Origin: Ectothiorhodospira sp. BSL-9
GTDB taxonomy: Bacteria > Pseudomonadota > Gammaproteobacteria > Ectothiorhodospirales > Ectothiorhodospiraceae
Direction of reading: 5' to 3'
Length of the DNA stretch: 64,000 nucleotides
Assembly: GCF_001632845.1 (NCBI RefSeq)
Contig: NZ_CP011994.1
Location: 2,738,001 to 2,802,000 of the forward strand
Part shown: piece by piece, positions 1 through 64,000 of the stretch
Numbering within the stretch: position 1 is the first letter of the stretch
How the letters are laid out: the number at the start of each line of letters is the position of its first letter
The notes under the pieces: generated by a model
What the model was told of the DNA's origin: nothing
Database searches by the model: none
The model's input: the letters and a program-made list of their open reading frames with translations, nothing else
Made by a program: the position numbers and the translations under genes

Positions 1-1
1 C

Positions 2-52
2 AAGGTGCCGGAGAAGGACGCCACCGGGCTACCCATGGAGATCGTGTGCTGA
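2..52 (+). CDS. C-terminal tail of an unidentified gene entering from the left
   Basis: An open frame enters from the window edge and ends at a TGA at 50-52, giving a 16-residue tail. Too little is present to identify the product. The next recognisable sequence is a remnant of a nitrate-type ABC transporter ATPase, so this could be the end of a transporter gene from the same cluster, but that is only inference. Confidence 0.2.
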   Translation, partial: KVPEKDATGLPMEIVC

Positions 53-153
53 TGAGTTATCGACTGGCGATCAGGGCTTGGCAAGTCAGCCGTGCGTCTT
101 CCTGACCATGTCATCACCGCTGCCCGGGATGCTCGCAACCCGTACTCCGTGGT

Positions 154-480
154 TTGCAAATCCCCAGGGTCTTCATCCGTGAAGACGAGGCCAGCGAGGG
201 TGCCCTGGCCATGGATGGCAAGGAGGTTTCTGGACCGAGCCTGGACAGGGGCGTGATCTTCCAGAATCACAGCCTGCTGCCCTGGCTCTCGGCCCTGTCC
301 AACGTGGCCTTCGCGGTTCGTTCCCGCTGGCCGGACTGGTCGCGCACCAAGGTGCAGGAGCACAGCCTGAAATATCTGGACATGGTGGGGTTGGGCGGCT
401 CCGAGTACAAGAAGCCGGCGGAGCTGTCCGGAGGCATAAGACAGCGCGTGGGCATCGCCCGGGCATTCGCCATCGCGGGC
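154..480 (+). pseudogene. Truncated nitrate/NitT-TauT-type ABC transporter ATPase (NrtD-like)
   Basis: The translation carries a recognisable stretch of a nitrate/sulfonate/taurine-type ABC ATPase: the Q-loop region GVIFQNHSLLPWLS, the segment FAVRSRWPDWSR, and a signature motif LSGGIRQRVGIARAF. The N-terminal Walker A region is missing. Homology stops at about 480, just after the signature, so Walker B and the H-loop are missing too. The frame then runs on as antisense of the neighbouring membrane-protein gene. In the NrtD/NasD family this subunit powers periplasmic-binding-protein-dependent nitrate uptake. Here it is a relic broken at both ends, which suggests that a nitrate-uptake operon was lost at this edge of the island. 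Confidence 0.7.
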
Positions 481-487
481 AGTGGCT

Positions 488-934
488 TTATCCCCTCCAG
501 TCGGGGCGTGGGCTCAACCAGGCGAACAGCAGCCCACCCAGCGCACCCGCCAGTGCCAGCGCCAGGATGCCGGTGGAGAACCTTGATGCACCGATCAGGG
601 TGGCCGGCAGCAACTGGTTCATCACCACCAGGGCGACCGAGATGCCGGCGGCGCCGGCCAGGGTGTGGAGCGCGATACGGGCCTCTGGCCACCAACGTGC
701 AATCAGTCCACTCACGGGCAGGGCGATCAAGAAGGCGGCTGCCACCAGCACGCCGTAGGTGGGGGCAAAGTTCAACAGATCATGGGCGGTGCTCTGCAGT
801 CGCAACGTCATGTTCATGGGCGCCCCCAGGGCCTGGACCATGGCCAGGTTGAATTGGGTCTGGATGATGCTGCCCAGTAACGTGGCCAGGACAAGACCCG
901 CAAACCAGGCCAAAGCCGTCTTGAGTCGCTGCAT
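488..934 (-). CDS. Small integral membrane protein, unknown family
   Basis: A 148-residue protein of about four hydrophobic segments with short polar links. The ATG at 934 is preferred over a longer frame because GAGGAGG lies about nine bases upstream and the first residues (MQRLKTALAWFAGLV) form a charged start running into a membrane helix. No catalytic motif is visible. It is divergent from the PQQ sugar dehydrogenase gene, with about 90 bases between the starts, so the two promoters must share that gap. Its 3' end abuts the ABC-ATPase remnant. I do not recognise the family. Confidence 0.65.
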   Translation of the reverse strand: MQRLKTALAWFAGLVLATLLGSIIQTQFNLAMVQALGAPMNMTLRLQSTAHDLLNFAPTYGVLVAAAFLIALPVSGLIARWWPEARIALHTLAGAAGISVALVVMNQLLPATLIGASRFSTGILALALAGALGGLLFAWLSPRPDWRG

Positions 935-1027
935 GACACCTGCCTCCTCGATGCTGCTGCCGTGATGGCCCTCAAGGCCCTGCATGGGTATTCTTGCAGC
1001 TAAGCCCACCGAAATCACGTTGCCGCC

Positions 1028-2137
1028 ATGACCCTGCGACTGATGAAGGCATTACCCCTGGTCCTGATGCTGCTGGCCACTCCACTCAAGGCGGCGGATT
1101 ACCGACTCGATACGATCGCCTCGGGGCTGGAGCATCCCTGGTCCCTGGCCTTTTTGCCGGATGGGCGCATGCTGGTCACCGAGCGGGCAGGGCGCCTGCG
1201 GGTGATCGAGAACGGGGAACTTCAGGAGGCGCCTGTGGAGGGCGTGCCGTCATCCTTCGTTCGCAGCCAGGGCGGGTTGCTGGAGGTACTGCCCCATCCG
1301 GACTTCGAGCGTCACCCCTACCTGTTTCTCACCCAGGCCGTGGGCGAGCCGCGCGCCAACACCACGCGGCTGATCCGGGGGCGGCTGGAAGGCAACACCC
1401 TCACGGAGGTGGAGGTTCTGTTCGAGGCGACGCCACGGCGAACCCGGCCGGTGCACTACGGAGGGCGCATGACCTTCCTGGACGATGGCACCCTGTTGCT
1501 CGGGCTGGGGGATGGCTTCGATCATCGCGAAGACGCCCAGCGACTGGACAGTCACACCGGTACCATCGTGAGACTGAACCCGGAAGACGGCCGTGCCCCC
1601 GACGATAACCCCTTCGTAGGTCGCGATGATGCGCTGCCGGAGATCTACAGCTACGGCCACCGCAATGTGCAGGGCCTGGTATGGGATGCACAGACCGGCA
1701 TTCTCTGGTCGCACGAGCATGGCCCACGTGGCGGCGATGAACTCAATATCATCCAGCCGGGCGCCAACTACGGCTGGCCCGTCGCCACCCACGGGGTTGA
1801 TTACTCCGGCGCCATCATCACCCCTCACACCTCGTTGCCGGGCACGGAAGACCCCATCCATCACTGGACGCCGGCGATCGCCCCGGCGGGCATGACCCTG
1901 TATCGCGGCGATCTCTTCCCCGAGTGGCAGGGCAGCCTGTTCATCACCTCCCTGGTCCAGCGCCATGTGCGCCGCCTCACCCTGGACGGGACACGGGTGG
2001 TGGACGAAGAAATCCTTTTCGACGAAGTGGATGAACGCATTCGCGACGTGCGCACGGGGCCCGATGGTGCCCTGTATCTGCTCACCGACAAGGCGGATGG
2101 ACGCGTGCTGCGCGTGGACGTGCCGACCGCCCCGTAA
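1028..2137 (+). CDS. PQQ-dependent sugar dehydrogenase (aldose sugar dehydrogenase / YliI family)
   Basis: A 369-residue exported protein. A signal peptide (about residues 1-22, ending TPLKA) leads into the six-bladed propeller fold typical of soluble aldose sugar dehydrogenases. Family signatures include GLEHPWSLAFLPDGRMLVTER, GGLLEVLPHPDF, HYGGRMTFLDDGTLLLGLGD, GHRNVQGLVWD and HEHGPRGGDELN. Members oxidise the anomeric carbon of aldoses in the periplasm with PQQ and Ca2+. The substrate cannot be read from sequence. The ATG at 1028 is used; an ATG five codons further in would also leave a complete signal peptide. A paralogue lies at 36307-37449. No PQQ biosynthesis genes are in the window. 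Confidence 0.9.
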   Translation: MTLRLMKALPLVLMLLATPLKAADYRLDTIASGLEHPWSLAFLPDGRMLVTERAGRLRVIENGELQEAPVEGVPSSFVRSQGGLLEVLPHPDFERHPYLFLTQAVGEPRANTTRLIRGRLEGNTLTEVEVLFEATPRRTRPVHYGGRMTFLDDGTLLLGLGDGFDHREDAQRLDSHTGTIVRLNPEDGRAPDDNPFVGRDDALPEIYSYGHRNVQGLVWDAQTGILWSHEHGPRGGDELNIIQPGANYGWPVATHGVDYSGAIITPHTSLPGTEDPIHHWTPAIAPAGMTLYRGDLFPEWQGSLFITSLVQRHVRRLTLDGTRVVDEEILFDEVDERIRDVRTGPDGALYLLTDKADGRVLRVDVPTAP

Positions 2138-2151
2138 GGGGGCCGGTCGGG

Positions 2152-2799
2152 TCACGCCCTGTCGGCAGGCATTCGCTCCAGAATGATGGAGAAATTATTC
2201 ACCGGCATGTCGATCACGGATTGCAGGGACAGTCCGTGTTCCCGACCCAAAGTTTCGATATCGGCGATGTCCCGCACACCCCAGTCCGGGTTCTGGGCCC
2301 GAAGGTACTGGTCAAACTGCTGATTGCTGGGCGCGGTGTGCGTCCCGTCGCGGGAGTAGGGGCCGTAGAGGTAGAGCAGACCGCCGGGTGTGAGGTACTG
2401 GCCAGCACCTTTCATCAGGCCGTCCGTGGTGGCCCAAGCCGAGATGTGCGTTACATTGATGCAAACCATCGCGGCAAAGCCATCCGCGGGCGGGCGATCC
2501 GATTGCCCCAGCCCCCAATCCGCCTGACCCGCATCCAGTCGCACCGGCGCCTTCAGATTGGGCAGGGACGCACTCTCCCGCCAGGCCTCGATACTGCTCA
2601 GGTGGTGCGGATCCACATCGGTGGGCCACCAGGTGATGTCGGGGAATGCGCGGGCAAAGTCCACCACATGCTGACCGGTGCCACTGCCCACCTCCAGGGC
2701 ATGGCCGCTCAAGCCCCCGAAGGCATCCCGCAGGACGTCCAGAATGGGGTTGATGTTTTCGTGGTAGGAGGGGGAATCCAGGCGAGCGTTGGCGGACAT
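2152..2799 (-). CDS. DUF938-family SAM-dependent methyltransferase-like protein
   Basis: A 215-residue class I methyltransferase-like protein matching DUF938 in length and motifs. It opens with RLDSPSYHENINPILDVL, has the SAM-binding glycine loop ALEVGSGTGQHVVDFA at about residues 36-50, then an acidic WWPTDVD strand and the motif MVCINVTHISAW. Substrate and role of DUF938 proteins are not established. The gene converges on the PQQ dehydrogenase gene with a 14-base gap. The region 2800-2987 upstream holds its promoter and that of the divergent GGDEF gene. Confidence 0.85.
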   Translation of the reverse strand: MSANARLDSPSYHENINPILDVLRDAFGGLSGHALEVGSGTGQHVVDFARAFPDITWWPTDVDPHHLSSIEAWRESASLPNLKAPVRLDAGQADWGLGQSDRPPADGFAAMVCINVTHISAWATTDGLMKGAGQYLTPGGLLYLYGPYSRDGTHTAPSNQQFDQYLRAQNPDWGVRDIADIETLGREHGLSLQSVIDMPVNNFSIILERMPADRA

Positions 2800-2987
2800 G
2801 AAGTCTGGCTCCGGGGCTCATGGGTGCGGGTTACGTGCGGCTCCTGGGGCCATCTGCATGATGGGATCCTCGAAAAATCGCCCCAGTCAGGGCATCATAC
2901 TCCCAACTCTCCCGATCGGGTGGATACCCATCTTGCATTCCGGATTCTCTCACCTGGGAGACGACCCAATTGGATAGGGCCCCGTGC

Positions 2988-3370
2988 ATGCATCCTTTTC
3001 AAGCGAATCAAGACCATCGCCGGGGGGTGCTGCAGGCCATGCTGCTGGTCACCGTGATCAGCGCCCTCGTATTCGCGGCCCTCAACTTCCCCGATGGCAT
3101 GATTCTGGTGGCCTGGATCCAGGTGGCCGTTGCCGTTTTCGCCGCATTGACCACCCTGGGCCTGTCACATTTCTACGAACGCAATCGCGAGCGGTCCGAA
3201 CGGGAACTGATGCGCCTGGCGACGACGGACCCGCTGACCGGATTGGCCAATCGCATGCGTCTTAACGATGTCTTCCAGCGGGAACGGGCGCAAGCGCAGC
3301 GCAATGGAACCGCGCTGTCGCTGCTCGTACTGGACCTGGACCGCTTCAAGCAGATCAACGACGAGCACGG
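2988..3370 (+). pseudogene. Diguanylate cyclase (GGDEF) gene, 5' part, interrupted by a transposon
   Basis: The N-terminal part has two membrane segments (MLLVTVISALVFAALNF and MILVAWIQVAVAVFAALTT), a linker helix, then the opening of a GGDEF domain: TTDPLTGLANR, LLVLDLDRFKQINDEHG. The reading frame is cut at 3370 by the first Mu/Tn7-like element and resumes at 6695. Removing the element and one target duplication restores FKQINDEHGHEAGD, the exact family motif. The ATG at 2988 is chosen over an in-frame TTG six codons upstream. Intact, the protein would have made cyclic di-GMP at the inner membrane. Confidence 0.9.
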
Positions 3371-3544
3371 TGTTACGTCCCGCACTGATCCCGCTTACCA
3401 CCCCCTCGCCATCCCAGGTTCCTTGAGGGCCTGTTAAAGCACATCCCCGCCTTCAATCCGGGACATCCGGGTCAAAGAAAAGGCCGGTGCACCTCTGGTA
3501 GTGTGAAATCTTCGACCAAATCACAACACCAAAAGGCACCGGCC

Positions 3545-4078
3545 ATGGCTTTGATCCTGCCAGGGATTGCGTCCCTTGAGCAACACTTATCGGCCCTGTT
3601 GACTCATCCCGAGGGGTATCGACCCAAGCGGTGCCCGCATTGTGGTCGCGCCGGGCTGTGGTGCCACGGGTGCTATGGCCGCAAGGCCGACCGGGATCGT
3701 GGTGGCACCCTGAATCCGATTGCCATTGCGCGATTTCGATGCCCGGGGTGTTGCCGCACCTGTTCGAGGTTGCCCGAGTGCATTCCCCCACATCGTTGGT
3801 ATCTGTGGGCGGTACAGCAGTGGGCATTGCTGGCACTCCTGGCGGGGCGTTCCTGCCGCGCCCTGAGCCGGGAGGGGATGCCGGGCAGGCACACCCTGGG
3901 GCGGTGGATGCACCGTTGGCGGGAGCGGTTTCACCTGCACGCCTTTGCCTTGTGTCAGCACGACCCTGGGTGGGGGCGTTATCCCGGCATGGCCACCTTG
4001 TGGCCGGCGGTGCTGGCCTGCATGCCGCTGTCAGCGGCGATGATCCTGGTACAGCATGTCGGGATCGCCATCCCATGA
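3545..4078 (+). CDS. Element gene A: zinc-ribbon/HTH protein (DUF6431-like), copy 1
   Basis: A 177-residue protein with two cysteine pairs near the N-terminus (KRCPHCGRAGLWCHGC and FRCPGCCRTC), forming a likely zinc ribbon. A helix-turn-helix-like stretch follows (SREGMPGRHTLGRWMHRW) and then a hydrophobic tail. It resembles proteins annotated DUF6431 next to integrase-core transposases; that name is from memory. The ATG at 3545 follows AAAAGG at normal spacing; a GTG at 3503 is the alternative. As the first gene of the element it is a candidate end-binding or target-selection protein. A diverged counterpart sits in the same position in the third element. Confidence 0.7.
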   Translation: MALILPGIASLEQHLSALLTHPEGYRPKRCPHCGRAGLWCHGCYGRKADRDRGGTLNPIAIARFRCPGCCRTCSRLPECIPPHRWYLWAVQQWALLALLAGRSCRALSREGMPGRHTLGRWMHRWRERFHLHAFALCQHDPGWGRYPGMATLWPAVLACMPLSAAMILVQHVGIAIP

Positions 4079-4209
4079 AGGCACGGGGATGCCCGTGGCG
4101 GGACAGGGGGTCAGTCGTGTTTCCATGACTCCACACAGTCTGCCCCTTGGACGGGGTGGGGCGCTGGGTTTTGCTGGGCGTTCCCTATCCGGCCCCAGGA
4201 GGCCTGCCC

Positions 4210-5568
4210 ATGAAAATCAGCAAACCCATCCATCCCATGGCCCTGTTCCGTCTGAGCGTGCTCGGCACGCTGGCAGCCTGTCCGCCACTGCACCGGGGTG
4301 AGCTCAAACAGCACCTGCAAGCCCTGGCCGCCCGGGATTACCTGGATCCCACCACCGGGCGGCCGGTGCGTCTGGCGGAGAAGACTATCGAGCGCTGGTA
4401 TTACGCCTACAAGCGCGGTGATATCGAGGCCCTGGCGCCGTGCTCCCGCTCGGATCAGGGCGCCTCAAAGATCGACCCGGCGCTGCAACAGGCCCTGCTG
4501 CAGGCCAAGCAGGACAACCCACAACGTTCCCTCAACGCCCTGATCCGGTTGCTGGAAAAGGAGGGTCGGGTGGCCCGGGGAGTGCTGTCCCGTTCCAGCG
4601 TTCACCGTCTGCTGCGGCGCCATGGGCTCTCCCACACTGCGGGATCCCCCAGTCAACCCCGGGAACGGCGACGCTTCGAGGCCCATCATGCCGGGGATCT
4701 GTGGCAGGGCGACGTCATGCATGGCCCCAAGATCCCGGTGAAGGGGCGGCTGCGCAAGGTCTATCTGGTCTCGCTCATGGATGATGCCTCGCGACTGATC
4801 ACCCACAGCGCCTTCTGTACCGACGAGGGGGCCCTGGCCATCCAGGGGGTGCTCAAGCAGGCCCTGCTCAAGCGCGGCCTGCCGTCACGGCTGATGCTGG
4901 ACCAGGGGGCGGCATACCGTAGCACCCAGTTGCAGGCCATCTGCGCGCGGCTGAAGATCCATATGGTCTACTGTGCGCCTTACCAGCCTGAAGGGAAGGG
5001 TAAGATCGAACGCTGGCATCGCCGAGTGCGGGATCACTTCCTCGGCGAGCTGGATCTGCAGCGGATCCAGGGGCTGGAGGATCTCAACGCGCGTCTGTGG
5101 GCCTGGCTGGACCAGGACTACCATGTGACGCCCCATGCCGGCCTCAATGGCCTCACCCCGCTGGCCCGCTATCAGCAGGACCTGGTCAACATCCGCCCCC
5201 TGGGGCCCCTGGCCACCGAACTCGACGCCCTGTTCCATCACTATCACACCCGCAAGGTGCGCAAGGATGGCACGGTCTCCCTGCACGGGCAGTACCTGGA
5301 GGTGCCCTTCGAACTCGTCGGTCAGAGCGTCATCCTGGTCGAGGATCCCCATCAACGCCAGGTGGTGGCCGTGCTCGATGCCCAGGAGCAGCCCGTGGGC
5401 AAGGCCACGCCCCTGGATGCCCGCGCCAACCTCAAACGTCGACGTCAGCAGCCAGTCATCCCCGATCCGTCCCCCACCGCCCAAACCGGACCCAATGCCA
5501 TCGAGCTGGCCCTGCAGCAACAGCAGGTCGACTGGGTGCTCGACACCGACGCGAACGAGGAGGCATGA
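4210..5568 (+). CDS. Element gene B: TniA/TnsB-like DD(35)E transposase, copy 1
   Basis: A 452-residue integrase-core transposase. Counting from the ATG at 4210 (AGGAGG upstream), the catalytic residues are D168 in LWQGDVMHG, D231 in LMLDQGAAY and E267 in KGKIERWH, with exactly 35 residues between the last D and E. An HTH-rich DNA-binding region precedes the core (TIERWYYAYKRGD, VHRLLRRHGL). A Mu-type beta-barrel domain follows (TVSLHGQYLEVPFELVGQSV). It should cut and join the element ends. The stop overlaps the start of the ATPase gene as ATGA, suggesting translational coupling. Confidence 0.92.
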   Translation: MKISKPIHPMALFRLSVLGTLAACPPLHRGELKQHLQALAARDYLDPTTGRPVRLAEKTIERWYYAYKRGDIEALAPCSRSDQGASKIDPALQQALLQAKQDNPQRSLNALIRLLEKEGRVARGVLSRSSVHRLLRRHGLSHTAGSPSQPRERRRFEAHHAGDLWQGDVMHGPKIPVKGRLRKVYLVSLMDDASRLITHSAFCTDEGALAIQGVLKQALLKRGLPSRLMLDQGAAYRSTQLQAICARLKIHMVYCAPYQPEGKGKIERWHRRVRDHFLGELDLQRIQGLEDLNARLWAWLDQDYHVTPHAGLNGLTPLARYQQDLVNIRPLGPLATELDALFHHYHTRKVRKDGTVSLHGQYLEVPFELVGQSVILVEDPHQRQVVAVLDAQEQPVGKATPLDARANLKRRRQQPVIPDPSPTAQTGPNAIELALQQQQVDWVLDTDANEEA

Positions 5569-6368
5569 ACCCCATGTACCGTGAACACTTCGGTCTCACC
5601 CAGGACCCCCTGGGCAAGCAAAGCCGCGCGCTGTTCGATACCGAGCCGCTGCGCTTACTCAAACAACGCTTCGACTGGTTGCTCGAACACCCCGGCGTGG
5701 GACTGCTCACTGGCCCCCCGGGAGTCGGCAAGACCGCCGCCCTGCGCCAACTGACGCAACCCCTCAACCCGCATCGCTTCGAGGTCATCTATCTGGCCGA
5801 AACCGACTTCGGGCGCCTGGACCTGTATCGCTCACTGGCCCTTGCCCTTGGCCTGGAACCCCCGCATCGACGCGCCGCCCTGTGGCGGGAAATCAAGGCC
5901 CGACTGCGCGAGATGGCCGAGCAAAAACACCTGCTGCCCCTGTGGATCATCGACGAAGCCCAGAACCTGCCCAACGAGTTCTTCCGCGATCTGCCGGCCT
6001 TCATCAACTTCGCCTTCGACTCCCAGGACCTAATGACCCTGTGGCTGGTGGGACACCCCAGCCTCGCCCAGACCCTGCAGCGTGCCCCCTACGAGGCCCT
6101 GGCCAGCCGTCTGCAGTGCCATATCCAACTGCCCCCCATCGACGACCCCGAGCAGTTCACCGCCCTGGTCAGGCATGGACTGAAGCAGGCCGGCGTGCAG
6201 CAGCAACTGATGTCCGACTCCGGCCTACACCTGCTGCTCATGGCCAGCCGTGGCCGACCCCGCACCGCCAGCCAGATCCTGTGTACCGCCATGAAACTGG
6301 CCGTGCCCAAGGGACTGAATCACCTCCCCGACGAACTGCTCCAGGAAGCCATCGAGGCCCTGCGATGA
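5565..6368 (+). CDS. Element gene C: TniB/TnsC-like AAA+ ATPase (ExeA type), copy 1
   Basis: A 267-residue AAA+ ATPase. It begins with the ExeA/TniB-like opening MYREHFGLTQDPLG and has Walker A GPPGVGKT at residues 50-57, Walker B LLPLWIIDEAQ around D130/E131, and later sensor motifs (LWLVGHPSL, LASRLQCHI). In Tn7, Mu and Tn5053 systems the equivalent ATPase binds target DNA and activates the transposase. This copy is intact: the C-run at 5714-5719 has six bases and keeps Walker A in frame, unlike copy 2. Both ends overlap neighbours by ATGA. Confidence 0.9.
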   Translation: MNPMYREHFGLTQDPLGKQSRALFDTEPLRLLKQRFDWLLEHPGVGLLTGPPGVGKTAALRQLTQPLNPHRFEVIYLAETDFGRLDLYRSLALALGLEPPHRRAALWREIKARLREMAEQKHLLPLWIIDEAQNLPNEFFRDLPAFINFAFDSQDLMTLWLVGHPSLAQTLQRAPYEALASRLQCHIQLPPIDDPEQFTALVRHGLKQAGVQQQLMSDSGLHLLLMASRGRPRTASQILCTAMKLAVPKGLNHLPDELLQEAIEALR

Positions 6369-6574
6369 ATACCCAGAACATCGAAAAGCCGGTCCTGCCC
6401 CCGGACCTGGACCCCGACACGGTGCGCGCCCTGCACACCGTCCTGCTCAACCTGGTGGATCACCTGGAGTCGGTGTACTTCGCGCAACTGCGCCAGGAAG
6501 AGGAAAGACCGGACAACGACGTCACCACCCCCCGCCGGGCTTGCCGGCTGCCGGGCGATGAGCCACCCTTCTGA
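6365..6574 (+). CDS. Element gene D: small acidic protein, copy 1
   Basis: A 69-residue protein starting at an ATG that overlaps the ATPase stop. The middle is a predicted helix (VRALHTVLLNLVDHLESVYFAQL) shown here in part by its core LLNLVDHLESVY, followed by an acidic, charged stretch, and it ends DEPPF. The third element has a 75-residue protein in the same place with the same layout, a similar helix ending in ESHYLGQI and the terminus DNPPF. Conservation of position, size and C-terminus supports a real transposition-associated protein. No function is known to me. Confidence 0.65.
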   Translation: MNTQNIEKPVLPPDLDPDTVRALHTVLLNLVDHLESVYFAQLRQEEERPDNDVTTPRRACRLPGDEPPF

Positions 6575-6694
6575 GTCACATCCGTCCCAGGCTGCGCGCG
6601 GAGGTGTTACCTTCCGCGCTCAGCTCGGGATGGGCCCTTTATCCCACCTCACAGAGGCCGGGATGGAAAGCCTTGGATAGGGTGGGACGTAACA

Positions 6695-7079
6695 ACGGTC
6701 ACGAGGCCGGCGACAGGGTGTTGATCGCCTTCGCCGACATGCTTCGCGCGCGCCTGCGGGATACCGACCTCATCGTGCGCTCTGGGGGGAGGAATTCCTG
6801 GTGCTGCTCAACAACACCGATAGCAAACAAGCTGTCGCCATCGCCGAGGAACTGCGAGCAAACCTGGAGCAATTGCCCATCCATTACGGGGGGCAGGTCC
6901 TGAGACTCACCGTCAGCATCGGTGTCGCCGGATACGGAACGGACGGGCGCGACCTGGATACGCTCACCCGAATCGCCGACGAACGCCTTTACCAGGCCAA
7001 AGGGAGTGGTCGCAACAGCGTTTGTGGTGGCCCTGAAGAGGAGGGCGGAGTGGCACTGGTGATGGCCGCTGGTGGATAA
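6695..7079 (+). pseudogene. Diguanylate cyclase (GGDEF) gene, 3' part, with frameshift at the active site
   Basis: This is the remainder of the cyclase cut at 3370. It resumes with GHEAGDRVLIAFADMLR and reaches LIVRSGG, where the G-run at 6784-6789 is six bases long. Seven would encode SGGEEFLVLLNN, the GGDEF active-site signature. With six, the frame is lost exactly there. Downstream homology in the shifted frame continues through VSIGVAGYG, TRIADERLYQAKGSGRN and a short tail ending at 7079. The gene is therefore broken twice, by the transposon and by the indel, unless the indel is a sequencing error. Confidence 0.88.
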
Positions 7080-7106
7080 CCGGCAGGCTGCGACCGCGAC
7101 AAAGCG

Positions 7107-7961
7107 ATGACGATACCCAATCTCAAAGCCCTCGCTGGACTCGACCGCGATCTGCAACAGTCGTTGTTGAGCCAGATCCGCGACCTCTGGACCCATACCT
7201 CCACCGCCCTGGAGGGCAACAGCCTCACCCTGGGCGAGACCAAGTTCGTCATCGAGGAGGGGCTGACGGTCTCCGGCAAGCCGTTGAAGGATCATCAGGA
7301 GGTGATGGGGCATGCCCGCGCCATCGAACTGATCTACAAGGCGCTGGGCGGGGAAGTCACCGAATCGCACTTGTTTGACCTGCACCGGGCGGTGCAATCA
7401 GAACTCGTGGCGGACATCTACAAGCCCTGCGGGGCCTGGAAAGTGGAGCCCAACGGCACCTATGCCGTCACCGAGGAGGGGCGCCAGGCCTTCATCGAGT
7501 ACGCCTCGCCCGAAGACGTGCCCGCATTGATGGCCGGGTGGCTGGCCGAGCTCAATCGGCTCGCTGAAGAACCCCTGAGCGAGACGGACGCAGTCGATGC
7601 CTATGCCCGGTTGCACCTGGGATTCGTCCACGTACATCCGTTCTGGGACGGCAACGGGCGCCTGGCGCGTCTGTTGAGCAACATCCCGGCGCTCCGTTCC
7701 GGCCATCTGCCGGTGGTGATCGATGTGCGCGACCGTAAGGAATACATCGACATCCTGGCCCAATACGAGCTGGCAAGCGGGCAGCTCACCGCCGAAACCG
7801 GTGTCTGGCCCGCCGAGGCCCAGGAGGCAGCCTTCCGGGCATTCTGCCAGCGGTCCTACCAGGCAACGCGGGACCTGGTTGAGCAGGCAAGAGAGCAGCA
7901 GGCGAAGCGCAACCTTCGTCGCAACACACCCAAACCGCGTCCAGATCGGGATGATCAATGA
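7107..7961 (+). CDS. Fic family protein with N-terminal inhibitory motif
   Basis: A 284-residue Fic-domain protein, predicted to transfer AMP (or another phosphate-linked group) from a nucleotide to a target protein. The core motif HPFWDGNGR is at residues 177-185, matching HxFx(D/E)GNGRxxR with the catalytic H177. STALEG at residues 32-37 matches the [S/T]xxxE[G/N] inhibitory helix, so this is a self-inhibited, class II type enzyme (inhibitory helix N-terminal to the Fic core in the same chain). The C-terminus is basic. It lies 28 bases after the GGDEF remnant on the same strand. No separate antitoxin gene is visible, as expected for self-inhibited Fic proteins. Confidence 0.92.
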   Translation: MTIPNLKALAGLDRDLQQSLLSQIRDLWTHTSTALEGNSLTLGETKFVIEEGLTVSGKPLKDHQEVMGHARAIELIYKALGGEVTESHLFDLHRAVQSELVADIYKPCGAWKVEPNGTYAVTEEGRQAFIEYASPEDVPALMAGWLAELNRLAEEPLSETDAVDAYARLHLGFVHVHPFWDGNGRLARLLSNIPALRSGHLPVVIDVRDRKEYIDILAQYELASGQLTAETGVWPAEAQEAAFRAFCQRSYQATRDLVEQAREQQAKRNLRRNTPKPRPDRDDQ

Positions 7962-8234
7962 CTGGCTCCATTAACCCCTGAGTTCGAGATCATCCCGAAT
8001 CACCTCCGGATAGCGAAACGCAATCTCGATGCAGCCTGGTTGGTGGGCTTGGCAGCAGAGCATGAGGGACGCCACCGCCATTACCAGCCGAACACGGCCA
8101 AGCGACGGGTGTTATCCCATTTTCTCCTGGGTTTGAGGGTATTGCGGCGCGAATCAGCCAGGATCGTCGATGACACCTTACAACGCATTCGGTCGGGGAT
8201 ACGGGCCGTGTTCGCCGCCGCGATTCCTGCATGA
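7962..8234 (+). pseudogene. C-terminal remnant of a transposase (possibly IS4-like)
   Basis: Directly after the Fic stop an open frame without a credible start reads PEFEIIPNHLRIAKRNLDAAW, here split as PEFEIIPNHL then RIAKRNLDAAW, followed by HYQPNTAKRRVLSHFLLGL and a stop at 8234. It resembles the C-terminal end of an IS4-type transposase, where NTAKRRVLS-like sequence is familiar, but the catalytic region is absent. I treat it as a degraded insertion-sequence end. The family assignment is from memory and uncertain. Confidence 0.4.
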
Positions 8235-8273
8235 TTTCGTGGGGATATCCCAGGCGAAGAGCTTTTGCTATGT

Positions 8274-8519
8274 CTACCCCTTAATACTCAATTCTTTCGC
8301 TTCCTTTCTTTGTGAGGCAAGTAAACGTATCTTGCTTTGAAGTGCATAACCCCAATAACCAATGGCCCATATGAGAAGTAAAAATATCCATTGCTCTTGC
8401 TTGTCTGTCAAATCGAGTGTTTTTTGTAAAAATGGCGCTGCTGTGTCAGTAACAAACTTTGCAAATAGAACAGAAGCAACAGCAAAAGCTACACCGAAAA
8501 CTGATATTTGAATCTTCAT
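8274..8519 (-). CDS. Small two-helix membrane protein, unknown
   Basis: An 81-residue protein with two strong hydrophobic segments (ISVFGVAFAVASVLFAKFV and WIFLLLIWAIGYWGYAL) and a basic C-terminal tail (SQRKEAKELSIKG). It is visibly AT-richer than the neighbouring DNA, which suggests recent acquisition. It lies between a transposase remnant and an IS630 element and has no recognisable partner. No function can be assigned. Confidence 0.5.
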   Translation of the reverse strand: MKIQISVFGVAFAVASVLFAKFVTDTAAPFLQKTLDLTDKQEQWIFLLLIWAIGYWGYALQSKIRLLASQRKEAKELSIKG

Positions 8520-8611
8520 TTAGGTTGTGCTCTTAATTTGGAGTGTTAATCAAGTGTCAAGGCGTAAGCTAACATGCAAACTGATTGAGTTGGCGTTTTC
8601 GCAAAATATTA

Positions 8612-9713
8612 TTAACCCGGCGATCAAATAGCTACGCTGCTGCGTACTGAATTGCCTTGGCTTGGAAATAGCTGGCAACCCGCCTGGGCAGTTTCTGCAG
8701 TTTGCGCATGTGAGACATTGCCTTCTGCTTCAGTTGTTCCTTGTTGCGCGCAGGCGGACCGCTATGAACGCCAGCCTTGATATCGCAATTTAGGTATTCA
8801 TCAGGGTTCAGATCATGCGAGTACGGTGGCAAATAAAAGACCTCGATTTCATCTTTGTGGTCACTCAGCCAATCCCGGACCTTATACGCATGATGTACCC
8901 GGAGATTATCCAGAATCAGGAAAATCTTCTGGTCACAGCTCTTGACCAGACGCTTCATGAAGTCAATCAGAAGACCCGCATGCATAGTGCCCTCATAAAT
9001 TCGGAAACGCACCTTGCCACGATTGGTGATCGTGGAAATCAGATTGATGGATGCGCGCTTGGCGTTCTGCCGCAACACCGGAGTCTGCCCCTTGGGCGCA
9101 TAGCCACGCACGTGCTGGCAATCCGACCTCAAACCCGTCTCATCACCCCAGTGGATCTCCGCCTTCTCCTCCTTGGCACGCGCCTGAATCGCGGGGTAGT
9201 CAACCGTCAGCCAGCGCTGAACATCTGCCGCCTGCTGTTCATAGGCCTGCTTTTTCGGCTTTTGCACCGTGAACCCCCAGCGCTTGAGGTATTCCGTGAT
9301 CGAGCGAATGGGCACCGTCTGCCCGGTCTCTTCCCGGATCAGTTGCCGAACGGCCTCACGGGTCCACAAGGCGTACTGCAGGTTCAACTGATCAGGTGTA
9401 TGGTCTCGCAGCTGCTGCTGCAGATATTCTTCATCTTCGGGATCCAGCTGTCTTCCCGAGCCAAGGCGTCGGCCACGTCGCCTGGCAAGCAACGCGTCCC
9501 AGCCACCCTCACGATATTTCTTCAACCATCGACCTACTGTAAGGTGGTGGACGCCAAGTTCTTCACCAATCTCTTGGCGTGTGAATCCGCGTTCCGACAG
9601 AGAAACAGCCGTCTTGCGCTTCTCTTCCTGCGCGGCCGGATGCAGTGTGCGAGCGTCTTCTCGTTCCATGCTCAAAGCGTAACACATGCATAGCTAATTG
9701 ATCACCGGGTTAA
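8612..9713 (-). mobile_element. IS630-family insertion sequence
   Basis: A 1102-bp element with one transposase gene. The ends read TTAACCCGGCGATCAAATAG on the left and, reverse-complemented, TTAACCCGGTGATCAATTAG on the right. Each end is flanked by TA (8610-8611 and 9714-9715), the target duplication expected for IS630/Tc1 elements. The inverted repeats differ at only two of the first 20 positions. Confidence 0.88.
8632..9687 (-). CDS. IS630-family transposase
   Basis: A 351-residue single-ORF transposase. The N-terminal half carries two helix-turn-helix units (FTRQEIGEELGVHHLTVGRW and a second around QLNLQYALWTREAVRQLI). The catalytic triad is visible in EIHWGDETGLRS, FLILDNLRVHH and YSHDLNPDEYLN, giving the D,D,E order of the family. 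The gene is complete and fills the element. An internal ATG at residue 7 (MEREDARTL) is an alternative start. Confidence 0.92.
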   Translation of the reverse strand: MCYALSMEREDARTLHPAAQEEKRKTAVSLSERGFTRQEIGEELGVHHLTVGRWLKKYREGGWDALLARRRGRRLGSGRQLDPEDEEYLQQQLRDHTPDQLNLQYALWTREAVRQLIREETGQTVPIRSITEYLKRWGFTVQKPKKQAYEQQAADVQRWLTVDYPAIQARAKEEKAEIHWGDETGLRSDCQHVRGYAPKGQTPVLRQNAKRASINLISTITNRGKVRFRIYEGTMHAGLLIDFMKRLVKSCDQKIFLILDNLRVHHAYKVRDWLSDHKDEIEVFYLPPYSHDLNPDEYLNCDIKAGVHSGPPARNKEQLKQKAMSHMRKLQKLPRRVASYFQAKAIQYAAA

Positions 9714-9880
9714 TAACCTAGATATTGCACTCACCGGACTAATTTTTCGAGATATTCTATGACTGTGCCCGACGAAAACCATATCCATCTGGACGAACGG
9801 TTTTCCACTGCCTCATTGCGCCCTTCCTGGCTCCCCCCCACCCGCTGCTGCGCCTGGACCGACTGCTGGATTAGAACCCC

Positions 9881-10365
9881 GTCGACGTCAGCGAATTGGA
9901 ACTGACCCGCTACCGTCTGACCAAGCGCGAGGAGAAGAGCCTGCGCCTGGAAGACTCGGATGGGGACTATGGCCTCAAGCCGGTCAGCAGGTGGGTTCAG
10001 GCAAACCCCACGACCCGGAGAAGCAGCGCCTGGCGGAGATCATCGAACGGCTCAACGACCTCTATGGCGCCGAGGTGAGCGACAAGGACCAGCTGCATTT
10101 TGCCAACGGCATTGCCGACCGCATCGAGCGTGACGAGTCGGTGATGGCTCAGGTACGCAGCCACAGCGAGGATAAGGTGATGCACGGCCTGTTCCCGAAG
10201 AAGATCATTGACGCGGTGCTGGATGCCCTGAACGACCACGAGGAGCTGAGCATGCCGGTACTGGAGGATGAAAAGGCGGGGAGGGCGTTTGCGCTGCTGA
10301 TTTTGAGGTTGCTGGCGGGGCGGTCAGCGAGGATTGAGGAGGGGGAGCAAGGCCGACGAGTTTGA
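9881..10365 (+). pseudogene. hsdR: hsdR (type I restriction R subunit) C-terminal remnant, frameshifted
   Basis: Two overlapping frames together encode the C-terminal region of a type I restriction endonuclease R subunit: DVSELELTRYRLTKREEK, SDGDYGLKPVS, then GSGKPHDPEKQRLAEIIERL, FANGIADRIERDESVMAQV and VMHGLFPKKIIDAVLDAL. A single G is missing after 9988 compared with the second fragment at 23946, which reads SEVGSGKP without interruption. A TAG lies just upstream (9871-9873), and the helicase and nuclease regions are absent. No hsdM or hsdS is nearby. It is debris of a former restriction locus, duplicated in part 14 kb away. Confidence 0.75.
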
Positions 10366-11102
10366 TCTTCCCTGAATTTGCAGCAAACCTCGCCTGGAAG
10401 CCGTAAATCCCTTCCCAGTATTAGCAGGAACCCTCTTGTATCGGCAGAGAGACCTATGGATACAACAATTTGGCACGATGAGTTGGAGGAACCCCCATTT
10501 GATCCAAAAGGTTGGTGTGTTCCAAATCATTATCCCTTTGTTTTTTGGGCTAAATAAAAAGATTTCACCACGACTCACCACCATGTTTGAGTTTCTGCAA
10601 AGTAGCATCAGACGACGACTGGTATTAAATACCGCATGGAAGGGCGCTGACGCGCTTGAGGAAAAAAGGTGACCATGGCATAACTTATCTTAAGCAATAC
10701 CACACGGTTTCGCAGTTTGATCAGGGAGCAGGGATGCACACGAAGTGTCGTTACAAATCAGCCCACTTCGCCTCCCGTGTCCGCGGTACAAGCGCTGCTG
10801 CTAAATTGAGATATGGTCGCTGCCCCTTGTGGTGGTTTCCGAATGTTGTCATTTGGCAAAGCCGAGCCATAGCTAATTCTCAAGCTAACTTGGTCGCGAC
10901 CGCACAGGTTCGGCAAAGCGCTTATTTCCCACCAAGCAAAAAATCTTCTTATACCACATCGCCCCAACCCCACCCTGGTGTAGCCAGTAGCGTGGGTGAG
11001 CATTTCCATGAGCGCAAACTAGAATCACGACAACATGTTGGTGACGCTCTTGTAAAGAAATTAGATCAGCATGATGAGTGCCTTGAGCCTTTTGGGTGAG
11101 TT
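10366..11102 (+). other. Gene-poor stretch with two doubtful small ORFs
   Basis: Nothing here is recognised with confidence. A 33-codon ATG frame at 10456-10557 (MDTTIWHDELEEPPFDPKGW then a short tail) could encode a small acidic peptide. A longer frame, 10656-11099, ends three bases before the ATG of the interrupted membrane-protein gene; its last 40 residues look protein-like (HFHERKLESRQHVGDALVKK) but the rest does not. The AT content rises along this stretch towards the AT-rich module that follows. The promoter of that module is presumably here. Confidence 0.3.
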
Positions 11103-11790
11103 ATGAGCAGAACAAAGGTGAGGTGGGATATGGCCAGTAGCGATCAAAAAAAATACGAAGATTTCGTGAACCACTCGACTGCATCCGCGTCTTCTGAAGT
11201 CGTCTTTCTTTATGGTAAAGCGAGTGCTGAGTTCATTAAAGGTTATCGAGGGATCGATAATCAGAATGGTTTCAGGTTCAATAAGTCTCACAAGGATATT
11301 AGCTCTTATCGGATTAACCCTGAGTTCAAGGATAATAATATCAAGCAACAGGCTGGCTTCTCTGCAGAGGTTCTATACACCTCGAAAGAAAATGCGAGAA
11401 GGATCTTGGAGGGTGATCCCAATAGAGTGGCAAGATCAGACGATACTAGAATGGGGACTAATCATCCTGTTGTCGACCATGTGGTGGTTGATAAGAAAGG
11501 AAACATCATTGATGGCTCCGGTTCTCAAATGAAATTCGTCAACGATGAGAAGACGTTGATTAAGAGGATTGCCGAGGGTGAGGGTGGTGGGAAAACGGAT
11601 CTTTCGCGATACAGAGGAAAAAAACTTTTACTACCTACCGAGCAGGTCGAAACTGCTAAGGCGTTTTGCGATGAGCAGGCTAAGCAGTACGACAAAGCAC
11701 ATGAAGAATTGATAAAGAAGAACGAGATTGAAAAGGCAAAGGTAGCCAAAGAAAGAGCGGACTATTATCGCCAAGCTAAAAAAGACATAT
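11103..11790 (+). pseudogene. AT-rich module gene 1 (5' part): large membrane protein interrupted by transposon copy 2
   Basis: This is the first 229 codons of a gene cut by the second Mu/Tn7-like element. The soluble N-terminal half includes KQQAGFSAEVLYTSKENARR, NHPVVDHVVVDKKGNIIDGS and GSQMKFVNDEKTLI, followed by a charged helical stretch (EELIKKNEIEKAKVAKERAD). Joining codon ..GAC ATA T at 11790 to 15119 continues in frame as SDSDISEGQARFYREHPELA and into the hydrophobic half. The reconstructed product is 522 residues. I do not recognise the family. Codon use is AT-rich against GC-rich surroundings, indicating horizontal transfer. Confidence 0.75.
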
Positions 11791-11910
11791 TGTTACGTCC
11801 CACCCTATCCAAGGCTTTCCATCCCGGCCTCTGTGAGGTGGGATAAAGGGCCCATCCCGAGCTGAGCGCGGAAGGTAACACCTCCGCGCGCAGCCTGGGA
11901 CGGATGTGAC

Positions 11911-12120
11911 TCAGAAGGGTGGCTCATCGCCCGGCAGCCGGCAAGCCCGGCGGGGGGTGGTGACGTCGTTGTCCGGTCTTTCCTCTTCCTGGCGCAGTTG
12001 CGCGAAGTACACCGACTCCAGGTGATCCACCAGGTTGAGCAGGACGGTGTGCAGGGCGCGCACCGTGTCGGGGTCCAGGTCCGGGGGCAGGACCGGCTTT
12101 TCGATGTTCTGGGTATTCAT
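11911..12120 (-). CDS. Element gene D: small acidic protein, copy 2
   Basis: The 69-residue translation is identical to that of copy 1: a central helix with LLNLVDHLESVY, an acidic region and the C-terminus DEPPF. Its ATG (12120) overlaps the end of the ATPase reading frame. Because the ATPase is frameshifted upstream, any translational coupling from the ATPase to this gene would be disturbed in this copy. Confidence 0.6.
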   Translation of the reverse strand: MNTQNIEKPVLPPDLDPDTVRALHTVLLNLVDHLESVYFAQLRQEEERPDNDVTTPRRACRLPGDEPPF

Positions 12121-12919
12121 CGCAGGGCCTCGATGGCTTCCTGGAGCAGTTCGTCGGGGAGGTGATTCAGTCCCTTGGGCACGGCCAGTTTCATGGCGGT
12201 ACACAGGATCTGGCTGGCGGTGCGGGGTCGGCCACGGCTGGCCATGAGCAGCAGGTGTAGGCCGGAGTCGGACATCAGTTGCTGCTGCACGCCGGCCTGC
12301 TTCAGTCCATGCCTGACCAGGGCGGTGAACTGCTCGGGGTCGTCGATGGGGGGCAGTTGGATATGGCACTGCAGACGGCTGGCCAGGGCCTCGTAGGGGG
12401 CACGCTGCAGGGTCTGGGCGAGGCTGGGGTGTCCCACCAGCCACAGGGTCATTAGGTCCTGGGAGTCGAAGGCGAAGTTGATGAAGGCCGGCAGATCGCG
12501 GAAGAACTCGTTGGGCAGGTTCTGGGCTTCGTCGATGATCCACAGGGGCAGCAGGTGTTTTTGCTCGGCCATCTCGCGCAGTCGGGCCTTGATTTCCCGC
12601 CACAGGGCGGCGCGTCGATGCGGGGGTTCCAGGCCAAGGGCAAGGGCCAGTGAGCGATACAGGTCCAGGCGCCCGAAGTCGGTTTCGGCCAGATAGATGA
12701 CCTCGAAGCGATGCGGGTTGAGGGGTTGCGTCAGTTGGCGCAGGGCGGCGGTCTTGCCGACTCCCGGGGGCCAGTGAGCAGTCCCACGCCGGGGTGTTCG
12801 AGCAACCAGTCGAAGCGTTGTTTGAGTAAGCGCAGCGGCTCGGTATCGAACAGCGCGCGGCTTTGCTTGCCCAGGGGGTCCTGGGTGAGACCGAAGTGTT
12901 CACGGTACATGGGGTTCAT
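12117..12919 (-). pseudogene. Element gene C: TniB/TnsC-like ATPase, copy 2, frameshifted in Walker A
   Basis: The gene matches copy 1 except that the C-run in the P-loop codons (read as G at 12766-12770) has five bases instead of six. The protein therefore reads LLTGPRESARPP and ends shortly after, where copy 1 reads LLTGPPGVGKTA. The rest of the ATPase persists in another frame down to 12117. If real, this copy cannot make its own ATPase and would depend on copy 1. A homopolymer consensus error would give the same picture. Confidence 0.9.
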
Positions 12920-14274
12920 GCCTCCTCGTTCGCGTCGGTGTCGAGCACCCAGTCGACCTGCTGTTGCTGCAGGGCCAGCTCGATGGCATTGGGTCCGGTT
13001 TGGGCGGTGGGGGACGGATCGGGGATGACTGGCTGCTGACGTCGACGTTTGAGGTTGGCGCGGGCATCCAGGGGCGTGGCCTTGCCCACGGGCTGCTCCT
13101 GGGCATCGAGCACGGCCACCACCTGGCGTTGATGGGGATCCTCGACCAGGATGACGCTCTGACCGACGAGTTCGAAGGGCACCTCCAGGTACTGCCCGTG
13201 CAGGGAGACCGTGCCATCCTTGCGCACCTTGCGGGTGTGATAGTGATGGAACAGGGCGTCGAGTTCGGTGGCCAGGGGCCCCAGGGGGCGGATGTTGACC
13301 AGGTCCTGCTGATAGCGGGCCAGCGGGGTGAGGCCATTGAGGCCGGCATGGGGCGTCACATGGTAGTCCTGGTCCAGCCAGGCCCACAGACGCGCGTTGA
13401 GATCCTCCAGCCCCTGGATCCGCTGCAGATCCAGCTCGCCGAGGAAGTGATCCCGCACTCGGCGATGCCAGCGTTCGATCTTACCCTTCCCTTCAGGCTG
13501 GTAAGGCGCACAGTAGACCATATGGATCTTCAGCCGCGCGCAGATGGCCTGCAACTGGGTGCTACGGTATGCCGCCCCCTGGTCCAGCATCAGCCGTGAC
13601 GGCAGGCCGCGCTTGAGCAGGGCCTGCTTGAGCACCCCCTGGATGGCCAGGGCCCCCTCGTCGGTACAGAAGGCGCTGTGGGTGATCAGTCGCGAGGCAT
13701 CATCCATGAGCGAGACCAGATAGACCTTGCGCAGCCGCCCCTTCACCGGGATCTTGGGGCCATGCATGACGTCGCCCTGCCACAGATCCCCGGCATGATG
13801 GGCCTCGAAGCGTCGCCGTTCCCGGGGTTGACTGGGGGATCCCGCAGTGTGGGAGAGCCCATGGCGCCGCAGCAGACGGTGAACGCTGGAACGGGACAGC
13901 ACTCCCCGGGCCACCCGACCCTCCTTTTCCAGCAACCGGATCAGGGCGTTGAGGGAACGTTGTGGGTTGTCCTGCTTGGCCTGCAGCAGGGCCTGTTGCA
14001 GCGCCGGGTCGATCTTTGAGGCGCCCTGATCCGAGCGGGAGCACGGCGCCAGGGCCTCGATATCACCGCGCTTGTAGGCGTAATACCAGCGCTCGATAGT
14101 CTTCTCCGCCAGACGCACCGGCCGCCCGGTGGTGGGATCCAGGTAATCCCGGGCGGCCAGGGCTTGCAGGTGCTGTTTGAGCTCACCCCGGTGCAGTGGC
14201 GGACAGGCTGCCAGCGTGCCGAGCACGCTCAGACGGAACAGGGCCATGGGATGGATGGGTTTGCTGATTTTCAT
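12916..14274 (-). CDS. Element gene B: TniA/TnsB-like DD(35)E transposase, copy 2
   Basis: A 452-residue transposase with the same translation as copy 1, including D168, D231 and E267 and the C-terminal barrel. The start is the ATG at 14274 behind AGGAGG. It remains intact although the adjacent ATPase gene is frameshifted, so this copy could still supply transposase protein. Confidence 0.92.
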   Translation of the reverse strand: MKISKPIHPMALFRLSVLGTLAACPPLHRGELKQHLQALAARDYLDPTTGRPVRLAEKTIERWYYAYKRGDIEALAPCSRSDQGASKIDPALQQALLQAKQDNPQRSLNALIRLLEKEGRVARGVLSRSSVHRLLRRHGLSHTAGSPSQPRERRRFEAHHAGDLWQGDVMHGPKIPVKGRLRKVYLVSLMDDASRLITHSAFCTDEGALAIQGVLKQALLKRGLPSRLMLDQGAAYRSTQLQAICARLKIHMVYCAPYQPEGKGKIERWHRRVRDHFLGELDLQRIQGLEDLNARLWAWLDQDYHVTPHAGLNGLTPLARYQQDLVNIRPLGPLATELDALFHHYHTRKVRKDGTVSLHGQYLEVPFELVGQSVILVEDPHQRQVVAVLDAQEQPVGKATPLDARANLKRRRQQPVIPDPSPTAQTGPNAIELALQQQQVDWVLDTDANEEA

Positions 14275-14405
14275 GGGCAGGCCTCCTGGGGCCGGATAGG
14301 GAACGCCCAGCAAAACCCAGCGCCCCACCCCGTCCAAGGGGCAGACTGTGTGGAGTCATGGAAACACGACTGACCCCCTGTCCCGCCACGGGCATCCCCG
14401 TGCCT

Positions 14406-14939
14406 TCATGGGATGGCGATCCCGACATGCTGTACCAGGATCATCGCCGCTGACAGCGGCATGCAGGCCAGCACCGCCGGCCACAAGGTGGCCATGCCGG
14501 GATAACGCCCCCACCCAGGGTCGTGCTGACACAAGGCAAAGGCGTGCAGGTGAAACCGCTCCCGCCAACGGTGCATCCACCGCCCCAGGGTGTGCCTGCC
14601 CGGCATCCCCTCCCGGCTCAGGGCGCGGCAGGAACGCCCCGCCAGGAGTGCCAGCAATGCCCACTGCTGTACCGCCCACAGATACCAACGATGTGGGGGA
14701 ATGCACTCGGGCAACCTCGAACAGGTGCGGCAACACCCCGGGCATCGAAATCGCGCAATGGCAATCGGATTCAGGGTGCCACCACGATCCCGGTCGGCCT
14801 TGCGGCCATAGCACCCGTGGCACCACAGCCCGGCGCGACCACAATGCGGGCACCGCTTGGGTCGATACCCCTCGGGATGAGTCAACAGGGCCGATAAGTG
14901 TTGCTCAAGGGACGCAATCCCTGGCAGGATCAAAGCCAT
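14406..14939 (-). CDS. Element gene A: zinc-ribbon/HTH protein (DUF6431-like), copy 2
   Basis: The 177-residue translation is identical to copy 1, with the cysteine pairs CPHC, CHGC and CPGC/CRTC and the HTH-like segment. It lies about 130 bases inside the element end with its own presumed promoter. The ATG at 14939 is chosen for the same reason as in copy 1; a GTG at 14981 is possible. Confidence 0.7.
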   Translation of the reverse strand: MALILPGIASLEQHLSALLTHPEGYRPKRCPHCGRAGLWCHGCYGRKADRDRGGTLNPIAIARFRCPGCCRTCSRLPECIPPHRWYLWAVQQWALLALLAGRSCRALSREGMPGRHTLGRWMHRWRERFHLHAFALCQHDPGWGRYPGMATLWPAVLACMPLSAAMILVQHVGIAIP

Positions 14940-15118
14940 GGCCGGTGCCTTTTGGTGTTGTGATTTGGTCGAAGATTTCACACTACCAGAGGTGCACCGG
15001 CCTTTTCTTTGACCCGGATGTCCCGGATTGAAGGCGGGGATGTGCTTTAACAGGCCCTCAAGGAACCTGGGATGGCGAGGGGGTGGTAAGCGGGATCAGT
15101 GCGGGACGTAACACATAT

Positions 15119-15999
15119 CAGACTCGGATATCTCGGAAGGGCAAGCAAGATTCTATCGAGAGCACCCAGAGCTAGCTACTGCAACTGATATGGCTAAATT
15201 AAGTCATCAAGCTGGTCTGAAAGGAGCCCAGGTTGGTGCGGTGGTTGGTGGGGCAATTTCGATACTAGTAAACGTTGTGCAAGTAGGCACAGGAGAGAAA
15301 AGTAAAGAGAAGGCGGCTGCTGACATCTTGCATTCTACTGGTAGCGCTGCCGCTGCAGGGTATATGACTGCGTTTTCGGGGTCGTTATTGTCAGCCGCCA
15401 TGCAACAATCGAAGTCGCAGGCCATTAGAAGTCTTTCGGCAACGTCACTACCCGCAGTAGTCATTTCGACATGCATGAATCTAGCGGGCATCATCAAAGC
15501 CTATGTGTCCGGAGAGATCGATGGTGTTCAGTTTCTTGAGAAGGCTGGTCAGTCCGGTACTAATATGCTGGCGTCCAGTTTGTTCGCCACCATTGGACAA
15601 ATAGCGTTACCGGTACCTGTGGTAGGTGCGATGGTGGGAGGGATGATCGGCTACAGCCTGTCTAGTATGTTCTATGCAGAAGGTCTCCTCGTCCTCAAGG
15701 AGGCGAAGCAGGCAAGGATAGATTACGAGAACACCAAGCGTCTATGCGAAGCAGCAAGACAGACCATGCGCATAGAGAGGGTAAGAGTGGAGGAGCTTTT
15801 TAAAAATTACCTGGACCAGAAGGAAAAAGAATATCAGGACTTATTTTCGAACATGGATAGACAATTGCTCGAAGGAGATGTATCTGGTTTTTGCCAGACT
15901 ATCAATCAGTTTGCAGGTGGTTACGGCTATAATCTAGAAGTTTCTTCAGTTAAAGATCTGGACGATATTATTAATGGGCCAGGCTCGCTGAAAATTTAA
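15119..15999 (+). pseudogene. AT-rich module gene 1 (3' part): hydrophobic half
   Basis: This is the continuation of the gene cut at 11790. After a short soluble link it contains several long hydrophobic, alanine/glycine-rich segments (GAQVGAVVGGAISILVNVV; AAAAGYMTAFSGSLLSAAM; SLFATIGQIALPVPVVGAMV), then a basic coiled-coil-like helix and a soluble tail ending NGPGSLKI. An in-frame ATG at 15190 could in principle start a separate protein. The pattern is that of a membrane-inserting or pore-like domain fused to a soluble N-terminal domain. It is followed 16 bases later by the TerB-like gene on the same strand, so the three genes form a probable operon. Confidence 0.75.
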
Positions 16000-16015
16000 C
16001 CAAGAGAGGTGGTTT

Positions 16016-16714
16016 ATGTATTTAAGCTTGCTTAAGAGTCGTGACAGCAAGATCTTGTTTTTGAAGTATGCGGTTTTGGTTTCCTTTGTTGATGTGCTAA
16101 CAGATGAAGATGAAGGGGTCGAATTTGAAGCTAGGTACGGCTCGCATTTCTATTTGTCTGACGGTCATTTTCACGATGAAATCGTTTCTTTTGCACAAAA
16201 TAATGTAGAAAGCATTCATAAAACATTAAAAAGCTTCATTGCTACGGGGGTTGAGCTGAAGACCCTGAAAATGTTTTGTGACGAGATGGGTATGGAGGCA
16301 TTTTTAGATCGCGACCCTTGGTATTCCGAGTTGGATAGAAAAGTTGATGAGTTGTTGGCGCAGTTTTTGTTTGGGACAGCAGCGTTAATACAAAAAACGG
16401 GTCAAACTACTAATCCAGATTTATTGAGAGAGCAAAAAATAAGGCAATCTTTTTTAATAAAGAGCTGTGAGGCGTTTGCTGAGTATAACGAGGAAATCAT
16501 CGATAATCTTTCACCTGAGGAACGAAAGGTCATGATTTTTGAGTTATTAGGAATGGCTTACTCTGATGGCGTTGTATCAATTCAAGAAAAGGAAGTGGTC
16601 ATTGAGATATCTAGTTTGTTGGGTGTTGAGCATTCCTTCATTGAAGATGTGACCGAAGTGATCGAAGAAGTTTCAAGGTTGCATAAAAAAGGACTTGAGT
16701 TAATCGAAGAGTAG
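16016..16714 (+). CDS. AT-rich module gene 2: protein with C-terminal TerB-like domain
   Basis: A 232-residue acidic protein. The last 70 residues fit the TerB fold (RKVMIFELLGMAYSDGVVSI then QEKEVVIEISSLLGV), with the conserved D-G and E positions that bind metal in TerB proteins. The N-terminal 150 residues are unrecognised. The start at 16016 has AGAGGTGG upstream. TerB domains occur in tellurite-resistance proteins and also in phage-defence and stress operons at membranes. Here it lies between two proteins with membrane segments, so a role as their soluble partner is inferred. Confidence 0.75.
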   Translation: MYLSLLKSRDSKILFLKYAVLVSFVDVLTDEDEGVEFEARYGSHFYLSDGHFHDEIVSFAQNNVESIHKTLKSFIATGVELKTLKMFCDEMGMEAFLDRDPWYSELDRKVDELLAQFLFGTAALIQKTGQTTNPDLLREQKIRQSFLIKSCEAFAEYNEEIIDNLSPEERKVMIFELLGMAYSDGVVSIQEKEVVIEISSLLGVEHSFIEDVTEVIEEVSRLHKKGLELIEE

Positions 16715-16724
16715 GAGTCTTGAT

Positions 16725-17717
16725 ATGCCATTACCGTTAATTGTACCTATTGCTGTTGGTTTGGCAGGTTTATATGGCGCAGGAAAGGGCGCCAAGGCTG
16801 CTATCGATAATAGTGATGCGAAGGACCTTAATAGAAGGTCAGAGAGGATTGTCGAAGAGGCGCAGAATTCCATTGAAAACAGTCGATTGGAATGCCACGC
16901 AAGATTAGAAGATCTCGGCAAAAGAAAACTAAAAGCAATTGAAGTGGGTATCGGTAGGTTTGTGGATGTTTACTCGAGAATGGAGAATGTCGAGCTTGAT
17001 GATTTCAACCTTAACGAGAATGGGTTGCCGCAAAAAAAGGAAGAGACCCCAGAGTTGATGATGAAGGAGTTTGAGTTCTTGGCCGAAAGTGGAAAAGGCG
17101 TGGGGGCGGGTGCATTAGGAGGCGGTTTAGCGGCGTTTGGGGCATATAATGGAACCATGATGTTGGCGGCAAGTGGTACAACCACCGCGATTTCCTCGTT
17201 AAGTGGTGCCGCAGCAACAAATGCAACTTTAGCTTGGTTGGGCGGCGGGACATTAGCTTCTGGCGGCCTCGGAATGGCTGGTGGTGTGATGGTCCTAGGG
17301 ACCTTAGCAGCAGGGCCGGCTCTGTTGATTTTCGGGAGTATATTAGGTGCGAAGGCAGATAAGAATCTGTCCGATGCAAAAGCTAACCTTGAGAAAGCGA
17401 AGACGTTTGAGGAAGAATCTAAATTAGTCATTGCGCGCCTTACCGGCATCATCGATGCTGCGACGCTCGCTTCGAATGTAATATCCAAGGCGAGGTCACG
17501 GCTGAGAAGATCTCTTGATGCCTTGGAGAAAGTGCAATCAACGCAAGGTGTGGATTACAGGTCGTACTCTAGAGAACAGAAGGAGGTTGTTGTTATTGCA
17601 GTAAAATATACTCAGCTGATACGGGTGTTGGTGGAGTTGCCGCTGCTCAGTGAGAAGGGTGATTTAATAGAAGCTTCAGTGGAGGATCTTAGGCAGAAGA
17701 ATAAGGAGCTGGCTTGA
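16725..17717 (+). CDS. AT-rich module gene 3: glycine/alanine-rich membrane protein with coiled coils
   Basis: A 330-residue protein. It opens with a hydrophobic segment (IVPIAVGLAGLYGAGKGAKA) and then has a charged helical region (about 30-125). A long glycine/alanine-rich hydrophobic block of about 110 residues with glycine-zipper spacing follows (VGAGALGGGLAAFGAYNGT; TLASGGLGMAGGVMVLGTLA). A second coiled-coil region completes it (NLSDAKANLEKAKTFEEESK). The layout resembles membrane-remodelling or pore-forming proteins, but no GTPase or catalytic motif is present. It starts ten bases after the TerB-like gene and is the last gene of the module. Confidence 0.7.
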   Translation: MPLPLIVPIAVGLAGLYGAGKGAKAAIDNSDAKDLNRRSERIVEEAQNSIENSRLECHARLEDLGKRKLKAIEVGIGRFVDVYSRMENVELDDFNLNENGLPQKKEETPELMMKEFEFLAESGKGVGAGALGGGLAAFGAYNGTMMLAASGTTTAISSLSGAAATNATLAWLGGGTLASGGLGMAGGVMVLGTLAAGPALLIFGSILGAKADKNLSDAKANLEKAKTFEEESKLVIARLTGIIDAATLASNVISKARSRLRRSLDALEKVQSTQGVDYRSYSREQKEVVVIAVKYTQLIRVLVELPLLSEKGDLIEASVEDLRQKNKELA

Positions 17718-17872
17718 ATAATTGAAATGGTGTGATAAGTAGGCAGGATAGGAAATAGTTATGAGATGGCTTCCTTCTCTGTCGGTATTATGTCGGAGCT
17801 CGGGTGCCGTAGGTGGTCGATGGGGTAGATACTTGGTCGTGAGCCGCTAAAAGCACGATGCAAGAGAGTCCG
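17718..17872. other. Intergenic stretch before the third element
   Basis: No gene is seen. The last five bases (17868-17872, GTCCG) are the left copy of the target duplication of the third Mu/Tn7-like element; the matching copy is at 23901-23905. Confidence 0.5.
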
Positions 17873-18014
17873 TGAGTACGATCACCCTTACTGAGGGTGT
17901 TTGCGGGTGGAATGATCACGCAGGGTGAGGTTTGAGGGGGGATCCCCCTCGGGGAGCTTGAACGAACGCGCCCTTTGGGGGAGTCTCTGGTTACCAAGCC
18001 AAGAGACACTCACA

Positions 18015-18051
18015 GTGTGCCATGTTCCGTTGTCCGATCCCCAGTTTTTCC
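18015..18051 (+). pseudogene. Third element gene A, 5' part, cut by IS66
   Basis: The frame starting at GTG 18015 (alternative TTG 18030) reads HVPLSDPQFF and continues in frame with 20627 once IS66 and one copy of GTTTTTCC are removed, giving SDPQFFRFLIHIDEALA. This shows where the IS66 landed: within the first dozen codons of the zinc-ribbon gene. AAGAG about ten bases upstream may be the ribosome-binding site. Confidence 0.6.
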
Positions 18052-18142
18052 GTACGCGTCCGCTAGAACCCATATTTCATAGTCCGCCCTGATCCCCCAT
18101 CGTCCACGGCACGATCTCAAGCAACCAAGGAGATGTGCCGGC

Positions 18143-18526
18143 ATGAACAGAGGTGTCCGACAGCGCAAGCGCGCTTTCTGGAAGGGACTGGTCCAGCAGT
18201 GGGCGGCTTCAGGCCAGAGCAAGGCGGCCTTTGCCCGTCAGCACGGGGTCACACCCCAGCAGTTATCGCAGTGGGCAGTGCGCTATCCGGAATGGGTGGT
18301 GGCCGCGACCGAGGCCAAGGCGGAGCATTCGCCCTCGAAGCCCGCCACCGGGACGCAGCGCTTTTTGACGGTGCGCACGGTGGGGGACGACCCTGATCCC
18401 GTAGACCTGTCGCCGCAGCTCGGTGGACCGGTGGTGGTGACCTTGAGCCACGGTCGTCGGCTCGAGCTCTATCCGGGGTTTTGCGCCCAGACCCTGCAAC
18501 GGGCCATGGAGGTCCTGGAGGCATGA
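18143..18526 (+). CDS. tnpA: IS66 accessory protein TnpA
   Basis: A 127-residue protein with an N-terminal helix-turn-helix (FWKGLVQQWAASGQSKAAFA; HGVTPQQLSQWAVRYPEW), the usual TnpA layout of IS66 elements. The C-terminal half (VVVTLSHGRRLELYPGF) is the family's beta-rich tail. AAGGAG precedes the ATG at about ten bases. The stop overlaps the tnpB start by four bases. Confidence 0.88.
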   Translation: MNRGVRQRKRAFWKGLVQQWAASGQSKAAFARQHGVTPQQLSQWAVRYPEWVVAATEAKAEHSPSKPATGTQRFLTVRTVGDDPDPVDLSPQLGGPVVVTLSHGRRLELYPGFCAQTLQRAMEVLEA

Positions 18527-18888
18527 TCGCCTGGCCCACGGGGGTGGCCATCCACCTGGCAGTGGCGCCGGTGGATTTCCGCAAGGCCTTCGATGGTCTG
18601 TGCATCGAGATCGTCGAGGCCCTGGAGCGGGATCCGCTCAGCGGTGAGTTGTTCGTCTTCCGCAACCGGGCCGGGGATAAGCTCAAGGCCCTGTACTGGG
18701 ATGGCCAGGGCTTTGTGATGATCTACAAGCGCCTGGAGAAGGGGCGCTTCAAGTGGCTCCAGCAGGTGGATGGAGATGCAGAGGGTGAGGTTCGGCTCTC
18801 CCGCAGCCAGATGCAGGCGCTGTTCGAGGGTATCGATTGGCGGCGCCTGGAAACCCCTCGAAAATGCCTTGCCACAGCCACCCGCTGA
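18523..18888 (+). CDS. tnpB: IS66 accessory protein TnpB
   Basis: A 121-residue protein with the IS66 Orf2 signatures VDFRKAFDGLCIEI, LFVFRNRAGDKLKALYWDG and GFVMIYKRLEKGRF. It overlaps tnpA by ATGA, implying coupled translation. The length is normal for the family. TnpB is needed for IS66 transposition, but its biochemical role is not settled. Confidence 0.92.
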   Translation: MIAWPTGVAIHLAVAPVDFRKAFDGLCIEIVEALERDPLSGELFVFRNRAGDKLKALYWDGQGFVMIYKRLEKGRFKWLQQVDGDAEGEVRLSRSQMQALFEGIDWRRLETPRKCLATATR

Positions 18889-18947
18889 TAGATAAATACC
18901 ATCAACAAGTCAGCCACTTAGCGCTTTCGGCGTGGTAAAATGCGGGC

Positions 18948-20585
18948 ATGTTAAAGGGCGCTGCACAAGACCTGCCGACACCCCCTTCCGGCCTGCGCGA
19001 ATCGCAGTTCCGCGCTGCCCTGGCGGACCGTGATCAGCTCATTGAGCAGCAGTCCCAGCTACTCGCCCAGCAGCAGTCCACGATCAATGAGCTGAGCGAA
19101 CAACTGGAGAATCTCAAGCGCCAGGTCCTTGAGGCCCAGCGCAAACGCTTCGGGCAAAGCTCCGAGCGTGGCTGTTACCTCCAGCAGGATCTCTTCCACC
19201 CGCAGGAAGCCCCGATCCCCGAGCAAGACGAAGAAGAAACCACCGAGGCGCCCAAAAAGCGGCGCAAGACCCAGCCCCCTCGAGGTCGCCGTGTCCTCCC
19301 ACCGGAATTGCCCCGGGAGACGCAGCGCTACGACTACGACGACGAAACCCGGGCCCAACTGGAAGCCCAGAACGGCGGCCCGCTGGTGGAGATCGGTGTC
19401 GAGGTGACCGAGACCCTGGAGTACCAACCCGGGCAGCTGTACGTGAAGCGCCACGAGGTGCCCAAGTATGCGATCCAGGGGGATGACGGGGAGCGCACCA
19501 TCGTCTCTCCACCGCGCCCCTCGCCACCGATCCCCGGCGCCCAGGTGGGTGCCAGCCTGCTGGCCCATACCGTGATCAGCAAGTTCGCGGATCATCTGCC
19601 GCTCAACCGCATCAGCCAGCAGCTGGCCCGGGATGGTTACGACGTCCCCCGCCAGCGGCTGTGCGACTACGTGCTGCTGTCCGCCTCGGTCCTGGCCCCG
19701 CTGGCCGACCTCGTTCGCCAGGATGCCCTGGCCAGTCCGGTCGTTCACAGTGACGACACCACGGTGCCGCAACTGGAAAAGGGCCGACGACAAACCCGAA
19801 CCTGTCGCCTGTGGCTCTACCTGGGCCGCGGGCGGGAGGACGGCATCATCCCGGTGTTCTACGACTACACCACCAACCGATCCCAGGAAGGTCCGCTGGA
19901 ACACCTGCGTGACTACCAGGGATATCTGCAAGCCGATGCCTATGCGGGCTACCTGAACGCCGAGCGGATCCAGGAGGCGCTGATCTGGTGTGCCTGCTGG
20001 GCCCATGCGAGGCGCCCGTTCGAAAAGATCGCCCGCAAACACAAAAAACGCGGCCGGGTGCATCTGGTGATGAAGCTGATCACGGCGATCTACCAGGTGG
20101 AATCGCGCCTGCGCGAACAGGGGATCACGGACCCCGAGCAGATCCGCGAGGCCCGCCAGCGCCGCACGGTGCCCATCCTCAAGCGCTTGCGTCGCCTGCT
20201 GGACCGCATCCTGCCCAGCCTGCCGCCCCGGGGAGACTTCGCCAAGGCGATCGGTTATGTCCTCAACCACTGGCAGGCCCTGATGCGCTTCACTGAGGAT
20301 GGCCGCCTGGAGCCCGACAACAACCGCGGCGAACGCGCCCTGCGCGGGGTATGCGTGAGCCGCAAGAACTGGAACTTCACCGGCTCCGAGAATGGTGGCC
20401 ACGCCCTGGCCATCCTGCTCACCCTCCTGGAAACCTGCAAGCAGAACGGGGTGAACCCGCGTCACTATCTGATCGATGTGCTTGAGCGCATCCAGGATCA
20501 TCCCGCCAATCGCCTCCACGAACTGCTGCCCTATCACTGGGAACCGCGCACCCAGGCCTGCGGGGAGAATGCCAGCGGGGAGTGA
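18948..20585 (+). CDS. tnpC: IS66 transposase TnpC
   Basis: A 545-residue transposase. An N-terminal leucine-rich coiled coil (LIEQQSQLLAQQQSTINELS) is followed by a proline/charged link, a beta-rich zinc-finger-like region and the DDE core. Catalytic positions are visible in VVHSDDTTVPQL, YLQADAYAGYL and EPDNNRGERALR. It is full length and undamaged, so the element should still be able to move. Confidence 0.95.
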   Translation: MLKGAAQDLPTPPSGLRESQFRAALADRDQLIEQQSQLLAQQQSTINELSEQLENLKRQVLEAQRKRFGQSSERGCYLQQDLFHPQEAPIPEQDEEETTEAPKKRRKTQPPRGRRVLPPELPRETQRYDYDDETRAQLEAQNGGPLVEIGVEVTETLEYQPGQLYVKRHEVPKYAIQGDDGERTIVSPPRPSPPIPGAQVGASLLAHTVISKFADHLPLNRISQQLARDGYDVPRQRLCDYVLLSASVLAPLADLVRQDALASPVVHSDDTTVPQLEKGRRQTRTCRLWLYLGRGREDGIIPVFYDYTTNRSQEGPLEHLRDYQGYLQADAYAGYLNAERIQEALIWCACWAHARRPFEKIARKHKKRGRVHLVMKLITAIYQVESRLREQGITDPEQIREARQRRTVPILKRLRRLLDRILPSLPPRGDFAKAIGYVLNHWQALMRFTEDGRLEPDNNRGERALRGVCVSRKNWNFTGSENGGHALAILLTLLETCKQNGVNPRHYLIDVLERIQDHPANRLHELLPYHWEPRTQACGENASGE

Positions 20586-20626
20586 GGGTTGGGTATACGT
20601 GCCCTACCGGACACTTACGTTTTTCC

Positions 20627-21147
20627 GGTTTCTAATCCACATCGATGAGGCATTGGCGGCCGAGGCGCAGGCGGCCGGGTGCCCGTGTGGCGGCGTGCTA
20701 CACCGCGCCAACTATCCACGCAAGCCGCGCGGCTGCCCGCCTGCGTTCCGCGCTGAATACGCGACGCGGCTGAGTTTCTGCTGCAGCCAGTGCCGACGTC
20801 GGACGACCAGCCAGTCGGTGCGTTTTCTGGGGCGGCGCGTATGGCTGAGCTGGGTGGTGGTGCTGGGGTCAACCCGGCCGGCCGGGCACGGCACGGCGGC
20901 GGCTGCGTTGTGTGAAGCGTTATCGATTCCCTGGCGCACCCTGGCACGGTGGCGGCGGTGGTGGCGCGAAGACTTTGTGCGGACCTCGCTGTGGCGGGTG
21001 CTGGGTGCGCGGTTCCTGCTGCCGGTGGCTGCGGCACGGTTGCCGAACGGTCTCCTGGAGCAGTTGCCCGGCCAGGAACACGAACCGCTGCGGTGCCTGC
21101 TGGCCTTGCTCACCCCACTCACGATCACGGCGCCCGAGGGGCGCTGA
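20627..21147 (+). pseudogene. Third element gene A, 3' part: zinc-ribbon/HTH protein
   Basis: The fragment encodes RFLIHIDEALA, a cysteine cluster (GCPCGG, FCCSQCRR), a short hydrophobic region and an HTH-like segment (ALCEALSIPWRTLARW). Its layout and position match gene A of the twin elements, including the zinc-ribbon-like cysteines, but sequence identity is low. The 5' end is separated from it by IS66. The transposase gene begins about 100 bases downstream. Confidence 0.65.
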
Positions 21148-21245
21148 GTTCCCGCAGAGGATGCCAATGGTCGAACCGATTCCCGCTGCGTAGCCTTCTC
21201 TCCCGGTCGTGGTGCCGCCGGCACCGCGCATATTGGGAGACGAAC

Positions 21246-22691
21246 GTGCATCCACCGAACGATCCTCTGTTGCGTGATCGATGGGCGCGCTTGCGCTTCT
21301 CGATCATTGGTCCCTTGTTCGCCGCACCGCCGGAACCGGGAGCATTGCGGGCGGCACTGGCGGCGTTGGCCGAGCGCGTCTGGCGCCATCCCGTCACCGG
21401 CACCGAGGTGCGCTTCGGGGTGTCCACACTGGAGCGCTGGTATTACGCGGCACGGTCGGCCCCCGACCCGGTGGCGGCACTGCGCAACCAGCGCCGCCCG
21501 CATGGCCACTTCACCGCCATGACGCCGGCCGTGATCGCCGCCCTGGTGCAGCAATACCGGGAACATCCGGGCTGGACGGTGCAGTTGCACTTCGACAACC
21601 TGTGCGTGGACCTGGCCGACAGCGAGGTCTGCATGCCCTCGTATCCCACGGTGCGGCGCTATCTGAAGGCGCACGGGATGTTCCGCCAGGCGCGGCCGAA
21701 GTGTGCAACCGACGGCGCGATCCTCGCCCGCGACCGATTCGCAGCGCTGGAGGTGCGCAGCTACGAGCTGGACCATGTCTGTGCGCTCTGGCACCTGGAC
21801 TTCCACCACGGTTCGCGCAAGGTACTGACCCGAGAGGGCGCCTGGGTCAAACCGTACCTGCTCGGCATCCTGGATGACCGCTCGCGCTTGATCTGCCACC
21901 TGCAGTGGTACCTGGACGAGACGGCGCAGAGCCTCGTCCACGGCCTGTCCCAGGCACTCATGAAGCGCGGGTTGCCGCGTGCCCTGATGACGGACAACGG
22001 TGCAGCGATGATCGCCGAGGAAACCGTTGCCGGATTGCAGCGCCTGGGTGTGCTGCACCAGACGACGCTACCGTATTCTCCCTACCAGAACGGGAAGCAA
22101 GAGTCCCTTTGGGGGCGTATCGAAGGTCGCCTGATGCCGATGCTGGAGGGACAAACCCCACTCACCCTCGATGTGCTCAACCAGACCACGCAGGCTTGGG
22201 CCGAGCAGGAGTATCACCGCACCCGCCACAGTGAACTCGACACCACCCCGCTGAAACGCTATCTGGCCGGGCCGAACGTCAGCCGGGACTGCCCGCCGGT
22301 CGCGGCACTGGCCGATGCTTTCCGTGTTGAGGTCACCCGCCGCCAGCGACGCTCCGATGGCACGGTGTCTCTGGAGGGGCAGCGCTTCGAGATCCCCGCC
22401 CGCTACCAGCACCTCGACCGGGTGTCGCTGCGCTACGCGCGGTGGGATCGCACCCGCGTCGACTTGGTCGATCCCCGCACCGGCACCGTCCTGTGCCCGG
22501 TGCTGCCGCTCGACAAATCCGCCAACGCCAACGCACAACGACGCGTCCGGCCACCTGCGGCACGCGCGCTCACGCCACTGCCACCCTCGGGGATGGCGCC
22601 GCTGTTGCGCCAGTTGCTGGCCGACTATGCCGCCACCGGCCTGCCGCCCGCCTACCTGCCCACCCCAGACCCCGAAGAGGACTCCGCATGA
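21246..22691 (+). CDS. Third element gene B: TniA/TnsB-like DD(35)E transposase
   Basis: A 481-residue transposase from a GTG at 21246 behind GGGAGA. Catalytic residues are D185 (LWHLDFHHG), D250 (ALMTDNGAA) and E286 (NGKQESLWG), again with 35 residues between the second D and the E. TLERWYYAARSAPDP matches the ERWYYAYKRGD region of the twin elements, and TVSLEGQRFEIPARY matches their barrel domain. The stop overlaps the ATPase start. Confidence 0.9.
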   Translation: MHPPNDPLLRDRWARLRFSIIGPLFAAPPEPGALRAALAALAERVWRHPVTGTEVRFGVSTLERWYYAARSAPDPVAALRNQRRPHGHFTAMTPAVIAALVQQYREHPGWTVQLHFDNLCVDLADSEVCMPSYPTVRRYLKAHGMFRQARPKCATDGAILARDRFAALEVRSYELDHVCALWHLDFHHGSRKVLTREGAWVKPYLLGILDDRSRLICHLQWYLDETAQSLVHGLSQALMKRGLPRALMTDNGAAMIAEETVAGLQRLGVLHQTTLPYSPYQNGKQESLWGRIEGRLMPMLEGQTPLTLDVLNQTTQAWAEQEYHRTRHSELDTTPLKRYLAGPNVSRDCPPVAALADAFRVEVTRRQRRSDGTVSLEGQRFEIPARYQHLDRVSLRYARWDRTRVDLVDPRTGTVLCPVLPLDKSANANAQRRVRPPAARALTPLPPSGMAPLLRQLLADYAATGLPPAYLPTPDPEEDSA

Positions 22692-23533
22692 ACTCGAAAT
22701 TACTGGCCCTCTATGGGCTGAAGTGGAACCCATTCGCCACCGAAATCCCGGTCGAGGCGCTCTATGTGCCCGCACGCGTCGAGGACTTCTACTGGCGCAT
22801 CGAACAGGGCCTGGTCCGCGAAGGCGGCTTCGCCATGATCAACGGCGACCCCGGCACCGGCAAGAGCGTGGTTCTGCGCCTGATCGCGGAACGCCTGGCA
22901 CGGCTGCCCGATCTCACCGTCGTCGCCATCCATCATCCGCAGAGCCAGTTGGCCGACTTCTACCGCGAGATGGGCGATCTCTTCGGCGTCCCCCTGCGCC
23001 CACACAACCGCTGGGGCGGCTTCAAGGCCTTGCGCGAGAACTGGTTCGCGCATCTGGACACCACCCGCCGGCGCGCAGTGCTCCTGATCGACGAAGCCCA
23101 GGAAATGAGTCCCGCGGTCCTGTCCGAACTGCGCCTGATGGCCAGCGCCCGCTTCGACTCACAGACGCTCTTGTGCGTGATCCTTGCCGGCGATGCCCGC
23201 CTGCCCGAGAAGCTGCGCCGCGAGGAACTGATCCCGCTCGGCTCCCGCATCCGCACCCGTCTGGTCACCGAAGCGGCCAGCCGCGAGGAACTCCTGGCTT
23301 GCCTGCAGCATCTGCTCAACACCGCCGGCAACGCCAGCCTGATGACGCCCACGCTCCAGCACACCCTGTGTGACCACGCCATCGGCAACTACCGCCTGCT
23401 CACCACCCTGGCCGCCGAACTGCTCGCCGTGGCCGCCCAGCGCGATCTGCCGCAGCTCGACGAGAAACTCTACCTCGACGTGTTCGCCCCCGCAGAAAAA
23501 CCCACTCCGCGCCGTGCCGCCGCAAGCCGTTGA
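22688..23533 (+). CDS. Third element gene C: TniB/TnsC-like AAA+ ATPase (ExeA type)
   Basis: A 281-residue ATPase opening YGLKWNPFATEIPVEALY, the ExeA-like start, with Walker A GDPGTGKS, Walker B AVLLIDEAQEM, and sensor motifs CVILAGDARL and GSRIRTRL. It is intact. The equivalent protein in related transposons selects target DNA and stimulates the transposase. It overlaps gene B by ATGA. Confidence 0.92.
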   Translation: MNSKLLALYGLKWNPFATEIPVEALYVPARVEDFYWRIEQGLVREGGFAMINGDPGTGKSVVLRLIAERLARLPDLTVVAIHHPQSQLADFYREMGDLFGVPLRPHNRWGGFKALRENWFAHLDTTRRRAVLLIDEAQEMSPAVLSELRLMASARFDSQTLLCVILAGDARLPEKLRREELIPLGSRIRTRLVTEAASREELLACLQHLLNTAGNASLMTPTLQHTLCDHAIGNYRLLTTLAAELLAVAAQRDLPQLDEKLYLDVFAPAEKPTPRRAAASR

Positions 23534-23549
23534 ACCCCTGGAGACCCTC

Positions 23550-23777
23550 ATGCCCGCAACCCTCCATCCGCAATCCCTGCCCTGGCCCGAACTCAGCGAC
23601 GACGCTGTCGTCGAGTTGCAGGCCCTGCTCCACGACTTCCTGATCTTGTTCGAATCCCACTACCTGGGGCAGATCCACCGCTACCACGACGAACGCTCGC
23701 AGGAAAATATGACCCAGCTCAGCTTACTGTCCGACGTCCCCCTCCCGACCGAGGACCCAGACAACCCTCCGTTCTGA
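23550..23777 (+). CDS. Third element gene D: small acidic protein
   Basis: A 75-residue protein 16 bases after the ATPase. A leucine-rich helix (VELQALLHDFLILFESHYLG) is followed by a charged, acidic region and the terminus PDNPPF. The position, size, helix and DxPPF ending parallel the 69-residue proteins of the twin elements, although most residues differ. Confidence 0.65.
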   Translation: MPATLHPQSLPWPELSDDAVVELQALLHDFLILFESHYLGQIHRYHDERSQENMTQLSLLSDVPLPTEDPDNPPF

Positions 23778-23945
23778 CGTCCTCCCAAGACCTACGCCCA
23801 AGACGCCGCCGAACTCCCTCCCGGGCGCCGGCGGCGTCTTGCTGATCAGGCCCCTTAACGAACGTGATCAGGAGGACATCAATTCGGGTGATCACACTCA
23901 GTCCGATGGTCTAACGTTAGAAGCTGCCACACAACGGGTGCCTAG

Positions 23946-24102
23946 ATCAATCAGAACGAGAACCTAACGGCCATCGACGTCAGCGAATTGGAGTTGACCC
24001 ACTATCGTCTGACCAAGCGTGAGGAGAAGCGCCTGCGTCTGGAAGACTCGGATGGGGACTACGGCCTCAAGCCGGTCAGCGAGGTGGGCTCAGGCAAACC
24101 CA
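23946..24102 (+). pseudogene. hsdR: Second hsdR fragment
   Basis: The frame reads INQNENLTAIDVSELELTHY, here a 20-residue excerpt, then RLTKREEKRLRLEDSDGDYG and LKPVSEVGSGKPK. It matches the remnant at 9881 almost base for base and keeps the G that is missing there. Homology to hsdR stops at about 24102, followed by unrelated sequence. It is a second relic of the same restriction gene, about 40 bases right of the third element. Confidence 0.7.
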
Positions 24103-24412
24103 AGACGCCGGCGGCTGTCACAAGTGGTTGCCTGAGAGCGAATCTTTATGCTGCCATTTCCAGGGGGTTATCCTTAGGGACTCGCTCAAGAGTCATGGTG
24201 ACAGTATCGACATGCGACCAGTTACGAGTCTTTCCAGTCCACCGCTCCGGGCGAAGCTGTCGGGCTCTTTGGAACTGCTGATGACAGGGGGCGCCTTATC
24301 CTCACTCCTGTGGGCTCAGCGGGCGGGTGTGACAGGGAAGCGGATACCGCTGTGGCGCCGGGCGGTGTTCGTGTTTGTACCAGCGGGGCCTTGAAGGGGG
24401 AGAGTCGCTGAA
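24103..24412. other. Stretch without recognisable genes
   Basis: About 300 bases between the hsdR fragment and the DUF4124 gene. Short frames exist on both strands but none has a credible start with a ribosome-binding site or a recognisable product. It is probably decayed island DNA. Confidence 0.4.
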
Positions 24413-24865
24413 TTAGCGGCAATATTCTCTGGCTTCCCGCTGGTCTCGTTCGATCCGCTGTCGGAGTGTGCGGCCACGGTCTGCCGTATAGCCTCTTCGC
24501 AGTTCGCTGCGGGCGTTTTCTATGCGGTCTTGGTAGAACTGGCACATACGCTGGTTTGATCGGGAGTCGATCTCGTCGAGCCGCTGTTGCAGGGCCTGTT
24601 GGCGTCGCTGTAGTTCGCGCTGCCGGGCGGCCTCACGGTCTTGGCGCTCAAACTCGCGGAGCTGGCGTTGGGTTTCCAGGCGCCTTCGCTGGGCTTCGCC
24701 CGGGTCAGCGGGCGCTGCCTGGGGTTGAACTCGCTGTGTGTTGGCGCCGGGCGGGGCGTCCCCGAAGTGGGTGTTACCGTCTTCGTCGGTCCATCGGTAT
24801 ACCTGGCCGCTGGCGGCCGCAGTAATCAACGCGAGCGCGATGCCCGCTGCCAATGCCAGTTTCAC
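24413..24865 (-). CDS. DUF4124-domain exported protein with coiled coil
   Basis: A 150-residue protein. A signal peptide (about residues 1-20) leads into a DUF4124 domain with the signature VYRWTDEDGNTHFGDAPP (residues 22-39). The rest is a highly charged Q/R/E-rich coiled coil (RRLETQRQLREFERQDREAA). DUF4124 proteins are common, poorly understood periplasmic proteins of proteobacteria. The gene appears complete and stands alone. Confidence 0.85.
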   Translation of the reverse strand: MKLALAAGIALALITAAASGQVYRWTDEDGNTHFGDAPPGANTQRVQPQAAPADPGEAQRRRLETQRQLREFERQDREAARQRELQRRQQALQQRLDEIDSRSNQRMCQFYQDRIENARSELRRGYTADRGRTLRQRIERDQREAREYCR

Positions 24866-25309
24866 CGTATTCCCTCCTGTTCCTCTGCGCCTATCGAGAA
24901 AGTCCTTGCTCGGCCTCTTGCCCGCGCGCGCCCCTTATATCTCGCAATGTAGCCGGGACCCCCATCCCCAAGCCTGACTCATATCAATTCAATCGCCCGC
25001 TTGGGAGCCCAAAGCCAACGGGATTCCGAGAATTTTCGTCTTAAGAACGAGCGCACCAAGGCCCAAGGTCATGGAAAGGGGGGGGGTGCCATGATCCAGG
25101 TCGATGGCGCCGGTCTACAGCCCCACCTTGAAGCTTTCATGTGGGAGATCCTGCCTGCGAACGATTCAGGTCGGGAGGTGCGCGTGAACGCGGACGGCGG
25201 CGCCATGCTGCTGGGGATGGGAGAGTAGGGCCTTGTCCTGATTCCGCCTGCGTTCGTTGACAAGCGTCGCGCCTGTCAATGCCGGGTCGTTGACAAATCC
25301 GTTGACAAA
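24866..25309. other. Intergenic boundary region left of tRNA-Asn
   Basis: No convincing gene is seen. A short frame at 25091-25228 follows a G-run and has no recognisable features. GTTGACAA occurs three times (first at about 25256, then twice close together near 25300), a small direct-repeat cluster next to the tRNA-Asn terminator. This is where an island integrated at the tRNA 3' end would have one junction, but no integrase gene is visible. Confidence 0.4.
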
Positions 25310-25345
25310 CAAAAAAGGGGTTAGGACTCATCATCCTAACCCCTT
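25310..25345 (-). terminator. Rho-independent terminator of tRNA-Asn
   Basis: An 11-bp perfect stem, AGGGGTTAGGA against TCCTAACCCCT, with a 7-base loop, is followed on the minus strand by TTTTTT. It lies just downstream of the tRNA-Asn gene and should end its transcript. Confidence 0.85.
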
Positions 25346-25351
25346 GATTTT

Positions 25352-25427
25352 TGGCTCCCCGGGACGGGCTCGAACCGCCGACCTAGTGATTAACAGTCAC
25401 CCGCTCTACCGACTGAGCTACCGGGGA
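25352..25427 (-). tRNA. tRNA-Asn (anticodon GTT)
   Basis: A 76-nt tRNA including the encoded CCA. The acceptor stem is TCCCCGG paired with CCGGGGA, the D-arm is GCTCAGTCGGTAGAGC, the anticodon loop CTGTTAA has anticodon GTT, and the T-arm holds GGTTCGAGCC. It lies 54 bases downstream of the aminotransferase gene on the same strand and has its own terminator. Its 3' end faces the accessory region, as expected for an island target. Confidence 0.97.
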
Positions 25428-25481
25428 ATTGCTTTGGAAGCCCGGCATATTACGGATGCTGCCGGGCTTCGTCAAGGGGTT

Positions 25482-26666
25482 TTAACCCTCTACTGCACGA
25501 CCAATGCGTTCCACGGCCTGCTTGAGGTTATCCAGGCTGGTGGCGAAGGAAATACGCACGTGGCCTTCGGCGCCGAAGGCGGAACCGGGGACCAGGGCAA
25601 CGCCCACCTTGTCGAGCAGGTGCTCGGCGAATTTCACGTCGCTATCCATGCCCAGCTTCTCCATGGCGCCCTTCACGCTGGGGAAGGAGTAGAAAGTGCC
25701 GTCGGAGGGCAGGCATTCCACGCCCGGGATGGCATTGAGGGCCTCCACCAGGTAGTCGTGGCGGTCCTGGAAGGCCTTGCACATCTCGGCCACGCAGGAC
25801 TGATCGCTGTTCAGGGCCACCTGGGCGGCTTCCTGGGCGATGGACGTGGGGTTGGAGGTGCTCTGGGACTGGATCTTCTTCATGGCCGCGATCAGCGGCT
25901 TGGGGCCACCGGCGTAGCCGATGCGCCAGCCGGTCATGGCATAGGCCTTGGACACACCATTGAGCACGATGGTCTGCTCGTACAGGTCGGGGCAGGCCAT
26001 GAGGATGTTGCAGAAGGGGGCATCGCGGAACATCATGTGCTCGTACATGTCGTCCGTGGCCACCACTACATTGGGATGACGCAGCATCACCTCGCCCAGG
26101 GCGGCCAGTTCCTCGCGGCTGTAAGCCACGCCCGTGGGGTTGGAGGGGCTGTTGATCACCACCAGGCGGGTGCGGGGCGTGATGGCCGCTTCCAGTTGCT
26201 GGGCCGTCATCTTGAAGCCCTGGGACTGGTCGGCGCTGACGATTACCGGCTTGCCGTCGGCCAGCAGCACCATGTCCGGGTAGGACACCCAGTAGGGGGC
26301 GGGGATGATGACTTCGTCGCCCTCGTTCAGCAGGGCCTGGCAGAGGTTGAAGAAACTCTGCTTGCCGCCGCAGGAGACCAGAATCTGATCCGGCTGATAG
26401 CTGTGACCGTTATCGCGCTGGAACTTGTCGATGATGGCCTGCTTCAAACCTGGCGTGCCGTCCACGGCGGTATACTTGGTCTTGCCCTCGCGGATGGCGG
26501 TGATGCCCGCCTCCTTGATGTGATCCGGCGTGTTGAAGTCGGGTTCGCCGGCGCCCAGGCCGATCACGTCGCGTCCTTCGGCCCTCAACTGGGCGGCGAG
26601 GGCGCTGACGGCCAGTGTGGGGGAGGGCTTGATGCGCTGAACGCGGGATGAGAGCTTGATGTCCAA
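25482..26666 (-). CDS. aspC: Aspartate aminotransferase (class I, PLP-dependent)
   Basis: A 394-residue fold-type I aminotransferase that would interconvert aspartate/2-oxoglutarate and oxaloacetate/glutamate in the cytoplasm. Motifs include GLGAGEPDFNTPDHIKEA, INSPSNPTGVAYSREEL and the PLP-lysine region VLNGVSKAYAMTGWRIGYAG, with the arginine motif at VRISFA near the end. The start is taken as TTG 26666, giving the family start LDIKLSSRVQRIKPSPT. Longer upstream frames run into the uvrB promoter region. It is divergent from uvrB. Close relatives also act on aromatic or prephenate substrates. Confidence 0.88.
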   Translation of the reverse strand: MDIKLSSRVQRIKPSPTLAVSALAAQLRAEGRDVIGLGAGEPDFNTPDHIKEAGITAIREGKTKYTAVDGTPGLKQAIIDKFQRDNGHSYQPDQILVSCGGKQSFFNLCQALLNEGDEVIIPAPYWVSYPDMVLLADGKPVIVSADQSQGFKMTAQQLEAAITPRTRLVVINSPSNPTGVAYSREELAALGEVMLRHPNVVVATDDMYEHMMFRDAPFCNILMACPDLYEQTIVLNGVSKAYAMTGWRIGYAGGPKPLIAAMKKIQSQSTSNPTSIAQEAAQVALNSDQSCVAEMCKAFQDRHDYLVEALNAIPGVECLPSDGTFYSFPSVKGAMEKLGMDSDVKFAEHLLDKVGVALVPGSAFGAEGHVRISFATSLDNLKQAVERIGRAVEG

Positions 26667-26742
26667 GGCGGTATCCAGGAATGCTGGTGGATGGAAGACT
26701 CGATCCAAAATAATACTCAAACTGTCCTGATAAGATAAGCCC

Positions 26743-28761
26743 ATGGACCAACCTTTCCACCTTTCCACCCGCTTTGACCCGGCGGGAGACCAGCCCGCCG
26801 CCATTGAAAGCCTGCTGGATGGCCTGGACTCGGGCCTGGCCCATCAAACCCTGCTGGGAGTGACCGGCTCGGGCAAGACCTTCACGATTGCCAACGTGAT
26901 CCAGAAGTCGCAGCGGCCCACCATCATCATGGCGCCCAACAAGACCCTGGCGGCCCAGCTCTATGGCGAGATGAAGGAGTTCTTCCCGGAGAACGCCGTG
27001 GAATACTTCGTCTCCTATTACGACTATTACCAGCCCGAGGCCTATGTGCCGTCGTCGGACACCTTCATCGAGAAGGATTCCTCCATCAACGACCACATCG
27101 AACAGATGCGCCTGTCGGCCACCCGGGCCCTGCTGGAGCGTCGCGATGCCATCATCGTGGCCAGCGTTTCGGCCATTTATGGTCTGGGGGACCCCCGGGC
27201 CTATCTGCAGATGGTGATGCACCTCAAACGGGGGGATGTGATCGATCAGCGGGAGATGCTGCGCCGGCTGGCGGAATTGCAGTACACCCGCAACGATCTG
27301 GAGCTCAAGCGCGGCACCTACCGGGTGCGCGGCGAGGTGATCGACATCCACCCGGCGGAGTCCGAACGCGAGGCCGTGCGGGTTGAGTTGTTCGACGAGG
27401 AGATAGAGCAACTCTCCTATTTCGACCCGCTCACCGGGGAGGTGCTGCGCCGGGTGCCGCGCTTGACCATCTATCCCAAGACCCACTACGCCACGCCCCG
27501 TGAGACCCTGCTCGAAGCCGTGGAGCAGATCAAGGTGGAGCTCCGGGAGCGCCTGGAGGCCTTGCGCCAGTCGGATCAGTTGGTGGAGGCCCAGCGCCTG
27601 GAGCAGCGCACCCGCTTTGATCTGGAGATGATGCTGGAGCTGGGCTACTGCTCCGGGGTCGAGAACTATTCCCGCTATCTTTCGGGCCGCAAGGCGGGGG
27701 AACCGCCGCCGTGTTTTCTGGATTACCTGCCCAAGGATGCCTTGCTGGTGATCGATGAGAGCCATGTCACGGTCCCACAGCTGGGCGCCATGTATAAAGG
27801 CGACCGCTCCCGCAAGGAGACCCTGGTGCAGTATGGCTTCCGCCTGCCTTCGGCCATGGACAATCGTCCCCTGCGTTTCGAGGAATTCGAGGCCCTGGCA
27901 CCCCAGGCCATTTATGTTTCCGCCACGCCCGGGCCCTATGAGCAGAAGATGGCGGGGCAGGTGGTGGAGCAGGTGGTGCGTCCCACCGGACTGGTGGACC
28001 CGGAGGTGGAGGTGCGCCCGGCGACCACGCAGGTGGATGATGTGCTCTCGGAAATCCGGCTGCGCACGGAGGTCAATGAGCGGGTGCTGATCACCACGCT
28101 CACCAAGCGCATGGCCGAGGATCTCACCGAATACCTGAGTGAACACGGCATTCGCGTGCGTTATCTGCATTCCGACATCGATACCGTGGAGCGTGTGGAG
28201 ATCATCCGTGATCTGCGCCTGGGGAAATTCGATGTCCTGGTGGGTATCAACCTGTTGCGTGAGGGCCTGGACATGCCCGAGGTGTCCCTGGTGGCCGTGC
28301 TGGATGCGGACAAGGAAGGCTTCCTGCGGTCCGATCGCTCGTTGATCCAGACCATCGGCCGCGCGGCCCGAAACCTGAACGGCAGGGCGATTCTTTACGC
28401 CGACAGGGTGACGGGCTCCATGCAGCGGGCCATGGACGAGACTGAACGTCGCCGCGAGAAGCAGGTGGCCCATAATCAGGAACACGGCATCACCCCCAAG
28501 GGGGTGGAGAAGCGTATCGCCGACATCATGGAGGGTGCCTATGCCGGTGGCTCCATGGCCGCACCCAAGCGTTACGCCAGGGTGGCGGAGCAGGAGGCGG
28601 AATACGGACGCATGTCACCCAAGGATACTGCCAAGGAGATCAGTCGTTTGGAGAGCCAGATGTTCGAACACGCCCGCAACCTGGAATTTGAGGAGGCGGC
28701 CCGATTGCGGGACCGGATCGAGAAGCTCAGGGACGGCATGCTGGGCGTGGTGGAGGGCTAA
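26743..28761 (+). CDS. uvrB: Excinuclease ABC subunit B
   Basis: A 672-residue UvrB, the DNA-damage-verifying helicase-like subunit of nucleotide excision repair. Walker A is [10 protein letters not shown], the beta-hairpin region is [20 protein letters not shown], helicase motifs include [14 protein letters not shown] and [18 protein letters not shown], and the C-terminal UVR domain is [18 protein letters not shown]. The length matches the E. coli protein. A LexA box was not obvious in the 76-bp gap shared with the aminotransferase gene. Confidence 0.98.
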
Positions 28762-28764
28762 GGC

Positions 28765-29742
28765 ATGAGCTACCGTTCATGGTGTCTGGCCCTGGGGCTG
28801 TGCCTGATCAATGGACCGTTGCTCGCTATTGAAAGAGCCTGGCCCATTACTGAGGGTATGGATGTGGTGGGTGAACTCAGTCACGCGGAGGCGGCCTACG
28901 AGGACACCCTCATCGATGTGGCTCGTCGTCACCAGGTGGGTTTCGAGGCCATCCGTCGGGCCAATCCCGAGGTCAATACCTGGATCCCCGGGGAGGGCAC
29001 CCGGATCCTGTTGCCACACAAGTTCATCTTGCCCGATGCCCGGAGGCAGGACATCGTGGTCAACCTGCCCGAGATGCGCCTGTACTACTTTCCCCGGGAT
29101 GAGTCCCGGGTGATGAGCTATCCGGTGAGCATTGGTCGCATGGACTGGGGCACGCCGGTGGGCACCCTGGATGTGATTGAAAAGCGGGAAAACCCCAGCT
29201 GGACGCCGCCGGATTCGGTGCGTAAGGCCTATGCCGAGCGGGGCGAGGAACTGCCCCGTGTGGTGCCGCCAGGCCCGGATAACCCCATGGGAGACTATGC
29301 CATCCGCCTGAGTCGACCCAGCTACCTGATACACGGCACCAACTGGTCCACCGGCATTGGCATGCGCTCCACCCATGGCTGCATCCGCATGGACAACGAC
29401 GATATCGGCGAACTGTATTCCCGGGTTTCCCTGGGCACGTCGGTGAATATCGTCAACCAGCCCATCAAGGTGGGCTGGCGGAAGGGGCTTCTCTATCTGG
29501 AAGCCCACCCGCCGCTGGAAGAGCTGGAGGACGATGCCAAGGGCATGGACGAGGCCGTGGCCAAGGTCATGGATGCGGTGGGGGAGCGCGATGCTCGGGT
29601 GGACTGGAGTCGTGTTCGTTCAGCCCTGAACGAAGTATCCGGCGTGCCCCAGGTGGTGGGTTGGGAGGCCGATCAGCCCCTCACCACCAGCACCAGTGCC
29701 ACCAGCAGTGCCAGGGCCGAGCCGCCCGCGGCCGATCCGTAG
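28765..29742 (+). CDS. L,D-transpeptidase (YkuD family) with LysM-like N-terminus
   Basis: A 325-residue exported enzyme. A signal peptide (1-20) precedes a LysM-like segment (TLIDVARRHQVGFEAIRRAN, then PEVNTWIPGEGTRILLP) and a YkuD domain with the catalytic motif HGTNWSTGIGMRSTHGCIRM, in which the Cys of HGC is the nucleophile. It resembles E. coli ErfK/YbiS/YcfS/YnhG, which attach Braun lipoprotein to peptidoglycan or make 3-3 crosslinks. The gene begins three bases after uvrB. Its 3' end overlaps the 3' end of frdD by 70 bases on the opposite strand. Confidence 0.92.
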   Translation: MSYRSWCLALGLCLINGPLLAIERAWPITEGMDVVGELSHAEAAYEDTLIDVARRHQVGFEAIRRANPEVNTWIPGEGTRILLPHKFILPDARRQDIVVNLPEMRLYYFPRDESRVMSYPVSIGRMDWGTPVGTLDVIEKRENPSWTPPDSVRKAYAERGEELPRVVPPGPDNPMGDYAIRLSRPSYLIHGTNWSTGIGMRSTHGCIRMDNDDIGELYSRVSLGTSVNIVNQPIKVGWRKGLLYLEAHPPLEELEDDAKGMDEAVAKVMDAVGERDARVDWSRVRSALNEVSGVPQVVGWEADQPLTTSTSATSSARAEPPAADP

Positions 29743-30038
29743 CAGATCAGCTTGAGCCGCTCGGAGGCGTGCACACCCAGGTCATGAAGGGTGTGCAGGA
29801 TGCGATGGGCTGCATGGAAAAAGAACAGGGCGATGAGTATGGCCAGCCCGAATCCGATCAGCGGATGCCCCAGCAGCCCGCGCATCTGCTCATAGCCCAT
29901 GGCATCGGGGCCGAAACCCATGCCCATGGGCACCAGCAGCCCCACGATCAATACCAGGATGGGCCCCACCAGGGCCGCCAGCATGCCGCCGCCGCCGAAC
30001 AGGGACCAGAAGATGGGTTCATGTGAGCGGGGCTTCAT
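29673..30038 (-). CDS. frdD: Fumarate reductase membrane anchor subunit D
   Basis: A 121-residue, three-helix membrane anchor. It starts MKPRSHEPIFWSLFGGGGML, the FrdD N-terminal signature, and includes GFGLAILIALFFFHAAHRIL with the HAAHR motif. With FrdC it anchors the catalytic FrdAB dimer and binds the quinone. The ATG at 30038 overlaps the frdC stop; AGAGG lies upstream. It is last in the frdABCD operon, and its final 70 bases overlap the L,D-transpeptidase gene tail to tail. Confidence 0.93.
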   Translation of the reverse strand: MKPRSHEPIFWSLFGGGGMLAALVGPILVLIVGLLVPMGMGFGPDAMGYEQMRGLLGHPLIGFGLAILIALFFFHAAHRILHTLHDLGVHASERLKLICYGSAAGGSALALLVALVLVVRG

Positions 30039-30439
30039 TGCAGACCTCTTATGGCAGCGACCAGGATCACCAGGGACACCACACCCCAGGCCCATAGGGC
30101 CACGCGGTTCAGGGTGACATCGGAGAATCCCCGGGGAAACCGGCGCGTTTTTACGGGCGGCACGGTCAATGGCAACACCTTGAACCAGGTCCAGGCGTGG
30201 AACGTGAAGGCGGCCAGTACCACCAGGTGCAGCAACCAGGACAGCGGCGAGAACAGCAGGCCGCGCCAGGCTTCAAAGGCCCCCGGCCCCACGGCCAGGG
30301 TGGCCATGCCTATCAGCAGGAACACCCCGTACAGGGCGATGACCACACTGGTGCCCTCGCGCAGCAGGTAAAACCGGTAACTGGGGCGGCGCAGCCACCA
30401 GCGCTGCATGCCGCGGGTGTAGGTTCTGGGTTGGTTCAT
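30035..30439 (-). CDS. frdC: Fumarate reductase membrane anchor subunit C
   Basis: A 134-residue, three-helix membrane protein with the FrdC opening TYTRGMQRWWLRRPSYRFYL and the conserved REGTSVV. HLVVLAAFTFHAWTWFKVLP carries the histidine-containing second helix. It belongs to the heme-free E. coli type anchor pair. It starts at ATG 30439, overlapping the frdB stop by ATGA, which indicates tight coupling. Confidence 0.93.
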   Translation of the reverse strand: MNQPRTYTRGMQRWWLRRPSYRFYLLREGTSVVIALYGVFLLIGMATLAVGPGAFEAWRGLLFSPLSWLLHLVVLAAFTFHAWTWFKVLPLTVPPVKTRRFPRGFSDVTLNRVALWAWGVVSLVILVAAIRGLQ

Positions 30440-31185
30440 CGGCGCCCCCTCGGCTTGAGAAACCGCAGGAAGTAGTCCTGGGTGCTGGCGATCTTGTTCT
30501 GATTGATGGCCCGGGCCGGGTCCACGTGCTTGGGGCATACCTCCGAGCATTCCCCCACCAGGGTACAGCCCCAGACGCCTTCCTCGGCGTTGATCACTTC
30601 CATGCGCTGTGCCTCGCCTGCATCCCGGGAGTCGGCGTTGTAACGGTGCAGCAATGCCAGGGCTGCCGGGCCGGTGAACGCCTCATTGAGACCGTACTGG
30701 GGACAGGCGGCATAGCACAACAGACAGTTGATGCACTGGGCATAGCCCAGGTAATCCTGGATCTGATCCGGTGTCTGGTTGCGCGGCTGATCACCTGGAT
30801 CGTCATCGGCCGACGGGATCAGGTAGGGGTGCACCGACTCCAGCTTGGCGAGAAAGTCCGTCTGGTCGATGGCCAGATCCCGCAGGATGGGGAAATGGGC
30901 CAACGGCTCCACCCGGATGCGCGCCGGATGGTAGTCCCTCAGAAAGGTCTGGCAACTGAGTACGGGTTCGTTGTTGACCATGCAGCCGCAGCTGCCGCAA
31001 ATGGCCATGCGGCAGGACCAGCGGAAGGTCAGGGTGCCATCCAGGTGATCCTTGATGTACTGCAGGCCCTCAAGCACGGACATCTCCGCCGTGAACGGCA
31101 CCTCGTAGCTCTGGTAGTAAGGGGCCTCGTCGGTCTCCGGATGAAAACGCAGGCATTCAATGACAATGGTGCGGGTCTGGGTCAT
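30436..31185 (-). CDS. frdB: Fumarate reductase iron-sulfur subunit
   Basis: A 249-residue protein carrying all three clusters: 2Fe-2S at CRMAICGSCGCMVNNEPVLSC region (residues about 57-78; first part CRMAICGSCGC), then 4Fe-4S and 3Fe-4S ligands in CINCLLCYAACPQYG and CTLVGECSEVCPKHVDP. It passes electrons from the quinol site in FrdCD to the flavin of FrdA. It starts three bases after the frdA stop. Confidence 0.97.
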   Translation of the reverse strand: MTQTRTIVIECLRFHPETDEAPYYQSYEVPFTAEMSVLEGLQYIKDHLDGTLTFRWSCRMAICGSCGCMVNNEPVLSCQTFLRDYHPARIRVEPLAHFPILRDLAIDQTDFLAKLESVHPYLIPSADDDPGDQPRNQTPDQIQDYLGYAQCINCLLCYAACPQYGLNEAFTGPAALALLHRYNADSRDAGEAQRMEVINAEEGVWGCTLVGECSEVCPKHVDPARAINQNKIASTQDYFLRFLKPRGRR

Positions 31186-31188
31186 GTC

Positions 31189-32964
31189 TTATTCCTCCCG
31201 CGCTGGCTGATCGGGCTGGCTGTCGCGACCATAGATACGCTCACGCGGGCTGGAGCGGGTGATGGTGACGGGTGCATGGGAAATGCGGGGTGGCCCGTCG
31301 CCCTGGTGGTGGGCCAGGGAGTGGCAGAGGAAGTTGTCATCATCGCGTTTTTCGAACCCATCCTGGCGCAAATGCGCGCCCCTTGACTCCTTGCGCGCCA
31401 GGGCCGAATGCGCCATGGCCTCGGCCACCTGGAGGGTGTGGCCCAGTTCGATGGCGGTGAGCCATTCGGTATTGAAGCAGCGCCCCCGGTCATCCAGCTT
31501 CACGCCCCGGTGATAGCGGTCCCGCAGGGCCGACAGGCGTTCGCAGGCCTGCCCCATGCGCTCGGCATCGCGGACGATGCCGACGCCGGACTCCATGATG
31601 TCGTGCATTTCCGCGCGTATCACCGCCACCCGTTCGCCCTCGGTGGTATCGAGCATCTTCAGGTGCCGGGCTTCGGCCTCGTTTGCCTGGGCTTCCAGGT
31701 TGGCGGGCGCGGTGGTGGTCTCCCGGGCCAGTCGTGCCGCCGACTCGCCAGCGGCGCGACCGAAGACCAGCAGCTCGGCCAGCGAGTTGGAGCCCAGCCG
31801 GTTGGCGCCGTGGATGCCCACGCTGGCGCATTCGCCGGCGGCGAACAGGCCTTGCAGCGGGGTGGCACCATTCACGTCGCAGGGTACGCCGCCCATGGTG
31901 TAGTGCACGGCAGGCCGGACGGGGATGGGGCTGTCCACCGGATCGGTGGCGGCGAAGGTGAGTGCCAGTTCACGGATCATGGGCAGGCGTTCCATGATCT
32001 TCTTCTCGCCCAGATGCCGCAGGTCCAGATGCACGGCGCTGCCGTTGGGTGTGTTGATCGTGCGACCGGCCTGATCCTCGTGCCAGAAGGCCTGGGAAAC
32101 CCGGTCGCGGGGGCCCAGTTCCATGGCCCGTGGGCGAGGCCAGGGATCCAGCGGGCCCATGCCGTAGTCCTGCAGATAGCGGTAACCGTCCTTGTTCAGC
32201 AGGATGCCGCCTTCACCGCGGGCCCCCTCGGTGATCAGGATGCCTGAGCCGGGCAGGGCCGTGGGGTGCCATTGCACGAACTCCATGTCCCGCAGGGGAA
32301 CACCCTGGGCATAGGCCATTCCCATGCCCTCACCGGTGACGATGCCGGCATTGGTGTTCTGCCCGAAGACGCGACTGGCCCCACCGGTGGCCAGGATCAC
32401 CGCCTTGCAGCGCAGCAGTACACTCTCGCCGGTGGCGATGTTGAAGGCCAGCACCCCCTGGACCCGCCCATCTTCCACCAGCAGATCCGTGCAGAAGAAT
32501 TCATCAAAGCGCCGGATGGACGGGTACTTGAGCGAGGTCTGGAACAGGGTGTGGAGGATATGGAAACCGGTCTTGTCGGCGGCAAACCAGGTGCGTGGCG
32601 ACTTCATGCCCCCGAAATAGCGCACATTGATGCCGCCATCGTCCTGGCGGCTCCAGGGGCAGCCCCAATGTTCCAGCTGGGTCAGTTCCCGGGTGCACTG
32701 GCCGATGAAGTATTCCACCACATCCTGTTCGCACAGCCAGTCACCGCCGGAAACGGTGTCTTCGAAGTGCTTGTCCAGGGTGTCGTCCGGGTGGATCACC
32801 CCGGCGGCTCCCCCTTCGGCGGCCACGGTGTGGCTGCGCATGGGGACCACCTTGGAGACCAGGGAAATGGTCAGCTCCGGGTCTGACTCAGCGGCCGCGA
32901 TGGCCGCCCGTAGCCCGGCGCCGCCGCCACCGATAATGACCAGATCAGATTCAATCGCATCCAT
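31189..32964 (-). CDS. frdA: Fumarate reductase flavoprotein subunit
   Basis: A 591-residue flavoprotein that reduces fumarate to succinate. The FAD dinucleotide motif is LVIIGGGGAGLRAAIAAAE, the covalent-flavin region is RSHTVAAEGGAAGVI with the flavin-linking His, and the active site includes FVQWHPTALPGSGILITEG and the ARGEGG loop. The ATG at 32964 is preferred; an in-frame TTG three codons upstream is possible. Presence of frdC and frdD makes this fumarate reductase rather than succinate dehydrogenase, implying anaerobic fumarate respiration or redox balancing. Confidence 0.96.
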   Translation of the reverse strand: MDAIESDLVIIGGGGAGLRAAIAAAESDPELTISLVSKVVPMRSHTVAAEGGAAGVIHPDDTLDKHFEDTVSGGDWLCEQDVVEYFIGQCTRELTQLEHWGCPWSRQDDGGINVRYFGGMKSPRTWFAADKTGFHILHTLFQTSLKYPSIRRFDEFFCTDLLVEDGRVQGVLAFNIATGESVLLRCKAVILATGGASRVFGQNTNAGIVTGEGMGMAYAQGVPLRDMEFVQWHPTALPGSGILITEGARGEGGILLNKDGYRYLQDYGMGPLDPWPRPRAMELGPRDRVSQAFWHEDQAGRTINTPNGSAVHLDLRHLGEKKIMERLPMIRELALTFAATDPVDSPIPVRPAVHYTMGGVPCDVNGATPLQGLFAAGECASVGIHGANRLGSNSLAELLVFGRAAGESAARLARETTTAPANLEAQANEAEARHLKMLDTTEGERVAVIRAEMHDIMESGVGIVRDAERMGQACERLSALRDRYHRGVKLDDRGRCFNTEWLTAIELGHTLQVAEAMAHSALARKESRGAHLRQDGFEKRDDDNFLCHSLAHHQGDGPPRISHAPVTITRSSPRERIYGRDSQPDQPAREE

Positions 32965-32993
32965 CCTGCTCAACCTTGTCTCCCGATGAGGGT

Positions 32994-33007
32994 TTGCGTT
33001 AGCGCAA
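32994..33007. promoter_or_regulatory. Palindrome upstream of frdA, CRP/FNR-like geometry
   Basis: TTGCGTTAGCGCAA is a near-perfect palindrome 30 bases upstream of the frdA ATG, with half-sites TTGCG and CGCAA separated by four bases. FNR sites have the same geometry (TTGAT-N4-ATCAA), so a CRP/FNR-family or other dimeric regulator could bind here. The half-site is not the FNR consensus. The site also lies in the gap shared with the divergent J-domain gene. Confidence 0.45.
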
Positions 33008-33154
33008 CATAACTTATCATGCCATTAGAGGATATGTGCCCGCCAAGTTCAAATCCCGGGCCCTGGATGGTCAGGGGTTCGTCCCGGGCGCTCAAGTTGG
33101 CTATGATCTGCGCTGCGCCAGCGCAGCACCATCCACCTTGAGTACCGGGACAGC

Positions 33155-34585
33155 ATGAAGCGGCTAAGAACCCACTATGAAAACCTGCAGGTGACCGAGA
33201 ATGCCAGTCAGGAGGTCATAAGGGGGGCGTACAAGTTTCTTTCACAGAAATGGCATCCGGACAAGAACCAGCAGCAGCGGGAGAAGGCGGAGCGGGTCAC
33301 CAAGATCCTCAATGATGCCTACAACGTGCTCTCCGACCCGGACCAGCGCCGCGCCCACGACGAATGGATTGCCGAGCAGCGCACCGTACGCAAGCTGGCG
33401 GATCAGTCCGCCCAGCCGGGCGGCGCCAGTTCCAGGAACTACGTCTACCATTATTCCTATGCCCTCAGCCCGGAACTGGCGGGGCATCGGGAGCGGTACA
33501 TCAGCCTCAATGACGGCACCGTGATGGATGTGCGCACCGGCTTGCACTGGTTTTGCCATTCCGTGGGCGAACGCTGGCATGCCGGGGGCATCTTCACGGG
33601 TACGCCCCAATTGCATGATGCCGAACTGGCCGCGGCCCTGCCGGCGCGGGTGAATACCGGCCAGGGGCAGGGCCGGTTCAAGGACTGGCGTCTACCCAGC
33701 GAGAAGGAGCTGAAGTCGCTGTACACCCGCAAGGGGATCAGTCTGCGGCGCTCCCTGGATGACTCGATCTTTTCCATCGATGACAAGGGTCCCTACTGGA
33801 CGCTGACCGACAACCCCTGGCTGTACGACAACGTGCCCCGGGTGGTCATCCTGCAGGGGGAGGGGCAGCGCGGGGATGGCGATCTGGTGCTGGCCCGCGC
33901 GCGCCTGGTGCGTGGCCCTGACCACGCCATGCTGGCCGAGTTGATGCACCAGATTGCCACCGATTATCTGGCCCGGGGGGAGCGCCAGGAGGCCATCAAA
34001 CACTTCCAGCGCTCGCTGGAGCTGGCCGAACAGGCGAGCGGCGTCGAGGAGAGCAATATCATGATCCTCATGCGCGACCTGGCCCTGGCCTATTTCGAAT
34101 CCCAGCAGCCTTCCGAGGCGGAGGCCTGGCTGCGCCGGGTGCTGGAACGCAAGCGGCACCACCACGGCCCGGACCATCTGGAGGTATTCAAGGCCATGGT
34201 GGACCTGGCCTGCCTGCACAAGTCGCTGGGCAACTTCCGGGCCGCCCTGGATGACCTTTCCCAGGCCTACGGTGTTCTGAGGCGCCTGGAGAACGTCAGT
34301 CAGTGCATGACGCTGGGTGTGCTGTATGACCTGGTGGCCCTGCAGATCATGCATGGGGAGCACCGCAAGGCGGAAACCCTGATCAGTCGGTATCTTGAGC
34401 ACTCCGAGGGGTCGGACCTGGGGGCCTTCCCGGAGCGCACGAACGTGTTGTTCATCATTCTGGGGTTATTGCGTTCCAGTTCCGGGCAGGGGGTGGGTGA
34501 CCCTCAGCATCTTTACCGGACGTTTCTGGAATTTTCTCCGCCTCCGGTGGAGGAGGCAGAGGACTTTACGCGAGTGGGGGTGTGA
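33155..34585 (+). CDS. J-domain protein fused to a DUF1566-like and a TPR region
   Basis: A 476-residue protein of unusual build. Residues 1-70 are a DnaJ domain with the HPD motif in KWHPDKN and LNDAYNVLSDPDQRRAHDEW. Residues about 110-250 resemble a DUF1566/Lcl C-terminal module (RFKDWRLPSEKELKSLYTRK). Residues about 265-450 form tetratricopeptide-like repeats (YLARGERQEAIKHFQRSLEL; ALAYFESQQPSEAEAWLRRV; LGNFRAALDDLSQAYGVLRR). The J-domain implies cooperation with an Hsp70; the other parts suggest client or partner binding. There is no zinc-finger or canonical DnaJ C-terminal domain. Confidence 0.82.
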   Translation: MKRLRTHYENLQVTENASQEVIRGAYKFLSQKWHPDKNQQQREKAERVTKILNDAYNVLSDPDQRRAHDEWIAEQRTVRKLADQSAQPGGASSRNYVYHYSYALSPELAGHRERYISLNDGTVMDVRTGLHWFCHSVGERWHAGGIFTGTPQLHDAELAAALPARVNTGQGQGRFKDWRLPSEKELKSLYTRKGISLRRSLDDSIFSIDDKGPYWTLTDNPWLYDNVPRVVILQGEGQRGDGDLVLARARLVRGPDHAMLAELMHQIATDYLARGERQEAIKHFQRSLELAEQASGVEESNIMILMRDLALAYFESQQPSEAEAWLRRVLERKRHHHGPDHLEVFKAMVDLACLHKSLGNFRAALDDLSQAYGVLRRLENVSQCMTLGVLYDLVALQIMHGEHRKAETLISRYLEHSEGSDLGAFPERTNVLFIILGLLRSSSGQGVGDPQHLYRTFLEFSPPPVEEAEDFTRVGV

Positions 34586-34590
34586 GGGCC

Positions 34591-35220
34591 TCAATTGTGA
34601 AACAGGGCGATATTCTGCGTCGGAATCTCCAGTCGCCAGCCATGGCGCCGGGCAATCCAGGCCAGGGTGTCTGGTGAGTAGAAGCAGATGTGGGTAGGGT
34701 CGCGCCGGTAATGCCAGCGGGGAAAATGCGCGTCTGCGGGACGAAAACCCGTCATCACCCCCAGCCACCCTCCCGGGCGCAGCAGGGCGCTCAGGCGCTC
34801 GAACTCCAGCCCCGGGGCCCGGAAATGCTCGGCGGTTTCACTACAGGTGATGAAATCGTAGTGCTGGGTCAGGGCAGCCTGATCCGGGAAGAAGACCGGG
34901 TCGTAATACCGGGTGGGAAAGCCCTTTTCTTCCAGCATCCGCGATAGGGCAGGCCCCGGACCGCAACCGTAATCCAGGCCTCTGGCCCCGGCGCTCAACC
35001 GGGGCCAGAGGGCGTCGCTCAGGCGCGACAGAAACGCACGGTAACCGGCATCCCCGGGATCATTGCGGTGGCTGGCATAGTACTCCCTCTCTCCCGCAAC
35101 GGAGAGCCAGCGCACCGGGTCGAGCCAGACCAGACGGCAGTCACTGCACAGGAAATAGTCGCTCGTGTTCACGTGAGCGTAGAGCCAGGGGCGTGACTTC
35201 CCGCACAGGGGGCAGGGCAT
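34591..35220 (-). CDS. Class I SAM-dependent methyltransferase with N-terminal zinc ribbon
   Basis: A 209-residue protein. The N-terminus has CPLCGKS and FLCSDC cysteine pairs, a small zinc ribbon. The SAM-binding loop is GLDYGCGPGPALSRML, then YDFITCSETAEHF and LLRPGGWLGVMTGF. It belongs to the Methyltransf_23-like group, whose substrates are not readable from sequence. It begins four bases after the gloA stop on the same strand, so the two are probably cotranscribed. Confidence 0.85.
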   Translation of the reverse strand: MPCPLCGKSRPWLYAHVNTSDYFLCSDCRLVWLDPVRWLSVAGEREYYASHRNDPGDAGYRAFLSRLSDALWPRLSAGARGLDYGCGPGPALSRMLEEKGFPTRYYDPVFFPDQAALTQHYDFITCSETAEHFRAPGLEFERLSALLRPGGWLGVMTGFRPADAHFPRWHYRRDPTHICFYSPDTLAWIARRHGWRLEIPTQNIALFHN

Positions 35221-35224
35221 GCCC

Positions 35225-35763
35225 TCAGCGACGCCCCATGCCCCTCAGGCGGGCGGGTTCGATGATCTCGATCCAGTAGCCATCCGGGTCGGTGACAAAG
35301 GCCACGTCCTTCAGGCCACCTTCGTCCGGGCGCTTGACGAACGGCACCTGATTGTCGTCCAGCCAGCGCACGGCCACGTCCAGATCCGGCACCGAGAAGC
35401 AGATGTGCCCAAACCCCTGGGGCTCCGAGTTGCCATCGTGGTAGCTGAAATCCGCCTGCTTTTCCGTGCCCCAGTTATGGGTGAGTTCCAGGATGCCTTC
35501 CTGGTTGAAGGTCCACTCGGTCCGCTTCGCCTCATCCTCCGGGGGGGCTTGCCGTCCTCGAGTCGGGCCAGGAAGTACAGCGAGAACTCCAGTTCGGGAA
35601 AATCCAGGCGACGCAGCAGACGCATGCCGAACACCTGGCTGTAGAAGGCCAGGGCACGCTCCGGGTCCTTGATGCGCAGCATGCAGTGGTTGAGGCGAAA
35701 GCCCCGGGTCTGGGGGGCGACGGATTTGGTGATGCCAGGTTCCTGTTCGGTATCGAATGCCAT
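35225..35763 (-). pseudogene. gloA: Lactoylglutathione lyase (glyoxalase I), frameshifted
   Basis: Glyoxalase I converts the methylglyoxal-glutathione adduct to lactoylglutathione. The first half reads RLNHCMLRIKDPERALAFYS and FSLYFLARLEDGKPP. At the run of seven G at 35541-35547 (C on the coding strand) the frame is lost. The second half continues in another frame as EDEAKRTEWTFNQEGILELT, HNWGTEKQADFSYHDGNSEP and GYWIEIIEP, ending at 35225. An eighth base would restore the frame, giving KPPPED; five would give KPPED. Either a recent mutation or a sequencing error is likely, since the rest is intact. Confidence 0.88.
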
Positions 35764-35902
35764 GAGAACTCCCATCGTTTGCTGGTTTCCCTATCAGGGA
35801 CAGGATCTGGAAGGGGCGAGTTTCATCCTTGGCCGCATCTTACCCCGGGAGACCTGGATTGAGTATGCTGGACCTTCACCCGTGTTTCAGGAGTAAGGAC
35901 CA

Positions 35903-36271
35903 ATGGCAGAAGAAACCCCCGCGCCCGTGAGCCCCAACCCACATTCGGATGATCTGCTGATGCCCAAGGTGGTCTACATCCTTTATATCCTGGGGCCCTT
36001 TGTCAGTTTCACCGGCATCATCGGGGTGATCATCGCCTATATCTACCAGGGCTCGGCCCCGGACTGGATCAAGACGCATTACCGGTTCCAGATCCGCACC
36101 TTCTGGATGGGCCTGGCTTTTCTGATCCCGGGTATTCTGCTCACTGCGGTATTCATCGGCTGGCTTGTCCTGCTGTTCTGGGCCATCTGGCTCATCGTGC
36201 GCTCCGTGAAGGGCATGAAGACCCTGGGGGAACGCCAACCGGTGGAACATGTGGAGCGCTGGTCTTTCTAA
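35903..36271 (+). CDS. DUF4870-like membrane protein
   Basis: A 122-residue protein with three hydrophobic segments (VVYILYILGPFVSFTGIIGV; FWMGLAFLIPGILLTAVFIG; LVLLFWAIWLIVRSVKGMK) and the family-like motif HYRFQIRTFW between the first two. It matches the size and layout of DUF4870/YidH-type small membrane proteins; function is unknown. AGGAG precedes the start. It is followed 35 bases later by a PQQ sugar dehydrogenase gene in the same direction. Confidence 0.75.
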   Translation: MAEETPAPVSPNPHSDDLLMPKVVYILYILGPFVSFTGIIGVIIAYIYQGSAPDWIKTHYRFQIRTFWMGLAFLIPGILLTAVFIGWLVLLFWAIWLIVRSVKGMKTLGERQPVEHVERWSF

Positions 36272-36306
36272 GGCTGCACAAGTCGAAGAAGTGGAGGTAC
36301 CACAGC

Positions 36307-37449
36307 ATGAGGCATCGTTATCACAAGCTGTCCGTGGCGTTGGCAATCGCCATGGGTGTTGCGGGTACGGTCTCCGCCCAGGAAGTGGTGAGGGAAGGGA
36401 TCAGCACTGAATACCAGAGTTTTAACCTGGTGAGGGTGGCCTCCGGGCTCTCGCATCCCTGGGCCGTGGCCTTTCTGCCGGATGGACGCAAGCTGGTGAC
36501 TGAGCGCTCGGAGGGGATGGTGGTGATCGATGAGGGTACCAAGACCCGTGTCACGGGCCTGCCGGACTTTCACGCCACCAATCAGGGAGGCATGCTGGAT
36601 GTGGTGTTGCACCCGGCCCACGAGGATAACGGCTGGATCTACATTACCTACTCCAAGGGGGATCGGCAGGGCACGGTTCCCGCTCTGATACGGGCCAGGC
36701 TGGAGGGCCACGAGCTGGTGGACGTGGAACATCTGTTCGAATCCAACGAGTACACGCAGCCGGGCCGCCATTACGGCTCCCGGGTGCTGTTCCTGGAGGA
36801 TGGCACCTTGCTGATGACCATCGGCGATCGGGGCGCCGAGCCTCCCCGGGCACAGGATACCCTGGATCATTCGGGGAGCGTGGTGAGGCTGAACGATGAT
36901 GGCTCCGTGCCGGATGACAACCCGTTTGTGGGGGATGATGCCTACGCGCCGGAAATCCATGCCTACGGCCTGCGCAACATCCAGGGGATCGCCCTGCACC
37001 CGCAGACGGGGGAGGTCTGGGCGACGGATCACGGCCCCCGCGGCGGCGATGAACTCAACCTGATCGAAGCGGGCAACAACTATGGTTGGCCCAAGGTGAC
37101 CCTGGGCCGGGATTATCGCACCGAGGAGCAGTTCCCGGATGCCGAGGCCCGTCGCAAGGAAGACATGACTGATCCGGTGTTCGAGTTCCTGCCCACGCTG
37201 GCGCCTTCCGGGTTGGCCGTGGTGGACAGCGACCGCTTTTCAGCCTGGGATGGCAACCTGCTGGCCGGGGGGTTACGTGCCCAGCGGATTCTGAGGCTGG
37301 TGGTGGAGGATCAAACGGTGATTCACGCGGAAGAGTTGCTGCACAAGGATGTGGGGCGCGTGCGGGATGTACGTCAGGGGCCGGATGGTTATCTCTACGT
37401 GCTCAGTGATGAATCCGATGGCGGGCTCTATCGGCTGGAGCCCCGGTAA
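36307..37449 (+). CDS. PQQ-dependent sugar dehydrogenase, second paralogue
   Basis: A 380-residue exported protein with a signal peptide (about 1-25, ending TVSAQ). It shares the propeller signatures of the first paralogue: GLSHPWAVAFLPDGRKLVTE, GGMLDVVLHPAH, HYGSRVLFLEDGTLLMTIGD, GLRNIQGIALHPQ, DHGPRGGDELNLIEAG. It is predicted to act in the periplasm with PQQ. AGTGGAGG lies upstream of the ATG. The two paralogues are clearly diverged, so they may differ in substrate. Confidence 0.9.
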   Translation: MRHRYHKLSVALAIAMGVAGTVSAQEVVREGISTEYQSFNLVRVASGLSHPWAVAFLPDGRKLVTERSEGMVVIDEGTKTRVTGLPDFHATNQGGMLDVVLHPAHEDNGWIYITYSKGDRQGTVPALIRARLEGHELVDVEHLFESNEYTQPGRHYGSRVLFLEDGTLLMTIGDRGAEPPRAQDTLDHSGSVVRLNDDGSVPDDNPFVGDDAYAPEIHAYGLRNIQGIALHPQTGEVWATDHGPRGGDELNLIEAGNNYGWPKVTLGRDYRTEEQFPDAEARRKEDMTDPVFEFLPTLAPSGLAVVDSDRFSAWDGNLLAGGLRAQRILRLVVEDQTVIHAEELLHKDVGRVRDVRQGPDGYLYVLSDESDGGLYRLEPR

Positions 37450-37462
37450 GGTCCGGTAAAGT

Positions 37463-37496
37463 AAAAAGCCCCTCTCCCGCTTTCGGGAAAGGGGCC
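37463..37496 (-). terminator. Terminator of the ProX-like gene
   Basis: The hairpin pairs GCCCCTCTCCCG (37468-37479) with CGGGAAAGGGGC (37484-37495), with a 4-base loop and one internal mismatch. It is followed on the minus strand by TTTTTACTTTA. It lies in the 64-base convergent gap and suits the minus-strand transporter gene best. Confidence 0.8.
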
Positions 37497-37513
37497 AGGA
37501 CCTGGCGCAGGTC

Positions 37514-38377
37514 TTACTGCAGCCAGGCGTCTACCACATCGCGGTTCTGCTCCACCCACTTCTTGGCGTTTTCGTAGGGGTCACCGCCTTCTTCGTTCAT
37601 GACCATCAGGTCGGCCACCTGGTCCGTGGTCCACTGGAAGTTATCCAGGATGGCGTAGGCTTCAGGCATGTCGTCCTTCAGGCCGGTGCGCACCACCGTG
37701 TGAATGGCCTCTTCACCGCCGAACACGCCCTTGGAATCTTCCAGGTACTTCAGGTCCCAGCGACCTTCCTTCCAGTGCGGGGTCCAGCCGGTGACCACCA
37801 CCCAGTCGTCGGTGCGAATGGCGTTGGAGAGCACGCCGGTCATGGTGGCGTCGGAACCTTCCACCAGACGCAGATTCAGGTCGTATTCATCGATGACCGT
37901 CTCGGTGGTGCTCATGATGCCGGCGCCTGGGTCGATGCCGATGATCTGACGACCGAAACGTGCAGCGTTATCATTGAGCTCATCGATGGAGTCAATCTCC
38001 ACGTAGGTGGGGACCATCATGCCAATCCGGGTGCCTTCCAGGTTCGGTCCCAGATCTTCCACGCGGTCACCCACTTCTTCCACATAGCTGGCGTGGGTGG
38101 TGGGCAGCCAGGCGGCCACGAAGACATCCTGGTCGCCCGTGGCCACGGATTGCCACATGGCGGCGGCACTCACGGAAGTGGTGCGCACGTCATAACCGGC
38201 TTCTTCCAGGACCACGCGCATCACGTTGGTGCTGGCCACGGCGTCGGCCCATTCCACGTAGGGAATATTCACCCGGCCTTTGTCAGCGGCAGCGGCAAAT
38301 GGGACAGCCGCCAGGCCAAAGGCCAGGCAGCTGCCGGCCAACATTTTGGGAAGATTGCGCTTGAAATGCTTACTCAT
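37514..38377 (-). CDS. Glycine betaine/proline-type ABC transporter substrate-binding protein (ProX/OpuAC family)
   Basis: A 287-residue exported binding protein. The start is ATG 38377 behind GGAGGG, giving a signal peptide that ends at about FAAAADKG. OpuAC-family features include YVEWADAVASTNVMRVVLEE, WQSVATGDQDVFVAAWLPTT, GIDPGAGIMSTTETVIDEY and WVVVTGWTPHWKEGRWDLKY, with several tryptophans suited to an aromatic cage for quaternary amines. In the periplasm it would deliver betaine-like osmoprotectants to an ABC importer. No permease or ATPase gene is adjacent, so the partner is elsewhere. Confidence 0.9.
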   Translation of the reverse strand: MSKHFKRNLPKMLAGSCLAFGLAAVPFAAAADKGRVNIPYVEWADAVASTNVMRVVLEEAGYDVRTTSVSAAAMWQSVATGDQDVFVAAWLPTTHASYVEEVGDRVEDLGPNLEGTRIGMMVPTYVEIDSIDELNDNAARFGRQIIGIDPGAGIMSTTETVIDEYDLNLRLVEGSDATMTGVLSNAIRTDDWVVVTGWTPHWKEGRWDLKYLEDSKGVFGGEEAIHTVVRTGLKDDMPEAYAILDNFQWTTDQVADLMVMNEEGGDPYENAKKWVEQNRDVVDAWLQ

Positions 38378-38502
38378 TGATACCCTCCATACAGAATTTG
38401 AGGCGCCTTTGAAGTCGCGCCCGGCTGCTTGAGCCTGATTTTCATGATACACATTATCAGCCATGGGGAAAAAAGCCCCCTTGAAAAGCTTGGTTTTACG
38501 TA

Positions 38503-38964
38503 ATGCCCGAATGTCCTCTCCCACCCCTGTGCCCCTCAAGTGATTCGCCTGGTCTGCTGGTGGGGCTCGGGTGTCAGCGAAACCTATCCCGAGAGACCCT
38601 GGAGGCCGCTCTGCGTGAGGCTCTGGGGCGGGTGGGCGCGTGCCTGGAGGCCGTCGTTGTCCTGGCCACCCTGGATGCCCGGGCACGGGAGCCTGCCATC
38701 ACCACTCTGGCCTCGGAACGAGGTTGGGCAGTGCATGCCTATCCGTCCGAGGCCCTGGCTGGGGTCCACGTACCCCATCCGTCCGAACGGCTGCGTCAGC
38801 TCACGGGGACCGCCTCGGTGGCGGAGGCCGCTGCCATTCTGGCTTCCGGAGCAGGGCAGGGGCGCATGATTCTGGAGAAGTATCCGTATCGGGGGGCGGA
38901 CGGGGGGCATGTGACCGTGGCAATCGTCCAACTGAATCCATCATGTGTCAGTGAGGGGCCTTGA
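38503..38964 (+). CDS. cobE: CobE/CbiG C-terminal-like cobalamin biosynthesis protein
   Basis: A 153-residue protein matching the stand-alone CbiG C-terminal domain (CobE): LLVGLGCQRNLSRETLEAAL, VVVLATLDARAREPAI, HPSERLRQLTGTASVAEAAA, and the C-terminal VTVAIVQL. CobE is linked to the aerobic cobalamin corrin-ring pathway near precorrin ring contraction, but its exact role is uncertain. No other cob gene is in the window. The stop overlaps the TTG start of the next gene (TTGA), so the two are coupled. Confidence 0.75.
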   Translation: MPECPLPPLCPSSDSPGLLVGLGCQRNLSRETLEAALREALGRVGACLEAVVVLATLDARAREPAITTLASERGWAVHAYPSEALAGVHVPHPSERLRQLTGTASVAEAAAILASGAGQGRMILEKYPYRGADGGHVTVAIVQLNPSCVSEGP

Positions 38965-39686
38965 TCCTGCCTATCCCCGCAAGATACCTGCCCTGGATTC
39001 TGGGTCTGCTGGGCGTGTTCCTGGGTACGGCCACGTGGGTTGCATTCCAGTTTGGGGGCGACATCGTTCGCTGGGTGGGCGGTTTTCAGGGGCAACTGGT
39101 CTCTGGAGTGGATGCCCGCCCGGTGCTGGCTGGAGTCATTTATGTATTGGTGGTGACCTTTGGCAAGGTCACGCCGTTTCCCGGCGGATTTCTGCTCATG
39201 CTCTCTGGTGGGTTTCTGTTCGGGGCCCCGGTCGGGGCGGTGTTGAGCGCCCTGGGGTCGGCCTTCAGCGCCGTGATGGTGGGGGCCATGGGACGATGGT
39301 TGTTTTTCGATGCCATTCATCGACGCTGGGGGAGTCACCTGGCGCGCTTCGAGGACACGGTGGCCACCAACGGCTTCAATTTCATCCTGGCCGCCCGGCT
39401 GTTCCCCATTGTGCCCGCGTGGATCATCAACCTGATGCCGGTGGTCTTTCCCATTCCCTTCCGGCACGTATGGATTGCGACCTTCCTGGGGCTCGTCCCC
39501 ATATCGTTCGTGGTCGCCAGTCTGGGTGAGGGCCTGTCCAACCTGGCTCAGGTGGAAGATCTGAGCCCGTCCGATGTGTTCAGGCCTTCACTGCTGTTGC
39601 CCCTGGCGGGGCTGGCCCTGCTGGCCCTGGCACCCAGTGCCGTCAGGCTCTGGCGTCAACGCCGCCGTGATCGTGGGGTGGATTGA
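38961..39686 (+). CDS. TVP38/TMEM64 (DedA-like, SNARE-associated) membrane protein
   Basis: A 241-residue inner-membrane protein with about six hydrophobic segments. Core motifs are GKVTPFPGGFLLMLSGGFLF, AVGAVLSALGSAF-like glycine-rich reentrant sequence and FILAARLFPIVPAWIINLMP, typical of the VTT domain. Related proteins are linked to lipid or proton-coupled transport; the substrate is unknown. The start is the TTG at 38961 with GAGGGG upstream, overlapping the cobE stop. Confidence 0.85.
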   Translation: MILPIPARYLPWILGLLGVFLGTATWVAFQFGGDIVRWVGGFQGQLVSGVDARPVLAGVIYVLVVTFGKVTPFPGGFLLMLSGGFLFGAPVGAVLSALGSAFSAVMVGAMGRWLFFDAIHRRWGSHLARFEDTVATNGFNFILAARLFPIVPAWIINLMPVVFPIPFRHVWIATFLGLVPISFVVASLGEGLSNLAQVEDLSPSDVFRPSLLLPLAGLALLALAPSAVRLWRQRRRDRGVD

Positions 39687-39745
39687 TGTTAATCTGAGGA
39701 TTCTAATCAGGTATTGTCCATCCACGACACTTGGAAGGTTGCACC

Positions 39746-41251
39746 ATGTCCACTGCGCCCGTGCTGGAATCCATGACGTCCCCTGTGGCCTTCGACAATC
39801 GCTACGCCCGCTTGCCGGAGCGCTTCTTTGCCCGTATGAACCCAACGCCCGTGGCATCCCCCCGGCTCAAGGCCCTCAATGCAGGGTTGTGTCGAGAGCT
39901 GGGCATCGACCCGGACGCCCTGTCGGAGGAGGGGTGGGCTCAGACGCTGGCTGGCAATACCTTGCTGCCTGGCTCCGAGCCCCTGGCCATGGCCTACGCA
40001 GGTCATCAGTTCGGCCACTTCGTGCCGCAGCTGGGCGATGGTCGGGCCCTGCTGCTGGGTGAGGTGGTGGATCCGACGGGGGCACGACGGGATATTCAGC
40101 TCAAGGGGGCCGGCCCTACACCGTTTTCCCGAAGGGGGGATGGTCGTGCGGCACTAGGGCCTGTGTTGCGCGAATATCTGCTCAGCGAAGCCATGCATGC
40201 CATGGGCATTCCCACCACCCGGGCCCTGGCCATGGTCACCACCGGTGAGGCTGTGTATCGGGAGGAGCCGTTGCCCGGCGCCGTGCTGACCCGGGTGGCC
40301 CGCAGCCACATCCGCGTGGGTACCTTCCAATACTTTGCGGCACGCGGTGATCACGCCGCAGTAAGGTCCCTGGCGGATCATGTGATCGAGCATCATTATC
40401 CCGATGCCCAGGGGGCATCGTCCCCGTATCTTGCCCTGCTGGAGTCGGTGGCCGAGCGTCAGGCCGAACTGGTGGCCCGCTGGATGCTGGTGGGCTTCAT
40501 CCATGGCGTGATGAACACGGATAACATGGCCGTCTCCGGGGAGACCATTGATTATGGTCCCTGCGCCTTCATGGATACCTACCATCCCGGCACCGTGTTC
40601 AGTTCCATCGATCAGCGGGGACGCTATGCCTTCGCCAATCAACCGGAGATTGCCCAATGGAATCTGGCCCGACTGGCTGAGACCCTGCTGCCACTGATCG
40701 ATGATGACGCATCCAGGGCCATCGACCAGGCCACGCAGATCCTGGAGGCCTTCCCGTCCAGGATCTCCACGCACTGGCTGGCCGGCATGCGCAGCAAGCT
40801 GGGACTTCAGACGGAAGAAGACAGCGATCTGGAACTGGTGCGTGAACTGCTGGATGTGATGCGCAAGCAGGAAGCAGACTTCACCCTGACCTTCCGTCAT
40901 CTGAGTGACCTGGCCGCGGGTGTGGAGGTCCATACCCGTGTCAGGTCCCTGTTCAATCATGCCCAGCCCTTCGATGTCTGGCTGCCCTGCTGGCAGGCCC
41001 GGGTGGCCCGTGAACCCGATGGGGCAGGTGAGCGCGGGGCCCGCATGCGGCGCGCGAACCCGGCGTACATCCCGCGCAACCATCGCGTGGAGCAGGCCAT
41101 TGTTGCCGCCGTCACCGAGGCGGACTTTGGTCCGTTCGAGCATCTGCTTGGCCTTGTCACGCAGCCATTTGATGAACATCCCGGCGAGGAGGCCTTCATG
41201 CTGCCGGCCCGGCCGGAGGAACGCGTCCACCAGACCTTCTGCGGTACCTGA
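39746..41251 (+). CDS. selO: SelO-family protein adenylyltransferase (YdiU)
   Basis: A 501-residue pseudokinase-fold protein. Family signatures include YAGHQFGHFVPQLGDGRALL, IQLKGAGPTPFSRRGDGRAA, MGIPTTRALAMV, FHI-like core GVMNTDNMAVSGETIDYGP and DTYHPGTVFSSIDQRGRYAF. SelO binds ATP in a flipped orientation and transfers AMP to Ser, Thr or Tyr of target proteins, with a role in redox stress; targets here are unknown. Most bacterial SelO proteins lack the selenocysteine of the human protein. The ATG at 39746 follows GGAAGG. Confidence 0.95.
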   Translation: MSTAPVLESMTSPVAFDNRYARLPERFFARMNPTPVASPRLKALNAGLCRELGIDPDALSEEGWAQTLAGNTLLPGSEPLAMAYAGHQFGHFVPQLGDGRALLLGEVVDPTGARRDIQLKGAGPTPFSRRGDGRAALGPVLREYLLSEAMHAMGIPTTRALAMVTTGEAVYREEPLPGAVLTRVARSHIRVGTFQYFAARGDHAAVRSLADHVIEHHYPDAQGASSPYLALLESVAERQAELVARWMLVGFIHGVMNTDNMAVSGETIDYGPCAFMDTYHPGTVFSSIDQRGRYAFANQPEIAQWNLARLAETLLPLIDDDASRAIDQATQILEAFPSRISTHWLAGMRSKLGLQTEEDSDLELVRELLDVMRKQEADFTLTFRHLSDLAAGVEVHTRVRSLFNHAQPFDVWLPCWQARVAREPDGAGERGARMRRANPAYIPRNHRVEQAIVAAVTEADFGPFEHLLGLVTQPFDEHPGEEAFMLPARPEERVHQTFCGT

Positions 41252-41268
41252 GGGGTGGTGATTCATTC

Positions 41269-41766
41269 ATGTTCATGGAAAGCGCCCGGGTTAGGATGAG
41301 GGCGGCCAGCGATCCCAAGGAGCCTTTTGATCTTATGCAGAGCCCGTGCATCCATGTTTGCCAGACTGAAGAGGGTCGGTGCATCGGCTGCGGCCGCACC
41401 ATCCTGGAAATCGCCGCCTGGACGCGGTTCACCGATGGTGAACGTCAGGTGATCATGGACCGGGTCCGCGACGAGGGCTACGGGGACGCACCGCCCGAGG
41501 CACCCACTCCTGACCCGGGTTCCCAGGCTTCAGACGAGGAGGAAAATGCGGAGCCGGAGAATGACCCTGGCATTCCCCGCGAGATCCAGATTACCGGCGC
41601 CGACCGGCACCGCCCTGAGTCGGTCTGTATCGACGGCATTCGTTACGGTGAGCAGATCGTCGATCTGGTCAAGGCCTTACAGGCCATTGCCGAGGGTGGG
41701 CATGATGCCGCCTCCTGTCGATCCATCGCCGTTCGGGCCCTGCAACGTCCCGCCCGCCGCCGCTGA
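41269..41766 (+). CDS. DUF1289-domain protein
   Basis: A 165-residue protein with the DUF1289 cysteine module SPCIHVCQTEEGRCIGCGRT followed by EIAAWTRFTDGERQVIMDRV (residues about 24-68). An acidic, proline-rich linker and a helical C-terminus (YGEQIVDLVKALQAIAEGG) follow, which are longer than in most DUF1289 proteins. Function is unknown; the four cysteines suggest a metal site. The ATG at 41269 is used, though the ATG at residue 23 (MQSPCIHVC) would give the commoner short form. Confidence 0.75.
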   Translation: MFMESARVRMRAASDPKEPFDLMQSPCIHVCQTEEGRCIGCGRTILEIAAWTRFTDGERQVIMDRVRDEGYGDAPPEAPTPDPGSQASDEEENAEPENDPGIPREIQITGADRHRPESVCIDGIRYGEQIVDLVKALQAIAEGGHDAASCRSIAVRALQRPARRR

Positions 41767-41851
41767 ACCGCCTTGTCTTGAGGGCCGTAATCCTTTAGCC
41801 TGACCACTATTCTCGGATTCAATCCCTCCGGGAGAAACGATACGCAGCCCA

Positions 41852-41897
41852 GGCTGCAAACCCCGCCCCTGACGGGCCCATGGTTTGCGGCCTTTTT
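41852..41897 (+). terminator. Hairpin with T-run upstream of thrS (terminator or attenuator)
   Basis: GGCTGCAAACC (41853-41863) pairs with GGTTTGCGGCC (41882-41892), with a nested GCCC/GGGC stem between and TTTTT directly after. It has the form of a rho-independent terminator and lies 70 bases before the thrS ATG and 85 bases after the DUF1289 gene. It could end upstream transcription or act as an attenuator in a thrS leader that begins upstream. The sequence alone does not decide. Confidence 0.7.
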
Positions 41898-41967
41898 AGT
41901 GGGGATCACCCCCGAATACAGCAACGCGCACGACCCCGCGTACAGGTCGGCGCAGGAGACTCCTGAT

Positions 41968-43899
41968 ATGCCCGTAATCACCCTTCCCGACGAAAGCCAG
42001 CGCCGCTTTGACGAACCCGTAAGCGTGGCCGATGTGGCCGCCGATATCGGTCGTGGTCTGGCCAAGGCCACCCTGGCCGGCAAGGTGGATGGTCGCCTGG
42101 TGGATGCCAGCCATCGCATCAATGAGGATGCCCGTCTGGCCATCGTCACCGACCGCGATCCTGAAGGGGTGGAAATGATCCGTCATTCCACCGCCCACCT
42201 CATGGCCCATGCTGTGAAGAGCCTGTTCCCCAGCGCCCAGGTGACCATCGGTCCGGTGATCGATGATGGCTTTTATTACGATTTCGCCTTCGAACGGCCC
42301 TTCCACCCGGAAGATCTGGAGAAGATCGAGGCCAGGATGAAGGAGCTGGCCAAGGCCGACATTCCCGTTGAGCGTCGAGTGATGCCCCGGGATGAGGCGG
42401 CGGAGTTCTTCCGTGCCCAGGGCGAGGAATACAAGGCCCGCATCATTGAGGACATCCCCCAGAACGAGGACATCTCCCTGTACACCCAGGGCGACTTCGT
42501 GGATCTGTGCCGTGGCCCCCACGTACCCAGCACCGGCAAGCTCAAGGCCTTCAAGCTGACCAAGGTGGCTGGTGCCTATTGGCGGGGCGATTCCAAAAAC
42601 GAAATGCTCCAGCGCATCTACGGCACCGCCTGGCCCAACAAGCAGCAGCTGGAAGACTACCTGCACCGCCTGGCCGAGGCGGAGCGCCGGGACCATCGTC
42701 GCATTGGCCAGGAGCTGAACCTGTTCTCGATCCAGGACGAGGCCGGCGGCGGCCTGGTGTTCTGGCACCCCAACGGGGCCCGCATCCGCCGTGTGGTGGA
42801 GCAGTTCTGGTACGACATGCATGAGCGGGCGGGCTACGAATTCCTCTACACCCCGCATATTGCCAACCTGGAACTGTGGAAGACCTCCGGTCACGCCGAC
42901 TTCTACGGCGAGTCCATGTACGAACCCATGGAAGACGATAACCAGGCCTTCCAGCTCAAACCCATGAACTGCCCGTTCCACGTGCTGGTGTACAAGGATC
43001 GTCTGCGTTCCTACCGGGATCTGCCCCTGCGCTGGGCGGAGATGGGTACGGTCTATCGCCGGGAGATGTCCGGTGCCCTGCATGGACTGATGCGGGTTCG
43101 CGGGTTCACCCAGGACGACGCCCACATCTTCTGCCGTGAGGACCAGATCGAGGATGAGATCCTGCGCATCCTGGATCTCACCCTGGATGTGCTGCGGGCC
43201 TTCGGCTTCGATGACTTTGACATCAACCTGTCCACGCGCCCCGACAAGGCGGTGGGTTCGGACCATATCTGGGAGCATGCCACCGCGGCATTGCGGGCTG
43301 CCCTGGAGAAGAAGGGCCTGGAGTATGAGCTGGATGAAGGTGGTGGCGCCTTCTATGGCCCGAAGATCGACATCAAGATCCGCGACGCCATTGGCCGTCA
43401 GTGGCAGTGCTCCACCGTGCAGCTGGATTTCAACCTGCCGGAACGGTTCGATCTGGAATATGTGGCCGATGACAATCAGCGCCGTCGTCCCATCATGGTC
43501 CACCGCGCCCTGCTGGGCTCCGTGGAACGTTTCTTCGGCGTGCTCATCGAACACTACGCTGGATCCTTCCCCCTTTGGCTGGCACCCGTGCAGGCCCAGG
43601 TGCTCACCATCACCGATCGGCAGGACGATTATGCCCGGGAAGTGGTGCAAACCCTGCGAGCGCAAGGCCTTAGAGCTGAAATGGACTTGAGAAACGAGAA
43701 GATCGGCTTTAAAATCCGCGAGCACACTTTGCAGCGGGTGCCCTACCTTCTGGTTTTGGGAGACCGGGAGATGGAAACCCGATCCGTGGCCGTAAGGTCC
43801 CGCACCGGGCAAGACCTGGGAACCATGGACCTGGATGCCCTCATCCAGCGTTTGTCCCGGGAAGTGGCAGATCGCGGCCGAACCATTGTGGAGGATTAA
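41968..43899 (+). CDS. thrS: Threonyl-tRNA synthetase
   Basis: A 643-residue class II synthetase. It has an N-terminal TGS domain ([20 protein letters not shown]), an editing domain with [16 protein letters not shown], a catalytic core with [23 protein letters not shown]-like [20 protein letters not shown] and the zinc-ligand Cys and His, and an anticodon-binding C-terminus ([19 protein letters not shown]). The ATG at 41968 gives the family length; AGGAG lies upstream. It heads the thrS-infC-rpmI-rplT-pheS-pheT-ihfA cluster. Confidence 0.98.
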
Positions 43900-43902
43900 A
43901 GT

Positions 43903-44421
43903 ATCAGCGCTGGAAAAGAGAACCGACTGAACGAGCAGATCAGCGTCCCGCAGGTCCGCCTCATCGCCGAGGACGGAGAAAACCTGGGGGTCATGCAGAC
44001 TCGCGACGCCATGAAGATTGCCGAAGAGGCTGAACTCGACCTGGTCGAGATCGTGCCCACCGCAGATCCACCGGTTTGCCGGGTAATGGATTACGGCAAG
44101 TTCAAGTTCGAGCTGAGCAAGAAGACGCAAGCTGCCAAGAAGAATCAGAAACAGGTTCAGATCAAGGAAGTGAAGTTTCGCCCGGGCACCGATGAGGGCG
44201 ACTATAACGTCAAGATCCGAAATCTCACCCGGTTTCTGGAACACGGCGACAAGTGCAAGGTCACCATCCGCTTCCGTGGTCGTGAAATGGCCCACCAGGA
44301 ATTGGGCGGCAAGCTGCTGGACCGGATCGAGAAGGATCTGGAAGAGCTTGCCACCGTGGAGCAGCGGCCCAAGATGGAAGGTCGCCAGATGATCATGGTG
44401 CTCGGCCCGAAGAAGAAGTGA
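43903..44421 (+). CDS. infC: Translation initiation factor IF-3
   Basis: A 172-residue IF3, which keeps 30S subunits free and checks the start codon. The protein reads [40 protein letters not shown], the linker and [20 protein letters not shown]. The start is taken as ATC at 43903: GGAGG lies eight bases upstream and no ATG, GTG or TTG fits near the conserved N-terminus. E. coli infC also uses a rare start codon (AUU), through which IF3 represses its own translation. The gene begins three bases after thrS. Confidence 0.93.
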
Positions 44422-44509
44422 TGAATAAAACGGATGCACGGGTTCCGGTACACCTGTGTGTCCTGATCAACAGGACCGCCGTGAAGGCGGCCTTACCAGG
44501 AGTTCGAAG

Positions 44510-44707
44510 ATGCCGAAGATGAAGACCAACCGGGGCGCCGCCAAGCGCTTCACCAAGACCGGGGCGGGCGCGTTCAAGCGCGGCCAGTCCCATCGTCGTC
44601 ACATCCTGACGAAGAAGAGCACCAAGCGTAAGCGCCATTTGCGCGCGGCCTCCCATGTCCATCCTTCGGATGTGGCTGCCGTTCGCCAGATGCTGCCCCA
44701 CCGCTAA
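44510..44707 (+). CDS. rpmI: 50S ribosomal protein L35
   Basis: A 65-residue basic protein starting [20 protein letters not shown] and ending RQMLPHR, the usual L35 sequence and length. The 88-base gap after infC contains two small hairpins (GTCCTGATCAACAGGAC and CCGCCGTGAAGGCGG). In E. coli this region is the translational operator bound by L20; a similar control is plausible here. Confidence 0.97.
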
Positions 44708-44734
44708 ACCGATTCTTCATCAGGAGTACGAGAG

Positions 44735-45088
44735 ATGCCCCGAGTCAAAAGAGGTGTAACCGCCCACGCCCGGCACAAAAAGGTGCTGAAGAAGGCGAAG
44801 GGTTACTATGGTGCCCGCGGTAACGTCTATCGCGTTGCTGTCCAGGCCGTCACCAAGGCCGGTCAGTATGCCTATCGCGACCGTCGTCAGCGTAAGCGCC
44901 AGTTCCGCGCCCTGTGGATTGCCCGTATCAATGCGGCTGCCCGCCAGTTCGACCTGTCCTACAGCCGCATGATTCACGGCCTGGACAAGGCTGGAATCGA
45001 AATCGACCGCAAGGTGCTGGCCGATCTGGCCGTGCATGACATTGCCGCTTTCGGTCGCATTGCCGAAAAGGCCAAGGCTGCCCTTTAA
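44735..45088 (+). CDS. rplT: 50S ribosomal protein L20
   Basis: A 117-residue L20 starting [20 protein letters not shown], with [20 protein letters not shown] and [21 protein letters not shown]20 is needed for 50S assembly and in E. coli represses the rpmI-rplT mRNA. CAGGAG lies upstream. A strong terminator-like hairpin follows 28 bases after the stop. Confidence 0.98.
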
Positions 45089-46198
<1,110 letters not shown>

Positions 46199-46215
46199 TT
46201 AAAGGGTAGTCATTC

Positions 46216-48594
46216 ATGAGAATCAGCAATCATTGGCTCGGCCAGTGGGTGGACCATGGCCTGACCGTGGAAGAACTGGGGCATCGCCTGACCATGGCCG
46301 GCCTGGAACTGGATGCCATCGAACCCGCGGCCGGTTCGTTTACCGGTGTTGTGGTGGGGCAGGTGCTCTCGGTGAAGCCGCATCCGGACGCCGATAAACT
46401 GCGTCTGTGCCTGGTGAACGATGGCGGCGGCGAACCGGTACCCGTGGTCTGTGGTGCCCCCAATGTCTACGAGGGGATGAAGGTTCCCTTTGCGCCGGTG
46501 GGTGCCACGCTGCCCAATGATTTCAAGCTCAAGAAGGTCAAGCTACGGGGTGCCCCATCCCACGGGATGCTCTGCTCTGCCCGTGAACTGGGCCTGTCCG
46601 AGGCCAGCGATGGCCTGATGGAACTGCCGGCGGATACGTCCGTGGGGCAGGACCTGCGCGAACTCCTCAGCCTGGATGACCAGATTCTTGAGGTGGACCT
46701 GACTCCCAACCGGGCCGACTGCCTGAGCCTGTCGGGGGTCGCCCGTGAGGTGGCCACCCTGACGAAGAAGCCACTCAAGGCCGTGGAAACCACGCCGGTT
46801 GAGGCCGCCTGCGATGACACCTTCCCGGTGCGCCTGGATGCCCCCGCGGACTGCCCCCGTTACGCCGGCAGGGTGGTGCGTGGCGTGGACGCCACCGCAC
46901 CCACGCCCATCTGGATGCAGGAAAGGCTGCGCCGCGCTGGTATCCGCAGTCTGGGGCCCCTGGTGGATGTGACCAATTACGTGATGCTGGAACTGGGTCA
47001 GCCCATGCATGCCTTCGATCTGTCGGTATTGCGGGGCACCCTCATCGTGCGCCGGGCCCATGAGGGCGAAGTGCTCAAGCTTCTGGATGCGAAGGATCTC
47101 ACCCTGAGCGGTGATGATCTGGTGATCGCCGACGAGCAGAAGTGCCTGGCCCTGGCGGGCATCATGGGCGGTGCGACCAGCGGAGTGACCGACGCTACCC
47201 GGGATGTCTTCCTGGAATCGGCCCACTTTGCCCCCATGGCAGTGGCGGGTCGGGCCCGTCACCATGGTTTGCATACCGATTCCTCCCATCGTTTTGAACG
47301 GGGTGTGGATCCTGAACTGCCGTCCCGGGCCCTGGAACGTGCCACGCAGCTGCTCTGTGAGATTGCTGGAGGGCAGCCGGGGCCCGCACAGGTTACCCAG
47401 AGTGAAGGGCATCTTCCGGTGCGCAACACGATCGAATTTCGGCCTGTGCGTACCAATGAGTTGCTGGGTGCGGACATCAGCCCGCAGGCCATGCAGGAGA
47501 TCCTGACCCGTCTGGGCTGCCAGGTAAACGATGCGCAGACCTCCTGGCAGGTGACCCCCCCGTCGTTCCGCTTCGATCTGGCCATCGAGGCAGATCTGGT
47601 GGAAGAGATTGCCCGGGTACACGGTTACGACGATCTGCCCACTCAACTGCCTGCGGTACAACCCCAGGTGACCTGGCTGGACGAGGCGCGGGTGCCGGCG
47701 CGTCGCATGCGTGCCTGCCTGACGGATCTGGGTTATCTGGAGGCAGTGACCTTCAGCTTTGTGGATCAGGAGTTGCAGGCCCGCTTTGCCCCGGGCGTGG
47801 CCCCGTTGAAGCTCGCCAATCCCATCTCCTCGGAGTTGGCGGTGATGCGTACCAGTTTGTGGCCGGGGCTGGTGAAGGCGGCACAATACAATCTCAATCG
47901 CCAGCAGGAGCGCTTGCGCCTGTTCGAAATCGGCCTGAGTTTTGTGCCCGAAGGTAATGAGCTCAAACAGGAAAAGATGATTGCAGGGCTGGTCTGTGGC
48001 CCGGCATGGCCCAATCAGTGGGGACAGCCGGACCGCACCGCCGACTTCTTCGACATGAAGGGGGATGTGGAGTCTCTGCTGGGGCTGGCTGGCCTGGAGC
48101 GACGCGTGCAATGGCAGGCCTGTGAGCATCCGGCCCTGCATCCCGGTCAGTCCGCCGAGCTGCGCCTGGATGGCCAGGTCGTCGGTTGGGCAGGCACCCT
48201 GAGCCCGGACCTGGAAGACTGGCTGGACCTGGACACCAGCATGTATCTGTTCGAGTTGAAGCTGGAGGCCATCAGCCGGGGTCACGTGCCCAGGTTCCGG
48301 GGGCAGAGCCGGTTCCCGGCCATCCGTCGGGACCTGGCAGTGCTGGTGGATGAGGCCGTGCCGGCCGCCCGGGTGGTGCAGGTGATCGAGTCCATGGACT
48401 ACAGCGCCCTTCAACAGGTGAGCCTGTTCGATGTGTATACCGGAAAAGGTGTACCTGAAGGAAGAAAAAGCCTGGCTTTGGGCTTGATTTTACAGGATTT
48501 ATCCAGCACTCTAACCGACAGTCAGGTGGACGACATGATCGCTGCTGTCGTGGACAAATTACAAAAAGAGGTTGGGGCGACCCTCAGGGCTTGA
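46216..48594 (+). CDS. pheT: Phenylalanyl-tRNA synthetase beta subunit
   Basis: A 792-residue protein of normal length. Domains in order are the EMAP-like tRNA-binding domain (VVGQVLSVKPHPDADKLRLC), the B3/B4 editing region, the B5 DNA-binding-like domain (FRPVRTNELLGADISPQAMQ), the catalytic-like core (DLVEEIARVHGYDDLPTQLP) and the C-terminal FDX-ACB anticodon-binding domain (FPAIRRDLAVLVDEAVPAAR). It starts 17 bases after pheS. Confidence 0.98.
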   Translation: MRISNHWLGQWVDHGLTVEELGHRLTMAGLELDAIEPAAGSFTGVVVGQVLSVKPHPDADKLRLCLVNDGGGEPVPVVCGAPNVYEGMKVPFAPVGATLPNDFKLKKVKLRGAPSHGMLCSARELGLSEASDGLMELPADTSVGQDLRELLSLDDQILEVDLTPNRADCLSLSGVAREVATLTKKPLKAVETTPVEAACDDTFPVRLDAPADCPRYAGRVVRGVDATAPTPIWMQERLRRAGIRSLGPLVDVTNYVMLELGQPMHAFDLSVLRGTLIVRRAHEGEVLKLLDAKDLTLSGDDLVIADEQKCLALAGIMGGATSGVTDATRDVFLESAHFAPMAVAGRARHHGLHTDSSHRFERGVDPELPSRALERATQLLCEIAGGQPGPAQVTQSEGHLPVRNTIEFRPVRTNELLGADISPQAMQEILTRLGCQVNDAQTSWQVTPPSFRFDLAIEADLVEEIARVHGYDDLPTQLPAVQPQVTWLDEARVPARRMRACLTDLGYLEAVTFSFVDQELQARFAPGVAPLKLANPISSELAVMRTSLWPGLVKAAQYNLNRQQERLRLFEIGLSFVPEGNELKQEKMIAGLVCGPAWPNQWGQPDRTADFFDMKGDVESLLGLAGLERRVQWQACEHPALHPGQSAELRLDGQVVGWAGTLSPDLEDWLDLDTSMYLFELKLEAISRGHVPRFRGQSRFPAIRRDLAVLVDEAVPAARVVQVIESMDYSALQQVSLFDVYTGKGVPEGRKSLALGLILQDLSSTLTDSQVDDMIAAVVDKLQKEVGATLRA

Positions 48595-48597
48595 GCA

Positions 48598-48897
48598 ATG
48601 GCACTGACCAAGGCGGAAATGGCAGAGCAACTCTTCGATGAGTTGGGGCTCAACAAGCGTGAGGCCAAGGAACTCGTCGAGTTGTTCTTTGAGGAAGTGC
48701 GCACTGCGCTGGAGCGAGGCGAACAGGTAAAATTGTCGGGTTTCGGCAATTTTACGCTTCGCGACAAGAACCAGCGTCCCGGGCGAAATCCCAAGACAGG
48801 CGAAGAGATCCCGATATCTGCCCGCCGCGTGGTGACTTTCCGCCCCGGGCAAAAACTCAAGGCGAGGGTCGAGTCTTATGCTGGAAGCGGGCAATAA
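48598..48897 (+). CDS. ihfA: Integration host factor alpha subunit
   Basis: A 99-residue HU/IHF-family protein: [40 protein letters not shown] with the DNA-intercalating proline arm, [20 protein letters not shown]. With IhfB it bends DNA sharply and serves in replication, transcription and transposition. It starts three bases after pheT and overlaps the MerR-type gene by 20 bases. Confidence 0.97.
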
Positions 48898-49261
48898 CAG
48901 CGAACTGCCGGCCATCCCCGGCAAGCGCTATTTCACCATCGGCGAGGTCAGCGAGCTGTGTGGGGTGAAGCCCCATGTGCTGCGCTACTGGGAGCAGGAA
49001 TTCCCATCCCTCAAGCCGGTCAAGCGCCGCGGCAACCGTCGTTACTATCAGCGTCAGGATGTCATCCTGATTCGCCAGATCCGCAGTCTGCTCTACGAGC
49101 AGGGTTACACCATCGGTGGAGCCCGGCAGAAACTCTCCGGCCAGGAAGCCAAGGAAGACACCACCCAGAGCCAGCAGATCATCCGCCAGATGCGTATCGA
49201 GCTGGAGGAGGTACTGCAGATCCTCAAGCAGAAACCACCCCAGTCGGGTGAGCATAAATAG
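48878..49261 (+). CDS. MerR-family transcriptional regulator
   Basis: A 127-residue regulator with a MerR winged helix ([20 protein letters not shown], then [19 protein letters not shown]) and a C-terminal dimerisation helix ([18 protein letters not shown]). It lacks the effector-binding cysteines of metal sensors. A MerR-type gene directly after ihfA is a common gammaproteobacterial arrangement. The ATG lies inside the ihfA 3' end. Confidence 0.92.
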
Positions 49262-49276
49262 GCCGGCATAGCCCCT

Positions 49277-49304
49277 TCCCAAGTCGACCTGAGTTCCCTA
49301 TAAT
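49277..49304 (+). promoter_or_regulatory. Promoter of tRNA-Pro
   Basis: A perfect -10 hexamer TATAAT at 49299-49304, with TTCCCA at 49277-49282 at a 16-base spacing as a weak -35. A GC-rich stretch follows, and the tRNA begins 12 bases after the -10. Confidence 0.7.
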
Positions 49305-49316
49305 GCGGCACTTCTT

Positions 49317-49395
<79 letters not shown>

Positions 49396-49402
49396 AGTCC
49401 TC

Positions 49403-49430
49403 AAAAAGCCCGGCCTTGCCGGGCTTTTTT
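49403..49430 (+). terminator. Terminator of tRNA-Pro
   Basis: AAAAGCCCGGC pairs with GCCGGGCTTTT around a CTT loop, and TT follows. A strong rho-independent terminator ten bases after the tRNA and just before ampG. Confidence 0.92.
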
Positions 49431-49443
49431 GATTCGGCCTCTG

Positions 49444-50805
49444 ATGAACACCCCTCATACTCAACGCAGCTGGCGCAGTGCCTTTGCCGTCTATCGCCAT
49501 CCCCGGGTGATCGGCATGCTGTTCCTGGGGTTTGCCGCCGGTCTGCCGCTGCTGCTGGTGGGCGGCACCTTCACTGCCTGGTTGCGTGACCTGGGGGTGG
49601 AGCTGGCAGCCATCGGCTTTCTCAGCTGGGTGGGCATGGCCCATTCCATCAAGATCTTCTGGGCCCCGGTGGTGGACCGGCTGGCGTTGCCCCTGCTCAC
49701 CCGCTGGTTTGGACGGCGCAGGGCCTGGATGCTCCTGGCGCAGGTGGTGATTGGTGGTTCGTTGCTGGGCATGGCCCTGACCGATCCCACCCAGCATCTG
49801 TGGCTGGTGGCCGTCTGGGCCGTGCTGGCCGCCTTCGGTTCCGCCACCCAGGATATCGCCATTGATGCCTATCGCATCGAGGCAGTCACTCGGGATCGAC
49901 AGGGCGCCATGGCGGCCTCCTACATCTTCGGTTATCGGGTGGCCCTGCTGGCCGCCGGGGCCGGGGCCCTGCATCTGGCCGCCGTGGGTAACTGGAGCAT
50001 TGCCTATGGCGTGATGGGGCTGCTCATGGGGGTGGGCCTGATCACCACGCTCATCATCCGCGAACCCGAGGTCACCGTGGATCAGACCACCCAGCGCATG
50101 GAACAGCGGGTGGTGGACTATCTGCAGCGCACCCGCCATCAGGGCTGGCGTCGGGGGCTGACCGCCTGGTTCATTGGTGCGGTGATCTGCCCCTTTGCCG
50201 ATTTCATGAAACGTTTCGGCTGGGTGGCGTTGCTGATCCTTTTGTTCATCGGCACCTTCCGCATCAGCGATATCTTCATGGGGGTGATGGCCAACCCCTT
50301 CTATCTGGACCTGGGTTTCACCAAGACCCAGATCGCCAATGTGGCCGCAGCCTTTGGGCTGGCCATGACGCTCACGGGGGCGGCCCTGGGCGGCCTTCTG
50401 GTGGTGCGCTATGGCATCATGCGCATGCTCATCTTCACCGCCTTTCTGGCCCCGATCACCAATCTGACCTTCTCCTGGCTGGCCATGCTCGGCCCCGAGA
50501 CGTATGGCCTGGTGGTGGCCATCATGGCGGACAACATCAGTGGTGGACTGGCCATCTCGGTGTTCATCGCCTATCTCTCCAGCCTCACCAATACGGCCTA
50601 TACAGCGACCCAGTACGCCCTGTTCAGCTCCCTGATGACCCTGCCCGGGCAGTTCCTGGCCGGATTCACCGGTCTGCTGGTGGAGCATATTGACTGGTTC
50701 TGGTTTTTCGTCTCCTCGGCCCTGATCGGCATACCGGCGATCGTGCTGGCCTTTGTGCTGGCGCGCTGGGCCAACCCGGACAGGATTGAACAGCCCGGCA
50801 AATAA
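49444..50805 (+). CDS. ampG: AmpG-family muropeptide MFS permease
   Basis: A 453-residue major-facilitator protein with about 12-14 membrane segments. AmpG-type signatures include [56 protein letters not shown] and [20 protein letters not shown]. AmpG imports GlcNAc-anhydromuropeptides for cell-wall recycling. The ATG at 49444 lies after the tRNA terminator; longer frames run back into the tRNA and are rejected. Confidence 0.9.
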
Positions 50806-50856
50806 ATCCAGCGCACCTTGCACGCCCCTTATCCCGCGCACTCATCAGGAGCCGCC

Positions 50857-51906
50857 GTGACCCAACCCACACTGCACCTGTTCATCCCCGGTCTGCTGCA
50901 CAAGGTGCCGGAATGGCTCGCATCCTATGGAGAGGTGGGACGCTACCCGGCGTTGGAATGGCTGTTGTCCAGGGGGGATCTGCATCCCACCCGGGACTTG
51001 CCCCGCGAGACGGCCCTGTGTCGGCTCTTTGGTATCAGCGAAGGCATACCCGCCGGCGCCCTGACACGCATGGCCTGCCATCCCGACGAACCGCTCACCG
51101 GCCACTGGCTGTGTGCGGAACCCGTGTACCTGGAGGCGGGCATCGACGACCTGGTGCTGACGGAGGCCTCCCAACTGAATCTGTCATGGCCTGAGGCCGA
51201 GGCACTGGCGACGCTGGTGAATGAACATTTCACGCATCGACCCTGGACCCTGGAGGTCTCGGCGCCTGACCACTGGCATATTCATCTCCCAGGCGATGCG
51301 GGTCCGGGTCTGGAAACCACGCCGCTCTCGGCGGCGGCCGGCCAGCGCATCGGTCGACTTTTGCCCAGGAAGGGCCCCCATGCCAACGCCTGGCTGCAGG
51401 ATCTGAATGAATTGCAGATGCTGTTGTATCCCGCCCCGGTAAACCAGGAGCGGGAAGGACAGGGCCGCAAACCCATCAACAGCCTCTGGATCTGGGGTCA
51501 GGATCCCCTGCCATCGACGCCGGCCCAGGCGCCGCTGGCCGCCGCATTCGGTCAGGGCCGGTTGCTTGAGGGGCTATGCCAGTGGGGCCAGGTGTCCTGC
51601 CAGCCGCTCCCTGAAAATGCTCATGCCGTGCTGGAAGGCAGCAGGGGGGATGAGCACCTGGTGGTCCTGGAGGATCTATGGGCTGCGGCAGCCTACGACG
51701 ACATCGAGGGGTGGCGAAAGGGCATGGAGGTTCTTGAGCGGCAGTGGTTCGAGCCGCTTCTCAAGGCCATCCAGCAGGGGAGAGTGCGCAGTCTTCAGGT
51801 GCATGCCGGGGATGGCATGGTTGCCGTTATGGGCCCCACGGTGCGCTGGCAGTTCTGGCGTCGCCCCCGCTCATTGAATGACCTGCTGGGAGGTAACACC
51901 CCATGA
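50857..51906 (+). CDS. RpfE-like protein
   Basis: A 349-residue soluble protein. It begins TQPTLHLFIPGLLHKVPEWL from a GTG at 50857 behind CAGGAG and includes LNELQMLLYPAPVNQEREGQ, PINSLWIWGQDPLP and GRVRSLQVHAGDGMVAVMGP. It resembles the uncharacterised regulatory RpfE-type proteins whose gene is next to recJ in Xanthomonas and related bacteria; the LYPHPVN-like and SLWFWG-like motifs are recalled family features. The function is not established. It overlaps recJ by ATGA. Confidence 0.75.
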   Translation: MTQPTLHLFIPGLLHKVPEWLASYGEVGRYPALEWLLSRGDLHPTRDLPRETALCRLFGISEGIPAGALTRMACHPDEPLTGHWLCAEPVYLEAGIDDLVLTEASQLNLSWPEAEALATLVNEHFTHRPWTLEVSAPDHWHIHLPGDAGPGLETTPLSAAAGQRIGRLLPRKGPHANAWLQDLNELQMLLYPAPVNQEREGQGRKPINSLWIWGQDPLPSTPAQAPLAAAFGQGRLLEGLCQWGQVSCQPLPENAHAVLEGSRGDEHLVVLEDLWAAAAYDDIEGWRKGMEVLERQWFEPLLKAIQQGRVRSLQVHAGDGMVAVMGPTVRWQFWRRPRSLNDLLGGNTP

Positions 51907-53624
51907 AGGCTCGCCGACGACTGCAACGCCCCAGCGAAACTCCTCAGGGGGCCGATCTGCTCACCCGCCTCTATGCGCATCGGGGTATCCAGGACCCAGC
52001 GCAGATGGATCATGCCCTGACAGGCCTGGCACCCACCCAGTCACTATCCGGAGTCGCGGCCGCCAGCGCCCTGCTGCATCAGGCACTGGAAGAGGGCTGG
52101 TCGATCCTCGTGGTGGGGGACTTCGACGCCGATGGTGCCACCAGCACCGCCCTGGCGCTGCGGGCCTTGCGGGCCATGGGGGCGGCACGGGTGGATTACC
52201 TGGTGCCCAATCGCTTTGAATACGGCTATGGGCTCACCCCAGAGATCGTCGCCGTGGCCCGGGAGCGCGAACCCCGGTTGCTCATCACCGTGGACAACGG
52301 CATCTCCAGCCTGGACGGGGTGGCCGCCGCCCAGGCGGCGGGCATGAAGGTGTTGATCACGGATCACCACCTGCCCGGCCAGGATCTGCCACCTGCCGAC
52401 GCCCTGGTGAATCCCAACCTCCCGGGCGATGAATTTCCCAGCAAGTCACTGGCCGGGGTGGGGGTGATCTTCTATGTGATGGCCGCACTGCGCGCCCGGT
52501 TGCGCACCACGGACTGGTTTACCCGACGCGGCGTGGCCCAGCCCAACCTGGCGGATTTGCTGGACCTGGTGGCCCTGGGTACGGTGGCCGACGTGGTGCC
52601 CCTGGATCGCAACAACCGGATACTGGTGGATCAGGGTCTGCGACGCATGCGGGCCGGACGTGCCGTACCCGGCATCCGGGCCCTGCTGGAGGTGGCCGGG
52701 CGCAATCCGGCACGGGTGGTGGCCTCGGACGTGGGATTTGCCGTGGGCCCACGCCTGAACGCCGCCGGTCGCATGGATGACATGTCCATCGGTATCGAAT
52801 GCCTGCTGACCGATGACCCTGCCCAGGCCCGCACCCTGGCCCAGACCCTGGATGACCTGAACCGGGAACGCCGGGAGGTGGAAAAGGACATGCAGGAACA
52901 GGCACTGATCACGCTGGAAACCCTGCTGGCCGAACATCCTGAACTCACCCAATGGCACGGGCTGTGTCTCTACGAGCCCGACTGGCACCAGGGGGTGATC
53001 GGCATCCTGGCCTCGCGCATCAAGGACCGGGTGCATCGCCCGGTGATCGCCTTTGCCCGGGCAGAGGAGGGCACGCTCAAGGGGTCAGCACGCTCCATCC
53101 CCGGCCTGCATGTCCGCGACACCCTGGAGGCCATCGCCACCCGTCATCCGGGACTCATCACCCGGTTCGGGGGGCATGCCATGGCGGCGGGCCTGAGCCT
53201 GCCCGAGGATCATCTGGAGCCGTTCCGGCAGGCCTTCGAGGACACCGTTCGCGAGACCATGGACCCTCGCGACCTGGAGGGGGTCATTCACAGCGACGGT
53301 CCCCTCCTTGATCATGAACTCAATCTGGAGACGGCCGAGCGCCTGCGTGCCGCCGGCCCCTGGGGGCAGGGTTTCCCGGAACCCTTGTTCGATGGCGTGT
53401 TCCATATACGGGAGCGTCGCCCCCTGGGAGATGGTCGCCACCTGCGCCTGACCCTGCAGCCGGTGGACGGCTCGGTACGGGTGAATGCGGTGGCCTTCAA
53501 TATCGATCCCGAGGAATGGCCCGATGGTCAGGAACAGGTTCATCTGGCCTATCGTCTGGACGCCAATGAATTCCGCGGGGCCTGCACGGCGCAACTGGTG
53601 GTGGAACATGTGGTGCTGGGCTAA
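51903..53624 (+). CDS. recJ: Single-stranded-DNA-specific exonuclease RecJ
   Basis: A 573-residue DHH-family 5'-3' exonuclease used in recombination and mismatch repair. Catalytic motifs are ILVVGDFDADGATSTALALR, LLITVDNGISSLDG, VLITDHHLPGQDLPPADALV and AVGPRLNAAGRMDDMSIGIE, followed by the DHHA1 region with RFGGHAMAAGLSL and an OB-fold C-terminus. The length is normal. It is translationally coupled to the RpfE-like gene. Confidence 0.97.
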   Translation: MKARRRLQRPSETPQGADLLTRLYAHRGIQDPAQMDHALTGLAPTQSLSGVAAASALLHQALEEGWSILVVGDFDADGATSTALALRALRAMGAARVDYLVPNRFEYGYGLTPEIVAVAREREPRLLITVDNGISSLDGVAAAQAAGMKVLITDHHLPGQDLPPADALVNPNLPGDEFPSKSLAGVGVIFYVMAALRARLRTTDWFTRRGVAQPNLADLLDLVALGTVADVVPLDRNNRILVDQGLRRMRAGRAVPGIRALLEVAGRNPARVVASDVGFAVGPRLNAAGRMDDMSIGIECLLTDDPAQARTLAQTLDDLNRERREVEKDMQEQALITLETLLAEHPELTQWHGLCLYEPDWHQGVIGILASRIKDRVHRPVIAFARAEEGTLKGSARSIPGLHVRDTLEAIATRHPGLITRFGGHAMAAGLSLPEDHLEPFRQAFEDTVRETMDPRDLEGVIHSDGPLLDHELNLETAERLRAAGPWGQGFPEPLFDGVFHIRERRPLGDGRHLRLTLQPVDGSVRVNAVAFNIDPEEWPDGQEQVHLAYRLDANEFRGACTAQLVVEHVVLG

Positions 53625-53630
53625 GCCCAG

Positions 53631-53671
53631 CCCCTCATCCCCGACCCTTCTCCCCGGAGGGGAGAAGGGAG
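53631..53671. repeat. REP-like dispersed repeat, copy 1
   Basis: CCCCTCATCCCCGACCC leads into a perfect 11-bp stem, CCCTTCTCCCC and GGGGAGAAGGG, with loop GGA. An inverted second copy lies at 58840-58879 with the same flank (CCCCTCATCCCCAACCC on the other strand). Both sit between genes. This motif is familiar as an intergenic repeat in GC-rich gammaproteobacteria. It may also end recJ transcription. Confidence 0.85.
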
Positions 53672-53698
53672 AGATGGACAAATAAAACATACGCTCGG

Positions 53699-54424
53699 AT
53701 GATCATGGACACGCCCACACAACCGCAGGCAAAAACACCCCCACTGCTGCAACTCACCCAGGTGAGCAAGCACTACACGGAAGGCCACCAGCGCCGCACG
53801 GTCCTGGACAGCATCGACGCCCAGGTGCAGACCGGTGAGATCGTGGCCCTGGTGGGGCGCTCCGGGTCCGGTAAATCCACCCTGCTCAACCTGCTGGCCG
53901 GCATCGACCGCCCCGACGCAGGGCAGATCCATGTGCGTGGTCGGCGGCTGGACACCATGAGCGAGCGGGAGCGCACCCTGTTCCGTCGCCGTGAGGTGGG
54001 TTTTGTTTACCAGTTCTTCAATCTCATCCCCACCCTGACCGTGGCCGAGAACGTGGCCCTGCCCATGGAACTCAATGGTGTGGCTAGCCGCGATCGGGGA
54101 GAGCGGGTGGACCAGCTGCTGAATCTGGTGGAACTGGGCCATCGGTCACAGGCCTTTCCCGATAAACTCTCCGGAGGCGAACAGCAGCGGGTTGCCATGG
54201 TGCGGGCCATGGCCCATGAACCGGCCCTGCTGCTGGCGGACGAGCCCACCGGCAACCTGGATGCGGAAACCGGTGCCCGGATCATCAGTTTACTACGAGA
54301 TCTGGTCAGGGATCAGGGGCGCACCCTGGTGATGGTGACTCACAGCCAGGAGGTGGCCGCCATTGCCGACCGGGTGTGGACCCTGAGTGAAGGCCACATC
54401 ACCCCCTCGGACAACACCCCATGA
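53699..54424 (+). CDS. ABC transporter ATP-binding protein (LolD/MacB type)
   Basis: A 241-residue ABC ATPase of the MacB/LolD class: Walker [20 protein letters not shown]-loop [18 protein letters not shown], signature [15 protein letters not shown], Walker [12 protein letters not shown]. It would power the FtsX-like permease whose gene overlaps by four bases. An ATG two codons in (53705) is the alternative start. Confidence 0.92.
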
Positions 54425-56931
54425 CGCTGCTGGCCAAGGCCCTGATCCGGGACCACCGCAAGCGGCCCTGGAATATCCTGTTTTCCATCCTGGGTGTGGC
54501 CCTGGGCGTGGCCATCGTGGTGGCCGTGGATATCGCCAACTCCAGTGCCTCCCGGGCCTTTGAAATGTCATTGGAAACCGTGACCGGTCGGGCCACCCAT
54601 CAGGTACTGGGGGGGCCTGCGGGGCTGGATGAGACCCTGTATGCCCAGTTGCGCCGGCAGGGCTTTCGCGAGAGCGCTCCGGTGGTGGAAGGCCATGTCC
54701 AGGCCCGCGGCGAAACCTTCACCCTGCTGGGCCTGGAGCCCTTTGCCGAGGCCCCGTTCCGGGACTACGCCGACGGTATCCGCGGCGAAGGCGTGAGCGC
54801 CCTGGTGACGGATGCCGATGCCGTCATGCTCAGCGCCCGGGCCGCCGCAAGACTGGACCTGGAACCGGGGGACCGCTTCACCCTGACCATCCGGGGTCGG
54901 GAGGAAACCGTCACCCTTCGCTCGGTACTGGACACTGACGAACCCGGCCTGGATGGCATCATGCTGGCCGACATCGCCCACGCCCAGGTGCTGCTGCAGC
55001 GGCTGGGGCAACTGGATCGCATCGACCTGATCCTGCCCGACGATCATGCCCTGGAGCACCTGCGGACGCTGTTGCCCGAGGGGGCCGAGGTGATGGCAAC
55101 CCAAAGCCGCAACGAGGCCACGTTGCAGATGTCCCGGGCCTTTCACATCAATCTCACTGCCATGAGCCTGCTGGCCCTGCTGGTGGGAGCCTTTCTCATC
55201 TATAACACCATGATCTTCTCGGTGCTCCGGCGCCGCCGCCTGTTGGCCACCTTGCGCATGCAGGGCATGACCGGTGCCGAGCTGTTTCGACTGGTGATGA
55301 CCGAGGCCCTGCTGGTGGGCCTGATCGGCTCCGTGCTCGGGTTGCTGGCCGGCACCCTGATCGGGCAATTCCTGCTGCAGATGGTGACGCGCACCGTATC
55401 CGACATGTATTTCGTGCTCACGGTGACCGAGTTGCATCTCACCCTCTGGGTGGTGCTCAAGGGCCTGCTGCTGGGTGTGGCCGCCACACTGGCGGCAGCC
55501 CTGGGACCCGCCTGGGAGGCGGCACGAATCTCACCCCGGGACGCCCTGAGTCGCTCCACGCTGGAGCGGGGCGTGGGGCGCCTGATGCCCTGGCTGATCG
55601 GGGCCGGCCTGATCCTGATGGGCCTGGGCTGGGTCCTGGTGCAATGGCCCAGTCAGAGTCTGTTGCTGGGGTTTGCCGCCCTGTTCCTGCTGATTCTGGG
55701 CTATGCCCTGCTGATCCCGCCGGCCTTGCTGATGCTGGCCCGGAGCCTGACCAGACCCATGGGGGCGGCCTTTGGCGCCGTGGGGCGCCTGTCGGCACGC
55801 GGGGTCAGCGCCGGGATGAGCCGGGCGGGACCGGCCACCGCCGCCCTGGCCCTGGCGGTGTCGGCCACCATGGGTGTGGGCGTCATGGTGGAGAGCTTTC
55901 GCACCACGGTGGATGTGTGGCTCGGCCAGACCCTGCAAAGTGATGTGTATGTGAGTGCGCCGGGACGTTCCGGGGTGGGCGTCAATCCCACCCTGCCGGA
56001 CGGAGCCCGATCCCGGGTCGAGGCCCTGGAGGCGGTGGAAACCGTGAGCACGGCGCGGCGCGTCCATGTGCATTCGCCCCGGGGCACCGTGGAGATGATG
56101 GCCGTGGACCCGGCACCGCGCACCCCCGAGGGTTATCGCTATCGGGCGGGTGATGGGGCCGCCGCCTGGCAGGCTCTGGAGAGCCAGGATGCCGTGCTCA
56201 TCTCCGAGCCCCTGGCCTGGCGCTTGTCGCTGGGGCTGAACGATACCCTGACCCTGCGCACGGATCGGGGGCCCCGGGAGTTCACCATCGTTGGCGTGGT
56301 GCAGGAATACGGGTCGGACCGCGGCCTGGTGACGGTGCATCGGGCACTCTACGACCGCTACTGGGACGACCCCGGAGTCGCCTCGCTGGGTATCTATCTG
56401 CGGGATGGCATCGCTCTTGATCCTGCCCTGGAGGACATACGCGCCGCGGTGGCCGATCTGGAGGCCCCGGTGCTGGTGACTGCCAGCGGTGAGATCCGCG
56501 AGATGTCCATGGATATCTTCGACCGTACCTTTGCCATCACGCACATCCTGCGCCTGCTCACGGTGGGCGTGGCCTTCATCGGCATCCTGAGCGCCCTGAT
56601 GGCCCTGCAGATGGAGCGCTCCAAGGAGAATGCCGTGCTGCGGGCCACGGGTGTCACGCCCGGTGAACTGGGAGGTATGGTAGCCCTGCAAAGCGGCCTG
56701 CTGGGACTGGCGGCGGGGCTGCTGGCCATCCCGCTGGGATTGCTCATGTCCCAGGTGTTGATCGAGGTGATCAATCTGCGCTCGTTTGGCTGGAGCATGC
56801 AGCACGATGTATCCCCACGGGTGCTGATGGAAGGGTTGTGGCTGGCGCTGCTGGCAGCGCTGCTGGCCGGAATCTATCCAGGGCTGCGCATGGCGCGTGC
56901 CCGGCCGGCTGAACATCTGAGGGAGGAGTGA
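54421..56931 (+). CDS. FtsX/MacB-like ABC transporter permease, duplicated-core type
   Basis: An 836-residue permease with an N-terminal membrane helix (FSILGVALGVAIVVAVDI), a large periplasmic domain, a first FtsX domain (LTAMSLLALLVGAFLIYNTM; MTEALLVGLIGSVLGLLAGT), a central helix pair, a second periplasmic domain and a second FtsX domain (GVAFIGILSALMALQMERSK). This two-FtsX-domain form is that of AttF/YbbP-type permeases, which work without a separate partner. It is coupled by overlap to the ATPase and to the lipoprotein gene. Confidence 0.9.
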   Translation: MTLLAKALIRDHRKRPWNILFSILGVALGVAIVVAVDIANSSASRAFEMSLETVTGRATHQVLGGPAGLDETLYAQLRRQGFRESAPVVEGHVQARGETFTLLGLEPFAEAPFRDYADGIRGEGVSALVTDADAVMLSARAAARLDLEPGDRFTLTIRGREETVTLRSVLDTDEPGLDGIMLADIAHAQVLLQRLGQLDRIDLILPDDHALEHLRTLLPEGAEVMATQSRNEATLQMSRAFHINLTAMSLLALLVGAFLIYNTMIFSVLRRRRLLATLRMQGMTGAELFRLVMTEALLVGLIGSVLGLLAGTLIGQFLLQMVTRTVSDMYFVLTVTELHLTLWVVLKGLLLGVAATLAAALGPAWEAARISPRDALSRSTLERGVGRLMPWLIGAGLILMGLGWVLVQWPSQSLLLGFAALFLLILGYALLIPPALLMLARSLTRPMGAAFGAVGRLSARGVSAGMSRAGPATAALALAVSATMGVGVMVESFRTTVDVWLGQTLQSDVYVSAPGRSGVGVNPTLPDGARSRVEALEAVETVSTARRVHVHSPRGTVEMMAVDPAPRTPEGYRYRAGDGAAAWQALESQDAVLISEPLAWRLSLGLNDTLTLRTDRGPREFTIVGVVQEYGSDRGLVTVHRALYDRYWDDPGVASLGIYLRDGIALDPALEDIRAAVADLEAPVLVTASGEIREMSMDIFDRTFAITHILRLLTVGVAFIGILSALMALQMERSKENAVLRATGVTPGELGGMVALQSGLLGLAAGLLAIPLGLLMSQVLIEVINLRSFGWSMQHDVSPRVLMEGLWLALLAALLAGIYPGLRMARARPAEHLREE

Positions 56932-56933
56932 TC

Positions 56934-58058
56934 ATGATCCGACGATGGTCAGTAGCGGGGGTGACCCTGTTGGCGATGTTGTTGCTGATGGGCTGCGGAG
57001 AAGGGCAGCCGGATCGTGAAGATGACACCCTGGCCGTCTCCCAGGCCCTGGGAGGGGATGACATGGAGGGCTACGCCCGGGCCGTGGAGCCCCGGGAGTT
57101 CCGATTCCCCGAGGATCATGCCGCTCACCCGGAGTACCGGAACGAATGGTGGTATGTGACCGGCAACCTGGACGACCCCGAGGGCCGCCGCTTCGGGTTT
57201 CAGATCACTTTCTTCCGGTTCGCCCTGTCGCCCACACCGCCCGACTCGGAGTCCGCCTGGGCCACCCATCAGGGCTGGATGGCCCACCTGGCGGTGACCG
57301 ACGTGAACGGCAACCGGCACCGGGCCCTGGAGCGTTTTTCCCGTGGGGCCGCCGGCTTGGCCGGGGCGGAGCTGGATCCTTTTCGTGTCTGGCTGGACGA
57401 TTGGGAACTGGGCGCCGAGGCGGGTAATGACTTCCCCTGGCGACTGGTGGCCGCCGAAGGCGATCTGGCCCTGGACCTTCGCCTGGAGCCCCTCAAGGAC
57501 AAGGTCTTCCAGGGGGATAGGGGGCTGAGTCAGAAGTCTCCGGAACCGGGCAATGCCTCATATTATTTTTCCATGACCCGTCTCGACACCGAGGGTACCC
57601 TCAGCCTGGGGGGGCGCGAGTACCCGGTGAGTGGTCTGTCGTGGATGGACCGGGAATGGAGTACCAGTGTGCTGGGAGAGAACCAGGTGGGATGGGACTG
57701 GTTTTCCCTGCAACTGGATGACGGGCATGATGTGATGGTTTACGAATTGCGTCTGGAAGACGGCGGCGTGGATCCCTTGAGCAAGGGCCTGTGGGTGGAA
57801 CCGGACAGCCAGCATCAGGTGATCCCCCATGACGCCTTTGACCTGGAGGTGCTCAGGACCTGGACCAGTCCCACCGGCAGCACCTATCCGGTGGCCTGGC
57901 GTCTGCGTCTGCTGGAACAGGAACGCGACCTGGAGATCCGTGCCGTGCGTGAGGATCAGGAAATGGACCTGACGGTACGCTACTGGGAGGGGGCGGTGGA
58001 TATCTTCGAGGCCGGAAAACCGGCCGGACGCGGGTTTGTGGAGTTGACCGCCTATTGA
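56934..58058 (+). CDS. AttH-like lipocalin-type lipoprotein (CrtC-like fold)
   Basis: A 374-residue lipoprotein. A signal peptide ends in lipobox LMGC with Cys21. The rest is an AttH/CrtC-like double lipocalin domain: HPEYRNEWWYVTGNLDDPEG, RRFGFQITFFRFAL, GLSWMDREWSTSVLGENQVG and WDWFSLQLDDGHDVMVYELR. Such proteins often accompany MacB-like transporters; the ligand is probably lipid-like but unproven. AGGAG precedes the ATG; an in-frame GTG overlaps the permease stop. Confidence 0.88.
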   Translation: MIRRWSVAGVTLLAMLLLMGCGEGQPDREDDTLAVSQALGGDDMEGYARAVEPREFRFPEDHAAHPEYRNEWWYVTGNLDDPEGRRFGFQITFFRFALSPTPPDSESAWATHQGWMAHLAVTDVNGNRHRALERFSRGAAGLAGAELDPFRVWLDDWELGAEAGNDFPWRLVAAEGDLALDLRLEPLKDKVFQGDRGLSQKSPEPGNASYYFSMTRLDTEGTLSLGGREYPVSGLSWMDREWSTSVLGENQVGWDWFSLQLDDGHDVMVYELRLEDGGVDPLSKGLWVEPDSQHQVIPHDAFDLEVLRTWTSPTGSTYPVAWRLRLLEQERDLEIRAVREDQEMDLTVRYWEGAVDIFEAGKPAGRGFVELTAY

Positions 58059-58092
58059 GCGGCTGATGCTGGATCAATTGTCGAGGTAAGCC

Positions 58093-58782
58093 ATGCAGGA
58101 TCATGATTATCCGGATGTTTCCCGTAAGCGTATCCCGGTATGGGATCTGCCGACCCGCCTCTTCCACTGGTTGTTGGTACCGCTGCTCATTGGCCTGTGG
58201 TACACGAGCCAGGATGTGATGACCATGAAATGGCATATGTGGCTGGGCTACACGCTCCTGGCCCTGCTGCTGTTTCGCATCATCTGGGGGGTGTTGGGCA
58301 CCCGTTCATCTCGATTCGGTGATTTTCTGGCCGGTCCGGTAACCGTCTTCCGGTATGTGCGGGATCTGTTGCGGGGGAAGTCCCCAACTTATACCGGGCA
58401 TAACCCCCTGGGCGGGTGGTCGGTGATGCTGATGCTGGGCCTGCTGCTGTTTCAGGGAATCAGCGGCTTGTTTGCCAATGATCAGATCTTTACCCGGGGG
58501 CCCTTTGCACGCATGGTCTCGTCATCCACCAGCAATACCCTCACCAGTCTGCATAAATCCAACTTCGATCTGTTGTTGATCGTGATTGGCATCCATGTGC
58601 TGGCGGTGTTCCTGTACTGGCTGATCAAGCGGGACAACCTGGTGGGCCCCATGATCACCGGGCGCAAGTGGGTCGCTCGGGGCGAGGCCTCGGGCGTGCG
58701 GTTTGCCAGTCTGTGGTGGGCGCTGGTGGCGCTGGGGGTGTCGGCGGCTGGGGTCTGGGGGGCGGTGACGTATCTGCCGTAG
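58093..58782 (+). CDS. Cytochrome b561-like membrane protein
   Basis: A 229-residue di-heme-type membrane cytochrome b with four to five helices: VWDLPTRLFHWLLVPLLIGL, MKWHMWLGYTLLALLLFRII, WSVMLMLGLLLFQGISGLF and LHKSNFDLLLIVIGIHVLAV. Histidines in helices 1, 2 and 4 are the probable heme ligands. It belongs to the family also annotated as hydrogenase cytochrome b. It converges with the cytochrome c' gene across a REP element, so the two may work together in electron transfer. Confidence 0.88.
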   Translation: MQDHDYPDVSRKRIPVWDLPTRLFHWLLVPLLIGLWYTSQDVMTMKWHMWLGYTLLALLLFRIIWGVLGTRSSRFGDFLAGPVTVFRYVRDLLRGKSPTYTGHNPLGGWSVMLMLGLLLFQGISGLFANDQIFTRGPFARMVSSSTSNTLTSLHKSNFDLLLIVIGIHVLAVFLYWLIKRDNLVGPMITGRKWVARGEASGVRFASLWWALVALGVSAAGVWGAVTYLP

Positions 58783-58839
58783 GGGGTTGGGGGGCTCCCT
58801 TCCCCCCACCCCGAGAGAAACAGGGTCTCCATCCTGGCT

Positions 58840-58879
58840 CCCTTCTCCCCTCTGGGGAGAAGGGTTGGGGATGAGGGGC
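58840..58879. repeat. REP-like dispersed repeat, copy 2 (inverted)
   Basis: The stem CCCTTCTCCCC (58840-58850) pairs with GGGGAGAAGGG (58854-58864) around TCT, followed by TTGGGGATGAGGGG. The reverse complement matches copy 1 at 53631-53671 except for a few bases. It sits between the convergent cytochrome genes. Confidence 0.85.
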
Positions 58880-58891
58880 GGAGGCGCTGAA

Positions 58892-59341
58892 TTACATGCG
58901 GAAATCGTCGTGGCAGGAGCGGCAGCTCTGGCCCACGGCGCCGATCTGACGGCGGATATCCCGCTCACCTGCCTCGTCGGTGATCAACTCCACCAGGCGA
59001 GCACTGGCCTGCTCAAAGTCGGCGGCCTTTTCGTCGAAGGCTTCCCGGTTCATCCATACCTCGGGCATGGCATCGGTATGACCCATGTCCGAACCCTCGG
59101 TGAAGCCCTGCCAGGGCATGTCGGCCACCCGATCCAGTTGCCCGGCATGCTTGGCGGCCAGCTCACGATCGAACGGGATGTCCCCCTGAGCCATGGCGCC
59201 CAGCGGCCCCATGTTCCACTTGAACACCTGGAAGACCCCCTGGCGATAGTCAATGGCATCCTCCGGATCGGCCGCCGAAACCGTTCCGAAACACAGGGTG
59301 AGGGCCAGGCCGGCAATCAGGGTTTTGGTCATGGTTTTCAT
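58892..59341 (-). CDS. Cytochrome c'
   Basis: A 149-residue exported four-helix-bundle cytochrome. The signal peptide ends at about TVSAAD. The early helix has DAIDYRQGVFQVFKWNMGPL with the MG..A pattern of the family, and the single heme site is CRSCHDDFRM at the very C-terminus. Cytochromes c' bind NO and CO and are linked to nitric-oxide protection and electron storage. The start is ATG 59341 behind GAGG. Confidence 0.93.
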   Translation of the reverse strand: MKTMTKTLIAGLALTLCFGTVSAADPEDAIDYRQGVFQVFKWNMGPLGAMAQGDIPFDRELAAKHAGQLDRVADMPWQGFTEGSDMGHTDAMPEVWMNREAFDEKAADFEQASARLVELITDEAGERDIRRQIGAVGQSCRSCHDDFRM

Positions 59342-59562
59342 GGGTCGTACCTCCAATGTCTCGCATGGTGAGCGACTGAGTGTAGCAGTTGACCCCATGT
59401 CGGGACATTCAAGCATTCCATCGAACAGACGCTATAAAACCATGCAAGCGTCAGACGTAAGTGGCAGCCTTGCCGGGTCACGCATGGGCGAAGGGCCCAT
59501 TCAAAGTCAGTTCGACAGTGAGCCTACCGCAAGGGAAGGCGCTCCAGAGGGAGGAAGTACAG

Positions 59563-61191
59563 ATGGGGTCGCGTTTGACCATCCGGATGAAGTTAATGGC
59601 CATGACCGGGCTGGCCCTGGCGTTCATGGTAATCCTGGCTGCGGTGGGGCTGGGGGGGATGCACCAGAACCACGCCCAGTTGAACAGCATCTACCAGGAT
59701 CGCGTGATCCCCATGGATCAATTGAGCCGCATCGGCAACACATTGGCGGACAACCGCGCGCAACTGCTGATTGCCCTGCACAACCCCAATCTCGACAATA
59801 TCGAGGCCGCCGTCGAGCGTATCGAGGCCAACAATCGGCAGAGGGATCAGATCTGGCGCGATTATCTGGAGACCTACCTCACCCCCAGGGAACAACAACT
59901 GGCGGACCGCCTGGCGGAGCAGATGGCAGGGCTGGAGGAACAGGCCATGACCCCGGCGGGGGAAGCCCTGAGAAGCTTTCATCTGGAGCGGGCCGACACG
60001 CTCCTGCAGGAGCAGGTCACACCCCGGGCCGAGGCCGTCAATGCCACTCTCGCGGATTTGATGAGCCTGCAAATGGATGTTTCACGGGACATCTACGAGG
60101 GGGCCCTGAGCCAGTATCAGAACACCCGCAACGGCATGATCGGCGGCCTGCTGCTGGTCATTGCCATCTCCTTGGGGATCGCACTGCTGGTGATCCGGCG
60201 CATCACCGGCGCGGTGGATGAACTGGACAAGGCGAGCCGGGAGATGGCCAATGGCAACCTCACCATCAAGGTGGCCGAGTCCGGAAACGATGAACTGACC
60301 CGGGTCGCCAGAGGTTTCAACCAGATGGTGGAGAGTGTCCGGGGCATCATCGGTCAGGTCACCGGTGCCACCACGCAGGTGGCTTCGGCTGCTGAGGAGT
60401 TGACGGCCGTGACTGGCGAAACCCGCCAGCGCGTGGATCATCAGCAGAACCAGACCGAGCAGGTGGCCACGGCCATGAACGAGATGACCGCCACGGTGGT
60501 GGAGGTGGCCCGCAACGCCGCCGATGCCTCACAGGCAGCCCGGCAGGTGAACGAGGAGGCCGGTGAGGCCCAGCAGGTGTCGGCCCAGGCGATCAAGGCC
60601 ATCCAGGAACTCTCCGATGAGATTCGCAGGGCGGGTGAAGTGATCCAGAAACTGGAGGCGGACAGCGAAAAGATCGGTGCCGTGCTGGATGTGATCCAGG
60701 GCGTTGCGGAACAGACCAATCTGCTGGCCCTGAACGCGGCCATCGAGGCAGCCCGGGCCGGAGAACAGGGCAGGGGGTTTGCGGTGGTGGCCGACGAAGT
60801 GAGAACCCTGGCCAGTCGCACCCAGAAATCAACCCTCGAGATCGAGGAGATGATCAAGGCACTCCAGGGCGGCACGCGCAATGCCGTGGCCGTGATGCAG
60901 GCGGGCCTCAAGCGGGCGGAGGAGACTTCGAACGGCGCCGCCATGGCCGATCGCTCCATGGCCTCCATCGTCCATGCCGTGGGCACCATCAACGACATGA
61001 GCACCCAGATTGCCAGCGCCGCCGAAGAACAAAGTGCCGTGGCGGAGGATATCAACCGCAACGTGGTGCGCATCAGCGAGGTGGGCCATGATGTGTCCAG
61101 CGGGTCGGGAGAGATCGCCAGTGCCGCTCAGGAACTCTCGCGGTTGGCTGCTGATCTGAGTCATGCCATGGATCGATTCCGTGTAAACTGA
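59563..61191 (+). CDS. Methyl-accepting chemotaxis protein
   Basis: A 542-residue receptor. It has a first membrane helix ([20 protein letters not shown]), a periplasmic four-helix-bundle ligand domain (about 35-185), a second helix ([19 protein letters not shown]), a HAMP domain, and a signalling domain with the hairpin tip [20 protein letters not shown] and [15 protein letters not shown]. It starts at ATG 59563 behind GGAGG. No chemotaxis genes are adjacent. The ligand cannot be predicted. Confidence 0.95.
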
Positions 61192-61196
61192 CACCC

Positions 61197-61907
61197 ATGA
61201 ACCTGCGCTGCATCACTTTCGACCTGGATGACACCCTCTGGGCCTGTGCCCCGGTGATCCAGAATGCTGAACGCACCTTCCATGACTGGCTGGGCGCCCA
61301 TTATCCGGGCATCACCCGGCGCATGAACCTGGAAGCCATGATTGATCATCGGCAAAGATGGTTCCGCCCCCGGGCCCGCCAGCATCATGATCTCAGCTCC
61401 CTGCGCAAGCAGTGGCTGGCCGCCCTGGCGGTGGAATACGGCTACGATGATGCCCTGGTGGAACCGGGCTTTCGGGTCTTCTGGGAAGCCCGGAACCAGG
61501 TGTCGCTCTACGATGATGTCCTGGAAACCCTGGACAGGCTGCGTCACCATTACACCATCGGCGCCATCACCAATGGCAACGCGGACGTGCATTACATCGG
61601 CATCGGCCAGTATTTCGATTTTGTGGTGACCGCCGCAGGGGCTGGCCATGCCAAGCCATCGCCCGAGATCTTCACCGCGGCCCTGGATGAAGCCGCCGTG
61701 GCCGCCCATGAGGCGCTTCACGTGGGGGATGATCCGGAGCGGGATGTGCTCGGCGCGGCGCGAGTAGGGATGCGCACCGCCTGGGTGAACACCCATGGTA
61801 TGAAATGGCCCGGTGGGCCCGGGCCAGACCTGCAGATGCCCCATGTGGGCGAGCTGCCGGGCAGGCTGTTGATCGGATCCACCAACCCGGAGGAGCGTGC
61901 CTCGTGA
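61197..61907 (+). CDS. HAD-superfamily hydrolase (YjjG/subfamily IA type)
   Basis: A 236-residue phosphatase-like protein. Motif I is FDLDDTLWACAPV, motif II GAITNGNADV, motif III lysine in AGHAKPSPEIF and motif IV HVGDDPERDVLGA. A helical cap lies between motifs I and II. The fold implies a small phosphoester substrate in the cytoplasm; nucleotide or flavin phosphates are common for relatives. It ends in GTGA overlapping the next start. Confidence 0.9.
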   Translation: MNLRCITFDLDDTLWACAPVIQNAERTFHDWLGAHYPGITRRMNLEAMIDHRQRWFRPRARQHHDLSSLRKQWLAALAVEYGYDDALVEPGFRVFWEARNQVSLYDDVLETLDRLRHHYTIGAITNGNADVHYIGIGQYFDFVVTAAGAGHAKPSPEIFTAALDEAAVAAHEALHVGDDPERDVLGAARVGMRTAWVNTHGMKWPGGPGPDLQMPHVGELPGRLLIGSTNPEERAS

Positions 61908-62107
61908 AGCGATTTGGCATTCGCATTACCCTGCCTCAGGGCGACACCCTGTCGGCGTCACATCTGCTGGGGGAGGGCTGGGAGCATTTCCGCTGGTATG
62001 AGACGGCCCAGGAGAGGGATGCGGCCCTTGAAGACATGCAAAATCCCCCGCCTTACTATCGTCGCGGCGACATGATCACCCAGGTGCTGGAAAAAGTGGA
62101 ACGCTGA
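61904..62107 (+). CDS. Small conserved-looking cytoplasmic protein, unknown
   Basis: A 67-residue protein from a GTG at 61904 that overlaps the HAD gene stop. It reads KRFGIRITLPQGDTLSASHL, GEGWEHFRWYETAQERDAAL and ends DMITQVLEKVER. The ordered, charged composition and coupling to the HAD gene argue that it is real. I do not recognise the family. Its stop abuts the end of tesA on the other strand. Confidence 0.7.
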   Translation: MKRFGIRITLPQGDTLSASHLLGEGWEHFRWYETAQERDAALEDMQNPPPYYRRGDMITQVLEKVER

Positions 62108-62728
62108 TCAGCCATCCAGTTCCGGCCCCAGCACCTTCCAGACCGTGTCCAGCATCACCGGTTGCGCCCGGGTGGTAGGGTGAATGCCGTCGGACTGCAT
62201 CATGCCTTCCTCCAGTGCCACGCCTTCCAGCAGGAAGGGTACCAGGGGCAGATCATGCTCGGCGGCCAGATCGTGATAGATCTGGTGGAACCTCTCGGCG
62301 AAATGTCTGCCCAAGTTGGGCGGTACCTGAATGCCCACCAGCAATACCTGGGCGCCGGCATCCTGGCTGAGGTCAATCATTTCACGCAGATTGCGGGACA
62401 TCTCATCCAGCGGGATACGCCGCAGACCGTCGTTACCCCCCAGGCTCAGAATGACCCACTCGGGCTCATGTCGCTCCAGCAGCCGGGGCAGGCGGGTCAG
62501 GCCACCGCGGGTGGTTTCGCCGCTGATGCTGGCGTTGAGTACACGAAAATCCCGGCCCTGTTCATCAAGGCGGGTTTCCAGCAGGGCCACCCAGCCCTGA
62601 TCCGTGGGCATGCCATAGGCGGCACTCAGACTGTCGCCCATCACCAGCAGGGTGGGGCGCTCGTCCGCCACGCTGGCCGTGACCGGCGTGAGGAACAGCA
62701 ACACAATCAGAAGGAGTCTTGATCTCAT
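62108..62728 (-). CDS. tesA: Acyl-CoA thioesterase I / lysophospholipase L1 (SGNH arylesterase)
   Basis: A 206-residue exported SGNH hydrolase. A signal peptide (1-21) precedes the nucleophile block LLVMGDSLSAAYGM, block II Gly in NASISGETTRGG, block III LSLGGNDGLR and the catalytic DxxH in MQSDGIHPTT. It would hydrolyse acyl thioesters, lysophospholipids or aryl esters in the periplasm. Its start codon overlaps that of the divergent ABC ATPase gene, the common gammaproteobacterial tesA-ybbA-ybbP arrangement. Confidence 0.95.
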   Translation of the reverse strand: MRSRLLLIVLLFLTPVTASVADERPTLLVMGDSLSAAYGMPTDQGWVALLETRLDEQGRDFRVLNASISGETTRGGLTRLPRLLERHEPEWVILSLGGNDGLRRIPLDEMSRNLREMIDLSQDAGAQVLLVGIQVPPNLGRHFAERFHQIYHDLAAEHDLPLVPFLLEGVALEEGMMQSDGIHPTTRAQPVMLDTVWKVLGPELDG

Positions 62729-63416
62729 GGTCTCTCACTCTCCCGCCCCGGTGGTTTCCGCGAGCGGTATCGTTAAATCCGTCATGGGCCCGGCCGGACG
62801 ATTGTCCATTCTAAAGGGTGTGGACCTGCATGTGGCGCCTGCCGAGGCGGTGGCCATCCTGGGAGCCTCGGGTTCGGGCAAGTCCACATTGCTGGGCCTG
62901 CTTGCGGGCTTGGATCTCCCCAGTGGGGGAGAAGTTCGCCTGCTGGACCAGGATCTTGGCAGGTTGAGTGAGGATGCACGGGCCGGACTGCGGGCTGGCC
63001 GGGTCGGGTTTGTCTTCCAGTCCTTCCAGCTGCTGCCGGCCCTGACGGCCCTGGAGAACGTGATGCTCACGCTGGAACTCTCCGGTCACGAGGGCGATGC
63101 CCGTGCCGGGGCCCGGGAAGCCCTGGAGCAGGTGGGTCTGGGTCCACGCCTGGACCATTATCCCAGTCAGCTCTCGGGAGGTGAACAGCAGCGGGTGGCC
63201 ATCGCCCGTGCCTTCGCCGCCCATCCCCAGGTGCTGTTTGCCGATGAACCCACGGGCAATCTGGATCAGCAGACGGGCGAGCAGATCATCCAGCTGCTGT
63301 TCAACCTGAAATCCGTTTATGGCACGGCCCTGGTGCTGGTCACCCATGACCCGGATCTGGCCAGTCGTTGTGAACGGCGCTACCGCATCACTGACGGCGT
63401 CCTGGGGGCCGCATGA
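62727..63416 (+). CDS. ybbA: ABC transporter ATP-binding protein (YbbA/LolD type)
   Basis: A 229-residue ABC ATPase: Walker [20 protein letters not shown]-loop [18 protein letters not shown], signature [16 protein letters not shown], Walker [15 protein letters not shown]. It starts at ATG 62727 behind AAGGAG, sharing CATG with the tesA start. It is coupled to the permease gene by ATGA, as in ybbAP. Confidence 0.92.
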
Positions 63417-64000
63417 ACCGCGCGCTGCGTTACTCCTGGATCTCCCTGGGCCGCGAATGGCGGGCCGGGGAGTTGCGTATCCTGGCGCTGGCCCTGGTGA
63501 TCGCGGTGGCGGCCGTCACCTCAGTGAGCTTTTTCACCGACCGGGTGCAGCGGGCCATGTCCCTGCAGGCCACGGAGCTGTTGGGGGCGGATCTGAGCAT
63601 CACCTCGCCCCAGCCCATACCCGGCGAATTTGCCCAGGAGGCCCGGGAGCGGGGCCTGGATACGGCCCGTTACGTGAGCTTCCCCAGCGTGGTGGTGTCC
63701 GGTGATGATTCGGAACTGGCCGAACTCAAGGCCGTGAGTGATGGCTGGCCCCTGCGGGGTACCGCCCGCGTGAGCGATGCGCTCTTCGGTGAGGAGCAGG
63801 AAACCCAGTCCGTGCCCGGCTCCGGCGAGGCCTGGGTGGAGGCACGCTTGCTGCAGCTGCTGGACCTGTCCGTGGGCGATAGCCTGGAGGTGGGCGAGAT
63901 CTCGCTCTCCATCAGCCGGGTCCTCACCTATGAGCCGGATCGGGGTGGGGACCTTTTCCAGTTGGCACCGCGATTGATGCTCAATGTGGAGGACCTGGAA
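63413..64000 (+). CDS. ybbP: ABC transporter permease (YbbP/FtsX type), 3' end outside window
   Basis: The first 196 codons of a permease: ALRYSWISLGREWRAGELRI, a membrane helix (LALALVIAVAAVTSVSFF) and the start of a periplasmic domain (MSLQATELLGADLSITSPQP). This opening is typical of YbbP, a large permease thought to act with YbbA and TesA in envelope lipid or ester handling. The gene runs off the right edge of the window. Confidence 0.9.
   Translation, partial: MNRALRYSWISLGREWRAGELRILALALVIAVAAVTSVSFFTDRVQRAMSLQATELLGADLSITSPQPIPGEFAQEARERGLDTARYVSFPSVVVSGDDSELAELKAVSDGWPLRGTARVSDALFGEEQETQSVPGSGEAWVEARLLQLLDLSVGDSLEVGEISLSISRVLTYEPDRGGDLFQLAPRLMLNVEDLE

What the first reader, a model, noticed from the sequence alone, without database searches (positions are those of the whole stretch)
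11103..17717. AT-rich three-gene membrane module (522-aa membrane protein, TerB-like, glycine-zipper protein): candidate undescribed system
Seen: three co-directional genes with 16- and 10-base gaps, visibly AT-rich in a GC-rich genome, in an island next to a Fic gene and hsdR remains. Once the transposon is removed, gene 1 encodes a soluble N-terminal domain joined to several hydrophobic, glycine/alanine-rich segments. Gene 2 ends in a TerB-like domain. Gene 3 has a long glycine-zipper-like block between coiled coils. Known: TerB domains recur in stress and phage-defence operons. Inference: a membrane-acting defence or toxin-type system with TerB as soluble partner. I do not recognise gene 1 or gene 3.
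Basis: partly seen in the sequence, partly recalled or inferred. Interest (0 to 1): 0.8.

Follow-up and report, generated by a model that had tools for sequence, protein, structure and literature searches.

The report
Membrane nuclease-like defence candidate with TerB
Three AT-rich genes, the first broken by a jumping element, belong to a gene set carried by many kinds of bacteria that looks like an antiviral defence in which a DNA-cutting-like domain is fixed to the cell membrane.

Summary
Gene 1 (two pieces around a 3,323-bp insertion element), gene 2 (TerB-like) and gene 3 (coiled coil, glycine-rich hydrophobic block, coiled coil) lie as described, at 39-48% GC against a window median of 63%. 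The trio is real. In 49 genome loci found only by the gene 1 N-domain, gene 3 follows gene 1 in 47, with a gene 2-like ORF between in 29; the other two loci end within 0.3 and 0.8 kb. A CxxCxxCC protein (23 of 49) and a WYL regulator (22 of 49) recur beside it. 'Undescribed' is only half right: genes 3 and 1 match PADLOC's unpublished candidate pair PDC-M09A/PDC-M09B, so this is a divergent, TerB-containing variant with the reverse gene order. No profile or fold search confirmed that family. Best explanation: a membrane-anchored nuclease that attacks DNA near the inner membrane, comparable with SNIPE in working but not in kin; here it is disrupted by the insertion. The mechanism and the defence function are inferred.

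The parts
11103..11790 (+). gene 1, first piece: N-terminal domain with E89, D125, Q142-x-K144 (PD-(D/E)XK-like signature)
11786..11790 (.). target-site duplication CATAT, left copy
11791..15113 (.). insertion element that interrupts gene 1 (own genes on the minus strand: rve-type transposase 12916-14337 and an AAA-type partner, both named by eye)
15114..15118 (.). target-site duplication CATAT, right copy
15119..15999 (+). gene 1, second piece: hydrophobic helical C-terminal part, PDC-M09B-like (E 5.2e-14)
16016..16714 (+). gene 2: TerB-like protein, 232 aa (Pfam PF05099, E 8e-7, C-terminal part of the family)
16725..17717 (+). gene 3: 330 aa, coiled coil - glycine-rich hydrophobic block - coiled coil, PDC-M09A-like (E 3.3e-24)

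Best explanation
The module is a divergent, TerB-containing variant of the PADLOC candidate defence pair PDC-M09, disrupted here by a recent-looking transposon insertion in gene 1. In its intact form gene 3 (coiled coil, glycine-zipper-like membrane block) and the hydrophobic C-terminal half of gene 1 would form an inner-membrane assembly. That assembly holds the N-terminal PD-(D/E)XK-like domain of gene 1 at the cytoplasmic face, where it cuts invading DNA on entry, or host DNA when triggered. Gene 2 (TerB) would be a soluble adaptor or sensor, the CxxCxxCC protein of other loci a metal- or redox-dependent accessory, and the WYL regulator of other loci a damage- or infection-responsive switch. 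Shown: gene set, homology to PDC-M09A/B, conserved residues, predicted topology, recurrent neighbours. Inferred: nuclease activity, membrane location, defence function, and every step of the order of events.
For: PADLOC PDC-M09A matches gene 3 (3.3e-24) and all 43 aligned gene 3 proteins, the window's included; PDC-M09B matches gene 1 piece 2 (5.2e-14) and 34 of 46 intact gene 1 homologues, nearly full length in L054 (59-457 of 524 aa). Profile-profile (pairwise): gene 1 C-part against four PDC-M09B proteins E 1.8e-14, probability 98; N-part E 1.2e-4, probability 56; controls (gene 2, gene 3, WYL) at most 2.8. E90, D127, Q144, K146 (L054 numbering) occur in 46 of 46 homologues; E90, Q144 and K146 are also kept in the PDC-M09B proteins L034, L041, L043, L044. 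AlphaFold2 N-domain, pLDDT by blocks of ten 79-97 over residues 81-180: helix 81-103, strands 109-112, 128-131, 143-145, helix 151-160, strand 176-179; E90 lies in the helix, D127 just before the second strand, QxK at the third. TM-like segments in 44 of 46 gene 1 and 43 of 43 gene 3 proteins. Linkage and neighbours. A natural fusion of the CxxCxxCC domain to gene 1 (L088).
Confidence: 0.45

Rival explanations
1. Abortive membrane-disrupting system: gene 3 (coiled coils around a glycine-rich hydrophobic hairpin) is the effector that opens the inner membrane when the cytosolic part of gene 1 senses infection; TerB and the CxxCxxCC protein regulate it. The gene 1 N-domain would be a sensor or processing enzyme.
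Against: The ClyA-type match lies within the level that helical bundles give by chance, and unrelated coiled coils rank above it. The E, D, Q and K positions of gene 1 are kept in 46 of 46, which a mere sensor would not obviously need.
Confidence: 0.25
2. A stress-response unit (envelope, metal or oxidative stress) without antiviral role, as TerB and CxxCxxCC proteins may suggest.
For: TerB is named for tellurite resistance, and CxxCxxCC (PF03692) is a putative zinc- or iron-chelating domain.
Against: WYL regulators cluster at the loci (13 of 20 genomes, 0.2 matches expected); flanks hold HerA, SIR2, JukA and mREase_IV matches that are not among the families shown for the control stretches; patchy occurrence (PDC-M09A family in 15 of 369 genomes of the class, several only weak).
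Confidence: 0.15
3. An interbacterial toxin with a glycine zipper for translocation, as described for the T6SS DNase Tde1.
For: A glycine-zipper DNase of that kind exists (PMC10240207, search listing with start of abstract only).
Against: In gene 1 the hydrophobic part is C-terminal and gene 3 is a separate protein. Pfam scans of gene 1 homologues (25 of 104 families shown), gene 2 homologues, the window's own three genes and 45 chosen neighbours and partners showed no secretion adaptor, LXG or immunity domain, apart from single sub-threshold matches (HrpF-like 0.068; TyeA 0.024).
Confidence: 0.05

Closest known systems
PDC-M09 (PADLOC phage defence candidate, PDC-M09A + PDC-M09B)
   Same: Gene 3 = A, gene 1 = B, adjacent genes; same N-domain residues (E, QxK) and hydrophobic C-part.
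   Different: Reverse gene order (B before A), an extra TerB-like gene between, distant sequence (15-20% identity to L054); WYL and CxxCxxCC genes recur here.
SNIPE (membrane-bound anti-phage nuclease, PMC13190303; abstract and passages read)
   Same: Proposed way of working: a nuclease held at the inner membrane.
   Different: SNIPE is one protein with TM, DUF4041 and GIY-YIG; neither domain is among the 25 of 104 Pfam families shown for gene 1 homologues, and gene 1 comes with partner genes.
Shango and Bunzi (TerB-containing defence systems, PMC10952713 table passage)
   Same: A TerB-domain component.
   Different: None of 30 gene 2 proteins matched a PADLOC model so named at E 0.1; genes 1 and 3 matched PDC-M09 instead.
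PD-(D/E)XK nuclease superfamily
   Same: Core topology and E, D, QxK positions in the predicted N-domain.
   Different: No significant profile or fold match to a member.

Membership tests
PDC-M09 | A component matches PDC-M09A | tested here: met
   gene 3 E 3.3e-24; 43 of 43 gene 3 proteins
PDC-M09 | B component matches PDC-M09B | tested here: met
   piece 2 E 5.2e-14; 34 of 46 intact homologues; piece 1 alone gives no match at E 1
PDC-M09 | A and B genes neighbours | tested here: met
   47 of 49 loci have gene 3 downstream of gene 1, with or without gene 2
PDC-M09 | Order A then B with only two core genes, as in L034, L041, L043, L044 | tested here: not met
   order is B, [TerB], A; whether PADLOC's rule requires an order was not tested
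PD-(D/E)XK superfamily | alpha-beta-beta-beta-alpha-beta core with acidic/QxK active-site positions | tested here: met
   predicted topology and 46 of 46 E90, D127, Q144, K146; a model, not a structure
PD-(D/E)XK superfamily | significant profile or fold match to a known member | tested here: inconclusive
   none found: Mrr_cat E 0.51, Pfam families shown, PDB sequence, Foldseek/VIA
TerB (PF05099) | score over Pfam's gathering cut-off | tested here: met
   29.8 bits against 24.4, profile positions 58-112 of 118; best PDB sequence match of the gene 2 profile is a COG3793 tellurite-resistance protein, 2ou3, E 0.002
Shango / Bunzi | other named components of these systems | tested here: inconclusive
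   no such match; which models the library holds for them was not checked
SNIPE | GIY-YIG nuclease and DUF4041 | tested here: inconclusive
   not among the families shown for 46 gene 1 homologues (25 of 104 shown), nor for the window's genes
any anti-phage defence system | protects against phage | not testable with these tools
   bench test needed

The most novel reading that the evidence does not exclude
Gene 3 is the shared platform of a large, undescribed class of modular membrane nuclease systems: the same glycine-zipper/coiled-coil protein is paired in different bacteria with different nuclease-bearing partners. These are the E-D-QxK protein of gene 1, PDC-M09B, an HNH-like protein with hydrophobic segments (L036, L039) and a separate HNH_2 protein (L042). 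TerB, CxxCxxCC and WYL proteins serve as interchangeable sensors and switches. The class would tell self from non-self by place, at the membrane.
Probability: 0.33. Interest if true: 0.75.

Novelty: new variant of a known kind. Interest (0 to 1): 0.5.

Why it matters
If the mechanism holds, this would be a multi-protein, widely spread counterpart to SNIPE: defence by a nuclease fixed at the membrane, with a TerB protein as partner. It would give TerB, CxxCxxCC and WYL proteins a testable place in one antiviral pathway, and would give the PADLOC candidate PDC-M09 a concrete biochemical prediction (E, D, QxK).

Tried and rejected
I saw no paper on this gene set. Searches: 'PDC-M09' (0 papers); TerB/WYL/YkgJ/phage defence system (20 of 248 listed); PADLOC/PDC-M/TerB (20 of 127 listed); phage defence candidate/PADLOC-DB (12 listed); TerB domain/anti-phage/membrane/nuclease (0 papers); TerB/tellurium/phage/nuclease (3); Bunzi (15 of 47 listed); glycine zipper/phage defence/membrane/nuclease (10 of 238 listed). 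Listings were judged by title and start of abstract; bioRxiv is not held. DefensePredictor (PMC13092281): a term search of the main text found no TerB, glycine zipper, YkgJ, WYL or PDC. Payne et al. (source of the PDC names) was not seen; it is cited in passages read in PMC13356809 and PMC11811056. PMC11206119 (one table passage) only names Bunzi's proteins.

Distribution searches: no gene 3 or gene 1 N-domain relative in 50,697 phage records; one of 72,556 plasmid records, an Azospirillum ramasamyi plasmid with WYL, gene 1 and gene 3 but no gene 2 between; by peptide patterns one gene 1 (L154) and four gene 3-like loci in 2.9 million viral contigs; no DNA match of an Enterobacter trio in complete E. 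coli genomes.

Bias: the 49 loci were found with peptide patterns A[SN]AEFIKG and NI[KP]QQAGF, so conservation of those stretches is partly by construction; E90 (three residues beyond), D127, Q144 and K146 lie outside. Near-duplicates exist (L083/L085, L084/L089, L071/L072). The upstream picks given to Pfam were chosen because they looked WYL-like, so their 15 hits are no rate. The HNH-like reading of L036/L039 is by eye (motif recalled); Pfam did not give it at 1e-3.

WYL count mended: by coordinates 15 of 20 genomes had a WYL match in the locus range, but two (L080, L092) could not be placed on the locus's contig and no WYL-like protein was found in those loci, so 13 of 20 stands. For 12 of the 13 the contig length agrees exactly; for L064 it differs by 2 kb (7,541,676 against 7,543,742), and the gene itself was seen in the locus.

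Rows dropped: A2 holds 46 of 49 gene 1 proteins (without L079, L085, L089); A3 42 loci plus the window (without L064, L079, L081, L082, L085, L089, L101); A4 29 plus the window; A9 44 of 46 (without L094, L101). PADLOC flank test: 104 of 173 proteins near 20 loci, 109 of 236 control proteins (sampled at most six a stretch; then 15 and 11 at or near stretch ends left out); only 25 of 108 and 25 of 38 families were shown. Control stretches: 13 of 20 on the locus's own contig by exact contig length, one more (L140) probably so, the rest on another contig of the same genome.
Full report
What is there. Three co-directional genes occupy 11103-17717 on the plus strand. Gene 1 is split by a 3,323-bp element (11791-15113) with inverted ends and a 5-bp target duplication CATAT. 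Four full, near-identical copies and one partial copy of the element sit in this 3.55-Mb genome, so the insertion looks recent. Gene 2 follows after 16 nt and gene 3 after a further 10 nt. The module is AT-rich: 38.6-48.1% GC against a median of 63.3% in 181 bins of 700 bp, with all six bins under 46% at the module. The gene 1 N-domain gave one match in the genome.

Homologues and the trio. A pattern scan of one genome for each of 84,980 species, with the gene 1 N-domain, gave 49 loci in Pseudomonadota, Bacillota, Bacteroidota, Spirochaetota, Actinomycetota, Fusobacteriota, Campylobacterota, Lentisphaerota and Thermodesulfobacteriota. There gene 1 is one open frame of 500-618 aa in 48 of 49; L079 has a shorter frame of 384 aa near a contig end. 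Gene 3 follows in 47 of 49, starting within 60 nt of the gene before it. The other two loci, L079 and L101, end 0.3 and 0.8 kb after gene 1; L101 is a long-branched outlier whose C-part matches weakly. A gene 2-like ORF lies between gene 1 and gene 3 in 29 of 47 and is absent there in 18. Pfam TerB is found in 19 of 30 gene 2 proteins, the window's included (E up to 0.1). The top-scoring locus is a complete set in an Azoarcus bin (L054). On the gene 1 tree, Bacillota and Pseudomonadota rows each fall in several places (7 and 3 label changes), which may reflect transfer but does not prove it.

Neighbours. A CxxCxxCC protein lies at 23 of 49 loci, in one of them (L088) fused to gene 1. A WYL-type regulator lies at 22 of 49: 19 on the same strand upstream of gene 1, two upstream on the other strand, one (L058) downstream. 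All 20 genomes searched have WYL domains, 54 matches in all; in 13 of the 20 a match lies inside the 12-17 kb locus stretch, against 0.2 matches expected by chance. PADLOC at E 1e-10: 104 flank proteins (of 173) matched 108 families, among the 25 shown HerA, SIR2, JukA, mREase_IV and PDC-S02 beside WYL; 109 control proteins (of 236) matched 38 families, among the 25 shown mostly UvrD-type helicase models of Gabija, with mad3, mad8 and reverse-transcriptase models. This favours a defence setting, but the test is small and counts models, not proteins. A WYL-like gene, gene 1 and a cut gene 2-like ORF also end one IMG/VR contig (L154), and an Azospirillum ramasamyi plasmid carries an annotated WYL gene, gene 1 and gene 3 in a row. 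In the window itself I saw no WYL or CxxCxxCC gene beside the module.

Known families. Gene 3 matches PDC-M09A (3.3e-24; 43 of 43 aligned proteins) and gene 1 matches PDC-M09B (piece 2 5.2e-14; 34 of 46 intact homologues, nearly full length in L054). PDC are candidate systems, called 'unpublished candidate systems' in PMC11811056 (passages) and 'phage defense candidates' in PMC13356809 (passages). The PDC-M09 pairs met here (L034, L041, L043, L044) have A before B and no TerB gene between them. So the window's module is a distant variant of that candidate, not an unknown.

The N-domain. In 46 intact homologues E90, D127, Q144 and K146 never vary; the window's first piece keeps them (E89, D125, Q142, K144). 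The PDC-M09B proteins share E90, Q144 and K146 in the alignment. The AlphaFold2 model (mean pLDDT 83; 79-97 by blocks of ten over residues 81-180) orders helix, three strands, helix, strand, with E in the first helix, D just before the second strand and QxK at the third. This is the layout of PD-(D/E)XK nucleases (family layout recalled). Against it: no nuclease among the Pfam families shown, no Mrr_cat profile match, no PDB-sequence or Foldseek match. I hold the nuclease reading at about 0.6.

The membrane part. Hydropathy gives TM-like segments in 44 of 46 gene 1 and 43 of 43 gene 3 proteins. The gene 3 model has more confident flanking helices and a low-confidence glycine-rich centre, so the pore or platform question is open.

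Partner exchange. Relatives of gene 3 without a gene 1 N-domain were seen beside PDC-M09B (L034, L041, L043, L044), beside an HNH-like protein with hydrophobic segments and a CxxCxxCC gene (L036, L039), beside an HNH_2 protein (L042; one HNH_2 match), and beside a short TerB protein and a CxxCxxCC gene (L038, L047). Others, such as L040, showed no such partner. This suggests a membrane platform with exchangeable, mostly nuclease-like partners. It rests on few loci, and the HNH-like reading of L036/L039 is by eye.

How it may work. The closest working model in print that I saw is SNIPE, a membrane-bound GIY-YIG nuclease that cuts phage DNA during injection (PMC13190303, abstract and passages). 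By analogy, gene 3 and the gene 1 C-part would hold the gene 1 N-domain at the membrane, TerB would adapt or sense, and WYL would switch the operon. None of this is shown. The main rival is that gene 3 itself breaks the membrane.

Verdict. Real, conserved and probably antiviral, already named as a candidate in PADLOC, here broken. New to what I could search: the TerB-containing layout, the breadth, the accessory genes, the catalytic-looking signature and the hint of partner exchange.

Noticed in passing
window about 3370-6694 and 11791-15113: Two near-identical, oppositely oriented copies of one insertion element (rve transposase, AAA-type partner and further ORFs, named by eye; 4 full and 1 partial copies in the genome); the AAA reading frame differs between the two copies in the window.
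   Followed up: partly
window 7107-7961: Fic-domain gene matching PADLOC PDC-S04 (4e-26) and SoFic (1.4e-15).
   Followed up: partly
window 9991-10365: 124-aa ORF matching only the C-terminal end of PADLOC PDC-S15 (E 8e-9); probably a remnant of another defence gene.
   Followed up: no
window 18143-23777: Further transposase clusters (IS66-like by eye, then another rve/AAA-type element) directly downstream of the module.
   Followed up: no
L088:262-2118: Gene 1 with a CxxCxxCC domain fused to its N-terminus, a natural link between the two components; TerB-like ORFs lie after its gene 3.
   Followed up: partly
L067:5363-10886: WYL gene, small ORF, a second protein that looks gene 3-like by eye, gene 1, gene 3 and CxxCxxCC gene in a row.
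   Followed up: partly
L036:5247-8317 and L039:3984-6963: Gene 3 relative next to a protein with an HNH-like motif and hydrophobic segments, and a CxxCxxCC gene: a possible sister system.
   Followed up: partly
L154: WYL-like gene, gene 1 and a cut gene 2-like ORF at the end of an IMG/VR contig that also carries phage-like genes (by eye).
   Followed up: partly
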